From contig JADLSH010000379.1 of NCBI GenBank assembly GCA_016169945.1, positions 2,942,001 to 3,006,000 on the forward strand: a stretch of DNA of 64,000 nucleotides. The letters are read 5' to 3'. The stretch's first letter is position 1; every line of letters begins with the position of its first letter. Both the position numbers and the translations under genes were made by a program. The notes under the pieces are model-generated. The model was not told where the DNA came from, made no database searches, and saw nothing but the letters and a program-made list of their open reading frames with translations. This document shows positions 1 to 64,000 of this stretch, in pieces. This DNA comes from Trachythela sp. YZ-2020. Lineage: Eukaryota > Cnidaria > Anthozoa > Malacalcyonacea > Clavulariidae.

Positions 1-209
1 CTGGTTTCAATTTAGTCACGTCGGTTGTGCCAAAGCCATGGTCAACGATGTGAAATAGTCTGCATCTATCTTGTCTTTTGTGCGCGCTGTATGCAAATCA
101 GTGTTTAGTGACTGCAGAGAAACATCGACACTATATTATATCGGTCACCTTCACACGACCGTTAGGACCAAATGGAACCCATGCTTTAGAAAATATATCT
201 ACAACATAC

Positions 210-407
210 CTTCCCCGCAGAGATCTTCGCAAGCTTCTCTGGCAGTGCTTCGTACTTGACTAGCTTGTATTTCATCTGAAACTGTTGTATTCGCTACGCA
301 ATCACTTTGTAAGCTTTGTAGAAATTCTGCACACATTCCATCGCTGTCTGCAAGTGCGTCTTCCAGGGCTGAGCGACAGAATCCTTTGTATCCACTAGTA
401 CCACAAG
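210..407 (-). CDS. Coding exon of an unidentified Cys-rich protein (partial gene)
   Basis: On the minus strand a 198-bp open block lies between a CTAG acceptor (408-411) and a GTATG donor (205-209). It reads as about 65 residues beginning CGTSGYKGFC and ending CEDLCGEG, with six cysteines and a helical, acidic middle. The even number of cysteines suggests a secreted or extracellular domain, but I do not recognise the family. The incoming phase is 2 and the outgoing phase is 1, so it would be an internal exon. The next 3' exon would lie left of the window, or in the first 200 bases where I cannot define one. No upstream partner exon was found to the right before the minisatellite. Coding status is inferred from the open frame and splice sites only. 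Confidence 0.4.
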
Positions 408-462
408 CTAGAATGGTAAATTATGAACGAACGGGGAGGTTATTTCATGGTATTTTAACTTA

Positions 463-1012
463 TTATAGTCTTTGACTTTGATGACTATAGTCTTTGACTA
501 TGATGACTAAAGTTCCTGATTCTGATGACTGAAGTTCTTGACTATGATGACTATAGTCCACAACTATGATGACTATAGTCTATGATGACCATAGTCTTGA
601 CCATGATGACTATAGTCTTTGACTATGATGACTTTAGTCTACGATGACCATAGTCTTGACTATGATGACCATAGTCTTGACTATGATGACTATAGAATCT
701 GACTATGACTTTAGTCAATTACTATGATGACCATAATCTTTGACTATGATGACCATAGTCTTGACTATGATTACTATAGTCTCTGACTATGACTTTAGTC
801 AATTACTATGATGACCATAATCTTTGACTATGATGACTAAAGTTCCTGACTATAATGAATATAGTCTTTGACAATGACGATCATAGTCCTGGACTATGAT
901 CAGTATAGTTCTTGACTACGACTATAGTCCATGACTATGATGACTATAGTTTCTCATTATGATGACTAGAGTCTTTGACTATTATGATTATAGTCTTTGA
1001 CTATGATGAGGA
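463..1012. repeat. Imperfect minisatellite, GACTATGATGACTATAGTC family
   Basis: About 25 to 30 degenerate copies of a 17-24 bp unit built on 'gactatgatgactatagtc'. The unit contains the short palindrome GACTATAGTC, so the array can form many small hairpins. No open frame runs through it. Confidence 0.85.
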
Positions 1013-1019
1013 TCCTCAG

Positions 1020-1280
1020 CATTACATAAAAAGGATAGAAACATCTGAAATGTAGATTTGGCGAAGAATACAGAAAGTGAGTTGGACAGAGAAGAAAGCA
1101 AATGAAGAAATTTTAGAGACGGTGAAAGAAAAGCGGTGTTTATTGGAAAGGATTATAAGATGAAAGAAAAAATGGATTGGACACATTGTCCGAGAAGAAG
1201 GGTTGCTTAAGGAAGTGGCTGAAGGAAGGATGATGGGAAAAGACCAAGAGAGGAAGGGAAAAGAATTGGGATGTTAACGG
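1020..1280 (+). pseudogene. Decayed 3' end of a non-LTR retrotransposon reverse transcriptase
   Basis: Translation on the plus strand gives segments typical of the C-terminus of jockey/RTE-like LINE proteins: VSWTEKKANEEIL, then KKWIGHIVREEGLLKE, then EGRMMGKRPR after a one-base frame change. The frame is broken by a TGA between the first two segments and by the frameshift near 1240, so this is a dead fragment. The upstream RT domains are absent. Confidence 0.7.
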
Positions 1281-2449
1281 ATAGAAGTAGATGGAGAAGT
1301 TAGAAACCACACTGAACCTGTCATAAAGACAGAACACACTAGAGAGAGACTTGTCTAATACGGACATTGAAGCGACAAAGCAAAGTGTCCGTATCAGAGG
1401 GTGTCCGTTTTATATAGGTTTGTTAAAATGAAAATAAAATGAAAATATATTATGTCTCGACATTGAAAACTGTCGACACTAATATTGAGGTGTCTCGTAA
1501 GAAGAAGTTCGACTGTAGTTAATATTTCAGGCAGCCAGTGCTTTCTAATTTTTAACGCAATACAATATTTGTCATTTTATTCCTTCTCTTAATATATGTC
1601 GTGTACGTTGTTAGTTTTATACTTGAACAAGTTGTTTAAAGCTCAGGTAAAATTCCTGATTTGCACAAGGGGCTTGAACCGGCGTAACTTCCAGATAGTC
1701 TAATGGAGCTCAGGTAAATGCGGGTATTTAAGCCATGCCCTGGGGAGAGTAAGTAATGTTAATCTGATATGTGCTGTGTCATGCTTGGTAACGGCAATGA
1801 ATTTTTCTTCCTTAGTTCCTTTCATCTAGTTCCTAGGATTCGGGTTTTCAGTAAGTCGCGAGATGAAGAGAATCTATGGAAAACGCGAGTTCCGACTATA
1901 GTGAAAGAATTTACGAAGGGATTCTGCATTTTGATAACTTTGCTGTGAACCCTCATTTTCTACCAATCCGAAAAGTGAGAAAGATTTGGCACGGAATTCT
2001 GTATTGAAGACATTCCTATTGTGAACGCTCATCTTCTACCAACAACCGATTTGAAAAACATTATTTGAAAAATTTCATTTCATTAATCACGAATAGCGAT
2101 TTTAAATTACAGTGAATGACGTGGACATGCGTAAGCATAATCTAGACTACATTCGTGATATTCTAATTTGAAATCCATGGCAACCTTGTTGCAAAGGATA
2201 TACCGATAACGAGGCTCTGAAACTTACACGATCGCTTCTGTGTGATCTTTCGTCTAGGTCTTTCGTTCAACGCCGCGAGATGATCAATTTTGCCGTCTGG
2301 AGATTGGAACCTTTAGTAAAGAAATAAATCACTTGATTAAATCTGTTAGATTCTTTTGCAAGATCTAAGCCAAAAATTAGTTGTCTCAATAGGATTGGAA
2401 TTCACATTATACTTGAGGGTTTGTATCATCAAACTACCTGAGAAATAAT
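1281..2449. other. Gene-free AT-rich stretch
   Basis: I see no gene, RNA gene or clear repeat structure here. Short phrases such as 'agctcaggtaaa' recur (near 1640 and 1710), but no element boundaries can be drawn. Confidence 0.4.
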
Positions 2450-2838
2450 TGAAGGGTTTTGTAGATGGAAAATTATTGAGTGTAAATTATATACATTTAT
2501 TAGACCTAACCAGGAACAGCTGCGAAAAATGCAACTATAGGTCCCTGGCAGGAATCGAATCTGCGGCCCTGCAATTCCGGTGCAGCGCTCTAACCAACTG
2601 AGCTACAGAGTCCAGCTGTCGAGCTCTGACCATACATGAACTTGTGGTTAGAGCTCGACAACTGGACTCTGTAGCTCAGTTGGTTAGAGCGTTGCACCGG
2701 AAGCGCAGGGCCGCAGATTCAATTCCTGCCAGGAACCTATAGTTGCATTTTTCGCAGCTGTTCCTGGTTAGGTCTAATAAATGTATATAATTTACACTCA
2801 ATAATTTTCCATCTACAAAACCCTTCAATTATTATTCA
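2450..2838. repeat. Two tRNA-derived SINEs in head-to-head inverted orientation
   Basis: The right arm (about 2660-2838) starts with a tRNA-like head, GGACTCTGTAGCTCAGTTGG, followed by a B-box-like GATTCAATTCCTGCC and a tail ending near 'aatgtatataatttacac'. The left arm (about 2450-2615) is the same sequence inverted. The two heads face each other across a short spacer around 2620-2650, giving a palindrome of nearly 390 bp. The same head-to-head pair recurs at 24720-25215. The tRNA-like part carries an intact A-box and B-box but is embedded in a SINE body, so I do not call it a functional tRNA gene. Confidence 0.8.
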
Positions 2839-2997
2839 ATCGACTGAGATGCCAACAAAATCTAGATATTTATACCTGAGGAATATAACAAGAGCGTTTC
2901 GAGCGAAGGCCCTTCGTCTGGAAGTTTCTTGTTATACAGTTTGTATCAAAAGAAAGGTAATCAAACTTTGGCATGCTATCGCGCGCATAATATCTAG

Positions 2998-3562
2998 TTT
3001 ATAGATTTACCTTTTTCACACAAATAAAAATCAGGCTTTTAGCTGTCGTATGACACCTTTTTAGTATCACTGCGATCAATAATAGCCCAATACTATCCGA
3101 TAAAAAAGAGTGGTCGAAATCACGTTTTTCCACCTTTGGGAATTAAGCGTCCTTCGAATTTTCGACCATTTGCCCAAACATGGTTGCCCATTTGTGAAAC
3201 GTTCAGCATTGCCAGTTCAGTCTGCAAATTTCTTGTTTCGTAAAATGTTTCAACCACCAAATTTCGTTGTTAAATCGCGATTTGAACCTTCTTTAAAATT
3301 ATCAAGACTTGATAAATAGCCCATGGGTTTCGCATCTTATTAAGATTCTTAAATTTAAACCGAAATTAGAATAATTTCAATAGGCAGACAATAGCTTTGC
3401 GCTCAACTCCCAATGGGCAAGAGTGGAAAATGCGTTTTCGACCGGCAATTTCTAATCGTATCATATGTGACCATTTTTGATCGCAATGATACAAAACAAC
3501 GTATCATTTGACAGCCAAAAGATTGATCTTTATTGCTATGAAAAAAGTAAATATATAAACTA
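2998..3562. mobile_element. Old foldback element with degenerate terminal inverted repeats
   Basis: The left end (about 2998-3085; 'tttatagatttacctttttc', later 'gtatcactgcgatcaa') is repeated in inverted form with many mismatches at about 3470-3562 ('ttgatcgcaatgatac', later 'gtaaatatataaac'). The arms are about 90 bp. The 390 bp between them hold no credible gene. This is probably a non-autonomous DNA transposon relic; the superfamily cannot be judged. Confidence 0.5.
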
Positions 3563-3699
3563 AACAATAAACGCACGACAACATGCTAAAGTTGGATTAC
3601 ATTTTTTTTATACATCCTGTCTTTTTCGAGGTAGTCAGTATATCATTTATCGTTACCTACACTGTAATCACGCATTCAAGATTTATTTGGAATTCACAC

Positions 3700-4130
3700 G
3701 TTCGGAATTTTGGCCGAATAGCTGAAAGGGTGGACACAAATCCCGAGTAACCAAATGCCGATATGGTCGGATAGCCCAAAGGGTAGAACGTTAACCCCTA
3801 TCTCGATCAGGGCTGATGGAACGGGGTAAAGCGTCGAACCCAAATCCTCATAAGGTCGCATATAGGGTGAAGGATGGCGCCCGTTTTTTCCGGATAGTTC
3901 AAAGCAACAGCGTCTGACTCAAATCCCGAATTAAGGATTCATAATAGCCAAATTAAGGGTAGAGTGTCAACTAGACCCAAATCCCGATGTGGGAGGAAAG
4001 CCCAAAGGGAAAAGCGTTCAAACCCAACCTCAATCAGACCGCATAGGGAAAAGGTAAGGGCAGACCATCGAATCCAAATCCTAGGATAGAAGGGTAGAGG
4101 GTAGACCCCAAATCCCGAAGGTGTGAACTC
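3700..4130. repeat. Degenerate tandem repeat with a unit of about 55-65 bp
   Basis: Six or seven diverged copies of a unit built around 'gatagcccaaagggtag', 'gcgt', 'aacccaaatcccga' and 'aaggtcg'. The copies drift in length and sequence. No coding frame is conserved between them. Confidence 0.6.
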
Positions 4131-7100
4131 GAATCCAGTTGAAGAATTTTTCTTTGATCTCAAAAGTGCCAGAAAAATATAAGTAAAAAATTTTTCTTTT
4201 CAAAAAATGTACTTACAATTTAGTTCAAAAAGGATTAATATAAAACATTTCTAAACTGTGATTTTCTGGTACTGTTTTTTTTTGTGAAACCGTTCTCGCC
4301 ACGTCGTCATTATTGAGTAATGATGTTAAAAAAATTTTTCATAGCTCTAAAACCGTGTCAAACCGGTTAAATAGCAAGTCTTGAGAGTGATTTTCAGAAA
4401 TATTTAACAGTTTTCAACAACGAATTTTTTAACATTGATCTGAAAACCTCAACTAGAACATTCTTTTTTATCCATCTTCTATTCCTACACCACAACAAAT
4501 TTTACACTGGTTTAACTTTTGACCACGTATACAGTTTCCTTTTTGCTTGTTCCGTAGGCAAATTTTGAAAACAGTGTAGTTCAAAGAACAAAGTCAGTCT
4601 TTTCAGAAAAAGCTTACTAAATTTTAACATTTCTTGGCCAAAAGATTCTCTTTGAAGTATATCTACAAATCTAAACTTTTCTGAATAAAAAAAAAGCTCT
4701 ACAAGACTACAGTAGTACAGCGCTGTTTTACCTGCTACCATGAACCAACTGTCGACCTTTCCACATGTCCAATGGCACAATCATGAAAATCAGCCATACT
4801 AAACTGAATTTCTGGTTGACCATGACGTTTGGAAAAAATCTTCTTCTTCTAAAATATATGCTTCTTTTTTATCTAGAATTTTTTCTACTCTTATCAACAA
4901 ATATATTCAAAAACTTTGCCTTTTACGCTCCAATGCTCAATTGCCAATGTTGCTCAGAGCAATGGAAGAGTAGTTCTGCCGAGATGTGTTGGCACTTCAA
5001 GTTTTAAGCAAGTTTAATTAGCAAAAAATATTTTCCACTCATGCCTCAGTTTCTAAGAGACTGATAATTTCGCTGTTTAAATCACGAAATATAATTAGCA
5101 AACAGTAGCCATGACACGGTCCAATGTTTTTGAAATATGTGGGCGGGAAATTTTTCTTATCAAATCGAACTTGTCTGAGAAAGATGCTATGCTGGACATT
5201 TCTGAGAACATCTATATGCTATATCTATTTTATATTTTTCAATGTAGTTTCAATAGACAACAGTGGGTTTCGGTAAGCGCTAGGACTTACAGAGCAGCAA
5301 ATCGTTGTCAACTTCAGGAATGTTGACATTTATAGGGCCAAGAAAAGTAAACAATCGACATCTCTCATTTCTATCTATATTTGCTTCCAAATACAAGACT
5401 CCACATATAATGAAAAGAATTAACAATTTCCCCCACTTTAATAATTGCCGTTGACCACAATCTGCTGCACGACAGTGCTTAGTGAAACCTACTTACACAC
5501 ATGCAAGGGTCTCCTTTTGACCAGTAAAATGGTCTAGAGTTATAGACAAAGTAAAATAATCTGGTTTTATACAGATTAAAGCAATAAAGTAGGGCGCCCA
5601 ATGAGCTCTTGAACAATCACGGAGATTGTTACATTGTTACTTCTATAATTTAAGTCCTCAAAAACATTTAATTTTTAGCCAGTTCCAATTTTTCATAAAT
5701 GTAGAAAATTTAATAATGAATTGTAACAACGAATATACAACTCATTCTAATTTTAACATTTCACCAATTATTAATTGAACAATTTCACAATTTAGGTTAT
5801 TTTAAATTGTTGGTATTAATATTGCCAGCGTGGCCAGTAATTTGATTTTAACTGCACGAAGTTCACATGTGTTTTTCATAACCAGTTCACGTGCGCAAAG
5901 ACTTGACGAATATTGAACTGCAGCTTGGAGAGTTGAACAACGAAATTTTATCTATTTTTTCTTGGTTTTTTTTTGTTTCTATATTACTTGACATACAACA
6001 TACAACACCAAATAAACAACAAACGAACGTTGAAACAGTAAAAAAAACCCAATTTTCTACTTTACGGCTGTACCTGTGACCTGTTGTTGTCGGGTTCTCG
6101 TTCGTCCAGTCTCCATAGTTTATATAAAATACAGTGATTGTACCCTCTTGCTAACGCGCTTTATCTGTGTATATAAAAATCTTTCCTTTTTGTCTTTATG
6201 GCTAGCAATTGTTAAGAAATTTTCAAGCAATTTCGATGAAATTGCCAAAGTTTGTTTATTTTCAAAGTTTTCGCTTTTCGCGGGCAAAATAACGAAGAAC
6301 GCTGATTGGTCAATTCAGTGATCGGGGGGGGGACATGAGCCATTATTAATCCGCGATGCGCCCTAATGTTATTCTACTCTGTCTAACGGTGGATGATTTA
6401 TCCGTCAAGGGGAGACTCTTGCACTGTCTTGTACAAAATGATAAAACATTTGATGATACTGTCTTGATACATATTTATTCACATTCTAAAACTACATCAA
6501 AGTACAATTTTCTTCAGACATACATGTACAATAACAGTATAAAATTGGGTAACATGCAAGCACTGCTTTCTGGTGCCATCAGCATGCAAAACCAGTGATT
6601 ACAAACAACTACATGGCAAAAATACATATTACATCAATAACATCATGCATTATGTGTGGTGTTATCACTTAAAAACATATATAATCATAGTAAGTCAGGC
6701 ATAAAGCAAACAGAAGACAGTGACAAAATGTAATATATCTAGCAAGCTATTTATTAATTTGCTCTACTAGCTTTGAAAACTTACAGGTTTGCAAGTAGTT
6801 TATGACAAAACGCATAGTCAGTAATGCTTGGACAAATTCATACATAAATTATCAATAACATAGGTAACTACCGTGCACCAAACAAGCAATATTGAATGGG
6901 TTTGGTGGTAAAAAACATTACAAATCTCAATGGCCTACTTTTTAGTCTGCTTTCAAACTATATAAGCCAAACACACTTGTCCATCATGTACAAAGAATGC
7001 TATTCAAAGTCTTAGCCTACATTTCAGTTTGCTTTCAAACTATAAAAGCTATTAGCTTGTCTCTCACAAAGAATGTTATATTCGTATGAATGACAGTGAA

Positions 7101-7311
7101 GGGGTGAGACTACAATTTAGTTAGATTACAAACTCAATTATTAGCAATACTGCATAGGCCTGACTATCACAACAAATGTTATATTCAAATAAATCCTGAA
7201 AGTCTAAAAAACTTGCTTTCAAACTGTGTAAACTAAGTCTGTGAATAACAGTGAATGTTATGGCCAAATAAAAGCCATTGAAACAAAACTAGCCAACTGT
7301 GTATGTCCCGT
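4131..7311. other. Intergenic, no gene recognised
   Basis: Only short unrelated open frames occur. Near 5450 is a copy of the family motif 'atctgctgcacgacagtgct', also seen near 22390 and at 36850-36940 in receptor A. The part left of 7311 contains the 3' untranslated region and downstream flank of the MANSC gene on the minus strand. Confidence 0.4.
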
Positions 7312-10300
7312 CTATAAATACATTCCATTAATCAAGTAATCTGCATCATCCGTAAGGAATGCCTTGGTTCTACGTCTTCTTGATGTCTTCAAACGGAATA
7401 TGATCCCCATAAGCAGGAGTAACGCCAACACAAGACCGACAGCCAATGGGATAACAGCTTTATTTTCTTGAATATTTAATCGCTTGATGACAACATTACT
7501 GACGCGAGACTTTGTCACAGGCAACTCTGTAGTATCTGCATGAGAAAAATACACATTTACATAAAACAATTTGAACTTGATAAATACTACAATATACATG
7601 TAAAATATCTCGAACGTGCGGTGCCAGTGTGGGTAGAGTATAGCAAATACGGCGGTTGACTGTTGTGTAAAACTACCTGAAAAATACAATGAGAACTTCG
7701 ACGTTTCAAGCGAAGGCCCTTACTGGAAGGTCTGGAAGTTACTAACTTCTTCACTAACTTCCAGACGAAGGGCCTTCGCTCGAAACGTCGAAGTTCTCAT
7801 TGTATTTTTCAGGTAGTTTTACACAACAGTGAACAGTCAACTGCCATACATGTAAAATGTTCATGAAACATTCCCGTCACTAGATTGTGACTGAATGGCA
7901 CTATAATTGTTATGTTAAGTGTTATGCTAAGGAACCATTGAGTTCGCACCTGTTGTAGTTCTTAAATGAGCAGTCTTTGTGGTTTTCGGTTTGGTTTCTT
8001 TTGGTTTTTCATCCTTATCTTTTGGTTTTTCATCCTTATCTTCTGGTTTTTCATCAGTAGGGTGTGATGCTTTATGATTGCTATGTGGTTCATCAGGAAA
8101 ATCTGGATTATTATCAACAAACACCCTTCTAGGAAAGTCCTCATCTTCGTCTGGTGCTGTGGTCTTCTCGGCTTTATCTGTAGGATTCTTCCTTGCATCA
8201 GGTTCTGTACCCTGGGTGTGATCATATGATCCATACTCGCTGCTATTGTAGCCCTTCGTATGCCAGGGATTTACATTTTTGGTATCGCTGCTGGTCTTAT
8301 GATTATAAGAACGGTGTGTTGTTGATAATTTGTCAAGATCTTGATCATCCAACCTGTTTTTCTTTCCTGATTCCCAAGAGTCAGTGTTATCATATTTTGG
8401 TTTCATGTACTTTGGTTTGCTGGTGGTAGTCGCTTCAAACCAATTGATATTTTCCCAATTGTTGGCTTTGTATGGTTTTGCTTTTTGGCTTTGTACGATT
8501 GTCGTAGGATACGGAGCTTCTGTAGTTGTTTCTCTCACTTTATGGTGTTCTAAAATGAAGACAAAAATAACATTGCAATTTCATTTTCTTCTAACTTTAA
8601 ATCGATTAGTAGATTTATACTAGAGACAGATAATCCGTCTGGATGAACTTGGGCAAAGAAAAGCTAGTTTGTCTGATAATTTCTAAATTTTAGGCATCTC
8701 GCTCTACAGAACTGAACATTGCGGGATTTTTGTAGATCGAAATTTCGAGCAACACACAGGAATTGCAGGTTCAATTCCTGCCAGAGGTCCCTATAGTTGC
8801 GTTTTTTGCAACTGCTCCTGGTTGGGTCTAAAATATGTATATAATTCTATCTGATATCAATATCAATCATTTATTTGCCACAACACAACAAGAATATAGA
8901 TATTTACATTAATTATAATTTGAATATCAATGCTGAGCAGTAGCGAGAAGACCTCAAGAAGCTAAAAGGCTTATATTAAGAGGCCATCTCGTCAACTAAA
9001 ATAATATTATAATAAGTAAATTTAGAGAAGAGGAGGCCCAATGGCAGTAGTCATGAGACCCCCTAGTTCACTGTGATAATTCAAAATAAGACCATATCTT
9101 TGTTCAAGTTCAAAACACACATACATTACTACATAATATACAAGTTAATAACTAAAACATGTCGATTTCGACGTCTATGCGACATTATAATTTCCAAGTA
9201 GGAAAATGCGTAATTGATTCTTGAAAGAGGAAATAGTGATTTTAGCCGTAATATGTGGTGGATATAATCTGTCTGTGTGTAAATGGGGCAAACGATGGCT
9301 CAACAAAATCAAGACAAACTATATGTGTAGTTCGCCTACTCAGATGAACTTAAATAAACCAGTATAGAATGAAAAGGCTCTGCGCCAGACATGTCCGGTG
9401 CACAATGGTGTTTGTTGGTGCACAAATCGGCGCACAGAAGCTTATTTTGTTATGTATAGTTCTATCTTTTTGGCGCAGAAAACAGCACACAATTCCTAAA
9501 GTCGAAAGTGTTGTCCGGCGCAGATAGATTGTACATTCCATATGGGTAAATGAATAACCATCTACACATATAGATGTGGCACTACACAAACAGGCTCACT
9601 GCCTCTTTAAAGATTGCACCATTCTAGCCAGTTGTCAAGCAGTATAAATCGCACTATCCTTGCTACCTGACACAAACTCAGAATACAATGCATTCAAATG
9701 AAGTTAGATATGTTGAGCATCATTGGCCATGAGATATGAAAATCAATAAACCGTGTCAAAGGCTAAAAGCTGTTAAAGCAATAAAACACCTTGACCAAGC
9801 AACAAAGATCTTAGAGCATTCTATCGTTTCGGTTGATTGCGACAAAATGTTACAAATTGGATTGAGAATCATTCATAATGTTCTACGATCATTTCAAACA
9901 ATAACAACATACTATATTTTGAAATTATTGAACAATATATATATTCATATGTAATTTGAATATTAATAAAAGACAATACTAATAATACGCTTCCAATTTT
10001 TTTATAAACCCAAATTGTTTTTAAATGTCTAGACTTTACTGTTTCAAGCCCATAAATTCTAAAGAATAAACTTAAAAGTATATATACCTTTGTAATCGGT
10101 CTTTTTGCCATAATCTTTAGACGAATATTGAGGCTTTTTATCTTCGTATTCGAGAGCAGCGTAGCTATGGTACGACTTATGCTCAAAGAAAGTACACACA
10201 GACGGCGAACGACAATTGAACATAAAACAACTAACTTTTTCTTTAGCGCTTTCTGTGTCGTATTTCAACATAACCAAATTACACCCGTCTTTCTTACAGC

Positions 10301-10511
10301 ACTGTTCGTGGCAGCCACGCGAAGAAGACATGATCTTCTTGCCCAAAAACTCGGCCCCATCATGTATAGACTGTTGCGTTTTAATAATCGTCGACTTTCT
10401 GACCTGAAACTTTGGACATTTGTCGAGATATGAATGTGAATTTTCGCCTTCGGCACCAGCAAGGCCCAAAATACACGACAATAAGACCAAACCAAGTTTC
10501 CCCACAAACAT
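7312..10511 (-). CDS. MANSC-domain single-pass membrane protein, 3 exons, about 415 aa
   Basis: Exons 10511-10088, 8549-7950 and 7535-7312 join in frame (424+600+224 bp). The start at 10511 opens a signal peptide (MFVGKLGLVLLSCILGLAGA). Exon 1 then encodes a Cys-rich block of MANSC type (DKCPKFQVRK; GCHEQCCKKDGCNLVML; CFMFNCRSPSVCTFF). Exon 2 is about 200 residues of hydrophilic Thr/Lys/Asp/Pro-rich stalk, ending in short repeats of DEKPKDK type. Exon 3 has one transmembrane helix (VIPLAVGLVLALLLLMGIIF), a basic stop-transfer RLKTSRRRR and a short tail ending DADYLINGMYL. From memory, a YLINGMYL-like tail also ends LRP11/MANSC1-type proteins; that comparison is unverified. The layout fits a type I surface protein with its N-terminus outside the cell. 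Ligand and role are unknown. Confidence 0.8.
7650..7832. mobile_element. Hairpin MITE in MANSC intron 2
   Basis: An inverted repeat with arms of about 75 bp: 'taaaactacctgaaaaatac' then 'gagaacttcgacgtttc' on the left, mirrored at about 7755-7820. The loop is about 30 bp. A related fragment ('tttcgagcgaaggcccttcg') lies near 2895-2920, so it belongs to a family. Confidence 0.75.
8755..8850 (+). repeat. Fragment of the tRNA-derived SINE in MANSC intron 1
   Basis: Matches the B-box and body of the SINE at 2660-2838 ('caggttcaattcctgcca', 'gcaactgctcctggttgggt', 'aatatgtatataat'). The tRNA-like 5' head is missing, so the copy is 5'-truncated. Confidence 0.7.
9360..9545. repeat. Repeat arm 1, inverted partner at 11487-11665
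   Basis: About 185 bp ('gaaaaggctctgcgccagac' to 'gtacattccatatgg') that recurs in inverted orientation at 11487-11665 with about 20% differences. The two copies bracket MANSC exon 1. Confidence 0.65.
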
Positions 10512-12236
10512 TTTCGCTTATGTTTGATAAATTATAGGATTCGTACGTTATATTTCAAGACCATTTCATAACAAAAATTTGCTTTGGTCCGAACAAGAAC
10601 ACGTATTATCAAAGCAAAATTTTCCTACGAAATAGTTCATTTACATAACAATAAATTATAATTTGGAAAAGATGCGGGCACAGATCGATGTGTGCGGGCA
10701 TGCTTTCGGCGATAACTTTCCGATGCAAAACGATACAAACCGACACTTTACGGAACAACATTTGGTGGATGGAAATTTATCGTGTCTTGTGGCAAAACAA
10801 AAATAGTGTACACAAGTGCATTTTTAAAAAGATCGTTTTTATTTTGTGAATGTAGTTTGATTGTCCCACAAGGTAGGCTAACTTGTATTGAAACTGATTT
10901 GTGCGTTTTTGCAGTTAAAATTTTCCTAAGGGCTAAGGGGTGGGTCCCATAGTGGACCAGTGGGGCAAAGTCCAATTCAGACAAATGTCCCTATATTATT
11001 AAACTTGAAGACTTTGTATTCATGCGGGTAGAGGGTTCATTCAGGTGGTGCAACAGGGAAGAGGTGCCCTGGCTGGTAATTATACTCCCAGCGGATGACA
11101 TATGAGGGGTGGAATTAGTAAGTGTTCTCCAACAATTTTATGCATACCCCCACCTCATTACTCCCTGCACCTCATAAGTCACGAACCATACAAAGAAAAA
11201 TCATGACCGTATCGTGGTTTTATATGTGATAAAAAATGCTCCTGATTTACATAAACTTTAGCTTCGATTTTCTCAGCTTAGACAACGTTATTTTTCAAAA
11301 TTACTACGCCAACGAACTTACCAAATGGTGATCGTTTTTTAAGCTATTCAAAACACTCGCAGAACGTGTTTTATCAGACATAAAACACTTGGCTTCGCCT
11401 CACGTTTTAGATCTGATAAAACATTCCTGCTTGTGTTTAAATATTACTTACAGAACAACAATAATAGAGCTTTAGATTTGAGTACAAATATGCCCATATG
11501 GAATGTACAATCTATTTGCGCCGGACAACTCTTTTTTCTGCGCCAAAAGATACGTAACAACATATAACAAAATAAGCTTTTCTGCACCAATTTGTGCACC
11601 AACAAACACTGTTGTAGTGCGCCGTACATGTCAGGTGCAGAGCCTTTTCATTCCATTCTGGCAAATACGCTTGCAAGTACAAGATTGGTCATTTGCACAC
11701 CAACCAGGCACATCTCTGCTTGCTTGCTAAGGATATCATAAGAGCAAGTTATGATGTGACTGGTACCGGTTGCCCATAGACATAGTCATATTCTTAGTCA
11801 AATCTAAGGCCTATAGTTCAAACATCACACTTATTGAGTTTATTGAGTTTCTCACTCATTGGTGAGCGGATTTCCTAACAGGCTATTGCCCAATTGATAG
11901 GGGATCCGAGGTACCTACGATTTTAACGTCCTTATCCGAGAACTTATCATGTGCAAAACCCAATTTGTATTAATAAGTTAATTGTTAGATGCAAGCTTTC
12001 ATTATCTTTTGAATGGAGCTTTTCTCTACCAAATGTGTTAGATTCAGCACATGATAAGTTCACTGTTTTGAATCAACGTTGTGCTGTGTCAAACTAAATT
12101 GAATTAGATTGGGCACATGAGAAGCGCGACATTTGAACTAGGCCTAAAACGTTCAAATTTCTGTGATAATAACTACCTCACAGAAGACAGGATTAGTTTA
12201 GTAACCATTGTTTATATTTGTTATATTAGAAAGGCG
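10512..12236. promoter_or_regulatory. Intergenic region between the divergent MANSC and GPD2 genes
   Basis: About 1.7 kb separates the MANSC start (minus, 10511) from the GPD2 start (plus, 12237), so both promoters must lie here. I see no clear TATA box or CpG cluster that places either start site. The stretch also holds the second arm of an inverted repeat at 11487-11665. Promoter content is inferred only from gene orientation. Confidence 0.4.
11487..11665. repeat. Repeat arm 2, inverted partner of 9360-9545
   Basis: Starts 'cccatatggaatgtacaatc' and ends near 'gcagagccttttcattcc', the reverse complement of arm 1 with scattered substitutions. It is likely a second insertion of the same short element, not a recent rearrangement. 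Confidence 0.65.
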
Positions 12237-15200
12237 ATGGCTTATGTCCGAGTTTTGGGCGGACTTGCAGTTGTAGGAGGAGGCTGTCTAGCATATGCTG
12301 CTGTGCAAAGCCGTCATGTAGGTTTTAACATGGACAATATTTAGATTTCTATTGTGTACATTGAATAGATGGGTTTCACTAAGTGGGACAGTGCAGCACA
12401 TGGTGGCCTTAAAACAAATGACAGTAATGAGCGTGACTAAATTATTCATTGTATGTATTGACCTTGTCTTTGGTGAAGAAATACATGTAATGGAAATATT
12501 TAGTATCATTCTCTCTCACCTACAAGTATCAATACCAGTTGACCACCATTTGTAGCACACCTACTGAAACTCATCTATAGGAAAAGACAGACCCAAAATT
12601 TCCATCTGCAAAAAACCCCCCAAAAGTCTTATTTTGGTGTGCATTTTATCTTTTAGAGCATATCAATTGAATATCATGACCTAGACACTGCAATAAAATT
12701 AGGTGAAAAATTAACACCATTACCTTCAAGGTAAAAATTATATGAAAATTTTATCCATTTTCAAATGATTATGGGACTTTTATGGTCTTAGAAAGGTCTA
12801 TCTTGAAGCAGATACTGGTCAACCAGCAGCTATCAGAGTGAGAGAAAGTTAATACATGTCATTATATGCAATTATAGTGTTGTATTTGGTGGCAATAAAT
12901 AGAATTGAGAGATATAGTTTAATATGTTTGCTGTACGTTATAAGTGTCTGCTGCCCAGGGGTGGTGCTAGATCCTGAAGTTGAACAGCAGAACAGACATT
13001 TTACTGCCTATAAGAACGTAGCCCCCCCCCCCCTGTTGGGAAATTCCTGGCATACCCCTGCATAATGCTTATTGAAATCCACCTTGTTTTCGCAGGAATA
13101 TTCAACTTCAAAGATTGAAGGAGACTGCAGAGTTTGACGTTTTAGTGATTGGAGGAGGTGCCACTGGTTGTGGCGTTGCTTTAGACTCGGTCACTAGAGG
13201 TGGGTACTAGACTGAGTTGTACTCAGATCTATGAAGCAGGAGAGTACGTGAATCACTCCTCTGGTTTTGATGGGGAGTTTTGATGGAAGAATGATGGAAG
13301 TTGCAGTCCTCAAAACTATCATAAGATTTCAAACCTTGGATTTTGTATAAAGCAGGATAGTGATGAATTGCTTCCCAGTTCCCAAAGCTACCATCAAATA
13401 TTACTTGATCAAATAATCAATTAGTTTACCTTGTGTGGAAACAACAAAGACATGCTGTAAATAACTCTTTCAGGGTCAAGATTAAGTGGAGGAAAGCAAG
13501 CAATAGCAGTCCCTTGCCTAAACAGCACACATATAAGCAGGGATGGAGAGGCTGTTCATGAAGCAGGGTGCGACTGTTGACTGAGGCAGGGTACATCATC
13601 ACTGAAGACCCCCAGCATGGTCAAGGGGCTGAGCTTGTCAGAAAATTGAGGTTGCCTAGGTGGTCAAAGAGGCCCCAAAGGCCCAATAATTGCTCTGCCA
13701 AATCCAAAATTTGGATTTGATATGGAAACTGGAACCCTGTGCACCTACCCCCCCCCCCCCCCCCATAAATCCATTCCTGCATGCAAGATTTCCACATGTT
13801 TGATAGTTTAAATTTTCTGTCAGATCTCACTTTATGTATATGTTAAGGTCCAAACACAGCAGAGTCATACCTTATGTTAGATCGACACTTTCCCTGAGCC
13901 TTTTTTGTGTGACCTCTTTATGACTTATGTACATTGTGTAGGTCTGAAAACTGCATTAGTAGAGAAAGATGATTTCGCATCAGCAACAAGCAGCAGAAGT
14001 ACAAAACTAATTCATGGTGGGGTTCGATACCTACAGAAAGCTGTCTTTAATCTGAGCTATGAACAGGTTGGAAACAATTTGATGTTTGGATGCTTTTTAG
14101 TTTGTTTTACGAGGTCACTTAGTTAATACTAACATTTTGTCATATTTAGTTCAAACTTGTTACAGAAGCGTTACATGAACGTGCTAACATGTTGCAGAGT
14201 GCTCCACATTTAGCTCAGCCGTTACCCATAATGCTGCCTGTTTACACGTAAGTTATACACAACAAATATGCAAACAATTAGTGCTCAGAGTGTACGAGTC
14301 TCGTGAGCGTATGTTTGAAGGCTAGGCTAGTAGGAATCTACCACAAAGGACGTGTATTTCAAGACCACTACCTACGCTTAGAAACAACAGTTTGAAGTTT
14401 ATAGGCTAGCGAGAATCTACCACAAAGGACGTGTATTTCAAAAACTACGAGCTTACAACATTTGAATATTATGTTCTTCTTAGTTGGTGGAAGGTTCCAT
14501 ATTTCTGGACGGGAATTAAAATGTACGATATGATCGCTGGAAAACAACTTCTACATAGCAGTTATTTTGTTGGTCAGAAGAAAGCATTAGAACTGTTTCC
14601 AACGTTGAAGAGAAAAGACTTATGTGGAGGGATTGTGTATTATGATGGTAAGAGGTTATTTAAAAACTGCCACATTTGAAAATGATATTAGATTGAACTG
14701 CTTCTCAACAAGACTGAAGAACATTATTTTTCAATTTTTACATATATGTTAGGGAAGAATCTTACGGAATCGTATAGTTATATGGGAGTTACAAAGCGTT
14801 TTCATTCCTCCTGGTAGGATTTGGGGTTTTCCCAACCTTTCTCAAAATAACTGGACATTTTCCGACATGCAAGCTTTTATCTGAGTAAGCTACGTCCTAC
14901 TGAATTGATCAGTACATCGAATCTCGTTACACTCTTATAGCAATTACACAGCTTTGTCCTTTACCAGGCTTTGCAATGTTTTATTAGTGTTTCACTTTCC
15001 ACCTTCCTCAATCTTCCAGTAAATCTTCCTCTTATTTTATATTTTACAATTTAATTATCTTTATATTTTAAGGTGGACGGTAAGCCTTAACTGTTTTGCA
15101 AGCCAATTGACAAGGGTTCCGAGGGTTAGTTAGTTAGTGAAGGGTTAGTTAGTTAGTGAAGGGTTGGTTAGTGCCTATGGGTTAGGTTTTAGTGAGGGAG

Positions 15201-18200
15201 GAAAACCGGATACCCGGAGAAAAACCCTCGAAGCAACCAATCTCAACTTACGTGAGTTAATCAAGCACAGGGATGTTACCCGACCGAAGTAAATCCCTGC
15301 CCTCGACCTGCCGTATAGCGGGCTTGACTCAGAGGTAAGGGGCAGCGCGCTAACCGCATCTGCCACCATTGCTTCCCTAATTTTGTCATTGTTTTCTACC
15401 ATTTTCTAAGAACTTTTGTTATCTCCATTAATGATTGACGGTCAAATTGGAGGCAATTCCAATAAAATAACTTATTTGGCTAACACATATTATCCGTGAT
15501 TTCGTTCTCTTAATAAGCCATCTGAAACATACAGTAACAATATGCAAAATTGCAAGCCAGAGAGTATGTCATCGCCTCGTATATGTTAAGCTGTAAGCCA
15601 AATCCCAAATTTGGATGCCCAAATTCAAGATGCTGGCTATAATGCTAGGTCTACATAACAGCGCAATAAAATTAAGTTTTTTGTTACTTCAGGTCAACAA
15701 GATGATGCTCGTATGAACGTTAGTATAGCGTTAACTGCGGCACGTCGCGGGGCGAGCGTTTGTAATCATACTGAAGTAGTTCGCTTGTTAAAGACGAAAA
15801 TTATCCAAGGTAATGTGAACAGTATTAAAGTTACGTTACATGAGGAAATAGGCCTTCGCATAAAATGCTAAAATAAGTTCAAACAATGAGTGACTAGATG
15901 ACATGAAGAACACTAACAGTGGAATTTTCAAACAACGAGAAGACAGTGGAACATTCCGATCAATGAATCGTGAATGGATGACACTGTTGTTAAGGCCCCA
16001 GTTACACGATATCGGATTCACTTGTCACGACATCGAATTTATCAGTTTCAGGATTCCCTCAAGGCGCAAAACTTGAAATTGGGATATGACAAAATAAAAC
16101 GTAAAGGGGAATTTTTGTAGGCCAACATTACTCCTGAACGGCATAAGTTGATGTTGTGACAAGCGAGGACCCATTTTTCCTGCAACTTTCAACGCAATTT
16201 CTCACACAGAGCCATGTTATGTAGAAAAGTATTTGCAGAAAAACGGTATCGCGTTTTACTCCACCGTCGTTCTTCCTTCTCGTTTATTTATTTGTTGCCT
16301 CTTGTGAACAGTATTGTCAAAATATACTAACAATATTGTTACAATGCTTGTAGAGTAGTCAATACTGTAACAACTTATTGACAAGGTTGAACAACAATGT
16401 TATTAATGTCCAACATGGTTGTTCTTTCATTGTCTTTTTCTTGTTCCAACAGCCTTGAACAACTACCATTGTTGATTCGTCAATGCTGAACAATATTATT
16501 TCATTATTGTTTCAATACTGTTAAACCTAACAATAATGTAATAATCTGCTTGACTTTTGCCTGTGTACGTGTACCAGGGTATTACTGAACCCCCAAAGTC
16601 TAAGATATCTTTTCAGGTAGTTCAGACACACACCACCGTAGCTTATTGTAGAATACACCTAAACTGGACCCCCACGTTTGAGATATGTTTTCAGGTAGTT
16701 CAGACACAAACTACGGCAGATTATTGTAGAATACTACCTAAACTGGACCCCCACGTTTGAGATGTCAACCTTACCCATTTGCCTTATTTCTTATCAGAGG
16801 ACGTCGAAAAAGAAATCGTATGTGGCGCGCGTGTTCGTGACCAGCTCACGCGAGAAGAGTGGGACGTCCACGCAAAATGCGTGATCAATGCTACAGGACC
16901 GTACACGGATGATATACGGAAAATGGATGATCCCTCAATACCTAATATCTGTCAACCAAGTGCTGGAGTGCATATTGTATTACCTGAGTATTATAGGTAA
17001 GGAATAGCCCTTTGCATAAATGCTTAAATAAGTCAAAGCAATGAGTGTGACTGGATGGCATGGAGAACAGTGGAATTTTCAAAACAATGAAAAGACAATG
17101 GAACATTCCGATGATCACTGAATCGTGACTGGATGGCATGGAGAACAGTGGGATTTTCAAAACAATGAAAAGACAATGGAACATTCCGATGATCACTGAA
17201 TCGTGACTGGATGGCATTATTGTTATGCCAAGCGTTATGCAAATTGTTAGTTTCTCTACGTGTAGCTACAAATGAGTAGTAATTTATATGCTTAAGACAA
17301 TATATAATTCTTATGCTTATATGTTAATCTTGGCCTCGTAAAGTTGCAAGTACTTTATTGCTTAAACTTTGTTCTCTTATTTAGTCCTCGCAACATGGGC
17401 TTTCTCAACCCAGAAACCAGTGATGGACGAATAGTGTTTCTACTGCCTTGGGAAGGTAATGGGTGATTCTTCATTTGTAGCCATGTTTTGTACACTGGAT
17501 AGTTCTATCATTCGTAAGGATTCTCTAAGGATCATCCCAATGTTGGTCCATGTTACTACAGGAGGAAATTGGAGTACTCGGAGAAAACCTGTGGTGTTTG
17601 GTAGAGTCAAACTGGAAGCACTCTTCTCACATGTGACTGAGGTGAAATTATAATCAAACAACTGCATATTGCAGGAAGCAAACCACGGTCACAGACAAGG
17701 CATATTTTAAGGAATTTACAGTGGTGGGCCAAAACTAAGATTAGGGCTCTGAGTATTGATTACGATTGTGTAGTATCAAATGCTTCCTGAACTCATTGAA
17801 TGATTGAAATGCGATCTTGTATTTGTGTTTTACTGTTTCACAGACACATTCGTACAGAGGGAGTATGGGCACAAAAGGAATGCTCAATAGTCGGACACTC
17901 TATTACTATATGTGATAGTCTCACGACTCTCTTAATTTATAAAGCAGTCTGCACTCTATATATTGTCTGGTGATCTAGTCTTCAGCATAGTAGTCTACTA
18001 TAGGCTATAGTGTGCAGTAGTAAAGAGTAGATCAGCTGTAATATGGAATAGGTGTAATTGATATAATACAAAAAAATATGTGTTCCACTGTGCACTAAAC
18101 AGTACCTTTTTCTCTTTGAATTTGCCAGAATGTAAAAATGATGCTGCGAGGGCCCAAGCAATGATGCGTGGTGGGCCAATTGTCTGTCAGTGGTGGGCCA

Positions 18201-19938
18201 GTTGTAGGGCCTGGTGGGCCAAATGATCCACCAGTCTATATGTTAAAATATGCCTTGGTCACAGAGGTGTTAAAGACACATGGACTAGCCACGTGTTACC
18301 AACAACCCTGTCAGCTCTGGGGGAATATGTATAAATACAGTATCATAAATTCTCAATTTCAGGCAGAACAATAGCAGGTACCACGGATACGCCAACGAAG
18401 TTAACATTCAGTCCTAAGCCGACGAAATCAGAAGTGCAGTTTATATTGGATGAAATTAAAGAATATTTAAGTGAAGATATCAAAGGTGTAGTATACCTTA
18501 TGGGCCTGGGAAAGGTTGAAATATTGTTGCGAAAAATCTAAAAATCTTGATGTTTTCTGAAATATCTTCCCGAATGCTTACACTCGAGAACATTGTTTGG
18601 AAAAATGGTCCTCGACAATTCGGAACCATTTTGTTTCACAAATGTGATTATTGTCTCAGAATTGCAAAACTTTTCAACCTTCCTTCGGGTAAGATTTCGG
18701 GTTTTCCAACCTTCCTCAAAATAACAGTAAATTTTCCGACATGCAGTCTTTTGCCTGGGTAGGTTTGCCAGTTGTTTCATTGGCCATTGCGGTAATGCTA
18801 GTCTAATGAGTGCTGACTGTTGCTACTAAATTAATATATTAGCCTGACTAGTCTAGTACTCACTGCTTTGCAATTCAGTGTCAGTTAAACCTTCCTCAAT
18901 GCCAGTTAAACGTTCCTCACGGGTGGTATGCGCATACCCATAGCTTATTTACAACTCTGTATTGTCTCACAAAAGCAAATGTTTCAGGTTCGCCCAGCTT
19001 TGGGAAACATGGCTAGAAAAGAATGTTTCGAAACATTCAATGTTTCTAAGTTTATCAAAGTTTATTCCAAACTCATTTCTCACAACTATTTCTCATCTAC
19101 AGTTCGAAACGAGGACGTCTTAGCAGCATGGAGCGGCATACGTCCGCTGGTTAAGGACCCAAAATCGAAAAAGACCGAAGCACTCGCGAGGAACCATGTT
19201 ATCGACGTGAGTGATGGAAATTTAGTCACGATAGCTGGAGGGAAATGGACAACATATAGATCTATGGCTTCAGATACTGTCGACGAAGCGGTGAAAAGTT
19301 GTCAGCTACAACCGGAGTTTACGAACTGTCAGACTGATGGTTTGGTACTGGAAGGAGGTGAAGGGTATACCCCTAATCTTTATATTAAACTGGTTCAAGA
19401 ATATGGCATTGATATAGAGATTGCTAGACATCTTACTCATTGTTATGGTACTAAAGCAGTCCAGGTTTGTAAAGAGGTCAGTGGTCCTGGGAAAAGACTG
19501 GCGAAAGAGTTCCCATATATCGAAGCGGAGGTTAAGTTTGCTATACAGGAATATGCGTGTACTGTCGTGGATGTTCTCGCGAGACGTACACGACTCGCGT
19601 TTCTAAACGTGGATATCGCGCGCGATGTTGTCCCACGCGTGGTCGAGATAATGGCGAAGGAACTGGGATGGAGTATATCGACAAAACAGGTAGGACAATA
19701 GTTGTATACTAAACAGTCAAGTCCGCATTATAATAATAGTGGAGTCTTGCATGGTGTGACCAGGAAATCGTTTCTAATGGAACAAAAGAAATCGAGTTGA
19801 CTATGCTCATTAACATCTGAATGTAGACAGACTTATTAAGTAATTTGCAATTCTCATTTATAGGAAGAGACCAAGGAAGCCATGGAGTATTTAGAGCAAA
19901 TGGGACTGTCCTTAAAGGACGAACAACGACCATCTTAA
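12237..19938 (+). CDS. GPD2: Mitochondrial FAD glycerol-3-phosphate dehydrogenase, lacking the EF-hand tail
   Basis: Oxidises glycerol 3-phosphate to dihydroxyacetone phosphate at the outer face of the inner mitochondrial membrane, passing electrons to ubiquinone. Exons: 12237-12321, 12792-12837 (tentative), 13096-13199, 13942-14066, 14150-14247, 14484-14647, 15693-15809, 16798-16996, 17385-17455, 18363-18485, 19103-19689, 19864-19938; phases fit throughout, giving about 597 aa. Evidence: a hydrophobic Gly-rich leader, the FAD dinucleotide motif [10 protein letters not shown], then [53 protein letters not shown] and [16 protein letters not shown]. The animal enzyme usually continues into two EF-hands, but here exon 12 stops 24 residues after the KELGW segment. 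The first exon-exon link (exons 1 to 3) is the weakest part of the model. AATAAA lies at 20151. Confidence 0.93.
13748..13764 (+). repeat. Poly-C run in GPD2 intron
   Basis: A run of about 17 cytosines interrupts otherwise ordinary intron sequence; a shorter C run lies near 13022. Neither lies in an exon. Confidence 0.8.
15120..15372 (-). repeat. tRNA-derived SINE in a GPD2 intron
   Basis: On the minus strand this begins with a tRNA-like head ('ggtggcagatgcggttagcg') and runs into a body containing the reverse complement of 'ggatacccggagaaaaaccc'. The same body motif occurs at 39425-39650, 24040-24215 and 57900-58100. Tandem copies of 'agggttagttagttagtga' sit beside it at 15122-15165. Confidence 0.7.
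16605..16765 (+). repeat. Two tandem copies of a unit of about 75 bp in a GPD2 intron
   Basis: The unit starts 'tttcaggtagttcagacaca' and ends 'ggacccccacgtttgaga'. It is present twice, just upstream of the exon at 16798. A related inverted fragment occurs near 20240-20280. Confidence 0.7.
17035..17215 (+). repeat. Two tandem copies of a MITE-derived unit of about 75 bp
   Basis: The unit 'gactggatggcatggagaac ... acattccgatgatcactgaa' occurs twice nearly identically. Single diverged relatives lie at 15850-15990, at 37590-37710 (inverted) and at 55630-55750 (inverted), so it derives from a dispersed element. Confidence 0.75.
17540..17668 (+). repeat. SINE body fragment in a GPD2 intron
   Basis: Contains 'gtactcggagaaaacctgtg' and 'ggtagagtcaaactggaagc', matching the body of the SINEs at 34836-35010 and 57900-58100. 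The tRNA-like head is not recognisable. Confidence 0.6.
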
Positions 19939-20150
19939 ACCATCGAAACATTTCATTTGAGCAAGAACTAAGGATGAGAATACTACCTGCATGGAACAGA
20001 GCTGTACAGAGGATAGATTTTACGTATAGCACTCTAATAATAACATCAGTAAGCAGTCAGGAGATATTTGATGGGCCTTTTCTAAAGATGGACTTGCAAT
20101 GATAATATCTATCGAAATTAGCATAGATGAGTGTATAAGTTAATGAATTC

Positions 20151-20156
20151 AAATAA
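20151..20156 (+). terminator. GPD2 polyadenylation signal
   Basis: AATAAA lies about 213 bp after the GPD2 stop codon at 19938, at a suitable distance for the end of a short 3' untranslated region. Confidence 0.5.
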
Positions 20157-20693
20157 ATTATACGAATTTTAAAATATGAATGATTTCATGTCAGTGGGAT
20201 AATCGCCAAATAAGTTCTAAATAGTTAAACGTCTTGGTCCACTGTAGGTAGTATTCTACAATATGCTGGTGTGTGTCTTCCCTTCCTTTCTAGAAAGATC
20301 GTGGCCCCATACACGCACTGCAAAGCGCACTCTTTGAACTAACATGGTTCTATTAGAAGTTTATACGGGTTCGTGACAACAAGGTATAATTTATCGAAAC
20401 GTTGGGTCGTGAATGTAATTTGTTCGGGGATTGCAATCATTTACTTAAACCAGAGTAGAGAACGAAAAGACGACACTAACTTGGGGTGTCGAAACGATGG
20501 CCGCTCGAATGCTCGATGGATTACATTCATGTTTTAATACTTAAACCAGAGTCCCGAAACATGTCTGATATTATACCTGCTTGCATAAATAAAAACACTA
20601 GACTGGAGTGTCGAAACGTTGGCTCGTTGGATTGCATTCGAGAATTGCATTCGAGAATTGCATAGAGTAGCGAGCGAAAATATGTCTGATAAT

Positions 20694-20699
20694 TTTATT
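20694..20699 (-). terminator. FAH polyadenylation signal
   Basis: TTTATT on the plus strand (AATAAA on the minus strand) lies about 145 bp beyond the FAH stop codon at 20843. FAH and GPD2 are convergent, with 904 bp between their stop codons. Confidence 0.5.
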
Positions 20700-20842
20700 A
20701 CTTATTATTGCACAGCCAATCAACACATCAGTTTTGATAAAGTTTTAAATATCACTGACTATGAACACTTACCTCATAGGAAGTGCGAGTCAGTAAAGTT
20801 CTGTTCTATTTGCTAAATATCACGGACACCTCTCATCATACC

Positions 20843-23800
20843 TCAAGGAAAGTTCAAAGCTGGCAAGATTTTTCCTTCGCAACTGCCAAAACCAATCACG
20901 TACCCATCTCCTCGCGCATGCGCACTCATTACCACTTCGTCACCATCTTGCAAGAACTTTCGTTCAATTCCAGGAGCAAGTGGGATTGTCTTAGATCCAC
21001 GCCATGATAGTTCTAACATTGAGCCGTACGATTCTGGTGCCTGTAAAATATAATGTAAGATAAATAGTATCTAGTATGTGACTACCAGTTTACGCAATAT
21101 TTGAAAAACCATATGTGGTGTTGTTGACACGTGGTTGGTGCATGCACCTTCCACTTCAGTTCGATTCCTGCAATATACATTTGTTTGATTATAATTTCAC
21201 TTAAGGTGGCTCGATACAGTTTTCAAAAATTCAGGTGTTCAACACTTTGACATTTTTAAACTCCGTATTTTTAGGTTTTATTCACCAGCAGACTTGTTAT
21301 AAATTGTTTCAGCAACTTGCCTTGGGGTGTTGGTGACACAGTGGTTAGTGCATGTTGCTGGTTCTCAACAACAATTCCGAACTTAAAGCAATTACTCTGA
21401 GACTAATGTTCAAACTTTGAATGTCGCAACCACGAATTTTTACCCAAGCTACTTCAGGAGAAGACGCTGTAGTATAAACACTGAACTAATAACGGATCGC
21501 GCTTACTGGATTTCTGGGAAGAACAGTTTTGAACAGTTAGAACTATCACAGACACAGTAACCCCCTACTGAGATGCCTCTGGGGCCGGTTGTACGAAAGG
21601 TGCATAAAATCGCTATCCGGTGGATAAGTCCTGTCCGATGGATAAATCTTCTATCCGATGGATATTTATCCGTTGGATAAAAATGCGTTGTTCGAAGCAT
21701 GGAAAGCAGGTATCGAGGTTTTCATATATTTTGATGTTTCTACTTTTAAATCATGTTAGTTTTAGTAACACATAGTTCGTTGGTATGACAACATACGCGT
21801 ACGAAATTCACTCCAAAAATAGTCTATCGCCTCGTGTAGTTGTAAAAGAAGCACGGTGACCCCCAACTTTTTTTCATGCATTATTTTACTTGCAAGACAG
21901 ATTAACAATAAGGAAAATATAAAAAATTATGTAATGCCATATTTTTGAAAAAGGCAAAAATGTCGTTTTCTTCAATAAAATGTTTATGACATTACGGAAT
22001 TTTTTATTTTTGGTATGAAAGATTTTTGCGCTGCAATACAGCATGCAAAATTTGAACATAGGTCAGTGGACAAAATAATGAGATATAGCGCATTGTTTTT
22101 CAAAAATGGAATTTTTTAATGACGTCAGCAATTGACATGAAAACGGTATATAACACGCGCAATGACGCGAGATGGCGTACGATTTCCATACTTACAGGTC
22201 CGCTAATGGTACCAGAGGCCATGAGGTCACCTGGTCGAGCATTGCATCCTGTCACTGTATGATGAGCTAGCTGTTGTTTTGCTGTCCAATACAGGTTCTT
22301 CATGTTTGACTTGCATACTACAGCAGCCTTATCCATTCCTTCCCCTATAGAAATGACATGCGCTCATTTACTTTTTTATGGATGGTGCAGCAGATGGTGG
22401 TCAACTGCTTTTTATTACAGAGGCCCTGTTAGCGGGTGTGTGAATAATCCATAATCCAAGTTAAAATTTGAAAATAATCCGTATCCCATGTTTCTAAACA
22501 AAAATATCCCTAAAATATATTCAACAAACACGAACAGTACAAGTATCAAAAGTAAACATATTCAATGAGACCGATGTACATGTTGATGCGGTCGCCATTT
22601 TGATGCGTGCGTTCCGGCTTGAAACAGATTTTAAACAGATTTTAATGTCTTTAATCTGTGTCTCCGGCATGTTGATGTTATTTATGTTGACTGGCATCTC
22701 AACCTTTAAATTTTACCTTTTGTTTGCATTGTCAATAGCAAAAATTGATTTATGATATTGACTTAACAATAATCCGTGATCCTAAATTCCTACCCAAATA
22801 ATCCATAATCTCGTTTTTCATGCACCAATAATCCGTAATCCTACTCAAAAAAGCCAAATAATCCATAATCCTAAAACCCTAACAGGGCCTCATTACACGT
22901 AGTAGTCTTTGAGCGAGGTAGTTTTATTTGGTTGCTCCTACAAGTGTCAACATTTCTGAAATTAACAATCATCTGCTGTCCTGTAACGATTTCCACGAAC
23001 TATACAATCTAACATAATTATAGAATAGACAATTTGCATTATAGACTAATTTTTTATCTAGGCAAACAAGTATATTGCCGGAAAGAACATACTAAAATTA
23101 GTAAAATTGCAACGTTTGGTTGCGAAATGTTGTAAAATGCGGAAAATATAGCCTTGCAAAGTTTGCAAATTTTGTATACTTTTGTATTACGTGCGGAAAT
23201 TCCCACCACATTTGGGCCGAAATATTTTCCATAAGGCTATATTTTCCGCATTTTACAACATTTCGCAACCAAACTTTGCAATTTTACTAATCTTATTATG
23301 TTCTTTGTAGCTATTGTGATTGATTCCCTTCTCCTTGCCTAGAACAAAATTTAGTCTATAATGCAAATTGTCTATTGCTTTGCAGAGAATTTTGTAAGTA
23401 TGTGTGGGTGTGCTAATCGTCCTTACTTGCAGCTGAAAGCTGAGCTGAATTACGAAGGATGCAGCTCGACTTAATCGAGTCGAAGGACTGAAGGCTTATT
23501 TGTTTGTTGGGCTATTCTACAGAGTTGTCAACTTTACCTTTGATAGCAACTTCTAAGTCCACATTGAGAGAATATGGATCTGAATGTCGTAAATATGGCA
23601 ACGGTTGTGGATCCTGTCAAAGAAATGTAAATCTTATTATACTAATTTATTTATACTGCATAGTTCTATCAGCTCTAAATTGTTCTTCCTAGAAAGTTCA
23701 GTTAGGGTCATCTCTTGTTGGTTCAGTGTTACACTACAGGAGGAAACCTACACATAAACAAACCAGTAAACAATACTGGTAGCTTTATCAGTTCTAGACT

Positions 23801-26800
23801 GTTCTTCCTAGAGGTGCAGTAAGGATCACCCGTTATAAGAAATGCCAGTGGGGGTGTGCTAATCATCCATACTTTCAGCTGAGAGCTGAGCTGAATTACG
23901 AAGGACACAGCTCGACTTGATCGAATCGAAGGCTTATTAAAGGCGCCTCTGGCTGCCACCGTATGACTCATGTCTGATCAGGGAGCACAGCTACGATGGA
24001 AGGGTTAGTTTGGGGCTTATCCAAACCCACCCTGTCAACATTCCCTGTGGGAGCAAACTGGAGTACCCGGAGAAAACCCACGACTTTCGGTAGAGCGGTG
24101 ACTGAATCTTTTCACATAAGTCTCACGAGTCCACAGCGAGAATCGAATCCACGATCTCAGAGGTGAAAGGCGGTTGTTCTGACGACTGCGACACCGAAGT
24201 CCCTCTACCGTGACCTGTCGTAGTATGTTATTCATATTCGCGCCATGAAGTAGAACATCTATTAATATATTCATTTATGCTCAATCTTGGTCACAAGAAA
24301 AGGTGGAGAATACAAGTGGAAGCTCACCTGGACTGGATTAGTGACCATAAATGGTTGCAGAGCTTCCATTGTGACCACCCAGGGTGAAATGGTTGTACAG
24401 AAATTCTTGGCCAAGAAAGGCCCAAGAGGAACATACTCCCATTTCTGAATGTCTCTTGCTGTACAAGATAAATACATTCTCAATTAACATGACTGATAAA
24501 CGTTTCATTCATTGAGATAGGAAAATTGATTCATTCATTGAAAATGTTGATTGAAATTCTCAATTAAAATTATGAAAGCTTCAACTCAATACTGTCATTT
24601 GCATCTACAAACGTAAAAATCTCACATCTTGTCAACAAGATGTGTTCACGACAGGCCTGCAGCAAGCTTGCCAACAAGTTGTAACAATGTTGTCATTTTA
24701 TCAAGTTGCTACAAGGTTGTCACTCACAGTAGAAGGTGTTTGTAGATGGAATACTCGAACCAAAACCTATATATATTTTCTAGACCTAGCCAGGAGCAGT
24801 TGCGATAAATGCAACTTAGGTCCTCTGGCGGGAATTGAACCTGCGGCCCTGCGATTCCAGTGCAGCGCTCTAACCAACTGAGCTACAGAGTCCAGTTGCT
24901 GAGCATTAACCGCAAGTTTGAACGAGATGCCGAGAAAAAATCCTGATATTTACCCATACCTAATAGTAATACTGGCATCACTTCCATCATATATACACGA
25001 ACTTGCGGTTAATGCTCAGCAACTGGACTCTGTAGCTCAGTTGGTTAGAGAGCTGCACCGGAATCACAGGAACGCATACATGTAGGGCCTAAGTTGCATT
25101 TTTCGCAACTAGTCCTGGCTAGGTCTAGAAAATGTATATAAATTTTCGTTCGAGTATTCCATCTACAAACACCTTCCACTATTAGTCTTATCGAACGAGA
25201 AGCCGAGAAAAAAATCTTGTCGCTCACAACTTGTTAACAAGTTGCTGAAATGCAGGACGATAACAAGTTGTTGAAACAGCATTGGTACAAGTCTGCTGCA
25301 GGTTTGTTAGAACTTTTTTACGTGTGTAAAAATGAACACAATCACAAATAGAAACATCGCCTATTCTCACGTGAAATTCTCATGTTTGACAGATTTTATC
25401 TCCATCAGCTAATCATTAAATCATGTGTAACTAGCATCATCCATAGATGCAAACGTTGGTGCTTTATTTAAACGTTCAGTTTGATGAAAGAAATCTTCAT
25501 CTTACCACTCCAATCATTCATAACAACCATCCCAAAAATATGTTCATGAGCCTGGAATAAATTTATAATAAATCATCACCACAAATCTGAGCTAGCTTGA
25601 AGACCTTGAATTATAGTCGAAAAATTTCTTAACCTAAATTGACTTATGTAACAATAGTTGGTTTCACATACCTTCTGAATAGGAATTGGTTCTCCCTGAT
25701 TGTTACCAGATCCAACAAAGAAAGCCTAAACAATATGTTAGTAAGGTCAAAATTTGAACATTGACCATTCTAAGTATTTAGTCCTTAAAAACTCACCATT
25801 TCTAACTCAAAGTCCAAAATTTTACAAGGACCAAATACAGGAGGTTTGTCTAAAAGAAAATTTTTATTTCAAATTCATTTTTACTGAAACGGGCAGCAAA
25901 CAATGGAACAAAAATTCATTGCTATAAGCTCAATATGTTTATCCGTTTGTCTGAGTGATTATTTTGTCTAAGTATCTGTTTGCAGAGCTTTTCTTTGCTT
26001 ATCTACGTTTCATCTCGGGCCAATTGTACACTTGCATGCACCACAGGTGGACTGCCTGGATAGTGCTTTCTATAAGTGTCTAAAGATCTTATTTACCATC
26101 AACCATCCTGGACTGTCCCACAGGTCTCCTGACAGGTGTCCCTGAGATAACAACTGACGAAGCACGACCATGGTAGCCTACTGGCAAGTGCAACCTGAGA
26201 CAGAAAGTATCAGGAATTTCGCAAGTTAGAACAGCTACGGCACGAAACAAACCTGGGCAAACCAGGAAACATGCATGATGGTAGAAACATTGTTTCCTGG
26301 CCATGTTTCCCGAAGGTAGGTAAACCAGGAAACATTGTTTCCCAGCCATGTTTTCCAAAGGTAGTCAAACAAGGAAACATTGTTTGGAAATTAATTTAAT
26401 ACATTGTACTTATTTATATATTCTACATATTTTAATCAAATATAAGTTACCAGTTAGGAAGAAGAGCATTCTCTTTTCCTCTGAACAAAGTACCAATATT
26501 GGTCGCATGTTCTCGAGATGAATAGAAGTCAGTATAGTCACCTGTAAAAACACTATCTGTTAGCTCACATTAACTTCATTGACAAGACTATTCAGTCGGT
26601 CGGTCGGTCGGTCGGTCGGTCGGTCGGTCAGTTGGTAGGTCTGTCAGCTGTTTGGCCACTCTGTCTGTTCTGTCTGTCGGTCGGTCTGCCAGTTGGAAAT
26701 TTCATGGTTGGTTGGTCACTTCGTCAGTCAGCCAGTCAATCAGCTAGTCTGTAATTGCTTGGTTGGTCAGTCAGTCAGTCGGTCAGGATGGGTATTTATG

Positions 26801-28572
26801 CACGTGTACCCGGAATATTGCAGGCTTTGCGATTTTATTACTATCATTTACAGCTCTGTTGTATATACCTATATCTGCAGGAAGATGCATTGTCACTTCT
26901 TTTTGTGGAATAAGACATTTTGATTGGAGTTCAGCATTATCTCTTAATACACCCTAAAACAACATAAAAAATAATTTATCCTTGGTTTCCATTTGGTTAC
27001 AGTCAGTTGTCATGGTCGTTGTGTGGCGTATGCAAAAGAAGTCTTACTGATTGCAGAAATATATCATGAGACTCTATATAGTGGCCAATTGTACCTGATC
27101 TTTCGACAAAATGGACTGCAAAGTTTGACGAGTTTCATGCCATGCTGCATGACCAAGACTCATGAACTTATTCAATGTTGCCTATAACAAAAATTATTGA
27201 ATGGTAATAGAACATATGCAAGGTGAGGTTTAATGGTTTGCTATGTCGCTGCTGACACATGGACTCCTATGGATCATAGTAGGGTGCCACTTTCGGGTAC
27301 ACTCAGGGCGCGAAATAACGGCTGGAGGGTTGCCAGTCAAGGTGACCGGCCAAACCAACTTTAGCTCGGACATCCCGCATTTCTGGCCGGTCAAATTATT
27401 CAGCTAAACTAAAGCCTGACAAAGTCCCTTAAATGTTAAATACTTAATGTAACTAGAAAAATGTCTGTAGAAGTCAAGAATCACTTCTGAGTTTTATTGT
27501 AAAGTCCGTACAGTAAATATTATTCAAAGTAAACGCAACATCAGAAGAAATTAACAAAGAACATAAGTTTTGACAGTTGCAGCCACTGTGTGCCGGCTAT
27601 TTTCACTTGTCAGCAACTTCGAAACTTAATCCATGAGAAAATTGCATGAAAATAGTTTGCTCATTCGCTTTATTTAGCAACTGAATTACATGTAAACTTT
27701 AAAAAGTAGCCAGTCAAAATGACCGGTCATGCGAGAGAATGACCGGACAACTACTCATTTTTGCCGGACATTGTCCGTTGACCGGCCGTTATTTCGCGCC
27801 CTGGGTACACTTTTAATGAATAGTGCTCAGTTTTTGTGAATATCAAAGGGTGCTTTCTATTTAATGACCAGACCGGTCAGACCAGAATTTCTGTGTCTGT
27901 ATTGATGGAAAGATCTGGTCCAGATTTTTTGAAAATCTGGCTAAAATGGACCTCCTTTTGATTTGATCTAAATTTTCCAGTCAGACCAGTCCTAAGCCCA
28001 AAGATTTTGTGTTCCATTTAACAATTTGATCGATCTGACCGGTCTGACCGTGTTAATGGAAAGCGCCCAAAGTTTGCAAAGTACCCTGCCTTGGACACAC
28101 CCCCAACCTGCCCCAATTTCAAAATGGCTTCCAACCAGAAATATATATACTGAAGTCAAATTTTAGTCAATCACCAACAAACAAACATATTTATTTGTAA
28201 CTTATTAACTTTTACATAGTCAATATTATACACAAACCTCCTCAAACACATTTTGCTGAGATTTCATAACAGGGCCATTAAAAAGATGTTTTATTGCTTT
28301 CAAATTCAGTACATTGTCACCTATTGCCACGCCAATACGATGGGCACTCTGTACAAATACAAGAGAAAAAAACCCCAAAATTTAATACACATTTTAAAGT
28401 GTACAAACTTCAAAAGGCACATTGCATTTTACACCAAAAAAACAGAAAAACTGTGTCAAAAACCAAAATACGACATGTTTTTTTAACTTACATCGCTCGA
28501 TGTTGAAAAGACTCCATAAGGCAAGTTTTGAATTGGAAAATGAGAATCAGGAGACACAGAAATGAAAGACAT
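20843..28572 (-). CDS. FAH: Fumarylacetoacetase, complete, 13 exons, 419 aa
   Basis: Hydrolyses fumarylacetoacetate to fumarate and acetoacetate, the last step of tyrosine breakdown; cytosolic. Exons (minus): 28572-28492, 28348-28238, 27181-27095, 26953-26869, 26541-26451, 26194-26097, 25849-25797, 25725-25672, 25551-25506, 24458-24328, 23613-23538, 22344-22196, 21040-20843. Lengths sum to 1260 bp with every phase matching, giving 419 aa, the human length. Start [20 protein letters not shown]. The metal and catalytic residues are present: Asp in DYTDFYSSR, the following REHATN His, Glu pair in DFELEMAFF, Asp in MNDWSARDIQ. C-terminal signature [20 protein letters not shown]. Starts 850 bp from receptor A on the opposite strand. 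Exons 1-4 lie inside the segmental duplication; exons 5-13 do not. Confidence 0.97.
22420..22891. mobile_element. Non-autonomous DNA transposon in the FAH intron between exons 12 and 11
   Basis: Terminal inverted repeats GAGGCCCTGTTAG / CTAACAGGGCCTC, flanked on both sides by ATTACA, which looks like a 6-bp target-site duplication. The interior carries several copies of 'aataatccataatcc' on both sides and no coding capacity. Length 472 bp. Confidence 0.75.
23024..23376. mobile_element. Hairpin MITE in the FAH intron between exons 12 and 11
   Basis: Ends AATAGACAATTTGCATTATA and its inverse, with longer inner inverted segments ('cggaaaatatagcc', 'aaatgttgtaaaatgcgg') facing each other around a centre near 23190. 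It is about 350 bp with no open frame. Confidence 0.8.
24040..24218 (-). repeat. tRNA-derived SINE in FAH intron
   Basis: On the minus strand a tRNA-like head ('acttcggtgtcgcagtcgtc', with B-box 'gattcgattctcgct') leads into the 'ctccgggtactcc' body. It is the same family as 57900-58100. Intact enough to recognise both Pol III boxes, but clearly a repeat. Confidence 0.7.
24645..24725. repeat. ACAAGTTGT-type short palindrome cluster
   Basis: Repeated words such as 'acaagttgtaac', 'caacatgttg' and 'gcaacttg'. The same cluster appears at 25215-25310, 45310-45590 and 62200-62490, always AT-rich and flanked by SINEs or gene ends. The mobile origin is not clear. Confidence 0.5.
24722..25215. repeat. 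Second head-to-head tRNA-SINE pair
   Basis: The left arm (about 24722-24895, minus orientation) and right arm (about 25020-25195, plus orientation) are inverted copies of the same SINE as at 2450-2838, with heads toward the centre. The outer ends share 'gtagatggaatactcgaac'. The same geometry at two unlinked sites suggests the paired form may be the mobile unit. Confidence 0.8.
26240..26390. repeat. Three tandem copies of a unit of about 50 bp in FAH intron 5
   Basis: The unit 'aaaccaggaaacattgtttc' followed by 'ccatgttt' recurs three times. A related single copy lies near 18995-19060 in GPD2 intron sequence. Confidence 0.65.
26597..26640 (+). repeat. (GGTC)n microsatellite at the left edge of the duplicated unit
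   Basis: Seven or eight copies of GGTC followed by related 'ggtcagttggtaggtctg' sequence. The duplication junction near 46600 restarts in this same kind of sequence, so this simple repeat may have mediated the exchange. Confidence 0.85.
27304..27803. mobile_element. Non-autonomous hAT element in FAH intron 2
   Basis: Inverted ends CAGGGCGCGAAATAACGG / CCGTTATTTCGCGCCCTG with a perfect 8-bp target-site duplication GGTACACT (27296-27303 and 27804-27811). CAGGG ends plus an 8-bp duplication are diagnostic of hAT. The copy at 48072-48572 has the same target-site duplication, so insertion predates the segmental duplication. Confidence 0.92.
27848..28068. mobile_element. Hairpin MITE in FAH intron 2
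   Basis: Ends GGGTGCTTTC and GAAAGCGCCC, with inner inverted segments rich in 'gaccggtc' and 'gatctggtc'. Present in both duplication units (second copy about 48615-48815). Confidence 0.75.
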
Positions 28573-28964
28573 TTCGAATTTTAGTGAAGTTATTGCTAAA
28601 TTTCAACAAGAACTATTATTTAAAATCTAAAACTTCGAGCTCTGAGCCTTCTCCACGTGTATGGAATTTTATATAATTTCTGAACCTCCTTCTCGTGTAT
28701 GGAATTTATAGAGAAGAATCACAGCTAACCCAAAACAGTCAAAGTCAAAACTTATTCACTGAGATTCTAATAAGAGGGGAAATTTTTGGGGGGTTAATAG
28801 CTCAGTGACCAGAGCTCGGTGACCTTCCTTCCCCCCTCCTGCTTTCGATCAATTCGATGTTAATCGGTGTCGGCACAGAATAGAGATGAGGTGTCGGTGT
28901 GTAATCGGGCATAGAATCGGGGAATAATCGGAAATACGTCAGGGCATAGCCCACCCTAGCGCAA

Positions 28965-29082
28965 GTAGCCTGCTCGCAGACGTTGTTTTTCTCACGCCAA
29001 GCGACGGAAAAAAACAGCGTTTGTTTCACGCTGTTTTTTTCCGTCGCTTGGCGTGAGAAAAACAACGTCTGCGAGCAGGCTA
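28965..29082. mobile_element. Near-perfect hairpin MITE, hAT-like, between FAH and receptor A
   Basis: The arms of about 50 bp ('agcctgctcgcagacg', then 'ttctcacgccaagcgacgg') are almost perfect inverse copies around a short loop. The 8-bp TAGCGCAA stands on both sides (28957-28964 and 29083-29090). Unit 2 has the empty site with a single TAGCGCAA near 49660, proving insertion after duplication. Confidence 0.93.
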
Positions 29083-29103
29083 TAGCGCAAGCTGTGAACA
29101 ATA

Positions 29104-29271
29104 GGGAGCTTTAGCATAGATATAATTTAGCAAACAGAACGCGACGTCAAAGAGGACGTGAAAATGGCGTGGGCACATCCATAGATGGGCATATCACTCC
29201 ATTTTTTACGCCATTCACGTCCTCTTTGACGTCACGTTGTGTTTGCTAAAGCCAGTGGCTAAAGCTCCCTA
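29104..29271. mobile_element. Second hairpin MITE between FAH and receptor A, 3-bp target duplication
   Basis: Ends GGGAGCTTTAGC and GCTAAAGCTCCC with inner inverted copies of 'gacgtcaaagaggacgtga'. The empty site in unit 2 (near 49677) fits a 3-bp target duplication (ATA or AAT depending on where the ends are set). This would suit PIF/Harbinger or CACTA-type elements. Confidence 0.85.
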
Positions 29272-29422
29272 ATAATGCTGCGTGCGGTGAACTAAAATAT
29301 TCTGTTTATTTTCTCAAGTCGGTTAGAGCGTTTCTAACAAGGAATATACAAGAGCGTCTCTCTACGATTCTATCTCGAATACTGTGGGGAAAATACTGTA
29401 AATTCAAGCTATTAAAACCAAG

Positions 29423-29659
29423 ATGTGGAGCAGTCATTTTGCGTTTGCGGCGTTGATTATTATTACAAGTGCTTTGATGAGTGAAGGTGCGTATTGAAAC
29501 ATTTGATCTTTAAATTTACCACTATTATTGTAAATATATTCCAGATTCATATATCTTAATTTAATTTGTAATCTTGTAAATATTTAATATTCTACTGAAC
29601 GAGGGCCACTAGGTTATTAGTGTTCGCACTATTATGTGTCACCCTCTTAAAATAAAGTT

Positions 29660-29720
<61 letters not shown>

Positions 29721-32700
29721 TTGCTTTTCGAAGCATCGTTATAATAGCGTGAGATTGTGTCACGATATTGAATAATGTTACACTTTTAAAGAATACACTA
29801 TTCAATTCATGTACTAACTAGTTTCTATGCTTGATTCTAAATTGTTTAACCGTATAAATCGTTTGTATTTTGTACGCATTTCGTGTACAAATGTAGACTA
29901 CACATTTTATCGCCATAATCAGACGATGGCCGACAATAGCTATCAAATTTTACATGTACATTCTTGTCGCAAAACCGACAAAAATAACGTGTCTGTTATA
30001 GAATATTTATAACATATTAGATTATATAACATATCATTGAAAAGAAACGTTAAACTTTTAATTCTCAAGGGAAAGAATTCGGGAAATATTTACAGCCAAA
30101 CCGGATGTTGTCTTGCGAGCAACATTGCAATATTGCTACGCAATTTGCAAATTTGATTGGTAGATTGCTCGAGCAATTTGCAAACGGTTATCGCAGATTG
30201 CCGCGTGCGTTTGCTCATTTACAGTATTTTGAGGACTGGTTTGCAAGTTTTTTCGTCGAAAACCCAATTGAAGTCTATAAAGACCTACTCGAACAAGTTA
30301 GAAAAGTTATTCCTGTTATGAGAGAGATAAAGGACGAAGAAATGATATTTAGTAGCAAAAGTATCATGTTTGTTCACCGCGAAAACAATAACAGTCAGAC
30401 AAGTCACAATTTTAAAAGTATTGTATTATAAAACAAAGAAAACGTTACATTAATTGCTTTATTAATGTAACGCCCGATTTATTGAATAACAACAATTTGT
30501 GTATAAATGATGAGTGTCACAACAAACCCAACTCAACCAAAAAAAATATAATTAGACATATAGTTTCATATAGTCACTGTTCAAAGACAAAGTACGCACT
30601 GTATATATTACTTATACTATACTATTTTCGATTTTTTATGTTGTAGAATTTCTAAAGGCTTCTATCAGAATGATGTAGGTTTTCACAATCCTCTGAAGGT
30701 CGATGTTTATACAAGTATCTAACTGAATATCTTTGTACGATACCGGTATTTTAATTTCTTCGTCCTCTATCTCTCTCATAACTGGAATAACTTTTCTAAC
30801 TTGTTCGAGTAGGTCTTTATAGACTTCAATTGGGTTTTCGACGAAAAAACTTGCAAACCAGTCCTCAAAATACTGTACAATGACTTGGAACATCGTGAGC
30901 GAATGAGCAAACGCACGCGGCAATCTGCGATAACCGTTTGCAAATTGCTCGAGCAATCTGCCAATCAAAACAATGTTGCTCGCAAGACAACATCCGGTTT
31001 GGCTATAATAATGCTGAATACAATTGAATTGGAAATAAGAAGCATGTTTTTGTCAAAAATGAAGGGAGGCTGAATTTATAGTGTGAATTGTTTTGCCGTC
31101 GACTTCTAGGCCTAAAGGCAAAATAATCTAGTGGCGTTGTGTGCTAGGCACAGTTTTGTGTCTTACGCACGAACTGCGTATTAAAGACTGTAAGAAAATA
31201 TATTGCCTTGTGTTTAAAACGTGTGCGGCTGTTTTAATGTCGACTGTTTACCGGTTTGCAAACATGCAATATTGCTAGTTATTTTTTACAAATATCCTAA
31301 AAATATATTACAGTACAATGTAAACGTATATGTACAAATATTTGCATTTACCTGGTATTACAATTGTAATATCGACAAGAATTAGACTGCTTTTATGCAG
31401 TTTAGACAGTCACTCAGTCAGACACTTGCTGAATTTTAATATGTATTCATAAAGTTTCAGATATAATATTCGTAGAACTTAAAATATGTTACAATTTTTA
31501 GATTAATTTTGTTCTTTTGCATTCAACTGGCTTCATTTGGATTCTAGATCAAAATTTGGAAATTTGATGTTTTCTTATTCAAAAAATATTCTAGATGCGG
31601 GCTTGTAATTGTACGTAGCTGCACTTGTGCCTGTTGTGTTTTGCCATGTTTTGTCAATCATCGCATGTCAATCGGCCCGTTGAAATGACGGACTGGGGGT
31701 TTACATACACTATCAAAGTTTACTTGAACAAAGTACAGTTTGATCAAAATGTGTGAAGTGTAAACTTTTTCCGAAGATATTGATCAAAGCCCAAATTTTT
31801 CACAATGTAAATCAGCCTTTAGAGGTTAATACACGGGAGCGTAGGTAAAGAGCCTGGGAACGAGGTTGGCTTAGAAGTGCCAGTAGTTCGTGTGAGCAGG
31901 TATTTATTGGTTAAAAAAATATCTTAATGCGCTAGGATAGGAAATGAGTCTCATACCCGCATTATAATGACATAGGGGGTCAAGGAAATGCCATGATTAT
32001 GTTTTATAAGTAGCCCGATGATTGACATAAGTTTAGTCAAAGGTATTCAATTATGAATGTAATCTCGTCATCAAAGTGGATTATTTGTAACACTTTAACA
32101 CTGCAATACTGTTGTTGCTCCTTCTCTACCACCACTTTACAATTATCTCGAAAATTAAATCATGAAACTTTTGTGTGCACTTATTGATGTCAATTTTTTG
32201 GGGGGTTCCGACTTTTCTGGGTGTGTTTCCCCAGAAATTCTGCTTTTGAGCTTCTAACGCCAATTTTACTTGTCAGTGGTAGGGTACTGCCAGTTAACAG
32301 GTTAAACAATAGGCATATGCAAAAACTTTGATGCTCCTTCCCCCTTTAGTTGCATAGTACGACCCCCTGGTGCAAAGTTAGGCTCTTCACACCAGATGCA
32401 TGACACTGCACTAATTCCAGCACACCAAAGTATGAATTTCTGTGTGACCAACTTGAACTGGATGAATTAATGTAAAGTTCTGAATTTGTCCTATCTCATG
32501 TGAACGTAGTTCTAAATCCTGAAATATCTACAGATGATTTGATTTTTTTTCTTATCTAAATTTCTAGCATTAATGAAGCCACTAGGAAAGAAACTCACAT
32601 GCTATGACACTCTCTCAAAAAGTGGAGATACATGTGAAACGACATTTTCATGTTATGCATACCTAACAAACAGAATTAGCAATGTGCCTCATTATGGATG

Positions 32701-35700
32701 CATTGTCACGGAAGTCTCGCTGTTATTTATGTGTAACACTGAAGCTACACAGGACTTCACTGGCCATTGTTGCAAAGAGGACATGTGCAACAAACATTTA
32801 AATTTGACTTTGTCTGATCTAAGCTTTGTGGAAGAAAAACCTAGTAAGTTTGTTTTTATTTAATCAGTTGAGCCTCTTTTTCTGGACTCCTCTCAATATG
32901 GACAGCTCTCTAATATGGACAGCTCTCTAATATGGACAACTCCCCAATATGGACAGCTCTCTAATATGGACAGCTCTCTAATATGGACAGCTCTCTAATA
33001 TGGACAACTCCCCAATATGGACAGCTCTCTAATATGGACAGCTCTCTAATATGGACAACTCCCCAATATGGACAGCTCTCTACTACTGACACCTCTCTGA
33101 TACATATACCTCTCTACTATTAACGCCTCCTGAATACAGATACCTCTCTAATACAGACACCTCTCTATTATGGAGTATGTACTCCTCTCTAATACAGATG
33201 CCTCTCTAATACAAACACCTCTCTAATATGGACACTTCTCTAATACAGATACCTTCTCTATTATGGACATCTCTCCAACACGTACACCTCTCTAATACGG
33301 ACACCTCTCTAATACAGACACCTCTCTAATACATACATCTCTTTAATACGGACACCTCTCTAATACGGACACCTCTCTAATATGGACACCTCGCTAATAC
33401 GAACACCTCTCTAATACGGACACCTCTCTAATACATACATCTCTCTAATACGGACACCTCTCTAATACAGACACCTCTCTAATACGGACACCTCTCTAAT
33501 ACAGATACCTCTCTAATACAGACACCTCTCTAATACGAACACCTCTCTAATACAGATACCTCTCTAATACGGACACCTCTCTAATACAGATACCTCTCTA
33601 ATACAGACACCTCTCTAATACGGACACCTCTCTAATATGGACACCTCTCTAATACGAACACCTCTCTAATACGGACACCTCTCTAATACGGACACCTCTC
33701 CAATATGGACACCTCTCTAATACAGACACCTCTCTAATACAGACACCTCTCTAATACGGACACCTCTCTAATACGGACACCTCTCTAATACGGACACCTC
33801 TCTAATACGGACACCTCTCTAATACGGACACCTCTCTAATACAGACACCTCTCTAATACAGACACCTCTCTAATACGGACACCTCTCTAATACAGACACC
33901 TCTCTAATACGGACACCTCTCTAATACGGACACCTCTCTAATACGTACACCTCTCCAATATGGACACCTCTCTAATACAGACACCTCTCTAATACGGACA
34001 CCTCTCTAATACAGACACCTCTCTAATACGGACACCTCTCTAATACGGACACCTCTCTAATACGGACACCTCTCTAATACAGACACCTCTCTAATACAGA
34101 CACCTCTCTAATACAGACACCTCTCTAATACGAACACCTCTCTAATACGGACACCTCTCTAATACGGACACCTCTCTAATACGGACACCTCTCTAATACG
34201 GACACCTCTCTAATACGGACACCTCTAATACGGACACCTCTCTAATACGGACACCTCTCTAATACGGACACCTCTCTAATACGGACACCTCTCTAATACG
34301 GACACCTCTCTAATACGGACACCTCTCTAATACGGACACCTCTCTAATACATACATCTCTTTAATACGGACACCTCTCTAATACGGACACCTCTCTAATA
34401 CAGACACCTCTCTAATACGGACACCTCTCTAATATGGACACTTCTCTAATACGGACACCTCTCTAATACGAACACCTCTCTAATACCGACACCTCTCTAA
34501 TACGTACATCTCTTTAATACGGACACCTCTCTAATACGGACACCTCTCTAATACGGACACCTCTCTAATACGTACATCTCTTTAATACGGACACCTCTCT
34601 AATACGGACATCTCTCTAATACGAACACCTCTCTGTTTCAGCTGACGAAATGACAAAGGTTGTATATGTTGGTTACTGTCGGACTGTCATTATCGCTATA
34701 TGTATCTCAGCACCAGTATGTCTCATCAGCCTGGCAGTTATACTTTTCATCTACCTACGTTTATCCACACTCCACAAAAATCTTATTGAAAGTGATTTGG
34801 AATTTGGGGAGAGCAAGATGCCTGAATCAGGTGGGTTTGCATGTCACTGGTTAGTGCATGTGCCTTTCATCACTGTGACTGGAGTTTGATTCCAGCAATG
34901 TGCAGTTTTCTGATTATAATTTCGCCTCAGTTGCATGCAAGAATATACCATTTTGCTTCCAGTTTGACTCTACCAAATACCACAGGTTTTCTCCAGGTAC
35001 TCCTGTTTCGAATTTTTTTTTTTTTTTTTAATTCGCCCAAAATATATTACATTGACAAATAAAATAAATTATTTACAAGAAGTGGGCTAGGGACCTACTA
35101 GAAACTGTAAGGCTTTTGTTTAAGGCCCCTAGCTTATGAATCTTATTTATTAATGATATATATACAATATGGTGGCAGTTCAAGTGTTATAAAGGAAGAA
35201 TTATGATATATAAATATAGTTCGAAATAGGATACATACTAACATAGGAATGAAGAAAATAAATCTGTATGACTTATTTACAACCAGTTACATTTAACAGT
35301 TTGAAGGAGGTTGATATTTGTTAATCTAGTTATATAAGAAGAATTTTTTAATATGTTTTTTGAAAGACGCATAAGACCTACTAGTAGGTTTTTTATATTG
35401 TATGGGAAGATTATTCCACACTTCTATTCCTTTGTTTGCAAGAGTGTGTTTTGTATAATTTGTTCTATAACTCATTTTATGTAGCAATGATGAGTTTCTT
35501 AATAAAACAATTCATATATTATTATATTTCCATCTAACTTGGATACAGGGAGTGGATCGGGGCTTCCATTATTGATTGAAAGAACTATTGCGAGACAAGT
35601 TATCTTACACGACTGTATCGGGAAAGGTCGTTATGGTGAGGTGTATCGTGGGAAATGGCGAGGCGAAGACGTTGCGGTAAAGATATTTTCCACACGGGGC

Positions 35701-38700
35701 GAATGCTCGTGGCGAAGAGAAACCGAAATGTACCAAACTGTCAGGTTAAAACATGAACATATCTTAGGTTAGTTCATTCAACTTGTTTGTCTTCTAACTT
35801 GGGTGAATTATGTTAGATGATGAGCAGGGGTCGATAACTTTTTTGTGTGCCTGGGACTGCAAAAACTATTTGAAAATGTGCCTGCAAAATGTCGAAATAT
35901 AAAAATGCGAAATCATAACGTGATGAGCCATGAATTACTATATTCGACTGACTCGGCTCAGCCCTTTATTGTTTTAAGTACTTTCTCTACCGTCATTAAC
36001 TATACTGTTAATAAGGGCTAAAGTTATTTGTCCATAATTGGCAGTTTTGATAGTTCTTTTAACTTCCCATCAATGACTTATAACAAGCCTTACAAAATGT
36101 GCCTGCAAGTTGTTTTGTTTCTGAAATGCGCCTGCGACTACTGGTCCCAGTGGTCCCGACTTATTGACCCCTGATGATAATGCTACTCCAAATGGCCTCC
36201 ACACTGGGCAAGCTGAAAAATTACTTGACTTCATGCTACAAGGCCAGGAGTACAAGCATTTAAGTTATTTCTGTATATTCTTTACTCATATTTTTACTGT
36301 ACAACAGTTTTTCGCTCTCCCAATTAGTGTTTCAGTAAGTGTTACAGGGCAGACAAATTAACCCATTAGCTTGCAATGCGCCCAGATGCGCTCTACTTTA
36401 GTATTTTATCCTGTCTAACGCCAGACAATTTTACTCGTCAGTGGTAGGGTACTGCCAGTTAATGGGTTAACAAAACTATCTGCCAGTGTCTCTTGTTAAC
36501 CCATTAGCTTGCAATGCGCTCAGATGCACTCTACTTTAGTATTTACTCTGTCAAATGCCAGACAATTTTACTCGTCAGTGGTAGGGTGCTGCCAGTTAAT
36601 GGATTAACAAAACTATCTGCCAGTGTCTCTTGTTAACCCATTAGCTTGCAATGCGCTCAGATGCGCCCTACATTAGTATTTTACTCTGTCTAATGCCAGA
36701 CGATTTTACTCGTCATTGGTAGGGTACTGCCAGTTAATGGGTTAAACTACATCTCTCATTTATATTTATTTCCCTCCAAGTACAAGGCTACTACAGTACA
36801 TATATTGAAAATAATTGATATATTTCCTCACGCTGATAACTACCGGTAGATCACCATCTGCTGCACGATAGTGCTTAATGACATCAACTTATAGGTGGGT
36901 TTCACTATTAAAGCACCATCATACAGCAGATGGTGGTCAACTGAGTGAAAACAAACAAACATCAAAGTGAAAACAACATAAATTTTATATATTTATTGAG
37001 AGATGTAGTTTAATTTGCTTGCTCCTGTCAACAGTTCTGAAGTCGACCATCGCTACATTATTTTGCTTACTGAAACACATAGATCTACAGTATATAATAT
37101 ACATGCATAACCATTTACGATGATAAATTTGCTTCAAACACACCGGTTCATAATTTTCTCTGTACTTCATACACATTGCTCTGTTTTTCAGGATTTATCT
37201 CTGCGGACATTGCGGACAATGAAGACAATGGCACACAACTCTGGCTCGTCACAGATTACCACAGGAATGGCTCATTGTGTGACTATCTCACCAACATCCA
37301 TGAATTAAATATCAACTCTATGTTAGATATGGCCGTATCTATTGCCTCGGGACTGACACATCTACACATGGAAGTCCGCGGGACGCGAGGAAAACCAGCC
37401 ATCGCCCACAGAGACTTGAAGAGCCGTAATATCTTGGTCAAAAATGATGGTAAATTTTTGCTATTAGAAAACTTATTATGCTGTACTGGGGTTCCACAAT
37501 AGGGTTGTTAAATCCAGACTCCTTTAATTCAGTTTAACATTAATGTGCCCGGCACACTGTAAACGCTATGGGCCTTTAGTTTGCATAACACTCAGCATGA
37601 CAATATTGGAAATCAGTCGAGATCCAGTGATCAGAACGTTCCATTATCTTTTCATTGTTTTGAAAATCCCACTGTTCTACATGCCAGCCAGTCACTCATT
37701 GTAAAGGGCCAAGAAAGATTTGAGGAATGAAATGCCAAGCAACAGGATTCAGAATAGGTTATTGTTGGCAACATTCACTCACTAAATTTGCACCCTGCAT
37801 TCACCACGGATTAAATCGTTATTTTTCAGGTACATGTTGCATTGCTGATCTGGGCCTCGCAGTGTATTACGACGCTTGCAACCATTCATTCGACCTGCCA
37901 TCAGGAAACCGTGTTGGCACGAAACGTTATATGGCTCCGGAACTGTTGGATGATATTGAACCCAAGACTTTCCATGAATTCAAAAAGATTGATATTTATG
38001 CCATGGGCTTGGTACTTTGGGAGATTGCAAGGCGATGCGCGTTCTCAGGTATGTAAACAATTGAGCAACTTTCCATGTATTAAATGTTTCAAGATGATCG
38101 TACAATAACGTTGGTGAATTTCCATCACGAAATTTTATGTTAGTATTAGATTAGTTTCAAAGTTAGGATAAAGTAGCATTTGGGTTAAGATTGGGATCGC
38201 ACGGATTAGGGATTTGTGTTAGGGTAAGGGTTAGGAATTGGGTTAGGATACAGTAAGGATTACAAGGATTATTACGAATAGTTGAAGGGTATAAGAAATT
38301 GCTGTTAGTGTTGAAGTTGTGGTTCTTTATAATGAAATTGATTCAAATGATCTCATCCATAATCTTCATAATTCCATCACTCCATCTTATGGGTCTTAAG
38401 GGTCTGGTCTTCTTGTGTATCGTCTTCATGTAACTCGATCTCTTCATTCTCCATAAGTTCAATCTCTTCCATAATCTTAATTCCATCACTCCATCTTACC
38501 CTTTGTCTTCCTCTGGAACTTTTCCCATTATTTAAGGGTCGGACCTTCTTGTGTATCGTCTTCATGTAACTCAATCACTTGCATCATCCTCCGTAAGTCC
38601 AATCTCTTCCATAATCTTCTCAATTCCATCACTCCATCTTATGTCTTTCTGTGTGTCCTTTTACTGAAGTGTCGAAACGTATCTGAAACTCAAACTTTTA

Positions 38701-40385
38701 TATATCCGTACATTTCCACAGGTAACTCGAGCGAAGAGTATCAACTGCCATACTTCGAGAAAGTTCAGTCAGACCCCAGCATTGAAGAGATGAAAGAGAC
38801 TGTTTGTATTGAGAAATTCCGACCTTCTATTCCAAAGACATGGAATCAAAATCCGGTAAGATATGTTGCTCAGCGTTGACGTGCGGGCAGATGCCTTGCA
38901 TTTTGCAGGCTGATGGCGGGTTAGGGCGAGTGACATCAGCCTGCAAAATGCAAGGCATCTGCCCGCACGTCAACGCTGAGCTATATATATAAACTTATAT
39001 TATATAAACTTTTATACATGTATTTGTGTATGGCTGTTTTAAAAGCTGGGCTCTTATATTTATTAGAATATAATATATATTGCTCTCCAGCAAGACCAAG
39101 GGTGGGCTCCCTGTGTCACAGACGGCTATTACGGATCTCACCGAACTGTGGCATTGCATCAAAAATTCGTATCGCTACCACTCCCACAAACGTCTACGAC
39201 CGCACCAACATATTTTTGCATGTTTACAATTCTAATAATTAACAGCCAATCAACTTTTTATAGCAATTGTTACTAAGCACCGGATTGGCTGTTTAAAAAT
39301 AGAATTGTAAAATGCAAAAATATGCAATGTAGGTGTGGTCGTAGACGTTTGTGGGAGTGGTAGCGATACGAATTTTTGATGCAATGCCACAGTTCGGTGA
39401 GATCCGTAATATATATTTTTTTTTGGGGGGGTAGCCGCCTACTTCAAATGATTCTGACAACCCTAGAGTACCCAACGAAAAACCCTCGAAACATAGGATA
39501 GAACCAACCACAACTCGCCTTACATGCATGAGTTCTCAAGCACATCAAGTCTGTGCCGGGTATAGTCATCCATCCGAAGTAATACCCTACCCTGGACCAA
39601 TAGTAGCAGACTCAACTCAGCGGTAGGGGGCAGCGCGAATAATCGCATATTCCAGTAGTGTAATTTAACTTTTTTGACCACTTGCGATCAGGGCAAGTAC
39701 GACATGAAAAATGGTCCCTGAATAAAATTCACTTGCCATTAGATCAAGCTTTGGTTCACATCATCACAAAATTGAAGCAAATGATTGCAGTAAGCATGAT
39801 ATGTTGATGGATAACTACAATTTGCATTATATAACACCAATCTGCACCAATCACCATTCTCTTATTTTCCTTAAGTAGTTAAGAACTGAAGTTGAATTTA
39901 AGTCGAGGCACAATGTTCGTCGTACAATGGTCGGACAAAATGTCGGTCGAGGCATGTTCATATATTCACATTTTTCAAATTATCCAGAAGAATGAATAGT
40001 TAACGTTACTGGTCTATATTTTACTCATTTAATACTGTACTTGGGGATAATAACTTAGAGATGGTCAACTTGTTCTGGCAAAGCTGAAACAGAAAGCATG
40101 CATGCAACTTGCCAGATCGGGCAACCAAGAAGAAACTTCTACTTGCCTGTAATGATTTTCACTTGCCCCGGGCAAGCGTTAAGTTACACCACTGTATTCC
40201 TATATGTTATTACTACAAAAAGAGATTAACTAACGCATTTCATCTCTCTACCGTTACAGATCATGAAAGGTATGGCCAGTATTGTGCAAGAATGCTGGTA
40301 CGAATGCAGCGATGCCCGTCTCCCCGTGTTGCGAGTCAAGAAATCTCTGATCAATCTGAAATGTAACGATCCAGTCGATGTGTAA
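29423..40385 (+). CDS. TGFBR1-like: Activin/TGF-beta type I receptor kinase, copy A (diverged), 494 aa
   Basis: Membrane Ser/Thr kinase that relays activin/TGF-beta signals to SMADs. Exons 29423-29486, 32568-32843, 34642-34830, 35549-35767, 37192-37449, 37830-38048, 38722-38855, 40260-40385; 1485 bp, all phases match. Order: signal peptide, activin-receptor ectodomain (LTCYDT to CCKEDMCN), transmembrane helix ([20 protein letters not shown]), short GS box [10 protein letters not shown], kinase. Catalytic parts are intact: [14 protein letters not shown] lysine, [17 protein letters not shown]. Against copy B it lacks RDR after the membrane helix and 12 residues ([12 protein letters not shown]) before the GS box. 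Its L45 loop reads [13 protein letters not shown], where B has [12 protein letters not shown]. No frameshift, so probably functional but altered. Confidence 0.95.
29496..29720 (+). mobile_element. 5'-truncated LINE 3' end with (TATC)n tail in receptor A intron 1
   Basis: About 165 bp of 3'-UTR-like sequence ('gaacgagggccactagg', 'aataaagtttctatc') running into a TATC microsatellite, a common CR1/RTE-type LINE tail. It is absent from unit 2, where 'gtgcgtatttgctttt' is continuous. The flanking TATT is doubled, as expected for target-primed insertion. Confidence 0.8.
30093..31005. mobile_element. 913-bp foldback element carrying the same ORF in both inverted arms
   Basis: Long inverted arms (about 30093-30345 and 30755-31005) begin CAGCCAAACCGGATG and end with the inverse. 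TA is present on both sides (30091-30092, 31006-31007), and the empty TA site exists in unit 2 near 50272, so insertion followed duplication. Each arm is open for about 80-110 residues and encodes the same protein segment ([19 protein letters not shown], then [20 protein letters not shown], then [10 protein letters not shown]). The left arm lacks about 25 bp present in the right arm. TA duplication and CAG ends fit Tc1/mariner-type mobilisation. The ORF family is unknown to me; a captured host exon or a transposon protein is possible. Confidence 0.85.
32870..34640 (+). repeat. Expanded 17-bp minisatellite in receptor A intron 2
   Basis: About 100 copies of 'acctctctaatacggac' with single-base variants; the first part uses a related 'agctctctaatatggac' form. 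It runs right up to the 3' splice site of exon 3 at 34642. Unit 2 has only about 0.4 kb of the same array (52125-52530). Confidence 0.95.
34836..35010 (+). repeat. SINE directly after receptor A exon 3
   Basis: tRNA-like start ('actggttagtgcatgtgcct', B-box-like 'gtttgattccagca') followed by the body 'aataccacaggttttctcca'. Shared with unit 2 (52778-52950), so it predates the duplication. It begins within about 20 bp of the splice donor. Confidence 0.65.
35020..35515 (-). pseudogene. LINE 3' fragment with the end of a reverse transcriptase, receptor A intron 3
   Basis: The minus strand encodes the usual LINE protein end: [19 protein letters not shown], then a Lys-rich tail and a stop near 35326, followed by a 3' region that starts with a T-rich run at 35020. 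Unit 2 retains only the first 180 bp of this fragment (52975-53155), then differs. Confidence 0.7.
36360..36750 (+). repeat. Three tandem copies of a 125-140 bp unit in receptor A intron 4
   Basis: The unit runs from 'aacccattagcttgcaatgc' to 'ctgccagttaatgggtta', present three times with a few differences. Unit 2 has the same array at 54414-54797. A partial relative sits at about 32260-32310. Confidence 0.85.
36845..36945. mobile_element. Small hairpin MITE in receptor A intron 4
   Basis: 'gatcaccatctgctgcacga' is mirrored by 'catacagcagatggtggtc' about 60 bp on. The same family occurs near 5450 and 22390, and in unit 2 near 54895-54990. Confidence 0.6.
38395..38650 (-). pseudogene. LINE-like protein tail fragments in receptor A intron 6
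   Basis: The minus strand reads [19 protein letters not shown] between acidic repeats of [11 protein letters not shown] type, resembling the 'GRGRQRxRW' end of LINE ORF2 proteins. A fuller open form lies in unit 2 at 56442-56693. Left of it (38160-38285) are degenerate 'gggttagg' words. Confidence 0.45.
38868..38992. mobile_element. Hairpin MITE just after receptor A exon 7
   Basis: Arms of about 50 bp ('gctcagcgttgacgtgcggg', 'gatgccttgcattttgcagg') are near-perfect inverse copies. It starts about 13 bp from the exon 7 donor at 38855. Unit 2 lacks it and instead carries about 690 bp of other sequence, including a SINE. Confidence 0.85.
39105..39415. mobile_element. Foldback element of about 300 bp in receptor A intron 7
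   Basis: The left arm 'gacggctattacggatctca ... aaaatatgttggtgc' type sequence is mirrored at 39320-39410 ('ggtgagatccgtaata' end). Unit 2 keeps only the left arm (58300-58400), so the right arm and loop were deleted there. Confidence 0.8.
39425..39655 (-). repeat. tRNA-derived SINE in receptor A intron 7
   Basis: Related to 15120-15372: body motif 'gtacccaacgaaaaaccctc' and a head-side 'actcagcggtagggggcagc'. Diverged, and absent from the corresponding interval of unit 2. Confidence 0.6.
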
Positions 40386-40576
40386 AATGCATGAGAACGT
40401 GAAGGAAAACATTGGTTGTGGAAGAGAGAGGTGAAGTATAGACAAGATAGACAGGTTTATCAAAGTGAACTTTATGGAAAGTTTAACATGGATTATGTGG
40501 CGGAAAAACAAAGGAAACCTTTGCTTGGTCGGTGTCTTTATACAGAAGTTGGAGCCAAACGTTGCAAGCATTATTC

Positions 40577-40727
40577 AAGGCTCTTTTCCACTCGTCGCAA
40601 AAACCAACTCGCAAGCTCGCTGCGAGTACTTTCATCCAATCACAATGCTCGACAGTTTATTTTAATTACATGCAAGAACTCGCAGCGAGTTTGCGAGTTG
40701 GTTTTGCGACGAGTGAAAAAGAGCCTT
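40577..40727. mobile_element. Hairpin MITE in the 3' flank/UTR of receptor A
   Basis: Ends AAGGCTCTTTTCCACTCGTC and the inverse, inner inverted 'aaccaactcgcaagctcgct'. It lies about 190 bp after the stop codon and is likely transcribed as a stable stem. The identical element sits at the same place in unit 2 (59304-59454), so it predates the duplication. Confidence 0.85.
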
Positions 40728-41100
40728 AACTTAGTCAAATTGACTACACAATGTTACAGAAAGACAGTTTTTACCATTTTCTTTTAGCTTAGTCTTTTGG
40801 AGTAATATTTGCTCTCTTATTATATATATAGTACTTTTTAATTATTCGGGTTTGCGAGGACTCGTCTTTTTTACTACGATAGGGAGCTGTTCAAATGTAT
40901 AGAGTATAAGCCAGTTCGGAGTTTCGACCGCGCATCCAAATGACGCGTTCTGCGTCGGGATAAAATTGCAGTTGAATCATAACATGTAGCTGAGACTGGA
41001 AGAATTATAATATGCATATCGAAGTATTCAACTGTTCAATCATTATTTGAATATGCAAAAGTTGCTCCAAGAAGTTCAAGAACAATTGGTAGTCCCCCTA

Positions 41101-42462
41101 TACAGGGTGTCCCAAAAAAAAGTGACACTATAGAAATTATCCTATTGTTATAATTTGAATGCCTGAGCACTACAGGGTGTATCAAAAAAAACGCAACCTC
41201 GGAATTTCCCAAGAAATCCACTTTGTTCTTAAGAACAAAAGATTTTAGGCCCCTGGGAATTTAAAATAGCTTCTAATCGTATTCCAGGAGCATAACTGTC
41301 GAATTACTAATAGGTCTTTAAATTGTGCATAAACTTCTGCTTCTGGAATTTAAAATAACTCCTATTACCATAAAAATCAAATTACATGTAAATCCATACA
41401 TCAGTTCGATAACAATAATGGTTCAATTGACTACAGAGCAACGAGTATTTGTTGTAATTTACCTAATACCGAATGTAACCGCAGTGCAATAATCGAGGAA
41501 TTCAACGCTTTACGGCAGCAGCCTGAAATGATTCGAAATGTGATGCGCGGAATTCAGAGGCGAACCATTCTTTGTGCCCATAGTTTAAACATTAATTTAA
41601 TCAATTGTTGTTACGTGTAAAATAAAAAGCAAACCGTTTATTAGTGTAATCGTTTTGCTTGACACGGGCGTTAAAATATTTGGAGGAAGCGAAAACGTTT
41701 TAAAATGCTTAAATGTAAATACAATTTCATTAAATTCCCAGGCGTGTAATCACGCGCGTTTAAGAGCGGTTTAAGAACAATGAGATAATTTCTATAGTGT
41801 CACTTTTTTTTGGGAAACCCTGTAGAAATCACTCTTTTGTTGTTAAACGTGCGTTGTTATACCTCTGGGAATTTAAAATAGTTTCTAAAACGAACAGCAA
41901 CACAAAAATGTCAAATTACAAATTCGTCTTACCGTCAGTTCGAGTAAGAATGGTTTAACTGACTACAGAGCAACGAGTATTTGTCGTAAAACCATTTGTT
42001 TGAGAAATCGTTTTGCTTGCTTCAATCATCGCGTTAAATTATTTGGACGAAGGGAAGTTGTAAATACTTCCGCCGTTCATGTACAATTCAATTAAATTCC
42101 CAAAGGTATAATAACGCACAAGAATGATTTCTAAAGGGGGACTTTTTTGGGGACACCCTGTACAGGGTGTATATAAAAAAAGTAGATCCTTTCAAGTTCA
42201 AATTAGCCATAACCTATTGTAGTAATTTGACAGCCCTAATTGCTTCGAATTAATGGTGCGCATAAACACAAGGTCGTATACACGTGGGAAATTTAGGATA
42301 CCTGTACATGAACGTCACGTTATTATTAATTTCCCATGTGTATACGACCTTGTGTTTGTGCGCATCCATTAATTAGAAGCAATTAGAGCTGTCAAATTAA
42401 TACAATAGGTTATCGCTAATTTGAATTTGAAAGGGTCTACTTTTTTTTTTATACACCCTGTA
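41101..42462. mobile_element. Nested mariner-like elements downstream of receptor A
   Basis: At least two elements are stacked. One spans about 41101-41824 (ends 'tacagggtgtcccaaaaaaa' / 'tttttttgggaaaccctgta'). Another is a palindrome at 42161-42462 ('tacagggtgtatataaaaaa' / its inverse). Between them are further ends and two decayed copies of a start-like segment, LTTEQRVFVV (near 41430 and 41960), resembling DUF4817/HTH transposase N-termini. The whole cluster sits at a TA in unit 1 and is missing from unit 2. Confidence 0.75.
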
Positions 42463-42609
42463 TGTGAAACACAAATGAATGATTGAACAGTTGAATACTT
42501 TGATATGCATATTTTAATTATTTCAGTCTCAGCTACATGTTATGATTTAACTGCAATTTTATCATTGCATTTGGATGCGCGCAGTCGAAACTCCGTACTG
42601 GCTTATTAT

Positions 42610-43256
42610 CATAGATATAGGAGACATAGATTGCTGACTCGAGGTCACGGCACGCGCCAACATGAAGAATTCAAAATGGCGGCTGAACCGGTCAAAACAT
42701 CAAGTGACCTAGTCAACGTACGTCGCTTTCAGCAACGTTCACGAAAAGATACTTCTTTTAATATGTTTATTGCCCTTGTGGACGTATAAACACATCAATT
42801 TGACAGGGAAAATAATACAAATTACCTTCGATTCATGCTGATTTAAGTTCGGCGAAATCACATATAATTTTTAGGCCGCCAGCTCGTAATACACAAGTTT
42901 GTCGCCCTTAGAAATAATCCAGGAATAACTCTTTCAACTTTCTATTAGACATCATTGCTCCAAAGGGCAAAAATATTGCAAAACGTCAACCGTGAGCTCA
43001 CTGAAACCAGCCAAATGTTTGTTATTCCAAAGAAAAACCGTCCACAACACGTCTATATTGAATACACTCCACGGTAATGTGAAATTACCGCTGTTATTAT
43101 CTAGCAAATGCTCCCATTAAGCTTCGTTCATCGAGTCACTTGAGGCGACATCATACAAAATGGCTGCTCAACCGGTCAAATTTTGTTTGAATTTTGGCGC
43201 ATTTGTCAATATAGTGACGTATTACGAGTCAGCAATCTATGTCTCCTATATCTATG
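42610..43256. mobile_element. 647-bp non-autonomous hAT-like element
   Basis: Inverted ends CATAGATATAGGAGACATAG / inverse, about 32 bp, with a perfect 8-bp target duplication CTTATTAT (42602-42609 and 43257-43264). Unit 2 has a single CTTATTAT at the matching place near 60530. No transposase frame remains. Confidence 0.93.
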
Positions 43257-43669
43257 CTTATTATACACAGAAAAACCGTTTTCCCTGACAAGAAATATCT
43301 TATGTTAGACGATTCTACTTCGACTCTCCAAGTGGCTCCGCACCAGGCCACACACTTATGTTATACGGTAAGTGTTTAATTGAAGGAACAATGCAAAGTC
43401 ACCCGTACCCAAAATCATATAAACAGCCTCTCTGACTGTGTTTAAGTGGTATTGCTAAAGCACACTGTATTATAGATGGTTTTATAAATAATTTTGCACT
43501 AGATATAGTGAACATTTAGTTGTAGATTTAGTGACATTTATTATTAATATTATGTAGAGAGCCTACTGTAGTTGTGTGTATTTTTGTCACTATTATTAAC
43601 CACAGAATGTAAGAAATATATTATAGTACATTGTGCCATTGTGTTGTGTCGATTTGTATGCTCGTTCGT

Positions 43670-44735
43670 TGCTTCGATGGGAGATAACATGTTTAAAATA
43701 GCATTTACAATCATATGATTGATGGTCAGAACAACAGAACATAAGTTCCTAATTAAGCCCCACCAAAGAATTACAATATTAGATATACCTAGCTATTACA
43801 AAAAAACATTAATATTAATTATTTACAACTATATAGGAATTACATTTATGAACAACAGTTTGACTGTAAAGAACGACACTTACTACACAAAATTTTCCAA
43901 GTTCTAGTACGGTCTACATCGAAAGTACTGTTCAGTCTATTCGTATAATATAGATATAGTTTAGATTTAAGTATAGTGACTGAAGAGGATGATTTGATAT
44001 CTGAAGGCAAGTTATTCCATAAAAATACAATTCTATTAAAGTACGAGTTTCTGAAGAGAGACGTTTTACACAGATTTGGACGAAGAAGATCACCAGAACT
44101 GGAACGAGTGGAATGATGGAGAGGCTGGGTAATAAACTGATTAATGTCAAGTTCGAACATCCCAGATTTGGATTTGTAGAAGAAGATGATATCTTTAATT
44201 TCATGCCAGTAAGAAAGAGGGATTAGGTTAAGTTATTTTATATTATATTACCAACAAGTATCTTGCGTTATAGCTCTCACGAACTGCGAACATGCACAAT
44301 AGATCATTAATCTTGGCAATATTCTATGACAACATTAACGAACTTGAAGACACAGACGACATAACCACTAACTTAAAACAACTTAATTAGCACAAAATTA
44401 TTTATTCTTCAAATACTGTCACACCTAACAAACTACTTTTCATAGAGTCCTTAGCTACATATCAAATTCAAAAATCCATTCCTAAACACAGGTCTTAAAG
44501 CAAGCGAAGATCTAATCCTTTTTCCACAACACTTCATCTCACATTATGCTCTGTTACCATGCATGCATTCTTTCTGGTCATTAGTGCCAATGCTTTTTAA
44601 TTTCTCTTTGTTGCTTGATGATGTAATGTTCCTGGATCGCTTGTAAATACTAGCTCATTGGTTTGACAATGATTTTGGAATAAAATCGAAATATCACAGT
44701 ATATCGTGTATACTTGTTGATAACTCAAATGTTGA
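43670..44735 (-). pseudogene. 5'-truncated LINE with the C-terminal end of reverse transcriptase, unit 1 only
   Basis: The minus strand is open from about 44225 to 43846 and reads YWHEIKDIIFFYKS, FRNSYFNRIVFLWNNLPSDI, then a Lys-rich tail, the usual end of a CR1/L2-like ORF2. The upstream RT core is missing. The matching interval in unit 2 (near 61605) lacks the insertion. Confidence 0.75.
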
Positions 44736-45309
44736 GCGAAGAAGATGCTTTTGTTCGGAGTATGTTTTGTGGTATTGTGGTCATAAAACCGCAGATATGT
44801 GCTATCAAATCCCATCCGTGTTGTTAAAACTTAAACTTTTCAAATGCGCAACTTCCTCACTAACGGTCACGCGCGCTCTTTCGCAGGCGTTCGACCAGGA
44901 CGAGACTGGTCTAGTTAAAGTCCCCAAACTCAAGTTTAAACTCTGCACGAGTATCATTATTTTAAGATCACAAACACTTACTTTCCAATAACTTCGTAGC
45001 TTGGTCATTTTATCAGTTGAATGCAGATGAATGACGATCGATAACCTTCAACCTCCAATTTTCTGAATTTCCGTTTAATCTTTTATCGCAGACATGGATA
45101 GAATCCTGATCCACGCGCGACTATGCATAACTATGTTGCATCATCCATAATATGAGCATCCTCAACCCTAATTAAGAATACAACATTGGTTAACCATTCA
45201 CACAATGGCGCATCAAGGCTCATCACTTAATGTCAAGAATATACTATGCACTAATTGAACGGCGCGTTCTTGGTATAGGTACCACGTATATACTACCCCA
45301 CACGAAAAA

Positions 45310-45590
45310 ACGCACAGGTTGTAACAAACCTGCAGGAGATTTGTACCAATGCTGTTTCAAAAACTTGTAATCAGGATGTGTTCGCACTGCTTGTTCCCAA
45401 GGTGTGGACAAGTTGTCAACAGCTTGTTGACAACTTGCTACAAGGTTGTTGACTCAACAGACTCGTTACAAGTTGTTCCAACAACTTGTTATCGTCTTGC
45501 AATTCAACAAGTTGTAAGTGACAACCTTGTAGCAACTTGATAAAATAACAACATTGTTACAACTTGTTGACAAGCTTGCTACAATTTCCC
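45310..45590. repeat. ACAAGTTGT palindrome cluster, unit 1
   Basis: A dense run of 'aacaagttgt', 'caacttgttgacaa' and similar words. The unit 2 equivalent is 62200-62490 with small length changes. Confidence 0.6.
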
Positions 45591-45643
45591 AGGGCTACTA
45601 CTATATATCAGCGCCCTGGGTTAAACTGTGCCACTTGAATTAC

Positions 45644-45740
45644 CTGATCAGATTTATTTTCTAAGTGCATCTTTTTGAATTTCAAATAACCAACTGGTGC
45701 AAAAGCATCATCAGAATGAATGACTACCTCTTGTGAATCA
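45644..45740 (-). pseudogene. DPH6: Stranded duplicate of a DPH6 3' exon
   Basis: A 97-bp exon with intact splice sites (acceptor CAG at 45741-45743, donor GTAATT below 45644) encoding [20 protein letters not shown] and then [12 protein letters not shown], the C-terminal region of diphthine-ammonia ligase. Its own 5' exons are not upstream: the duplication junction at about 46600 cuts it from them and places FAH exons 1-4 there instead. It is an orphan piece of DPH6; the intact locus is at the right edge. Confidence 0.85.
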
Positions 45741-46589
45741 CTGCAAAACGGAAATGAAAGTATCCGTATTAGAGAGGTGTCTGCAGGGTCTTGGCTATAG
45801 GATTTTAGATTTTGGGAGTGCTTCTTCATTTCCAGGGAGTGTCCCTGTCAATTTCCCGGAACAGCGCAAAACACCGTTTCAGTTCTACTCGCCAACGGCC
45901 TTTCTCAATTTGGACTTTTATGCATTGTTCTATATGCGTTACAACCAAATAATAGGCACCATACGCTCATATTCTACACTATGACATTACAATTTTACAT
46001 TTACTGCAGGGACTCTTGTTACATTTAAAGCTATTTTAACACCAATATGGTATTATGGTTCTCATTACTTATATATCTAAAGAAAAAACATCACATCATT
46101 TAAGTAGCAACATTCTATTTTATAAACCTACACACAGCTTTATACAAATGATCGAGCCGCGTTCGTACTATTTTGCAGTGTTGGTGAACACGGCCATCTA
46201 GCTAGGGCCTCGGCTAGGGCCCTGCTCAAACGAGAATGAGAGTTGGCGAGTGAGATTCTCAATTCTCATGCCCGGTGAAACGAGAACAAGAGAGTCAACT
46301 GCATGGATTAATCCAAGCGCGTACCAGTCAAATGAGCAAAAACTCTCATCAAAATTTGAACCGGCTGAACAGTCGATGAGTGTTGGCGGTCAAACGCGAG
46401 CGAGAGTTGCAACTCTCATTGACTCTCGTCAAAATTTGAACCAGCTCAAAGTTGATGAGACTGTATGAGATCTGATGAGAGTTGGTGGTGAAACGCGAGC
46501 GAGAGTTGAGAACTCTCATTGACTCTCATCCTCGTTTGACAAAGGGCTTAAGATCATGGATTAAGAAAATATAGTACTGTCCGTAATAG

Positions 46590-46612
46590 AGACGCCAGTT
46601 CAGATGGTAGGT
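46590..46612. other. Junction of the tandem segmental duplication
   Basis: To the left, the sequence follows the DPH6 intron (as at 63735-63765: 'ccgtaatagagacgccag'). To the right, it follows FAH intron 4 (as at 26628: 'cagttggtaggtctgtcag'). The change takes place within a few bases around 46600, with a shared CAG. Confidence 0.85.
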
Positions 46613-46734
46613 CTGTCAGTTGGTTGGTCACTTGGTAGGTCTGCCAGTTGGAAATTTCATGGTTGGTAGGTCAATCAGTTGGTTGGTCACTTCGTCAATC
46701 AGCCAGTCTGTAATTGGTTGGTTGGTAAATTCAG

Positions 46735-47505
46735 GTTTTTTTAACGTGCAGTTCTACACAAAATGTGCAGTTCTAAATCAATTTGTGCAACTCTAAAAAA
46801 TATTTTGTGCAGTTGAAAAAAATACGAACTTTCAGGATATGGATATTTATTGTAGAAAACTAAAGTAATCGAAGGAATAAATGGAATACATATAGCTTCA
46901 ATAACAAAAGCAGTACCAGAATTTCTCATAAAAATCTCAACAATATAATTTTCGTTGACAATTTTCAGCATCGTTTCTATTTGAAGGGATGAGAATCAGT
47001 TAATGAAAGTTTAATAAGAAAAAAATGGTGCCATTTGCGCGAGTTGAATTTCATGCTATGACATGTCGCAGGGCCTTTTTTAATTAATATACTGGGGGGC
47101 CAAAGCCCCCCAGCCCCAATGTTAGCCCCAGTAAACTATCCTCCCAGTGAAGGTCCCTTTTGTCCAAAAGTTCTTAAGTTTATAGGTCAGAAGAAAGTTA
47201 TGATATTCTCATAACAAAGCATTGCTTTTACACCAAAAGCTCAGTCTGTTTAGATGGGATATTTCAAAAAATGTCTCTGAAAATGCAGGAAATCAAGCCA
47301 CAGAAACTCAAAAATACAAAAATTTTCTGGGGAGGGCCCCCAGACCCCCAACCACATCCACACACCCTCAATATACCACATTCTTGTTAGGTCCCTTTTC
47401 GTTGATGCCCCCCCCCCCCACTAACCATTTCTTGAAAAAGGCCCTGGCATGTTGGGACAGTATGACAAAATGTGCAGTTCTAAATTTTTCTTAAAAAAAA
47501 CCCTG
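46735..47505. mobile_element. Unit 2-specific insertion in copied FAH intron 4
   Basis: About 770 bp absent from unit 1, bounded by 'ggttggt' words. It has 'tgtgcagttctaaa' repeated at both its left part and right end (46750-46780, 47470-47485). Its middle ('gggggccaaagccccccagc', 47095-47220) matches 53370-53475, so it belongs to a dispersed family. No coding frame is convincing. Confidence 0.6.
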
Positions 47506-47616
47506 GGTTGGTTGGTTGGTTGGTCAGTCAGGATGGGTATTTATGCATGTGTACCAGGAATATTGCAGGCTTTGCAATTTTATTACTGTACTATAATTTA
47601 CAGCTCTGTTGTATAC

Positions 47617-49331
47617 CTATATCTGCAGGAAGATGCATTGTCACTTCTTTTTGTGGAATAAGACATTTTGATTGGAGTTCAGCATTATCTCTTAATACAC
47701 CCTAAAACAACATAAAAAATAATTTATCCTTGGTTTCCATTTGGTTACAGTTTTCAATGTGAAATAGTCTGGATCTATATTGTCTTTTGTGTGGCGTATG
47801 CAAAAGAAGTCTTACTGATTGCAGAAATATATCATGAGACTCTATATAGTGGCCAATTGTACCTGATCTTTCGACAAAATGGACTGCAAAGTTTGACGAG
47901 TTTCATGCCATGCTGCATGACCAAGACTCATGAACTTATTCAATGTTGCCTATAACAAAAATTATTGAATGGTAATAGAACATATGCAAGGTGAGGTTTA
48001 ATGGTTTGCTATGTCGCTGCTGACACATGGACTCCTATGGATCATAGTAGGGTGCCACTTTCTGGTACACTCAGGGCGCAGAATAACGGCTGGAGGGTTG
48101 CCAGTCAAGGTGACCGGCCAAACCAACTTTAACTCGGACATCCCGCATTTCTGGCCGGTCAAATTATTCAGCTAAACTAAAGCCTGACAAAGTCCCCTTA
48201 AATGTTAAATACTTAATGTAACTAGAAAAATGTCTGTAGAAGTCAAGAATCACTTCTGAGTTCTATTGTAAAGTCCGTACAGTAAATATTATTCAAAGTA
48301 AACGCAACATCAGACGAAATTAACAAAGAACATAAGTTTTGACAGTTGCAGCCACTGAGTGCCGGCTATTTTCACTTGTCAGCAACTTCGAAACTTAATC
48401 CATGAGAAAATTGCATGAAAATAGTTTGCTCATTCGCTTTATTTAGCAACTGAATTACATGTAAACTTTAAAAAGTAGCCGGTCAAAATGACCGGTCATG
48501 CGAGAGTTTGACCGGACAACTACTTATTTTGGCCGGACATTGTCTGTTGACCGGCCGTTATTTCGTGCCCTGGGTACACTTTTAATGAATAGTGCTCAGT
48601 TTTTGAGAATATCAAAGGGTGCTTTCTATTTAATGGCCAGACCGGTCATTCTGTGTCGGTATTGATGGAAAGATCTGGTCTAGATTTTTTGAAAATCTGG
48701 CTAAAATGGACGTCCTTTTCATTTGATCTAAATTTACCAGTCCTAAGCCCAAATATTTTGTGTTCCATTTAACAATTTGAACGATCTGACCGGTCCGACC
48801 ATGTTAATGGAAAGCGCCCAAAGTTTGCAAAGTACCCTGCCTTGGACACACCCCCAACCTGCCCCAATTTCAAAATGGCTTCCAACCAGAAATATATAAT
48901 ATACTAAAGTCAAATTTTAGTCAATCACCAACAAACAAACATATTTATTTGTAACTTATTAACTTTTACATGGTCAATATTATACACAAACCTCCTCAAA
49001 CACATTTTGCTGAGATTTCATAACAGGGCCATTAAAAAGATGTTTTATTGCTTTCAAATCCAGCACATAGTCACCTATTGCCACGCCAATACGATGTGCA
49101 CTCTGTACAAATACAAGAGAAAAAAACAACAAAATTTAATACAAATTTTAAAGTGTACAAACTTCAAAAGGTACATTCCATTTTACACCAAAAAAACCCC
49201 AGAAAAACTGTGTCAAAAACCAAAATACGACATGGTTTTTTTTAACTTACATCGGTCGATGTTGAAAAGACTCCATAAGGCAAGTTTTGAATTGGAAAAT
49301 GAGAATCAGGAGACACAGAAATGAAAGACAT
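47617..49331 (-). pseudogene. FAH: Stranded duplicate of FAH exons 1-4
   Basis: Exons 49331-49251, 49102-48992, 47949-47863 and 47701-47617 are intact, in frame and near-identical to the real FAH exons 1-4, with a start [10 protein letters not shown] and splice donors kept. Exons 5-13 are not downstream; the next minus-strand sequence is the orphan DPH6 exon at 45740. Splicing exon 4 (phase 1) to that exon (needs phase 2) gives VIHKR and a stop, about 126 aa. That is little more than the FAH N-terminal domain and lacks the catalytic domain. Confidence 0.85.
48072..48572. mobile_element. Unit 2 copy of the hAT element
   Basis: Same ends and same GGTACACT target duplication (48064-48071, 48573-48580) as 27304-27803, with a few substitutions that have damaged one terminal repeat (CAGGGCGCAGAAT). 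Confidence 0.9.
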
Positions 49332-49827
49332 TTTGAATTTTAGTAAAGTTATTGCTAAATTTCAACAATAACTATTATTAAAATCTAAAACTTCGAGCCT
49401 TCTCCACGTGTATGGAATTTTATATAATTTCTGAACCTCCTTCTCGTGTATGGAATTTATAGAGAAGAATCACAGCTAACCCAAAACAGTCAAAGTCAAA
49501 ACTTATTTACTGAGATTCTAATAAGAGGAGAAATTTTTGGGGGGTTAGCTCAGTGACCAGAGCTCGGTGACCTTCCTTCCCCCCTCCTGCTTTCGATGTT
49601 AATCGGTGTCGGTGTGTAATCGGGGAATAATCGGAATACGTCACCCCATAGCCCACCCTAGCGCAAGCTGTGAACAATAATGCTGCGTGCGGTGAACTAA
49701 AATATTCTGTTTATTTTCTCAAGTCGGTTAGAGCGTTTCTAACAAGGAATATACAAGAGCGTCTCTCTACGATTCTATCTCGAATACTGTGGGGAAAATA
49801 CTGTAAATTCAAGCTATTAAAGCCAAG
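49332..49827. promoter_or_regulatory. Compact divergent upstream region of FAH copy and receptor B
   Basis: 496 bp between the two opposing start codons, without the two hairpin insertions present in unit 1. This is likely the ancestral form of the shared promoter region. No TATA box is obvious. Confidence 0.55.
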
Positions 49828-52800
49828 ATGTGGAGCAGTCATTTTGCGTTTGCGGCGTTGATTATTATTACAAGTGCTTTGATGAGTGAAGGTGCGTATT
49901 TGCTTTTAGAAGCATCGTTATAATAGCGTGAGATTGTGTCACGATATTGAATAATGTTACACTTTTAAATAATACACTATTCAATTCATGTACTAACTAG
50001 TTTCTATGCTTGATTCTAAGTTGTTTAACCGTATAAATCGTTTGTATTTTGTACGCATTTCGTGTACAAATGTAGACTACACATTTTATCGCCATAATCA
50101 GACAATGGCCGACAATAGCTATCAAATGTTACATATACATTCTTGTCGCAAAACCGACAAAAATAACGTGTCTGTTATAGAATATTTATAACATATTAGA
50201 TTATATAACATATCATTGAAAAGAAACGTTAAACTTTTAATTCTCAAGGGAAAGAATTCGGGAAATATTTAATAATGCTGAATACAATTGAATTGGCAAT
50301 AAGAAGCATGTTTTTGTCAAAGAATGAAGGGAGGCTGAACTTATAGTGTGAATTGTTTTGCCGTCGACTTCTAGGCCTAAAGGCAAAATAATCTAGTGGC
50401 GTTGTGTGCTAGGCACAGTTTTGTGTCTTACGCACGAACTGCGTATTAAAGATTGTAAGAAAATATATTGCCTTGTGTTTAAAACGTGTGCGGCTGTTTT
50501 AATGTCGACTGTTTACCGGTTTGCAAACATGCAATATTGGCATATGCTAGTTATTTTTTACAGTTATTTCGCAAATATCATAAAACTATATTACAGTACA
50601 ATGTAAAAGTATATGTACAAATATTTGCATTTACCTGGTATTACAATTGTAATATCGACAAGAATTAGACTGCTTTTAGGCAGTTTAGACAGTCACTCAG
50701 TCAGACACTTGCTGAATTATGTATTCATAAAGTTTCAGATATAATATTCGTAGAACTTAAAATATGTTACAATTTTTAGATTAATTTTGTTCTTTTGCAT
50801 TCAACTGGCTTCATTTGGATTCTAGATCAAAATTTGGAAATTTGATGTTTTCTTATTCAAAAAATATTTTAGATGCGGGCTTGTAATTGTACGTAGTAGC
50901 TGCACTTGTACCTGTTGTGTTTTGCCATGTTTTGTCAATCATCGCATGTCAATCGGCCCGTTGAAATGACGGACTGGGGGTTTACATACACTATCAAAGT
51001 TTACTTGAACAAAGTACAGTTTGATCAAAATGTGTGAAGTGTAAACTTTTTCCAAAGATATTGATCAAAGCCCAAATTTTTCACAATGTAAATCAGCCTT
51101 TAGAGGTTAATACACGGGCTTAGAAGTGCCAGTAGTTCGTGTGAGCAGGTATTTATTGGTTAAAAAAACATATTAATGCGCTAGGATAGGAAATGAGTCT
51201 CATACCCGCATTATAATGACATAGGGGGTCAAGGAAATGCCATGATTATGTTTTATAAGTAGCCCGATGATTGACATAAGTTTAGTCAAAGGTATTCAAT
51301 TATGAATGTAATCTCATCATCAAAGTGGATTATTTGTAACACTTTAACACTGCAATACTGTTGTTGCTCCCTCTCTACCACCACTTTACAATTATCTCGA
51401 AAATTAAATCATGAAACTTTTGTGTGCACTTATTGATGTCAACTTTTTGGGGGGTTCCAACTTTTCTGGGTGTTTCCCCAGAAATTCTGCTTTTGAGCTT
51501 GTAACGCCAATTTTACTTGTCAGTGGTAGGGTACTGCCAGTTAACAGGTTAAACAATAGGCATATGCAAAAAACTTTGATGCTCCTTCCCCCTTTAGTTG
51601 CATAGTACGACCCCCTGGTGCAAAGTTAGGCTCTTCACACCAGATGCATGACACTGCACTAATTCCAGCACACCAAAGTATGAATTTCTGTGTGACCAAC
51701 TTGAACTGGATGAATTAATGTAAAGTTCTGAATTTGTCCTATCTCATGTGAACGTAGTTCTAAATCCTGAAATATCTACAGATGATTTGACTTTTTTTCT
51801 TATCTAAATTTCTAGCATTAATGAAGCCACTAGGAAAGAAACTCACATGCTATAACACTCTCTCAAAAAGTGGAGATACATGTGAAACGACATTTTCATG
51901 TTATGCATACCTAACAAACAGAATTAGGGATGTGCCTCATTATGGATGCATTGTCACGCAAGTCTCACAGTTATTTATGTGTAACGCTGAAGCTACACAG
52001 GACTTCACTGGCCATTGTTGCAAAGAGGACATGTGCAACAAACATTTAAATTTGACTTTGTCTGATCTAAGCTTTGTGGAAGAAAAACCTAGTAAGTTTG
52101 TTTTTATTTAATCAGTTGAGCCTCTTTTTATGGACTCCTCTCAATATGGACAACTTCCCAATGTGGACAGCTCTCTAATATGGACAGCTCTCTACTATGG
52201 ACAACTCCCCAATGTGGACTCCTCTCAATATGGACAGCTCTCTAATATGGACAACTCCCCAATATGGACAGCTCTCTACTACTGACACCTCTCTGATACA
52301 TATACCTCTCTACTGTTAACACCTCTTGAATACAGATACCTCTCTAATACAGACACCTCTCTATTATGGAGTATGTACTCCTCTCTAATACAGATGCCTC
52401 TCTAATACAAACACCTCTCTAATATGGACACTTCTCTAATACGTACATCTCTTTAATACGGACACCTCTCTAATACAGACACCTCTCTAATACGGACACC
52501 TCTCTAATACGGACACACTTCTCTGTTTCAGCTGACGAAATGACAAAGGTTGTATATGTTGGTTACGGTCGCACTGTCATTATCGCTATATGTATCTCAG
52601 CACCAGTATGTCTCATCACCCTGGCAGTTATGCTTTTCATCTACCTGCGAGATCGACGTTTATCCACACTCCACAAAAATCTTATTGAAAGTGATTTGGA
52701 ATTTGGGGAGAGCAAGATGCCTGAATCTATCCAGGATATCATAGAATATGATCAAACATATTCAGGTGGGTTTGCATGTCACTGGTTAGTGCATGTGTCT

Positions 52801-55800
52801 TTCATCACCGTGACTGGAGTTTGATTCCAGCAATGTGCAGTTTTCTGATTATAATTTCGCCTCAGTTGCATGCAAGAATATAAAATTTTGCTTCCAGTTT
52901 GACTCTACCAAATACCACAGGTTTTCTCCAGGTACTCCTGTTTCCTCCTGTAGTAATAATACTGGACCAACAACAAATTTATTTTTTTTAATTTGCCCAA
53001 AATATATTACATTGACAAATAAAATAAATTATTTACAAGAAGTGGGCTAGGGACCTACTAGAAACTGTAAGGCTTTTGTTTAAGGCCCCTAGGTTATGAA
53101 TCTTATTTATTAATGATATATACAATATGGTGGCAGTTCAAGTGTTATTATTATAACGAAAGGAAGAATTATGATGTAATATATCATACACGAGAAGGAG
53201 TTTATTATAGTGATTTGAAACACTGATAAGTGTGTTGAAAAACAAGGCGCTAGCCGAATTTCTTAACATACTTTGAGGTGTTTTTAAATCACTATAATAA
53301 ACGACTTCGAGTGTATGATATAGCTTCTCAAACAAACCAGTATTTAAAGAGAAATTCAACGCAAACGTTGAGGGGCCAAAGCCCCCCCCCCCACTGGCCC
53401 CCAGCCACCATGTCCACCCCCCAGTAGTAATTTATGTTGGTCCCCCCAGTGAGTTTAGAGGAAAGTTATGGTATTCTCACAACAAAACCTGGCTCTTAAA
53501 AAAGGATAAATAGAGGTAGTGCAGTTTAGTATAACAGTACAAAGAGGTTTTATTATGCTATACGTTATAACAATAAAACAATTCATATATTATTATATTT
53601 CCATCTAACTTGGATACAGGGAGTGGATCGGGGCTTCCATTATTGATTCAAAGAACTATTGCGAGACAAGTTATCTTACACGACTGTATCGGGAAAGGTC
53701 GTTATGGTGAGGTGTATCGTGGGAAATGGCGAGGCGAAGACGTTGCTGTAAAGATATTTTCCACGCGGGACGAATGCTCATGGCGAAGAGAAACCGAAAT
53801 GTACCAAACTGTCATGTTAAGACATGAACATATCTTAGGTTAGTTCATTCAACTTGTTTGTCTTCTAACTTGGGTGAATTATGTCAGATGATGAGCAGAT
53901 CAGGTCGATAACTTTTTGTGTGCCTGGGACTGCAAAAACTATTTGAAAATGTGCCTGCAAAATGTCGAAATATAAAAATGCGAAATCATAACGTGATGAG
54001 CCATGAATTGCTATATTCGACTGACTCGGCTCAGCCCTTTATTGTTTTAAGTACTTTCTCTACCATCATAAGGGCTAAAGTTATTTGTCCATAATTGGCA
54101 GTTTTGATAGTTCTTTACTTCCCATCAATGACTTATAACAAGCCTTACAAAATGTGCCTGCAAGTTGTTTTGTTTCTGAAATGCACCTGCGACTACTGGT
54201 CCCAGTGGTCCCGACTTATTGACCCCTGATGATAATACTACTCCAAATGGCCTCCACACTGGGCAAGCTGAAAAATTACTTGACTTCATGCTACAAGGCC
54301 AGGAGTACAAGCATTTAAGTTCTTTCTGTATATTCTTTACTCATATTTTTACTGTACAACAGTTTTTCGCTCTCCCAATTAGTGTTTCAGTAAGTGTTAC
54401 AGGGCAGACAAATTAACCCATTAGCTTGCAATGCGCCCAGATGCGCTCTACTTTAGTATTTTATCCTGTCTAACGCCAGACAATTTTACTCGTCAGCCGT
54501 AGTATACTGCCAGTTAATGGGTTAACAAAACTATCTGCCAGTGTCCCTTGTTAATCCATTAGCTTGCAACGCGCCCAGATGCGCCCTACTTTATTATTTT
54601 ACTCTGTCAAATGCCAGACGATTTTACTCGTCAGTGGTAGGGTACTGTCAGTTAATGAATTAACAAAACTATCTGCCAGTGTCCCTTGTTAATCCATTAG
54701 CTTGCAATGCGCCCAGATGCGCCTTACTTTAGTATTTTACTCTGTCAAATGCCAATTTTACTCGTCAGTGGTAGGGTACCGCCAGTTAATGGGTTAAACT
54801 ACATCTCTCATTTCTATTTATTTCCTTCCAAATACAAGGCTACTACATATATTGAAAATAATTGATATATTTCCTCACACTGACAACTACCGGTAGATCA
54901 CCATCTGCTGCACGATAGTGCTTAATGACATCAACTTATAGGTGGGTTTCGCTATTAAAGCACCATCATACAGCAGATGGTGGTCAACTGAGTGAAAACA
55001 AACAAACATCAAAGTGAAAAACAACATAAATTTTATATATTTATTGAGAGATGTAGTTTAATTTGCTTGCTCCTGTCAACAGTTCTGAAGTCGACCATTG
55101 CTACATTATTTTGCTTACTGAAACACATAGATCTACAGTATATATATACATGCATAACCATTTACGATGATAAATTTGCTTCAAACACACCGGTTCATAA
55201 TTTTCTCTGTACTTCATACACATTGCTCTGTTTTTCAGGATTTATCGCTGCGGATAACAAAGACAATGGGACATGGACACAACTCTGGCTCGTCACAGAT
55301 TACCACAGGAATGGCTCATTGTGTGACTATCTCACCAACATCCATGAATTAAATATCAACTCTATGTTAGATATGGCCGTATCTATTGCCTCGGGACTGA
55401 CACATCTACACATGGAAGTCCACGGGACGCGAGGAAAACCAGCCATCGCCCACAGAGACTTGAAGAGCCGTAATATCTTGGTCAAAAATGATGGTAAATT
55501 TTTGCTATTAGAAAACTTATTATGCTGTTCTGGGGTCCACAATAGGGTTGTTAAATCCAGACTCCTTTAATTCAGTTTAACATTAATGTGCCCGGCACAC
55601 TGCAAATGCTATGGGCCTTTAGTTTGCATAACACTCAGCATAACAATATTGTAAATCAGTCGAGATCCAGTGATCAGAACGTTCCATTATCTTTTCCTTG
55701 TTTTGAAAATCCCACTGTTCTACATGCCAGCCAGTCACTCATTGTAAAGGGCCAAGAAAGATTTGAGGAATGAAGGGCCAAGAAAGATTTGAGGAATGAA

Positions 55801-58800
55801 ATGCCAAGCAACAGGATTCAGAATAGGTTATTGTTGGCAACATTCACTCACTAAATTTGCACCCTGCATTCACCACGGATTAAATCGTATATTTTCCAGG
55901 TACATGTTGCATTGCTGATCTGGGCCTCGCAGTGTATTACGACGCTTGCAACGATTCATTCGACCTGCCATCAGGAAGCCGTGTTGGCACGAAACGTTAT
56001 ATGGCTCCGGAACTGTTGGATGATACTGAACCCAAGACATTCCATGAATTCAAAAAGATTGATATTTATGCCATGGGCTTGGTACTTTGGGAGATTGCAA
56101 GGCGATGCGCGTTCTCAGGTATGTAAACAATTGAGTAACTTTCCATGTATTAAATGTTTCAAGCTGATCGCACAATAACTTTGGTGACTTTCCATCACGA
56201 AATTTTATGTTAGTATTAGATTAGTTTCAAAGTTAGGATAAAGTAGCATTTGGGTTAAGATTTCGATCGCACGGATTAGGGATTTGTGTTAGGATAAGGG
56301 TTAGAAATTGGGTTAGGATAAGGATTACAAGGATTATTACGAATAGTTGAAGGGTATAAGAAATTGCTGTTAGTATTGAAGTTGTGGTTCTTTATAATGA
56401 AATTGATTCAAATGATCTCATCCATAATCTTCATAATTCCATCACTCCATCTTATGGGTCTTAAGGGTCGGGTCTTGTGTATCATCTTCATGTAACTCGA
56501 TCTCTTCATTCTCCATAAGTTCAATCTCTTCCATAATCTTAATTCCATCACTCCATCTTACCCTTTGTCTTCCTCTGGAACTTTTCCCATTATTTAAGGG
56601 TCGGGCTTCTTGTGTATCGTCTTCGTGTAACTCAATCACTTGCATCATCCTCCGTAAGTCCAATCTCTTCCATAATCTTCTCAATTCCATCACTCCATCT
56701 TATGTCTTTCTGTGCGTCCTTTTACTGAAGTGTCGAAACGTAATCGAAAACTCAAACTTTTATATATCCGTACATCGTCACATAAAACTGTTGGGGGTAA
56801 TTTTTCAGGATAACCTCAAATGGAATGAACATATTGCAATGATAACCAGCAAAGCATCAAAACGCCTCCATATCTTACGTGTTTTACGTCGTGGGGGTAT
56901 CCCCCCAGAAGACCTTATAACTTTATATTATACACTGGTAAGGCCTATTCTGGAATACTGCTGTGCCGTTTGGCATTTTCAACTTCCAAAATACCTATCT
57001 GAGGAAGTGGAGAAAATTCAGAAACGTGCTATGAGAATAATCTTACCAGGCTATTCATACTCTGAGGCATTACAGTTCTTCGACTGTCCGAGGCTCGATA
57101 TCCGCCGAACAGAACTTTCTACAAGAGTAATGGAAACCTGGAAACCGTCTATCAAACCATTTACCCGTAAAGAGAAACCAACAGCACTCGTTGAACCTAA
57201 GGAATAATAATTGTTTCACTTCTTTTAAATGTCGAACAGATAGATTTTATAATAGCTTTTTTCCCACTATGATAATAACTTGTAGGTCTTAATTAGTCAG
57301 AATAATAACTTGTAGGTCTTAATTAGTCTATTACACATATGTCTTAAGTTTGATCTGTAATTTAAGTCTAAAACCTGTGCACACATTGTAATTCATTGTA
57401 TTATGCGAAGATGTGTATGATATACCTTATAATAATAATAATTTCCACAGGTAACTCGAGCGAGGAGTATCAACTGCCATACTTCGAGAAAGTTCAGTCA
57501 GACCCCAGCATTGAAGAGATGAAAGAGACTGTTTGTATTGCGAAATTCCGACCTTCTATTCCAAAGACATGGAATCAAAATCCGGTAAGATATGTTGATA
57601 TAATAATCATATTGACTTGTTCAGTGTACTGTGGTTCTGCAACAATGCACCTAGCTCTAGATACCACCATACGTCCCATGTCCGATCACGGAACACAGCT
57701 AAGGTGGAAGGATCAGTTTTGGTGAAGGAGTTCCGCCGGTTACTTTAAGTTTTAGGCCAAAAAAACACTTCTGTTTCTGTTCACCCTTAAATTTGGAAGA
57801 TTAATTCAAATGTTTGTTTTTTTTAATTTTGTTTAGCTTCGCCAACTAGGGCAGGGTCACCACAACAGCATAAGCCAATTACTGTGGGCCCTTTTACCTA
57901 ACCCACCCTGTCAACTTTCCCTGTGGGAGGAAACCGGAGTACCCGGAGAAAACCCACGACTTTCGGCAGAGCGTTGACTTTACTCTTCTCACTGGAGGAG
58001 TGGGTTCGAGTCGCATTGAGAAGGTTCTCACTGAGACTTGAACCCGCGGCCTTAGAGGTGAAAGGCAAGTGTGCTAACCACTTCGCCACCGAAGCCCCCA
58101 AGTAACAAATAAAGGAGTTAGCTTTCAGCTACCATAATTTTGTTTGTTTGCTGTCGAAAAAGCGATAATATTAAATTTGCTGCAGAGTTGCCCTTTGTGT
58201 TTTATATCTCCGCGAGTTTTTTAAACTTCCATGCGAGAGCATGCACCCAGACCCGTCTAGATTTTAAACTTTTTTTGACTCTCGATCACTATTAGTCACA
58301 GACGGCTATTACGGATCTCACCGAACTGTGGCATTGCATCAAAAATTCGTATCACTACCACTCCCACAAACGTCTACGACCGCACCAACATATTTTTGCA
58401 TGTACGACATGAAATATGGTTACCCTGAATAAAATTCACTTGCCATTAGATCAAGCTTTGGTTCACATCGTCACAAAATTGAAGCAAATGATTGCAGTAA
58501 GCATGATATGTTGATGGATAACTACAATTTGCATTATATAACACCAATCTACACCAATCACCATCCTCTTATTTTCCTTAAGTAGTTAAGAACTGAAGTT
58601 GAATTTAAGTCGAGGCACAATGTTCGTCTCGAGGCACAATGTTCGTCGTACAATGGTCGGACAAAATGTCGGTCGAGGGATGTTCATATATTCACATTTT
58701 TCAAATTATCCAGAAGAATGAATAGTTAACGTTACTGGTCTATATTTTACTCATTTAATACTGTACTTGGGGATAATAACTTAGAGATGGTCAACTTGTT

Positions 58801-59112
58801 CTGGCAAAGCTGAAACAGAAAGCGTGCATGTAACTTGCCAGATCAGGCAACCAAGAAGAAACTTCTACTTGCCTGTAATGATTTTCACTTGCCCCCGGGC
58901 AAGCGTTAAGTCACACCACTGTATTCCTATATGTTATTACTACAAAAAGAGATTAACTAACGCATTTCATCTCTCTACCGTTACAGATCATGAAAGGTAT
59001 GGCCAGTATTATGCAAGAATGTTGGTACGAATGCAGTGCTGCCCGTCTCCCCGCGTTGCGAGTCAAGAAATCTCTGATCAATCTGAAATGTAACGATCCA
59101 GTCGATGTATAA
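49828..59112 (+). CDS. TGFBR1-like: Activin/TGF-beta type I receptor kinase, copy B (conserved), 508 aa
   Basis: Exons 49828-49891, 51816-52091, 52532-52765, 53620-53838, 55239-55493, 55900-56118, 57451-57584, 58987-59112; 1527 bp, all phases match copy A. Signal peptide [17 protein letters not shown], ectodomain with [13 protein letters not shown], transmembrane helix, complete GS region ([19 protein letters not shown]), kinase with [21 protein letters not shown] and the C-terminal block [20 protein letters not shown]. The L45 loop [12 protein letters not shown] equals that of ALK4/5/7, which bind SMAD2/3, so a SMAD2/3-class receptor is inferred. It keeps [19 protein letters not shown] and AARLPALR where A has changed. 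A LINE has inserted 8 bp before exon 7. Confidence 0.96.
52125..52530 (+). repeat. Short form of the 17-bp minisatellite, receptor B intron 2
   Basis: About 24 copies of 'acctctctaatacggac'-type units, ending next to the exon 3 acceptor as in copy A, where the array is about four times longer. Confidence 0.9.
53180..53335. mobile_element. Hairpin MITE in receptor B intron 3, unit 2 only
   Basis: 'atatcatacacgagaaggag' and 'tttattatagtgattt' are mirrored by 'aaatcactataataaac' and 'cgagtgtatgatata', arms about 45 bp. It replaces the LINE protein end found at this place in unit 1. Confidence 0.75.
54414..54797 (+). repeat. Three tandem 125-140 bp units, receptor B intron 4
   Basis: Counterpart of 36360-36750; the unit boundaries agree and only base changes and small deletions differ. 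Confidence 0.85.
56776..57442 (+). pseudogene. 5'-truncated LINE inserted just before receptor B exon 7
   Basis: Absent from unit 1, where 'ccgtacatttccacag' is continuous. It is open from about 56783 to the stop at 57207, reading [52 protein letters not shown] and [15 protein letters not shown], the thumb/C-terminal part of a CR1/Jockey-like RT. It ends in an (AAT)n tail at 57430-57442, only 8 bp from the exon 7 start. The intact frame suggests a recent arrival. Confidence 0.9.
57900..58100 (-). repeat. tRNA-derived SINE in receptor B intron 7
   Basis: The minus strand begins GGCTTCGGTGGCGAAGTGG (A-box region), has a B-box GGGTTCAAGTCTC, and continues to a body with 'ctccgggtactccggtttcc'. 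It is the best-preserved copy of this family in the window and specific to unit 2. Confidence 0.8.
58300..58400. repeat. Remaining left arm of the foldback element of 39105-39415
   Basis: Matches 'gacggctattacggatctca' to 'atatttttgcatgt', then jumps to sequence that in unit 1 lies at about 39693, showing a deletion of about 490 bp in unit 2 (or an insertion block in unit 1). Confidence 0.75.
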
Positions 59113-59303
59113 AATGCATGAGAACGTGAAGAAAAACATTGGTTGTGGAAGAGAGAGGTGAAGTATAGACAAGATAGACAGGTCTATCAAAGTGAACTTT
59201 ATGGAAAGTTTAACATGGATTATGTGGCGGAAAAACAAAGGAAACCTTTGCTTGGTCGGTGTCTTTATACAGAAGTTGGAGCCAAACGTTGCAAGCATTA
59301 TTC

Positions 59304-59454
59304 AAGGCTCTTTTCCACTCGTCGCAAAAACCAACTCGCAAGCTCGCTGCGAGTACTTTCATCCAATCACAATGCTCGACAGTTTATTTTAATTACATGC
59401 AAGAACTCGCAGCGAGTTTGCGAGTTGGTTTTGCGATGAGTGGAAAAGAGCCTT
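59304..59454. mobile_element. Hairpin MITE in the 3' flank/UTR of receptor B
   Basis: Same element as 40577-40727 with one arm changed by a single base pair of consequence (GATGAG for GACGAG). It lies 191 bp after the stop codon. Confidence 0.85.
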
Positions 59455-59664
59455 AACTTAGTCAAATTGACTACACAATGTTACAGAAAGACAATTTTTA
59501 CCATTTTCTTTTAGCTTCGTCCTTTGGAGTAATATTTGCTCTCTTATTATATATAGTACTTTTTAATTATCCGAGTTTGCGAGGACTCGTCCTTTTTACT
59601 ACGATAGGGAGCTGTTCAAATGTATAGAGTATAAGCCAGGTCGGATTTTCGACCGCGCATCCAA

Positions 59665-60110
59665 CAGGGTTCTGCCCAGGACCATGTGAGGCCGGGTACC
59701 TGCAGCCCTGAGGGCATGACCTCCTCCCACCCTGCCGAAAACTTGATCGACTGGTCTCGGAGTAGCTTGAAGCGCGACATCAATTAACAAAGTGCAAAGT
59801 GACTAGAGCCGTTCGTCAGACGTCTTTCTGGCTCTGGGGAATAGCGTATTTCTCCGAATCACCAGTAACTAATATTCTGCGCATTGTAGTACTGAATTTC
59901 ATCTAATACTAACGTTTAAAAATAATAAAATTCGCCAAGATGAAAAATACAAAATTACTTGTATAAAATATCTATTACAAAGTACAACATTGGGGTTTTC
60001 GTACTGCATATTTGAAACCTTTCAAGTGGCGGGCGGAAGAGTCTGCATTGGCGTGAGTGCCGGGCGGCACTGCTGGGTGCTGGGCGCTGCCGCCCGTGGG
60101 CAGAACCCTG
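59665..60110. mobile_element. GC-rich 446-bp TIR element, unit 2 only
   Basis: Ends CAGGGTTCTGCCCA / TGGGCAGAACCCTG, flanked by ATCCAA on both sides; unit 1 has a single ATCCAA near 40943. Its composition is much richer in G+C than the surroundings at both ends. No transposase. hAT-like ends, but the duplication is 6 bp rather than 8. Confidence 0.85.
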
Positions 60111-60733
60111 ATCCAAATGACACGTTCTCCGTCGGGATAAAATTGCAGTTGAATCATAACATGTAGCTGGGACTGGAAGATTTACAATATGCATATCAAA
60201 CTGTTCAATCACATTTCAATATGCAAAAGTTGCTCCAAGAAGTTCAAGAACAATTAGTTTCCGCACGGTTGACTCGCTTTAATCTATTCCCTTAAGTGCA
60301 CTTTCTATATTTTTCTTCACAAAGAAGACAAAATATGCCAGTACACAAATTATTGTCTATCACACATCTATTGTGGCTATATGTGAAACACAAATGAATG
60401 ATTGAACAGTTGAATATTTCGATATGCATATTTTAATTCTTCCAGTCTCAGCTACATGTTATGATTCAACTGCAATTACATCGCGACACAGAACGCGTCA
60501 TTTGGATGCGCAGTCGCAGTACTGGCTTATTATACACAGAGAAACCGTTTTACTGACAAGTAATATCTTAGTTAGATGATTCACTTCGACTTTCCAAGTG
60601 GCTCCACACCAGGCCACGCACTTATGTTATACGGCAAGTGTTTAATTGAAGGAACTTTGTAAAACGTTAGCTAGGGAGCCATACAAAGTCACCCGTATCC
60701 AAAATCATATAAACAGCCTCTGACTGTGTTTAA

Positions 60734-61369
60734 GGTGGCTCCCTACAATTTTTTGAAATGTGGAAAATTTACGATTTAGATCAAACTTTTTGAATAATTT
60801 TTACTTGTTACTAAAAATTTTTGTATGACTTATATTGAGCAACATTCTAAGAGCTGAAAATTGTTCACAAAAACGACGTCATTACCGTTGCTACGGTAAC
60901 AAAGGCCTTTTCAATATGGCCGACATTTTGACTTTTAACGCACTTTACTTTAACGCCTGGTTACCCCCATTTTTTATTTCATGAAACGTTTTTCTGTAGA
61001 AAAATAGATTATCTGAACGAGTTTAAAAAATTCCGGAGCCAATTTTATTAATTTTTTAAAAATTTGGCTCTACATCATTTTTTTAAACTTGTTCAGATAA
61101 TCTATTGTACTAGACGAAAATGTTTTATGAAATAAAAAATGGGGGTAACCAGGCGCTTTTTCGAGTAAAGTGCGTTAAGAGCTAAAATGTCGGCCATATT
61201 GAAACGCCATTGTTACCATAGCAACGATAATGACGTCATTTTTGTGAACAATTTCCGCCTCTTAGAATGCTCCTCAATATATGTGGTACAATTTTTGCTT
61301 TCTAACAAGTAACAGTTCTTCAAAAAAATTCATAAATTTACCATATTTCAAAAATTGTAGGGAGCCACC
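60734..61369. mobile_element. 636-bp TTAA-type foldback element, unit 2 only
   Basis: Two long arms of about 290 bp, ends GGTGGCTCCCTACAATTTTT and inverse, flanked by TTAA on each side (60730-60733, 61370-61373). Unit 1 keeps one TTAA in 'gtgtttaagtgg'. TTAA duplication suits piggyBac or Kolobok families. A lone left end of the same family lies at 21205 ('ttaaggtggctc'). Confidence 0.9.
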
Positions 61370-62199
61370 TTAAGTGGTATTGCTAAAGCACATTGTATAA
61401 TAGATGGTTTTACAAATAATTTTGCACTAGATATAGTGAACATTTAGTTGTAGATTTAGTGAACATTTATTATCAATATTATTATTATTATGTAGAGAGC
61501 CTATAGTTGTGTGTATTTTTGTCACTATTATTAACCACAGAATGTAAGAAATATATTATAGTACATTGTGCCATTGTGTTGTGTCGATTTGTTTGCTCGT
61601 TCGTTGAGCGAACAAGATGCTTTTGTTCGGAGTATGTTTTGTGGTATTGTGGTCATAAAACCGTGTGCTATCAAATCCCATCCGTGTTGTTAAAACTTAA
61701 ACTTTTCAAATGCGCAACTTCCTCACTAACGGTCACGCGCGCTCTTTCGCAGGAGTTCGACTTGTGGTAAGTGTAGTTACAACGTCGTCGTCAGGACGAG
61801 ATTGGTCTAGTTAAAGTCCTCAAACTCAAGTTTGAACTCTGCACGAGTATCATTATTTTAGGATCACAAACACTTACTTTCCAATAACTTCGTAGCTTGG
61901 TCATTTTATCAGTTGAATGCAGATGAATGACGATCGATAACCTTCAACCTCCAATTTTCTGAATTTCCGTTTAATCTTTTGAATCCTGCAGACATGATAG
62001 AATCCTGATCCACGCTCGACTGTGCATAACTATGTTGCATCATCCATAATATGAGCATCCTCAACCCTAATTAAGAATACAACATTGGTTAACCATTCAC
62101 ATAAACTGATGAATATAAAATGGCGCATCAAGGCTCATCAATTGAACGGTGCGTTCTTAGTATAGGTACCGTGTATATACTATTCCACACGAAAAAACG

Positions 62200-62490
62200 C
62201 ACAAGTTGGAACAAACCTGCAGGAGATTTGTACCATTAATGCTGTTTCAAAAACTTGTAATCAGGATGTGTTCGTACTGCTTGTTCCCAAGGTGTGGACA
62301 AGTTGTCAACGGCTTGTTGACAACTTGCCACAAGGTTGTTGACTCAACAGACTCGTTACAAGTTGTTGTTATCGTCTTGCAATTCAACAACTTGTTAACA
62401 AGTTGTGAGTGACAACCTTGTAGCAACTTGATAAAATAACAACATTGTTACAACTTGTTGACAAGCTTGCTATAAGCACTGCTATAATTT
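62200..62490. repeat. ACAAGTTGT palindrome cluster, unit 2
   Basis: Counterpart of 45310-45590, with the same 'aacaagttgt' and 'caacttgttgacaag' words and a few small insertions and deletions. Confidence 0.6.
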
Positions 62491-62546
62491 CCCAGGGCTA
62501 CTACTATATATAAGCGCCTTGGGTTAGACTGTGCCACTTGAATTAC

Positions 62547-63887
62547 CTGATCAGATTTATTTTCTAAGTGTATCTTTTTGAATTTCAAATAACCAACTGG
62601 TGCAAAAGCATCATCAGAATGAATGACTATCTCTTGTGAATCACTGCAAAAAGGAAATGAAAGTGTCCGTCTGTAAGAGGTGTCTGCAGGGTCTTGGCTA
62701 CGATTTTAGATTTGGGGAGTGTTTCTCAATTTCCAGGGAGTGTCCCTGTCAATTTCCCAAAACACCGTTTCAGTTCTACTCGCCAACGGCCTTTCTCAAT
62801 TTGGACTTTTATGCATTGTTCTATATGCGTTACAACTAAATAATAGGCACCGTACGCTCATATTCTACACTATGACATTACAATTTTACTGTTATTTTAG
62901 GGACTCTTGTTACTCTTCTCATAGAACAAGATCCAACTGCATGGATATTACCGAGCGCGTACCAGTCAAACGAGCAAAAACTCTCATCAACTCTCATCAA
63001 AATTTGAACCGGCTGAACCAAGGGCGAAAGTCCATCTCAAAAAGTGAAAAAGTTGGGGGGGGGGGGTGCAGGGTTCTCCATAGTTGTGAGCGGCGCGAGT
63101 AAAAGAGGAGTGAAGTATCTGAAATGCCATTTCCTGCATTTTGAGGGAAGATTTAAGCTTTTATAGAATTCTAAAGATTATAACAATAAAACGTCATATC
63201 AATTATAAAACACACCACTGTTCTTGTTTACAACAAAATGCCTTTCTTTCACACTTCTGTGTTTACAACAAAATGCCTTTACACAAACTCTAGGATTCTC
63301 CAGGTGGTAAACAGTAGTCGTGAAAACGATAGATTTTACCGGTTACCGCCTGATAAGGAGAACCCTGGGGATGGAGCCTGCTGATAGTTCTGGAGGCATG
63401 TAACACATTTAATGTTTTCGGGGCATTTCCGCATCATTTATAGACATCTCCCGACGGAAGCGTAACTTGGGTCTAAGCGTTAGGGATGTAGGCATGTTTT
63501 GCCCGACGAAAGGGCGTGAAGGGGCCGGCCAAAACCAAAATTGTCTATTGAGGCACCACGCTGCTAGCAGGATTGCGCAGGTATCGAAGGCTGTAGGGGG
63601 TATAGGGGCAGGCTCCTCAGAAAAAAATTGAAATCTAGAACGCCTGAAACGCCATTGATGAGAGTTGGCGGTGAAACGTCAGAGCAACTCTCATCCTCGT
63701 TTGACAGGGGTTTCATAAAACTTTTTTTAAGAAAATATAGAACTGTCCGTAATAGAGACGCCAGAGCCCGTATTAAGGTCTGACTGTTTACTTACATAAC
63801 AATTTTCTTCTTAAACAATGGACAGTCGAGTGTGAATGTTTCATACTCCCCACCTTCGCCGCATACATTGCAATCAAACTTCTCATT
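62547..63887 (-). CDS. DPH6: Diphthine-ammonia ligase, 3' part (two exons; gene continues off the right edge)
   Basis: DPH6 catalyses the last, ATP-dependent amidation in making diphthamide on elongation factor 2. Exon 63887-63796 (92 bp, acceptor CTAG, donor GTAAGT) encodes [20 protein letters not shown] and then LFKKKIV. It joins in phase to exon 62643-62547 (97 bp), which reads [20 protein letters not shown], then [22 protein letters not shown] is the family hallmark of the ATP-pyrophosphatase domain end. The N-terminal exons lie beyond 64000. A final small exon or terminal codons after the donor-like GTAATT at 62541-62546 could not be placed. The breakpoint of the segmental duplication lies in the intron between the two exons. 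Confidence 0.85.
62990..63770. other. DPH6 intron sequence, unit 2, no gene
   Basis: Between the two DPH6 exons. It contains 'caactctcatcaaaatttga' repeats shared with 46310-46530 and a G run at 63055-63066. The stretch 63090-63650 has no partner in unit 1 and no recognisable content. Confidence 0.45.
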
Positions 63888-64000
63888 CTAGAAAGATGTG
63901 AACAAAATAGTTATATATTTTTACAAATACTGGTACACTGCATGTTATATATGTTTGTTGTTTGAGAGAATATAATATACTCACAATTTTAAGTAGATAA

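Follow-up and report, generated by a model that had tools for sequence, protein, structure and literature searches.

A tandem duplicate of an ALK4/5/7-class receptor gene lacks the first GS helix and carries an altered L45 loop

The window analyzed here, a 64-kb stretch of DNA without Ns, contains a head-to-tail duplication, and each of the two repeated units carries one complete eight-exon gene for a type I receptor (Table 1). These genes, here called copy A and copy B, had been recognized as tandem receptor copies in the initial annotation, and the gene models bear this out. The gene content points to an animal. The collinear blocks shared by the two units are mostly 90 to 99.6% identical (85% in the final block) and are interrupted by copy-specific insertions. 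The window includes both boundaries of the repeated unit, with differing sequence outside them. Similar TTGG-type repeats occur on either side of the unit with copy A, a pattern as in unequal exchange; such a repeat was also looked for at the right end of the unit with copy B and was not found there.

Two foldback insertions with inverted arms lie 154 to 457 bp upstream of the ATG of copy A, the nearer end being 154 bp away, and none is present at the corresponding place of copy B. The first has 55-nt arms with 100% complementarity and is flanked by TAGCGCAAG repeats, and the second has 37-nt arms. The introns hold further copy-specific sequence. Intron 2 is 1798 bp long in copy A versus 440 bp in copy B and contains, in copy A, a 17-bp tandem array (32884-34634; consensus GGACACCTCTCTAATAC, 102.7 copies). 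Intron 1 of copy A alone has an insertion (30090-31008) made up of two inverted arms, with stretches of 38, 68, and 124 nt that are 97 to 99% complementary; each arm has an open frame, the two frames encode related words, and neither gave a Pfam match. Within intron 6 of copy B, an open frame (56437-57204) resembles by eye the end of a LINE-type reverse transcriptase; the only Pfam hit to this frame, ALKBH8_N, falls just below the cut-off (20.1 versus 21 bits).

Table 1. Positions in the window of the duplicated units, the two receptor genes, and the segments that differ between them.
Feature	Position	Strand	Basis or remark
Duplicated unit with copy A	26778-46598		collinear matches to 47523-63764
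Duplicated unit with copy B	47523-63764		collinear matches to 26778-46598
Two foldback insertions upstream of copy A only	28966-29082 and 29104-29269		inverted arms
Copy A, type I receptor, 494 aa	29423-40385	+	spliced translation without stop; GT-AG at 7 of 7 introns
Copy A exons	29423-29486, 32568-32843, 34642-34830, 35549-35767, 37192-37449, 37830-38048, 38722-38855, 40260-40385	+
Copy B, type I receptor, 508 aa	49828-59112	+	spliced translation without stop; GT-AG at 7 of 7 introns
Copy B exons	49828-49891, 51816-52091, 52532-52765, 53620-53838, 55239-55493, 55900-56118, 57451-57584, 58987-59112	+
9 bp of copy B (RDR, juxtamembrane) absent from copy A	52648-52656	+	junction in copy A at 34757/34758
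36 bp of copy B absent from copy A (first GS helix and residues before SGSGSG)	52726-52761	+	sequence comparison, Pfam GS motif
End of exon 3 of copy A, site of the 12 missing GS residues	34818-34830	+	junction at 34826/34827
L45 loop of copy A	37203-37241	+	three residues gained and two lost against copy B
L45 loop of copy B	55250-55285	+	as in human TGFBR1

The two proteins are identical at 468 of 491 aligned residues. By eye, both have a hydrophobic leader and a single transmembrane segment, and both ectodomains have eight cysteines and a CC....CN box. Copy A has a ninth cysteine, at residue 126, just outside the membrane. This residue was gained through a G126C change in the exon at 34642-34830, adjoins the transmembrane segment, and might allow disulfide-linked dimers to form.

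Pfam finds the Pkinase and TGF_beta_GS domains in both copies. In copy A, the Pkinase match (120.5 bits) is that of a serine/threonine kinase of the type I class, and the Activin_recp match is weak, at 21.0 bits just above the cut-off of 20.9; copy B gave no Activin_recp match at an E value of 0.001. The best PDB match of copy A is TGFBR1 (435.6 bits), compared with 219.4 bits for the best type II receptor, and copy B matches the human TGFBR1 chain 1b6c_B with 480.8 bits. The catalytic motifs of copy A are unchanged and complete, so this protein should be a kinase. A pseudogene with a disabled frame or disabled splice sites can be rejected for copy A, which is otherwise an open gene, as the initial annotation had it, without a stop and with GT-AG at all seven introns. 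A BAMBI-like pseudoreceptor was likewise rejected, as the kinase domain and its catalytic motifs are present.

Twelve residues of the GS region are absent from copy A, as are the three juxtamembrane residues RDR. The 12 missing residues align with LKDLI-YDMTT, which precedes SGSGSG in TGFBR1 and corresponds to the first GS helix. In line with this, the Pfam GS motif covers positions 1 to 28 of 28 in copy B and only positions 11 to 28 in copy A, where this partial match still scores 33.5 bits against a cut-off of 21.3. Copy A retains the three GS serines as well as the second GS helix. Copy B has a Tyr at the position of Thr186 in TGFBR1, a residue listed in PMC12222301 among those reported to be phosphorylated.

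The importance of the L45 loop for SMAD choice, on which the initial annotation relied, is described in the literature (PMC7175140, PMC2713245, PMC2772021, PMC9824381), and three consensus L45 loops are distinguished in PMC2772021. The loop ADNKDNGTW of the ALK4/5/7 class, which goes with SMAD2/3, is reported from a scallop as matching vertebrates and oyster (PMC3510168). This loop is present in copy B, identical to that of human TGFBR1, which agrees with the class originally assigned to this copy; copy A does not match it. The loop letters had been read correctly in both copies, with codons GCG GAT AAC AAA GAC AAT GGG ACA TGG ACA CAA CTC in copy B and GCG GAC ATT GCG GAC AAT GAA GAC AAT GGC ACA CAA CTC in copy A. 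Copy A was said to gain two residues, to change K to E, and to lose TW. The K-to-E change and the loss of two residues (6 bp, TGG ACA) stand, but the gain is three residues (9 bp), giving a net length of plus one, and an A-to-S change just before the loop had gone unmentioned. Three silent changes complete the list of substitutions.

The 9-bp gain is an imperfect tandem repeat, with GCGGACATT beside GCGGACAAT, and the 6-bp loss adjoins a repeated ACA. A 9-bp imperfect tandem insertion plus a 6-bp loss is the most economical account of the loop in copy A, both indels being of a kind that replication slippage makes. A search of the window for a gene conversion donor, with words of 12 to 13 bases from the loop of copy A, found them shared with copy B only; words of 11 bases gave three further scattered matches (8554, plus strand; 43642 and 61577, minus strand), none inside a receptor gene. 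Gene conversion from within the window was thus rejected as the source of the loop, no donor being indicated.

Loop length was compared with the four human receptors in the PDB (ALK1, ALK2, ALK5, and ALK6) and with statements in the literature. These four align without a gap at the loop, and copy A is one residue longer than all of them. To speak of a rewritten loop is an overstatement, as ADNEDNGT in copy A still resembles ADNKDNGT in copy B. Residues D266, D269, and N270 recur in copy A at an unchanged distance from β4, and the string N-x-D-N-G-T lies three places further from β4 and two places nearer to β5. The BMP-class loops (SDMTSR.SST in ALK1/2; ADIKGTGSWT in ALK3/6) were not matched (ALK1, ALK2, and ALK6 were the receptors compared), and BLOSUM62 scores of the loop region of copy A were 104 for ALK5, 88 for ALK2, and 87 for both ALK1 and ALK6. 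On these comparisons, the loop of copy A is a re-spaced ALK4/5/7 loop, with its motif shifted along the β4–β5 hairpin, rather than a BMP-class loop.

The second GS helix of copy A also carries a Q-to-E change, and three further changes on the side of copy A (M-to-R, R-to-K, and A-to-S) lie between αC and β4. Together with the GS and loop lesions, these appear to share one neighborhood, because in crystal structures of ALK2 the resting GS loop lies buried between the β4 strand and the αC helix, next to the L45 hairpin (PMC7911104). The same source describes the GS domain as mediating SMAD contact and L45 as the tip of the β4–β5 hairpin.

Taken together, these features make copy A most likely a recent tandem duplicate whose SMAD-docking face is damaged, uncoupled from SMADs and perhaps a decoy. 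Spelled out, we put a probability of roughly 45% on copy A being an in-frame duplicate of the ALK4/5/7 class that lacks the first GS helix, has a re-spaced loop, is uncoupled from SMAD2/3, and acts, if expressed, as a competing receptor that signals poorly. Copy A would still bind ligand and the type II receptor; the two lesions would weaken SMAD docking and GS-dependent switching; and the output through SMAD2/3 is predicted to be weak or absent. If expressed, copy A could then compete with the intact copy B for ligand and type II partners. The uncoupling is supported by the location of the two lesions, each in an element with a known part in SMAD activation. It might still fail to be complete: since copy A retains D266, D269, and N270 along with three GS serines and the second GS helix, SMAD2/3 output might survive.

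Several known receptors bear on this interpretation. The GS region, the kinase, and the overall architecture of both copies are like those of TGFBR1/ALK5 and the ALK4/5/7 (Baboon) class, whose L45 loop recurs exactly in copy B. Copy A differs from TGFBR1/ALK5 in the missing first GS helix and in a loop one residue longer, whereas copy B differs at Thr186. Laboratory mutants affected in the same elements as copy A are reported to lose SMAD output. In ALK5, changes of D266 (DA) or of D269, N270, and T272 (3A) abolished Smad2 phosphorylation (Itoh et al., as cited in PMC9824381). In S2 cells, Mad phosphorylation by ALK2 without T189–Q207 was undetectable, although truncation of the GS region raised the kinase activity of ALK2 on casein (PMC10376983). 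Copy A combines milder forms of the ALK2 truncation and of the ALK5 loop mutation, and weak or absent SMAD2/3 output is expected from this combination. The mutants are engineered, however, and the L45 ones are substitutions whereas copy A has length changes. Caution is also due on the ALK2 analogy, because that construct lost the second GS helix, to which the authors of PMC10376983 ascribe its lost SMAD contact, and copy A lost the first and keeps the second.

BAMBI is a receptor-like protein thought to interfere with signaling receptors (PMC7175140), as proposed here for copy A, but it has no kinase domain, whereas that of copy A is complete. EmTRL of Echinococcus and its kin are described as relatives of TGF-β receptors that lost signaling residues after duplication or divergence; EmTRL lost residues needed for kinase activity, which copy A keeps (PMC10073696). 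No title among the matches listed from the open-licence literature names a natural type I receptor with both a lost GS helix and an altered L45 length.

The alternative that survives best is neutral decay: copy A would be a redundant duplicate that no stop has yet interrupted, and its loop and GS changes would be chance losses without a role. Such plain decay is nearly as likely as a SMAD-uncoupled duplicate. It is opposed by the reading frame, as copy A has no stop, no lost splice site, and whole catalytic motifs, and as all four coding indel events between the copies (9, 36, 9, and 6 bp) are multiples of three, compared with 19 of the 89 noncoding indels that the aligned blocks contain (Fisher P = 0.003). 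Among noncoding indels of at least 6 bp, 3 of 11 are multiples of three. Counted at a minimum of 3 bp, the frame argument is weaker, since 3-bp indels are common here: 19 of 36 noncoding indels are then multiples of three, and the chance of four out of four is 0.078. These counts suggest that the frame of copy A was probably protected for part of its history, a moderate case that does not imply protection at present.

Rates of substitution were used to look at constraint. The 1473 aligned coding bases contain 37 substitutions, 14 silent and 23 amino acid–changing, giving a dS of 0.046, a dN of 0.020, and a dN/dS of 0.44 (Fisher P = 0.023); with the loop block removed, the ratio is 0.51 (P = 0.08). 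It is 0.34 for the cytoplasmic part and 1.5 for the ectodomain (one silent change, six not), and the value for the whole gene gives no sign of positive selection. The overall ratio below 1 argues against decay, although it possibly reflects constraint on copy B alone. The cytoplasmic value, like the missing stop and the intact splice sites, speaks for the preferred reading of an in-frame, uncoupled duplicate. The neutral rate was taken from introns 1, 4, and 5, in which 71 of 3675 sites differ (0.019); intron 2 was left out for its tandem array, introns 3 and 7 for poor alignment, and intron 6 for a large insertion. In intron 6, 20 of 664 sites differ (0.030), and in all collinear noncoding blocks 251 of 10058 (0.025). 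The dN is practically equal to the intron divergence (P = 1.0 without the loop), which favors decay. Hence, amino acid changes accumulated nearly as fast as noncoding ones with a ratio still below 1, which indicates that constraint is relaxed but, in the pair as a whole, not absent. The dS lies above the intron rate (P = 0.06 without the loop), for which we offer no explanation beyond small numbers.

Along the protein, the copies differ at 6 of 113 ectodomain residues, 3 of 62 membrane and juxtamembrane residues, 6 of 86 residues between the start of the GS region and the end of the loop, and 8 of 230 residues elsewhere in the kinase. Compared with that remainder of the kinase, the GS-to-L45 stretch has no significant excess of substitutions (P = 0.22), though the excess becomes significant (P = 0.026) when the three indel events there are added; three of the four indel events fall into this stretch, which makes up 17.5% of the aligned residues and was chosen post hoc (P = 0.019). 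A scan of the coding sequence that counted nucleotide substitutions and excluded indels found no significant cluster at the loop (5 in 33 bp, P = 0.17; 6 in 45 bp, P = 0.09), which favors decay. Substitutions that are not enriched from GS to L45 and an unexceptional loop cluster argue against selection aimed at the loop. The initial claim of a change concentrated in the loop does not hold either, given the residues missing from the GS and juxtamembrane regions and the 23 aligned residues that differ across the protein.

The 14 differences in the kinase region were polarized with the human chains, yielding nine changes derived in copy A, one derived in copy B, and four unassigned (two-sided P = 0.021); ALK1 and ALK2 contribute only from LRH onward, which leaves two chains for the first positions, and the sole change derived in copy B sits beside an alignment gap. 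Hence, copy A is the faster copy. Its changes include M-to-V and A-to-V near the C terminus, in the C-lobe, at residues alike in the four human chains and far from the docking face. Decay would be expected to hit constant residues away from the docking face in this way, and the foldback insertions found upstream of copy A only fit the same explanation. In the ectodomain exons (51816-52091 versus 32568-32843), the six differing residues accompany a single silent change, and through these differences ligand choice may differ between the copies too.

It is improbable that the assembly placed two haplotypes of a single gene in tandem by mistake, which would make copy A a variant allele. The noncoding divergence of about 2 to 2.5% would suit this explanation, since it lies within the range of heterozygosity in marine invertebrates. 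Against it stand the lack of Ns, the start and end of the repeat unit within the window with differing flanks, and the TTGG-type repeats, which flank the unit with copy A on both sides as in unequal exchange, though none was found at the right end of the unit with copy B.

The altered or lost SMAD choice suggested in the initial annotation is a fair prediction, but a new SMAD choice has no positive support. That copy A has gained a new preference and founds a new signaling branch is very improbable, for although L45 sets the SMAD class in known receptors, and the loop of copy A matches none of the three human-type loops compared and starts after AD with I, as in ALK6, the loop region is nearer to ALK5 than to BMP-class receptors, its odd length and the loss of the first GS helix (overlooked when the branch was proposed) predict loss more than a swap, the whole-gene ratio is below 1 in spite of the ectodomain count, and both the dN near intron divergence and the nine-to-one polarity point to relaxed constraint.

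Returning to the uncoupled duplicate, we give little probability to its strongest form, in which selection would have kept copy A as a receptor with a live kinase that is no longer wired to SMADs, making it a natural equivalent of the L45 and GS laboratory mutants. If copy A is expressed and selected, it would represent a natural type I receptor split from SMADs with its catalytic core kept, with copy B as a built-in control, and would allow one to test how far the docking face can be reduced before a receptor turns into a decoy. If it is decaying, copy A is an ordinary duplicate that shows only which parts go first.

Two other genes were noted in the window. A minus-strand gene at 7315-10517 has a MANEC domain (68.5 bits); inspection by eye suggests a threonine-rich stalk and, at the C terminus, a membrane segment. 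On the plus strand, a mitochondrial-type glycerol-3-phosphate dehydrogenase gene has its end at 18910-19698 (DAO_C, 140.6 bits).
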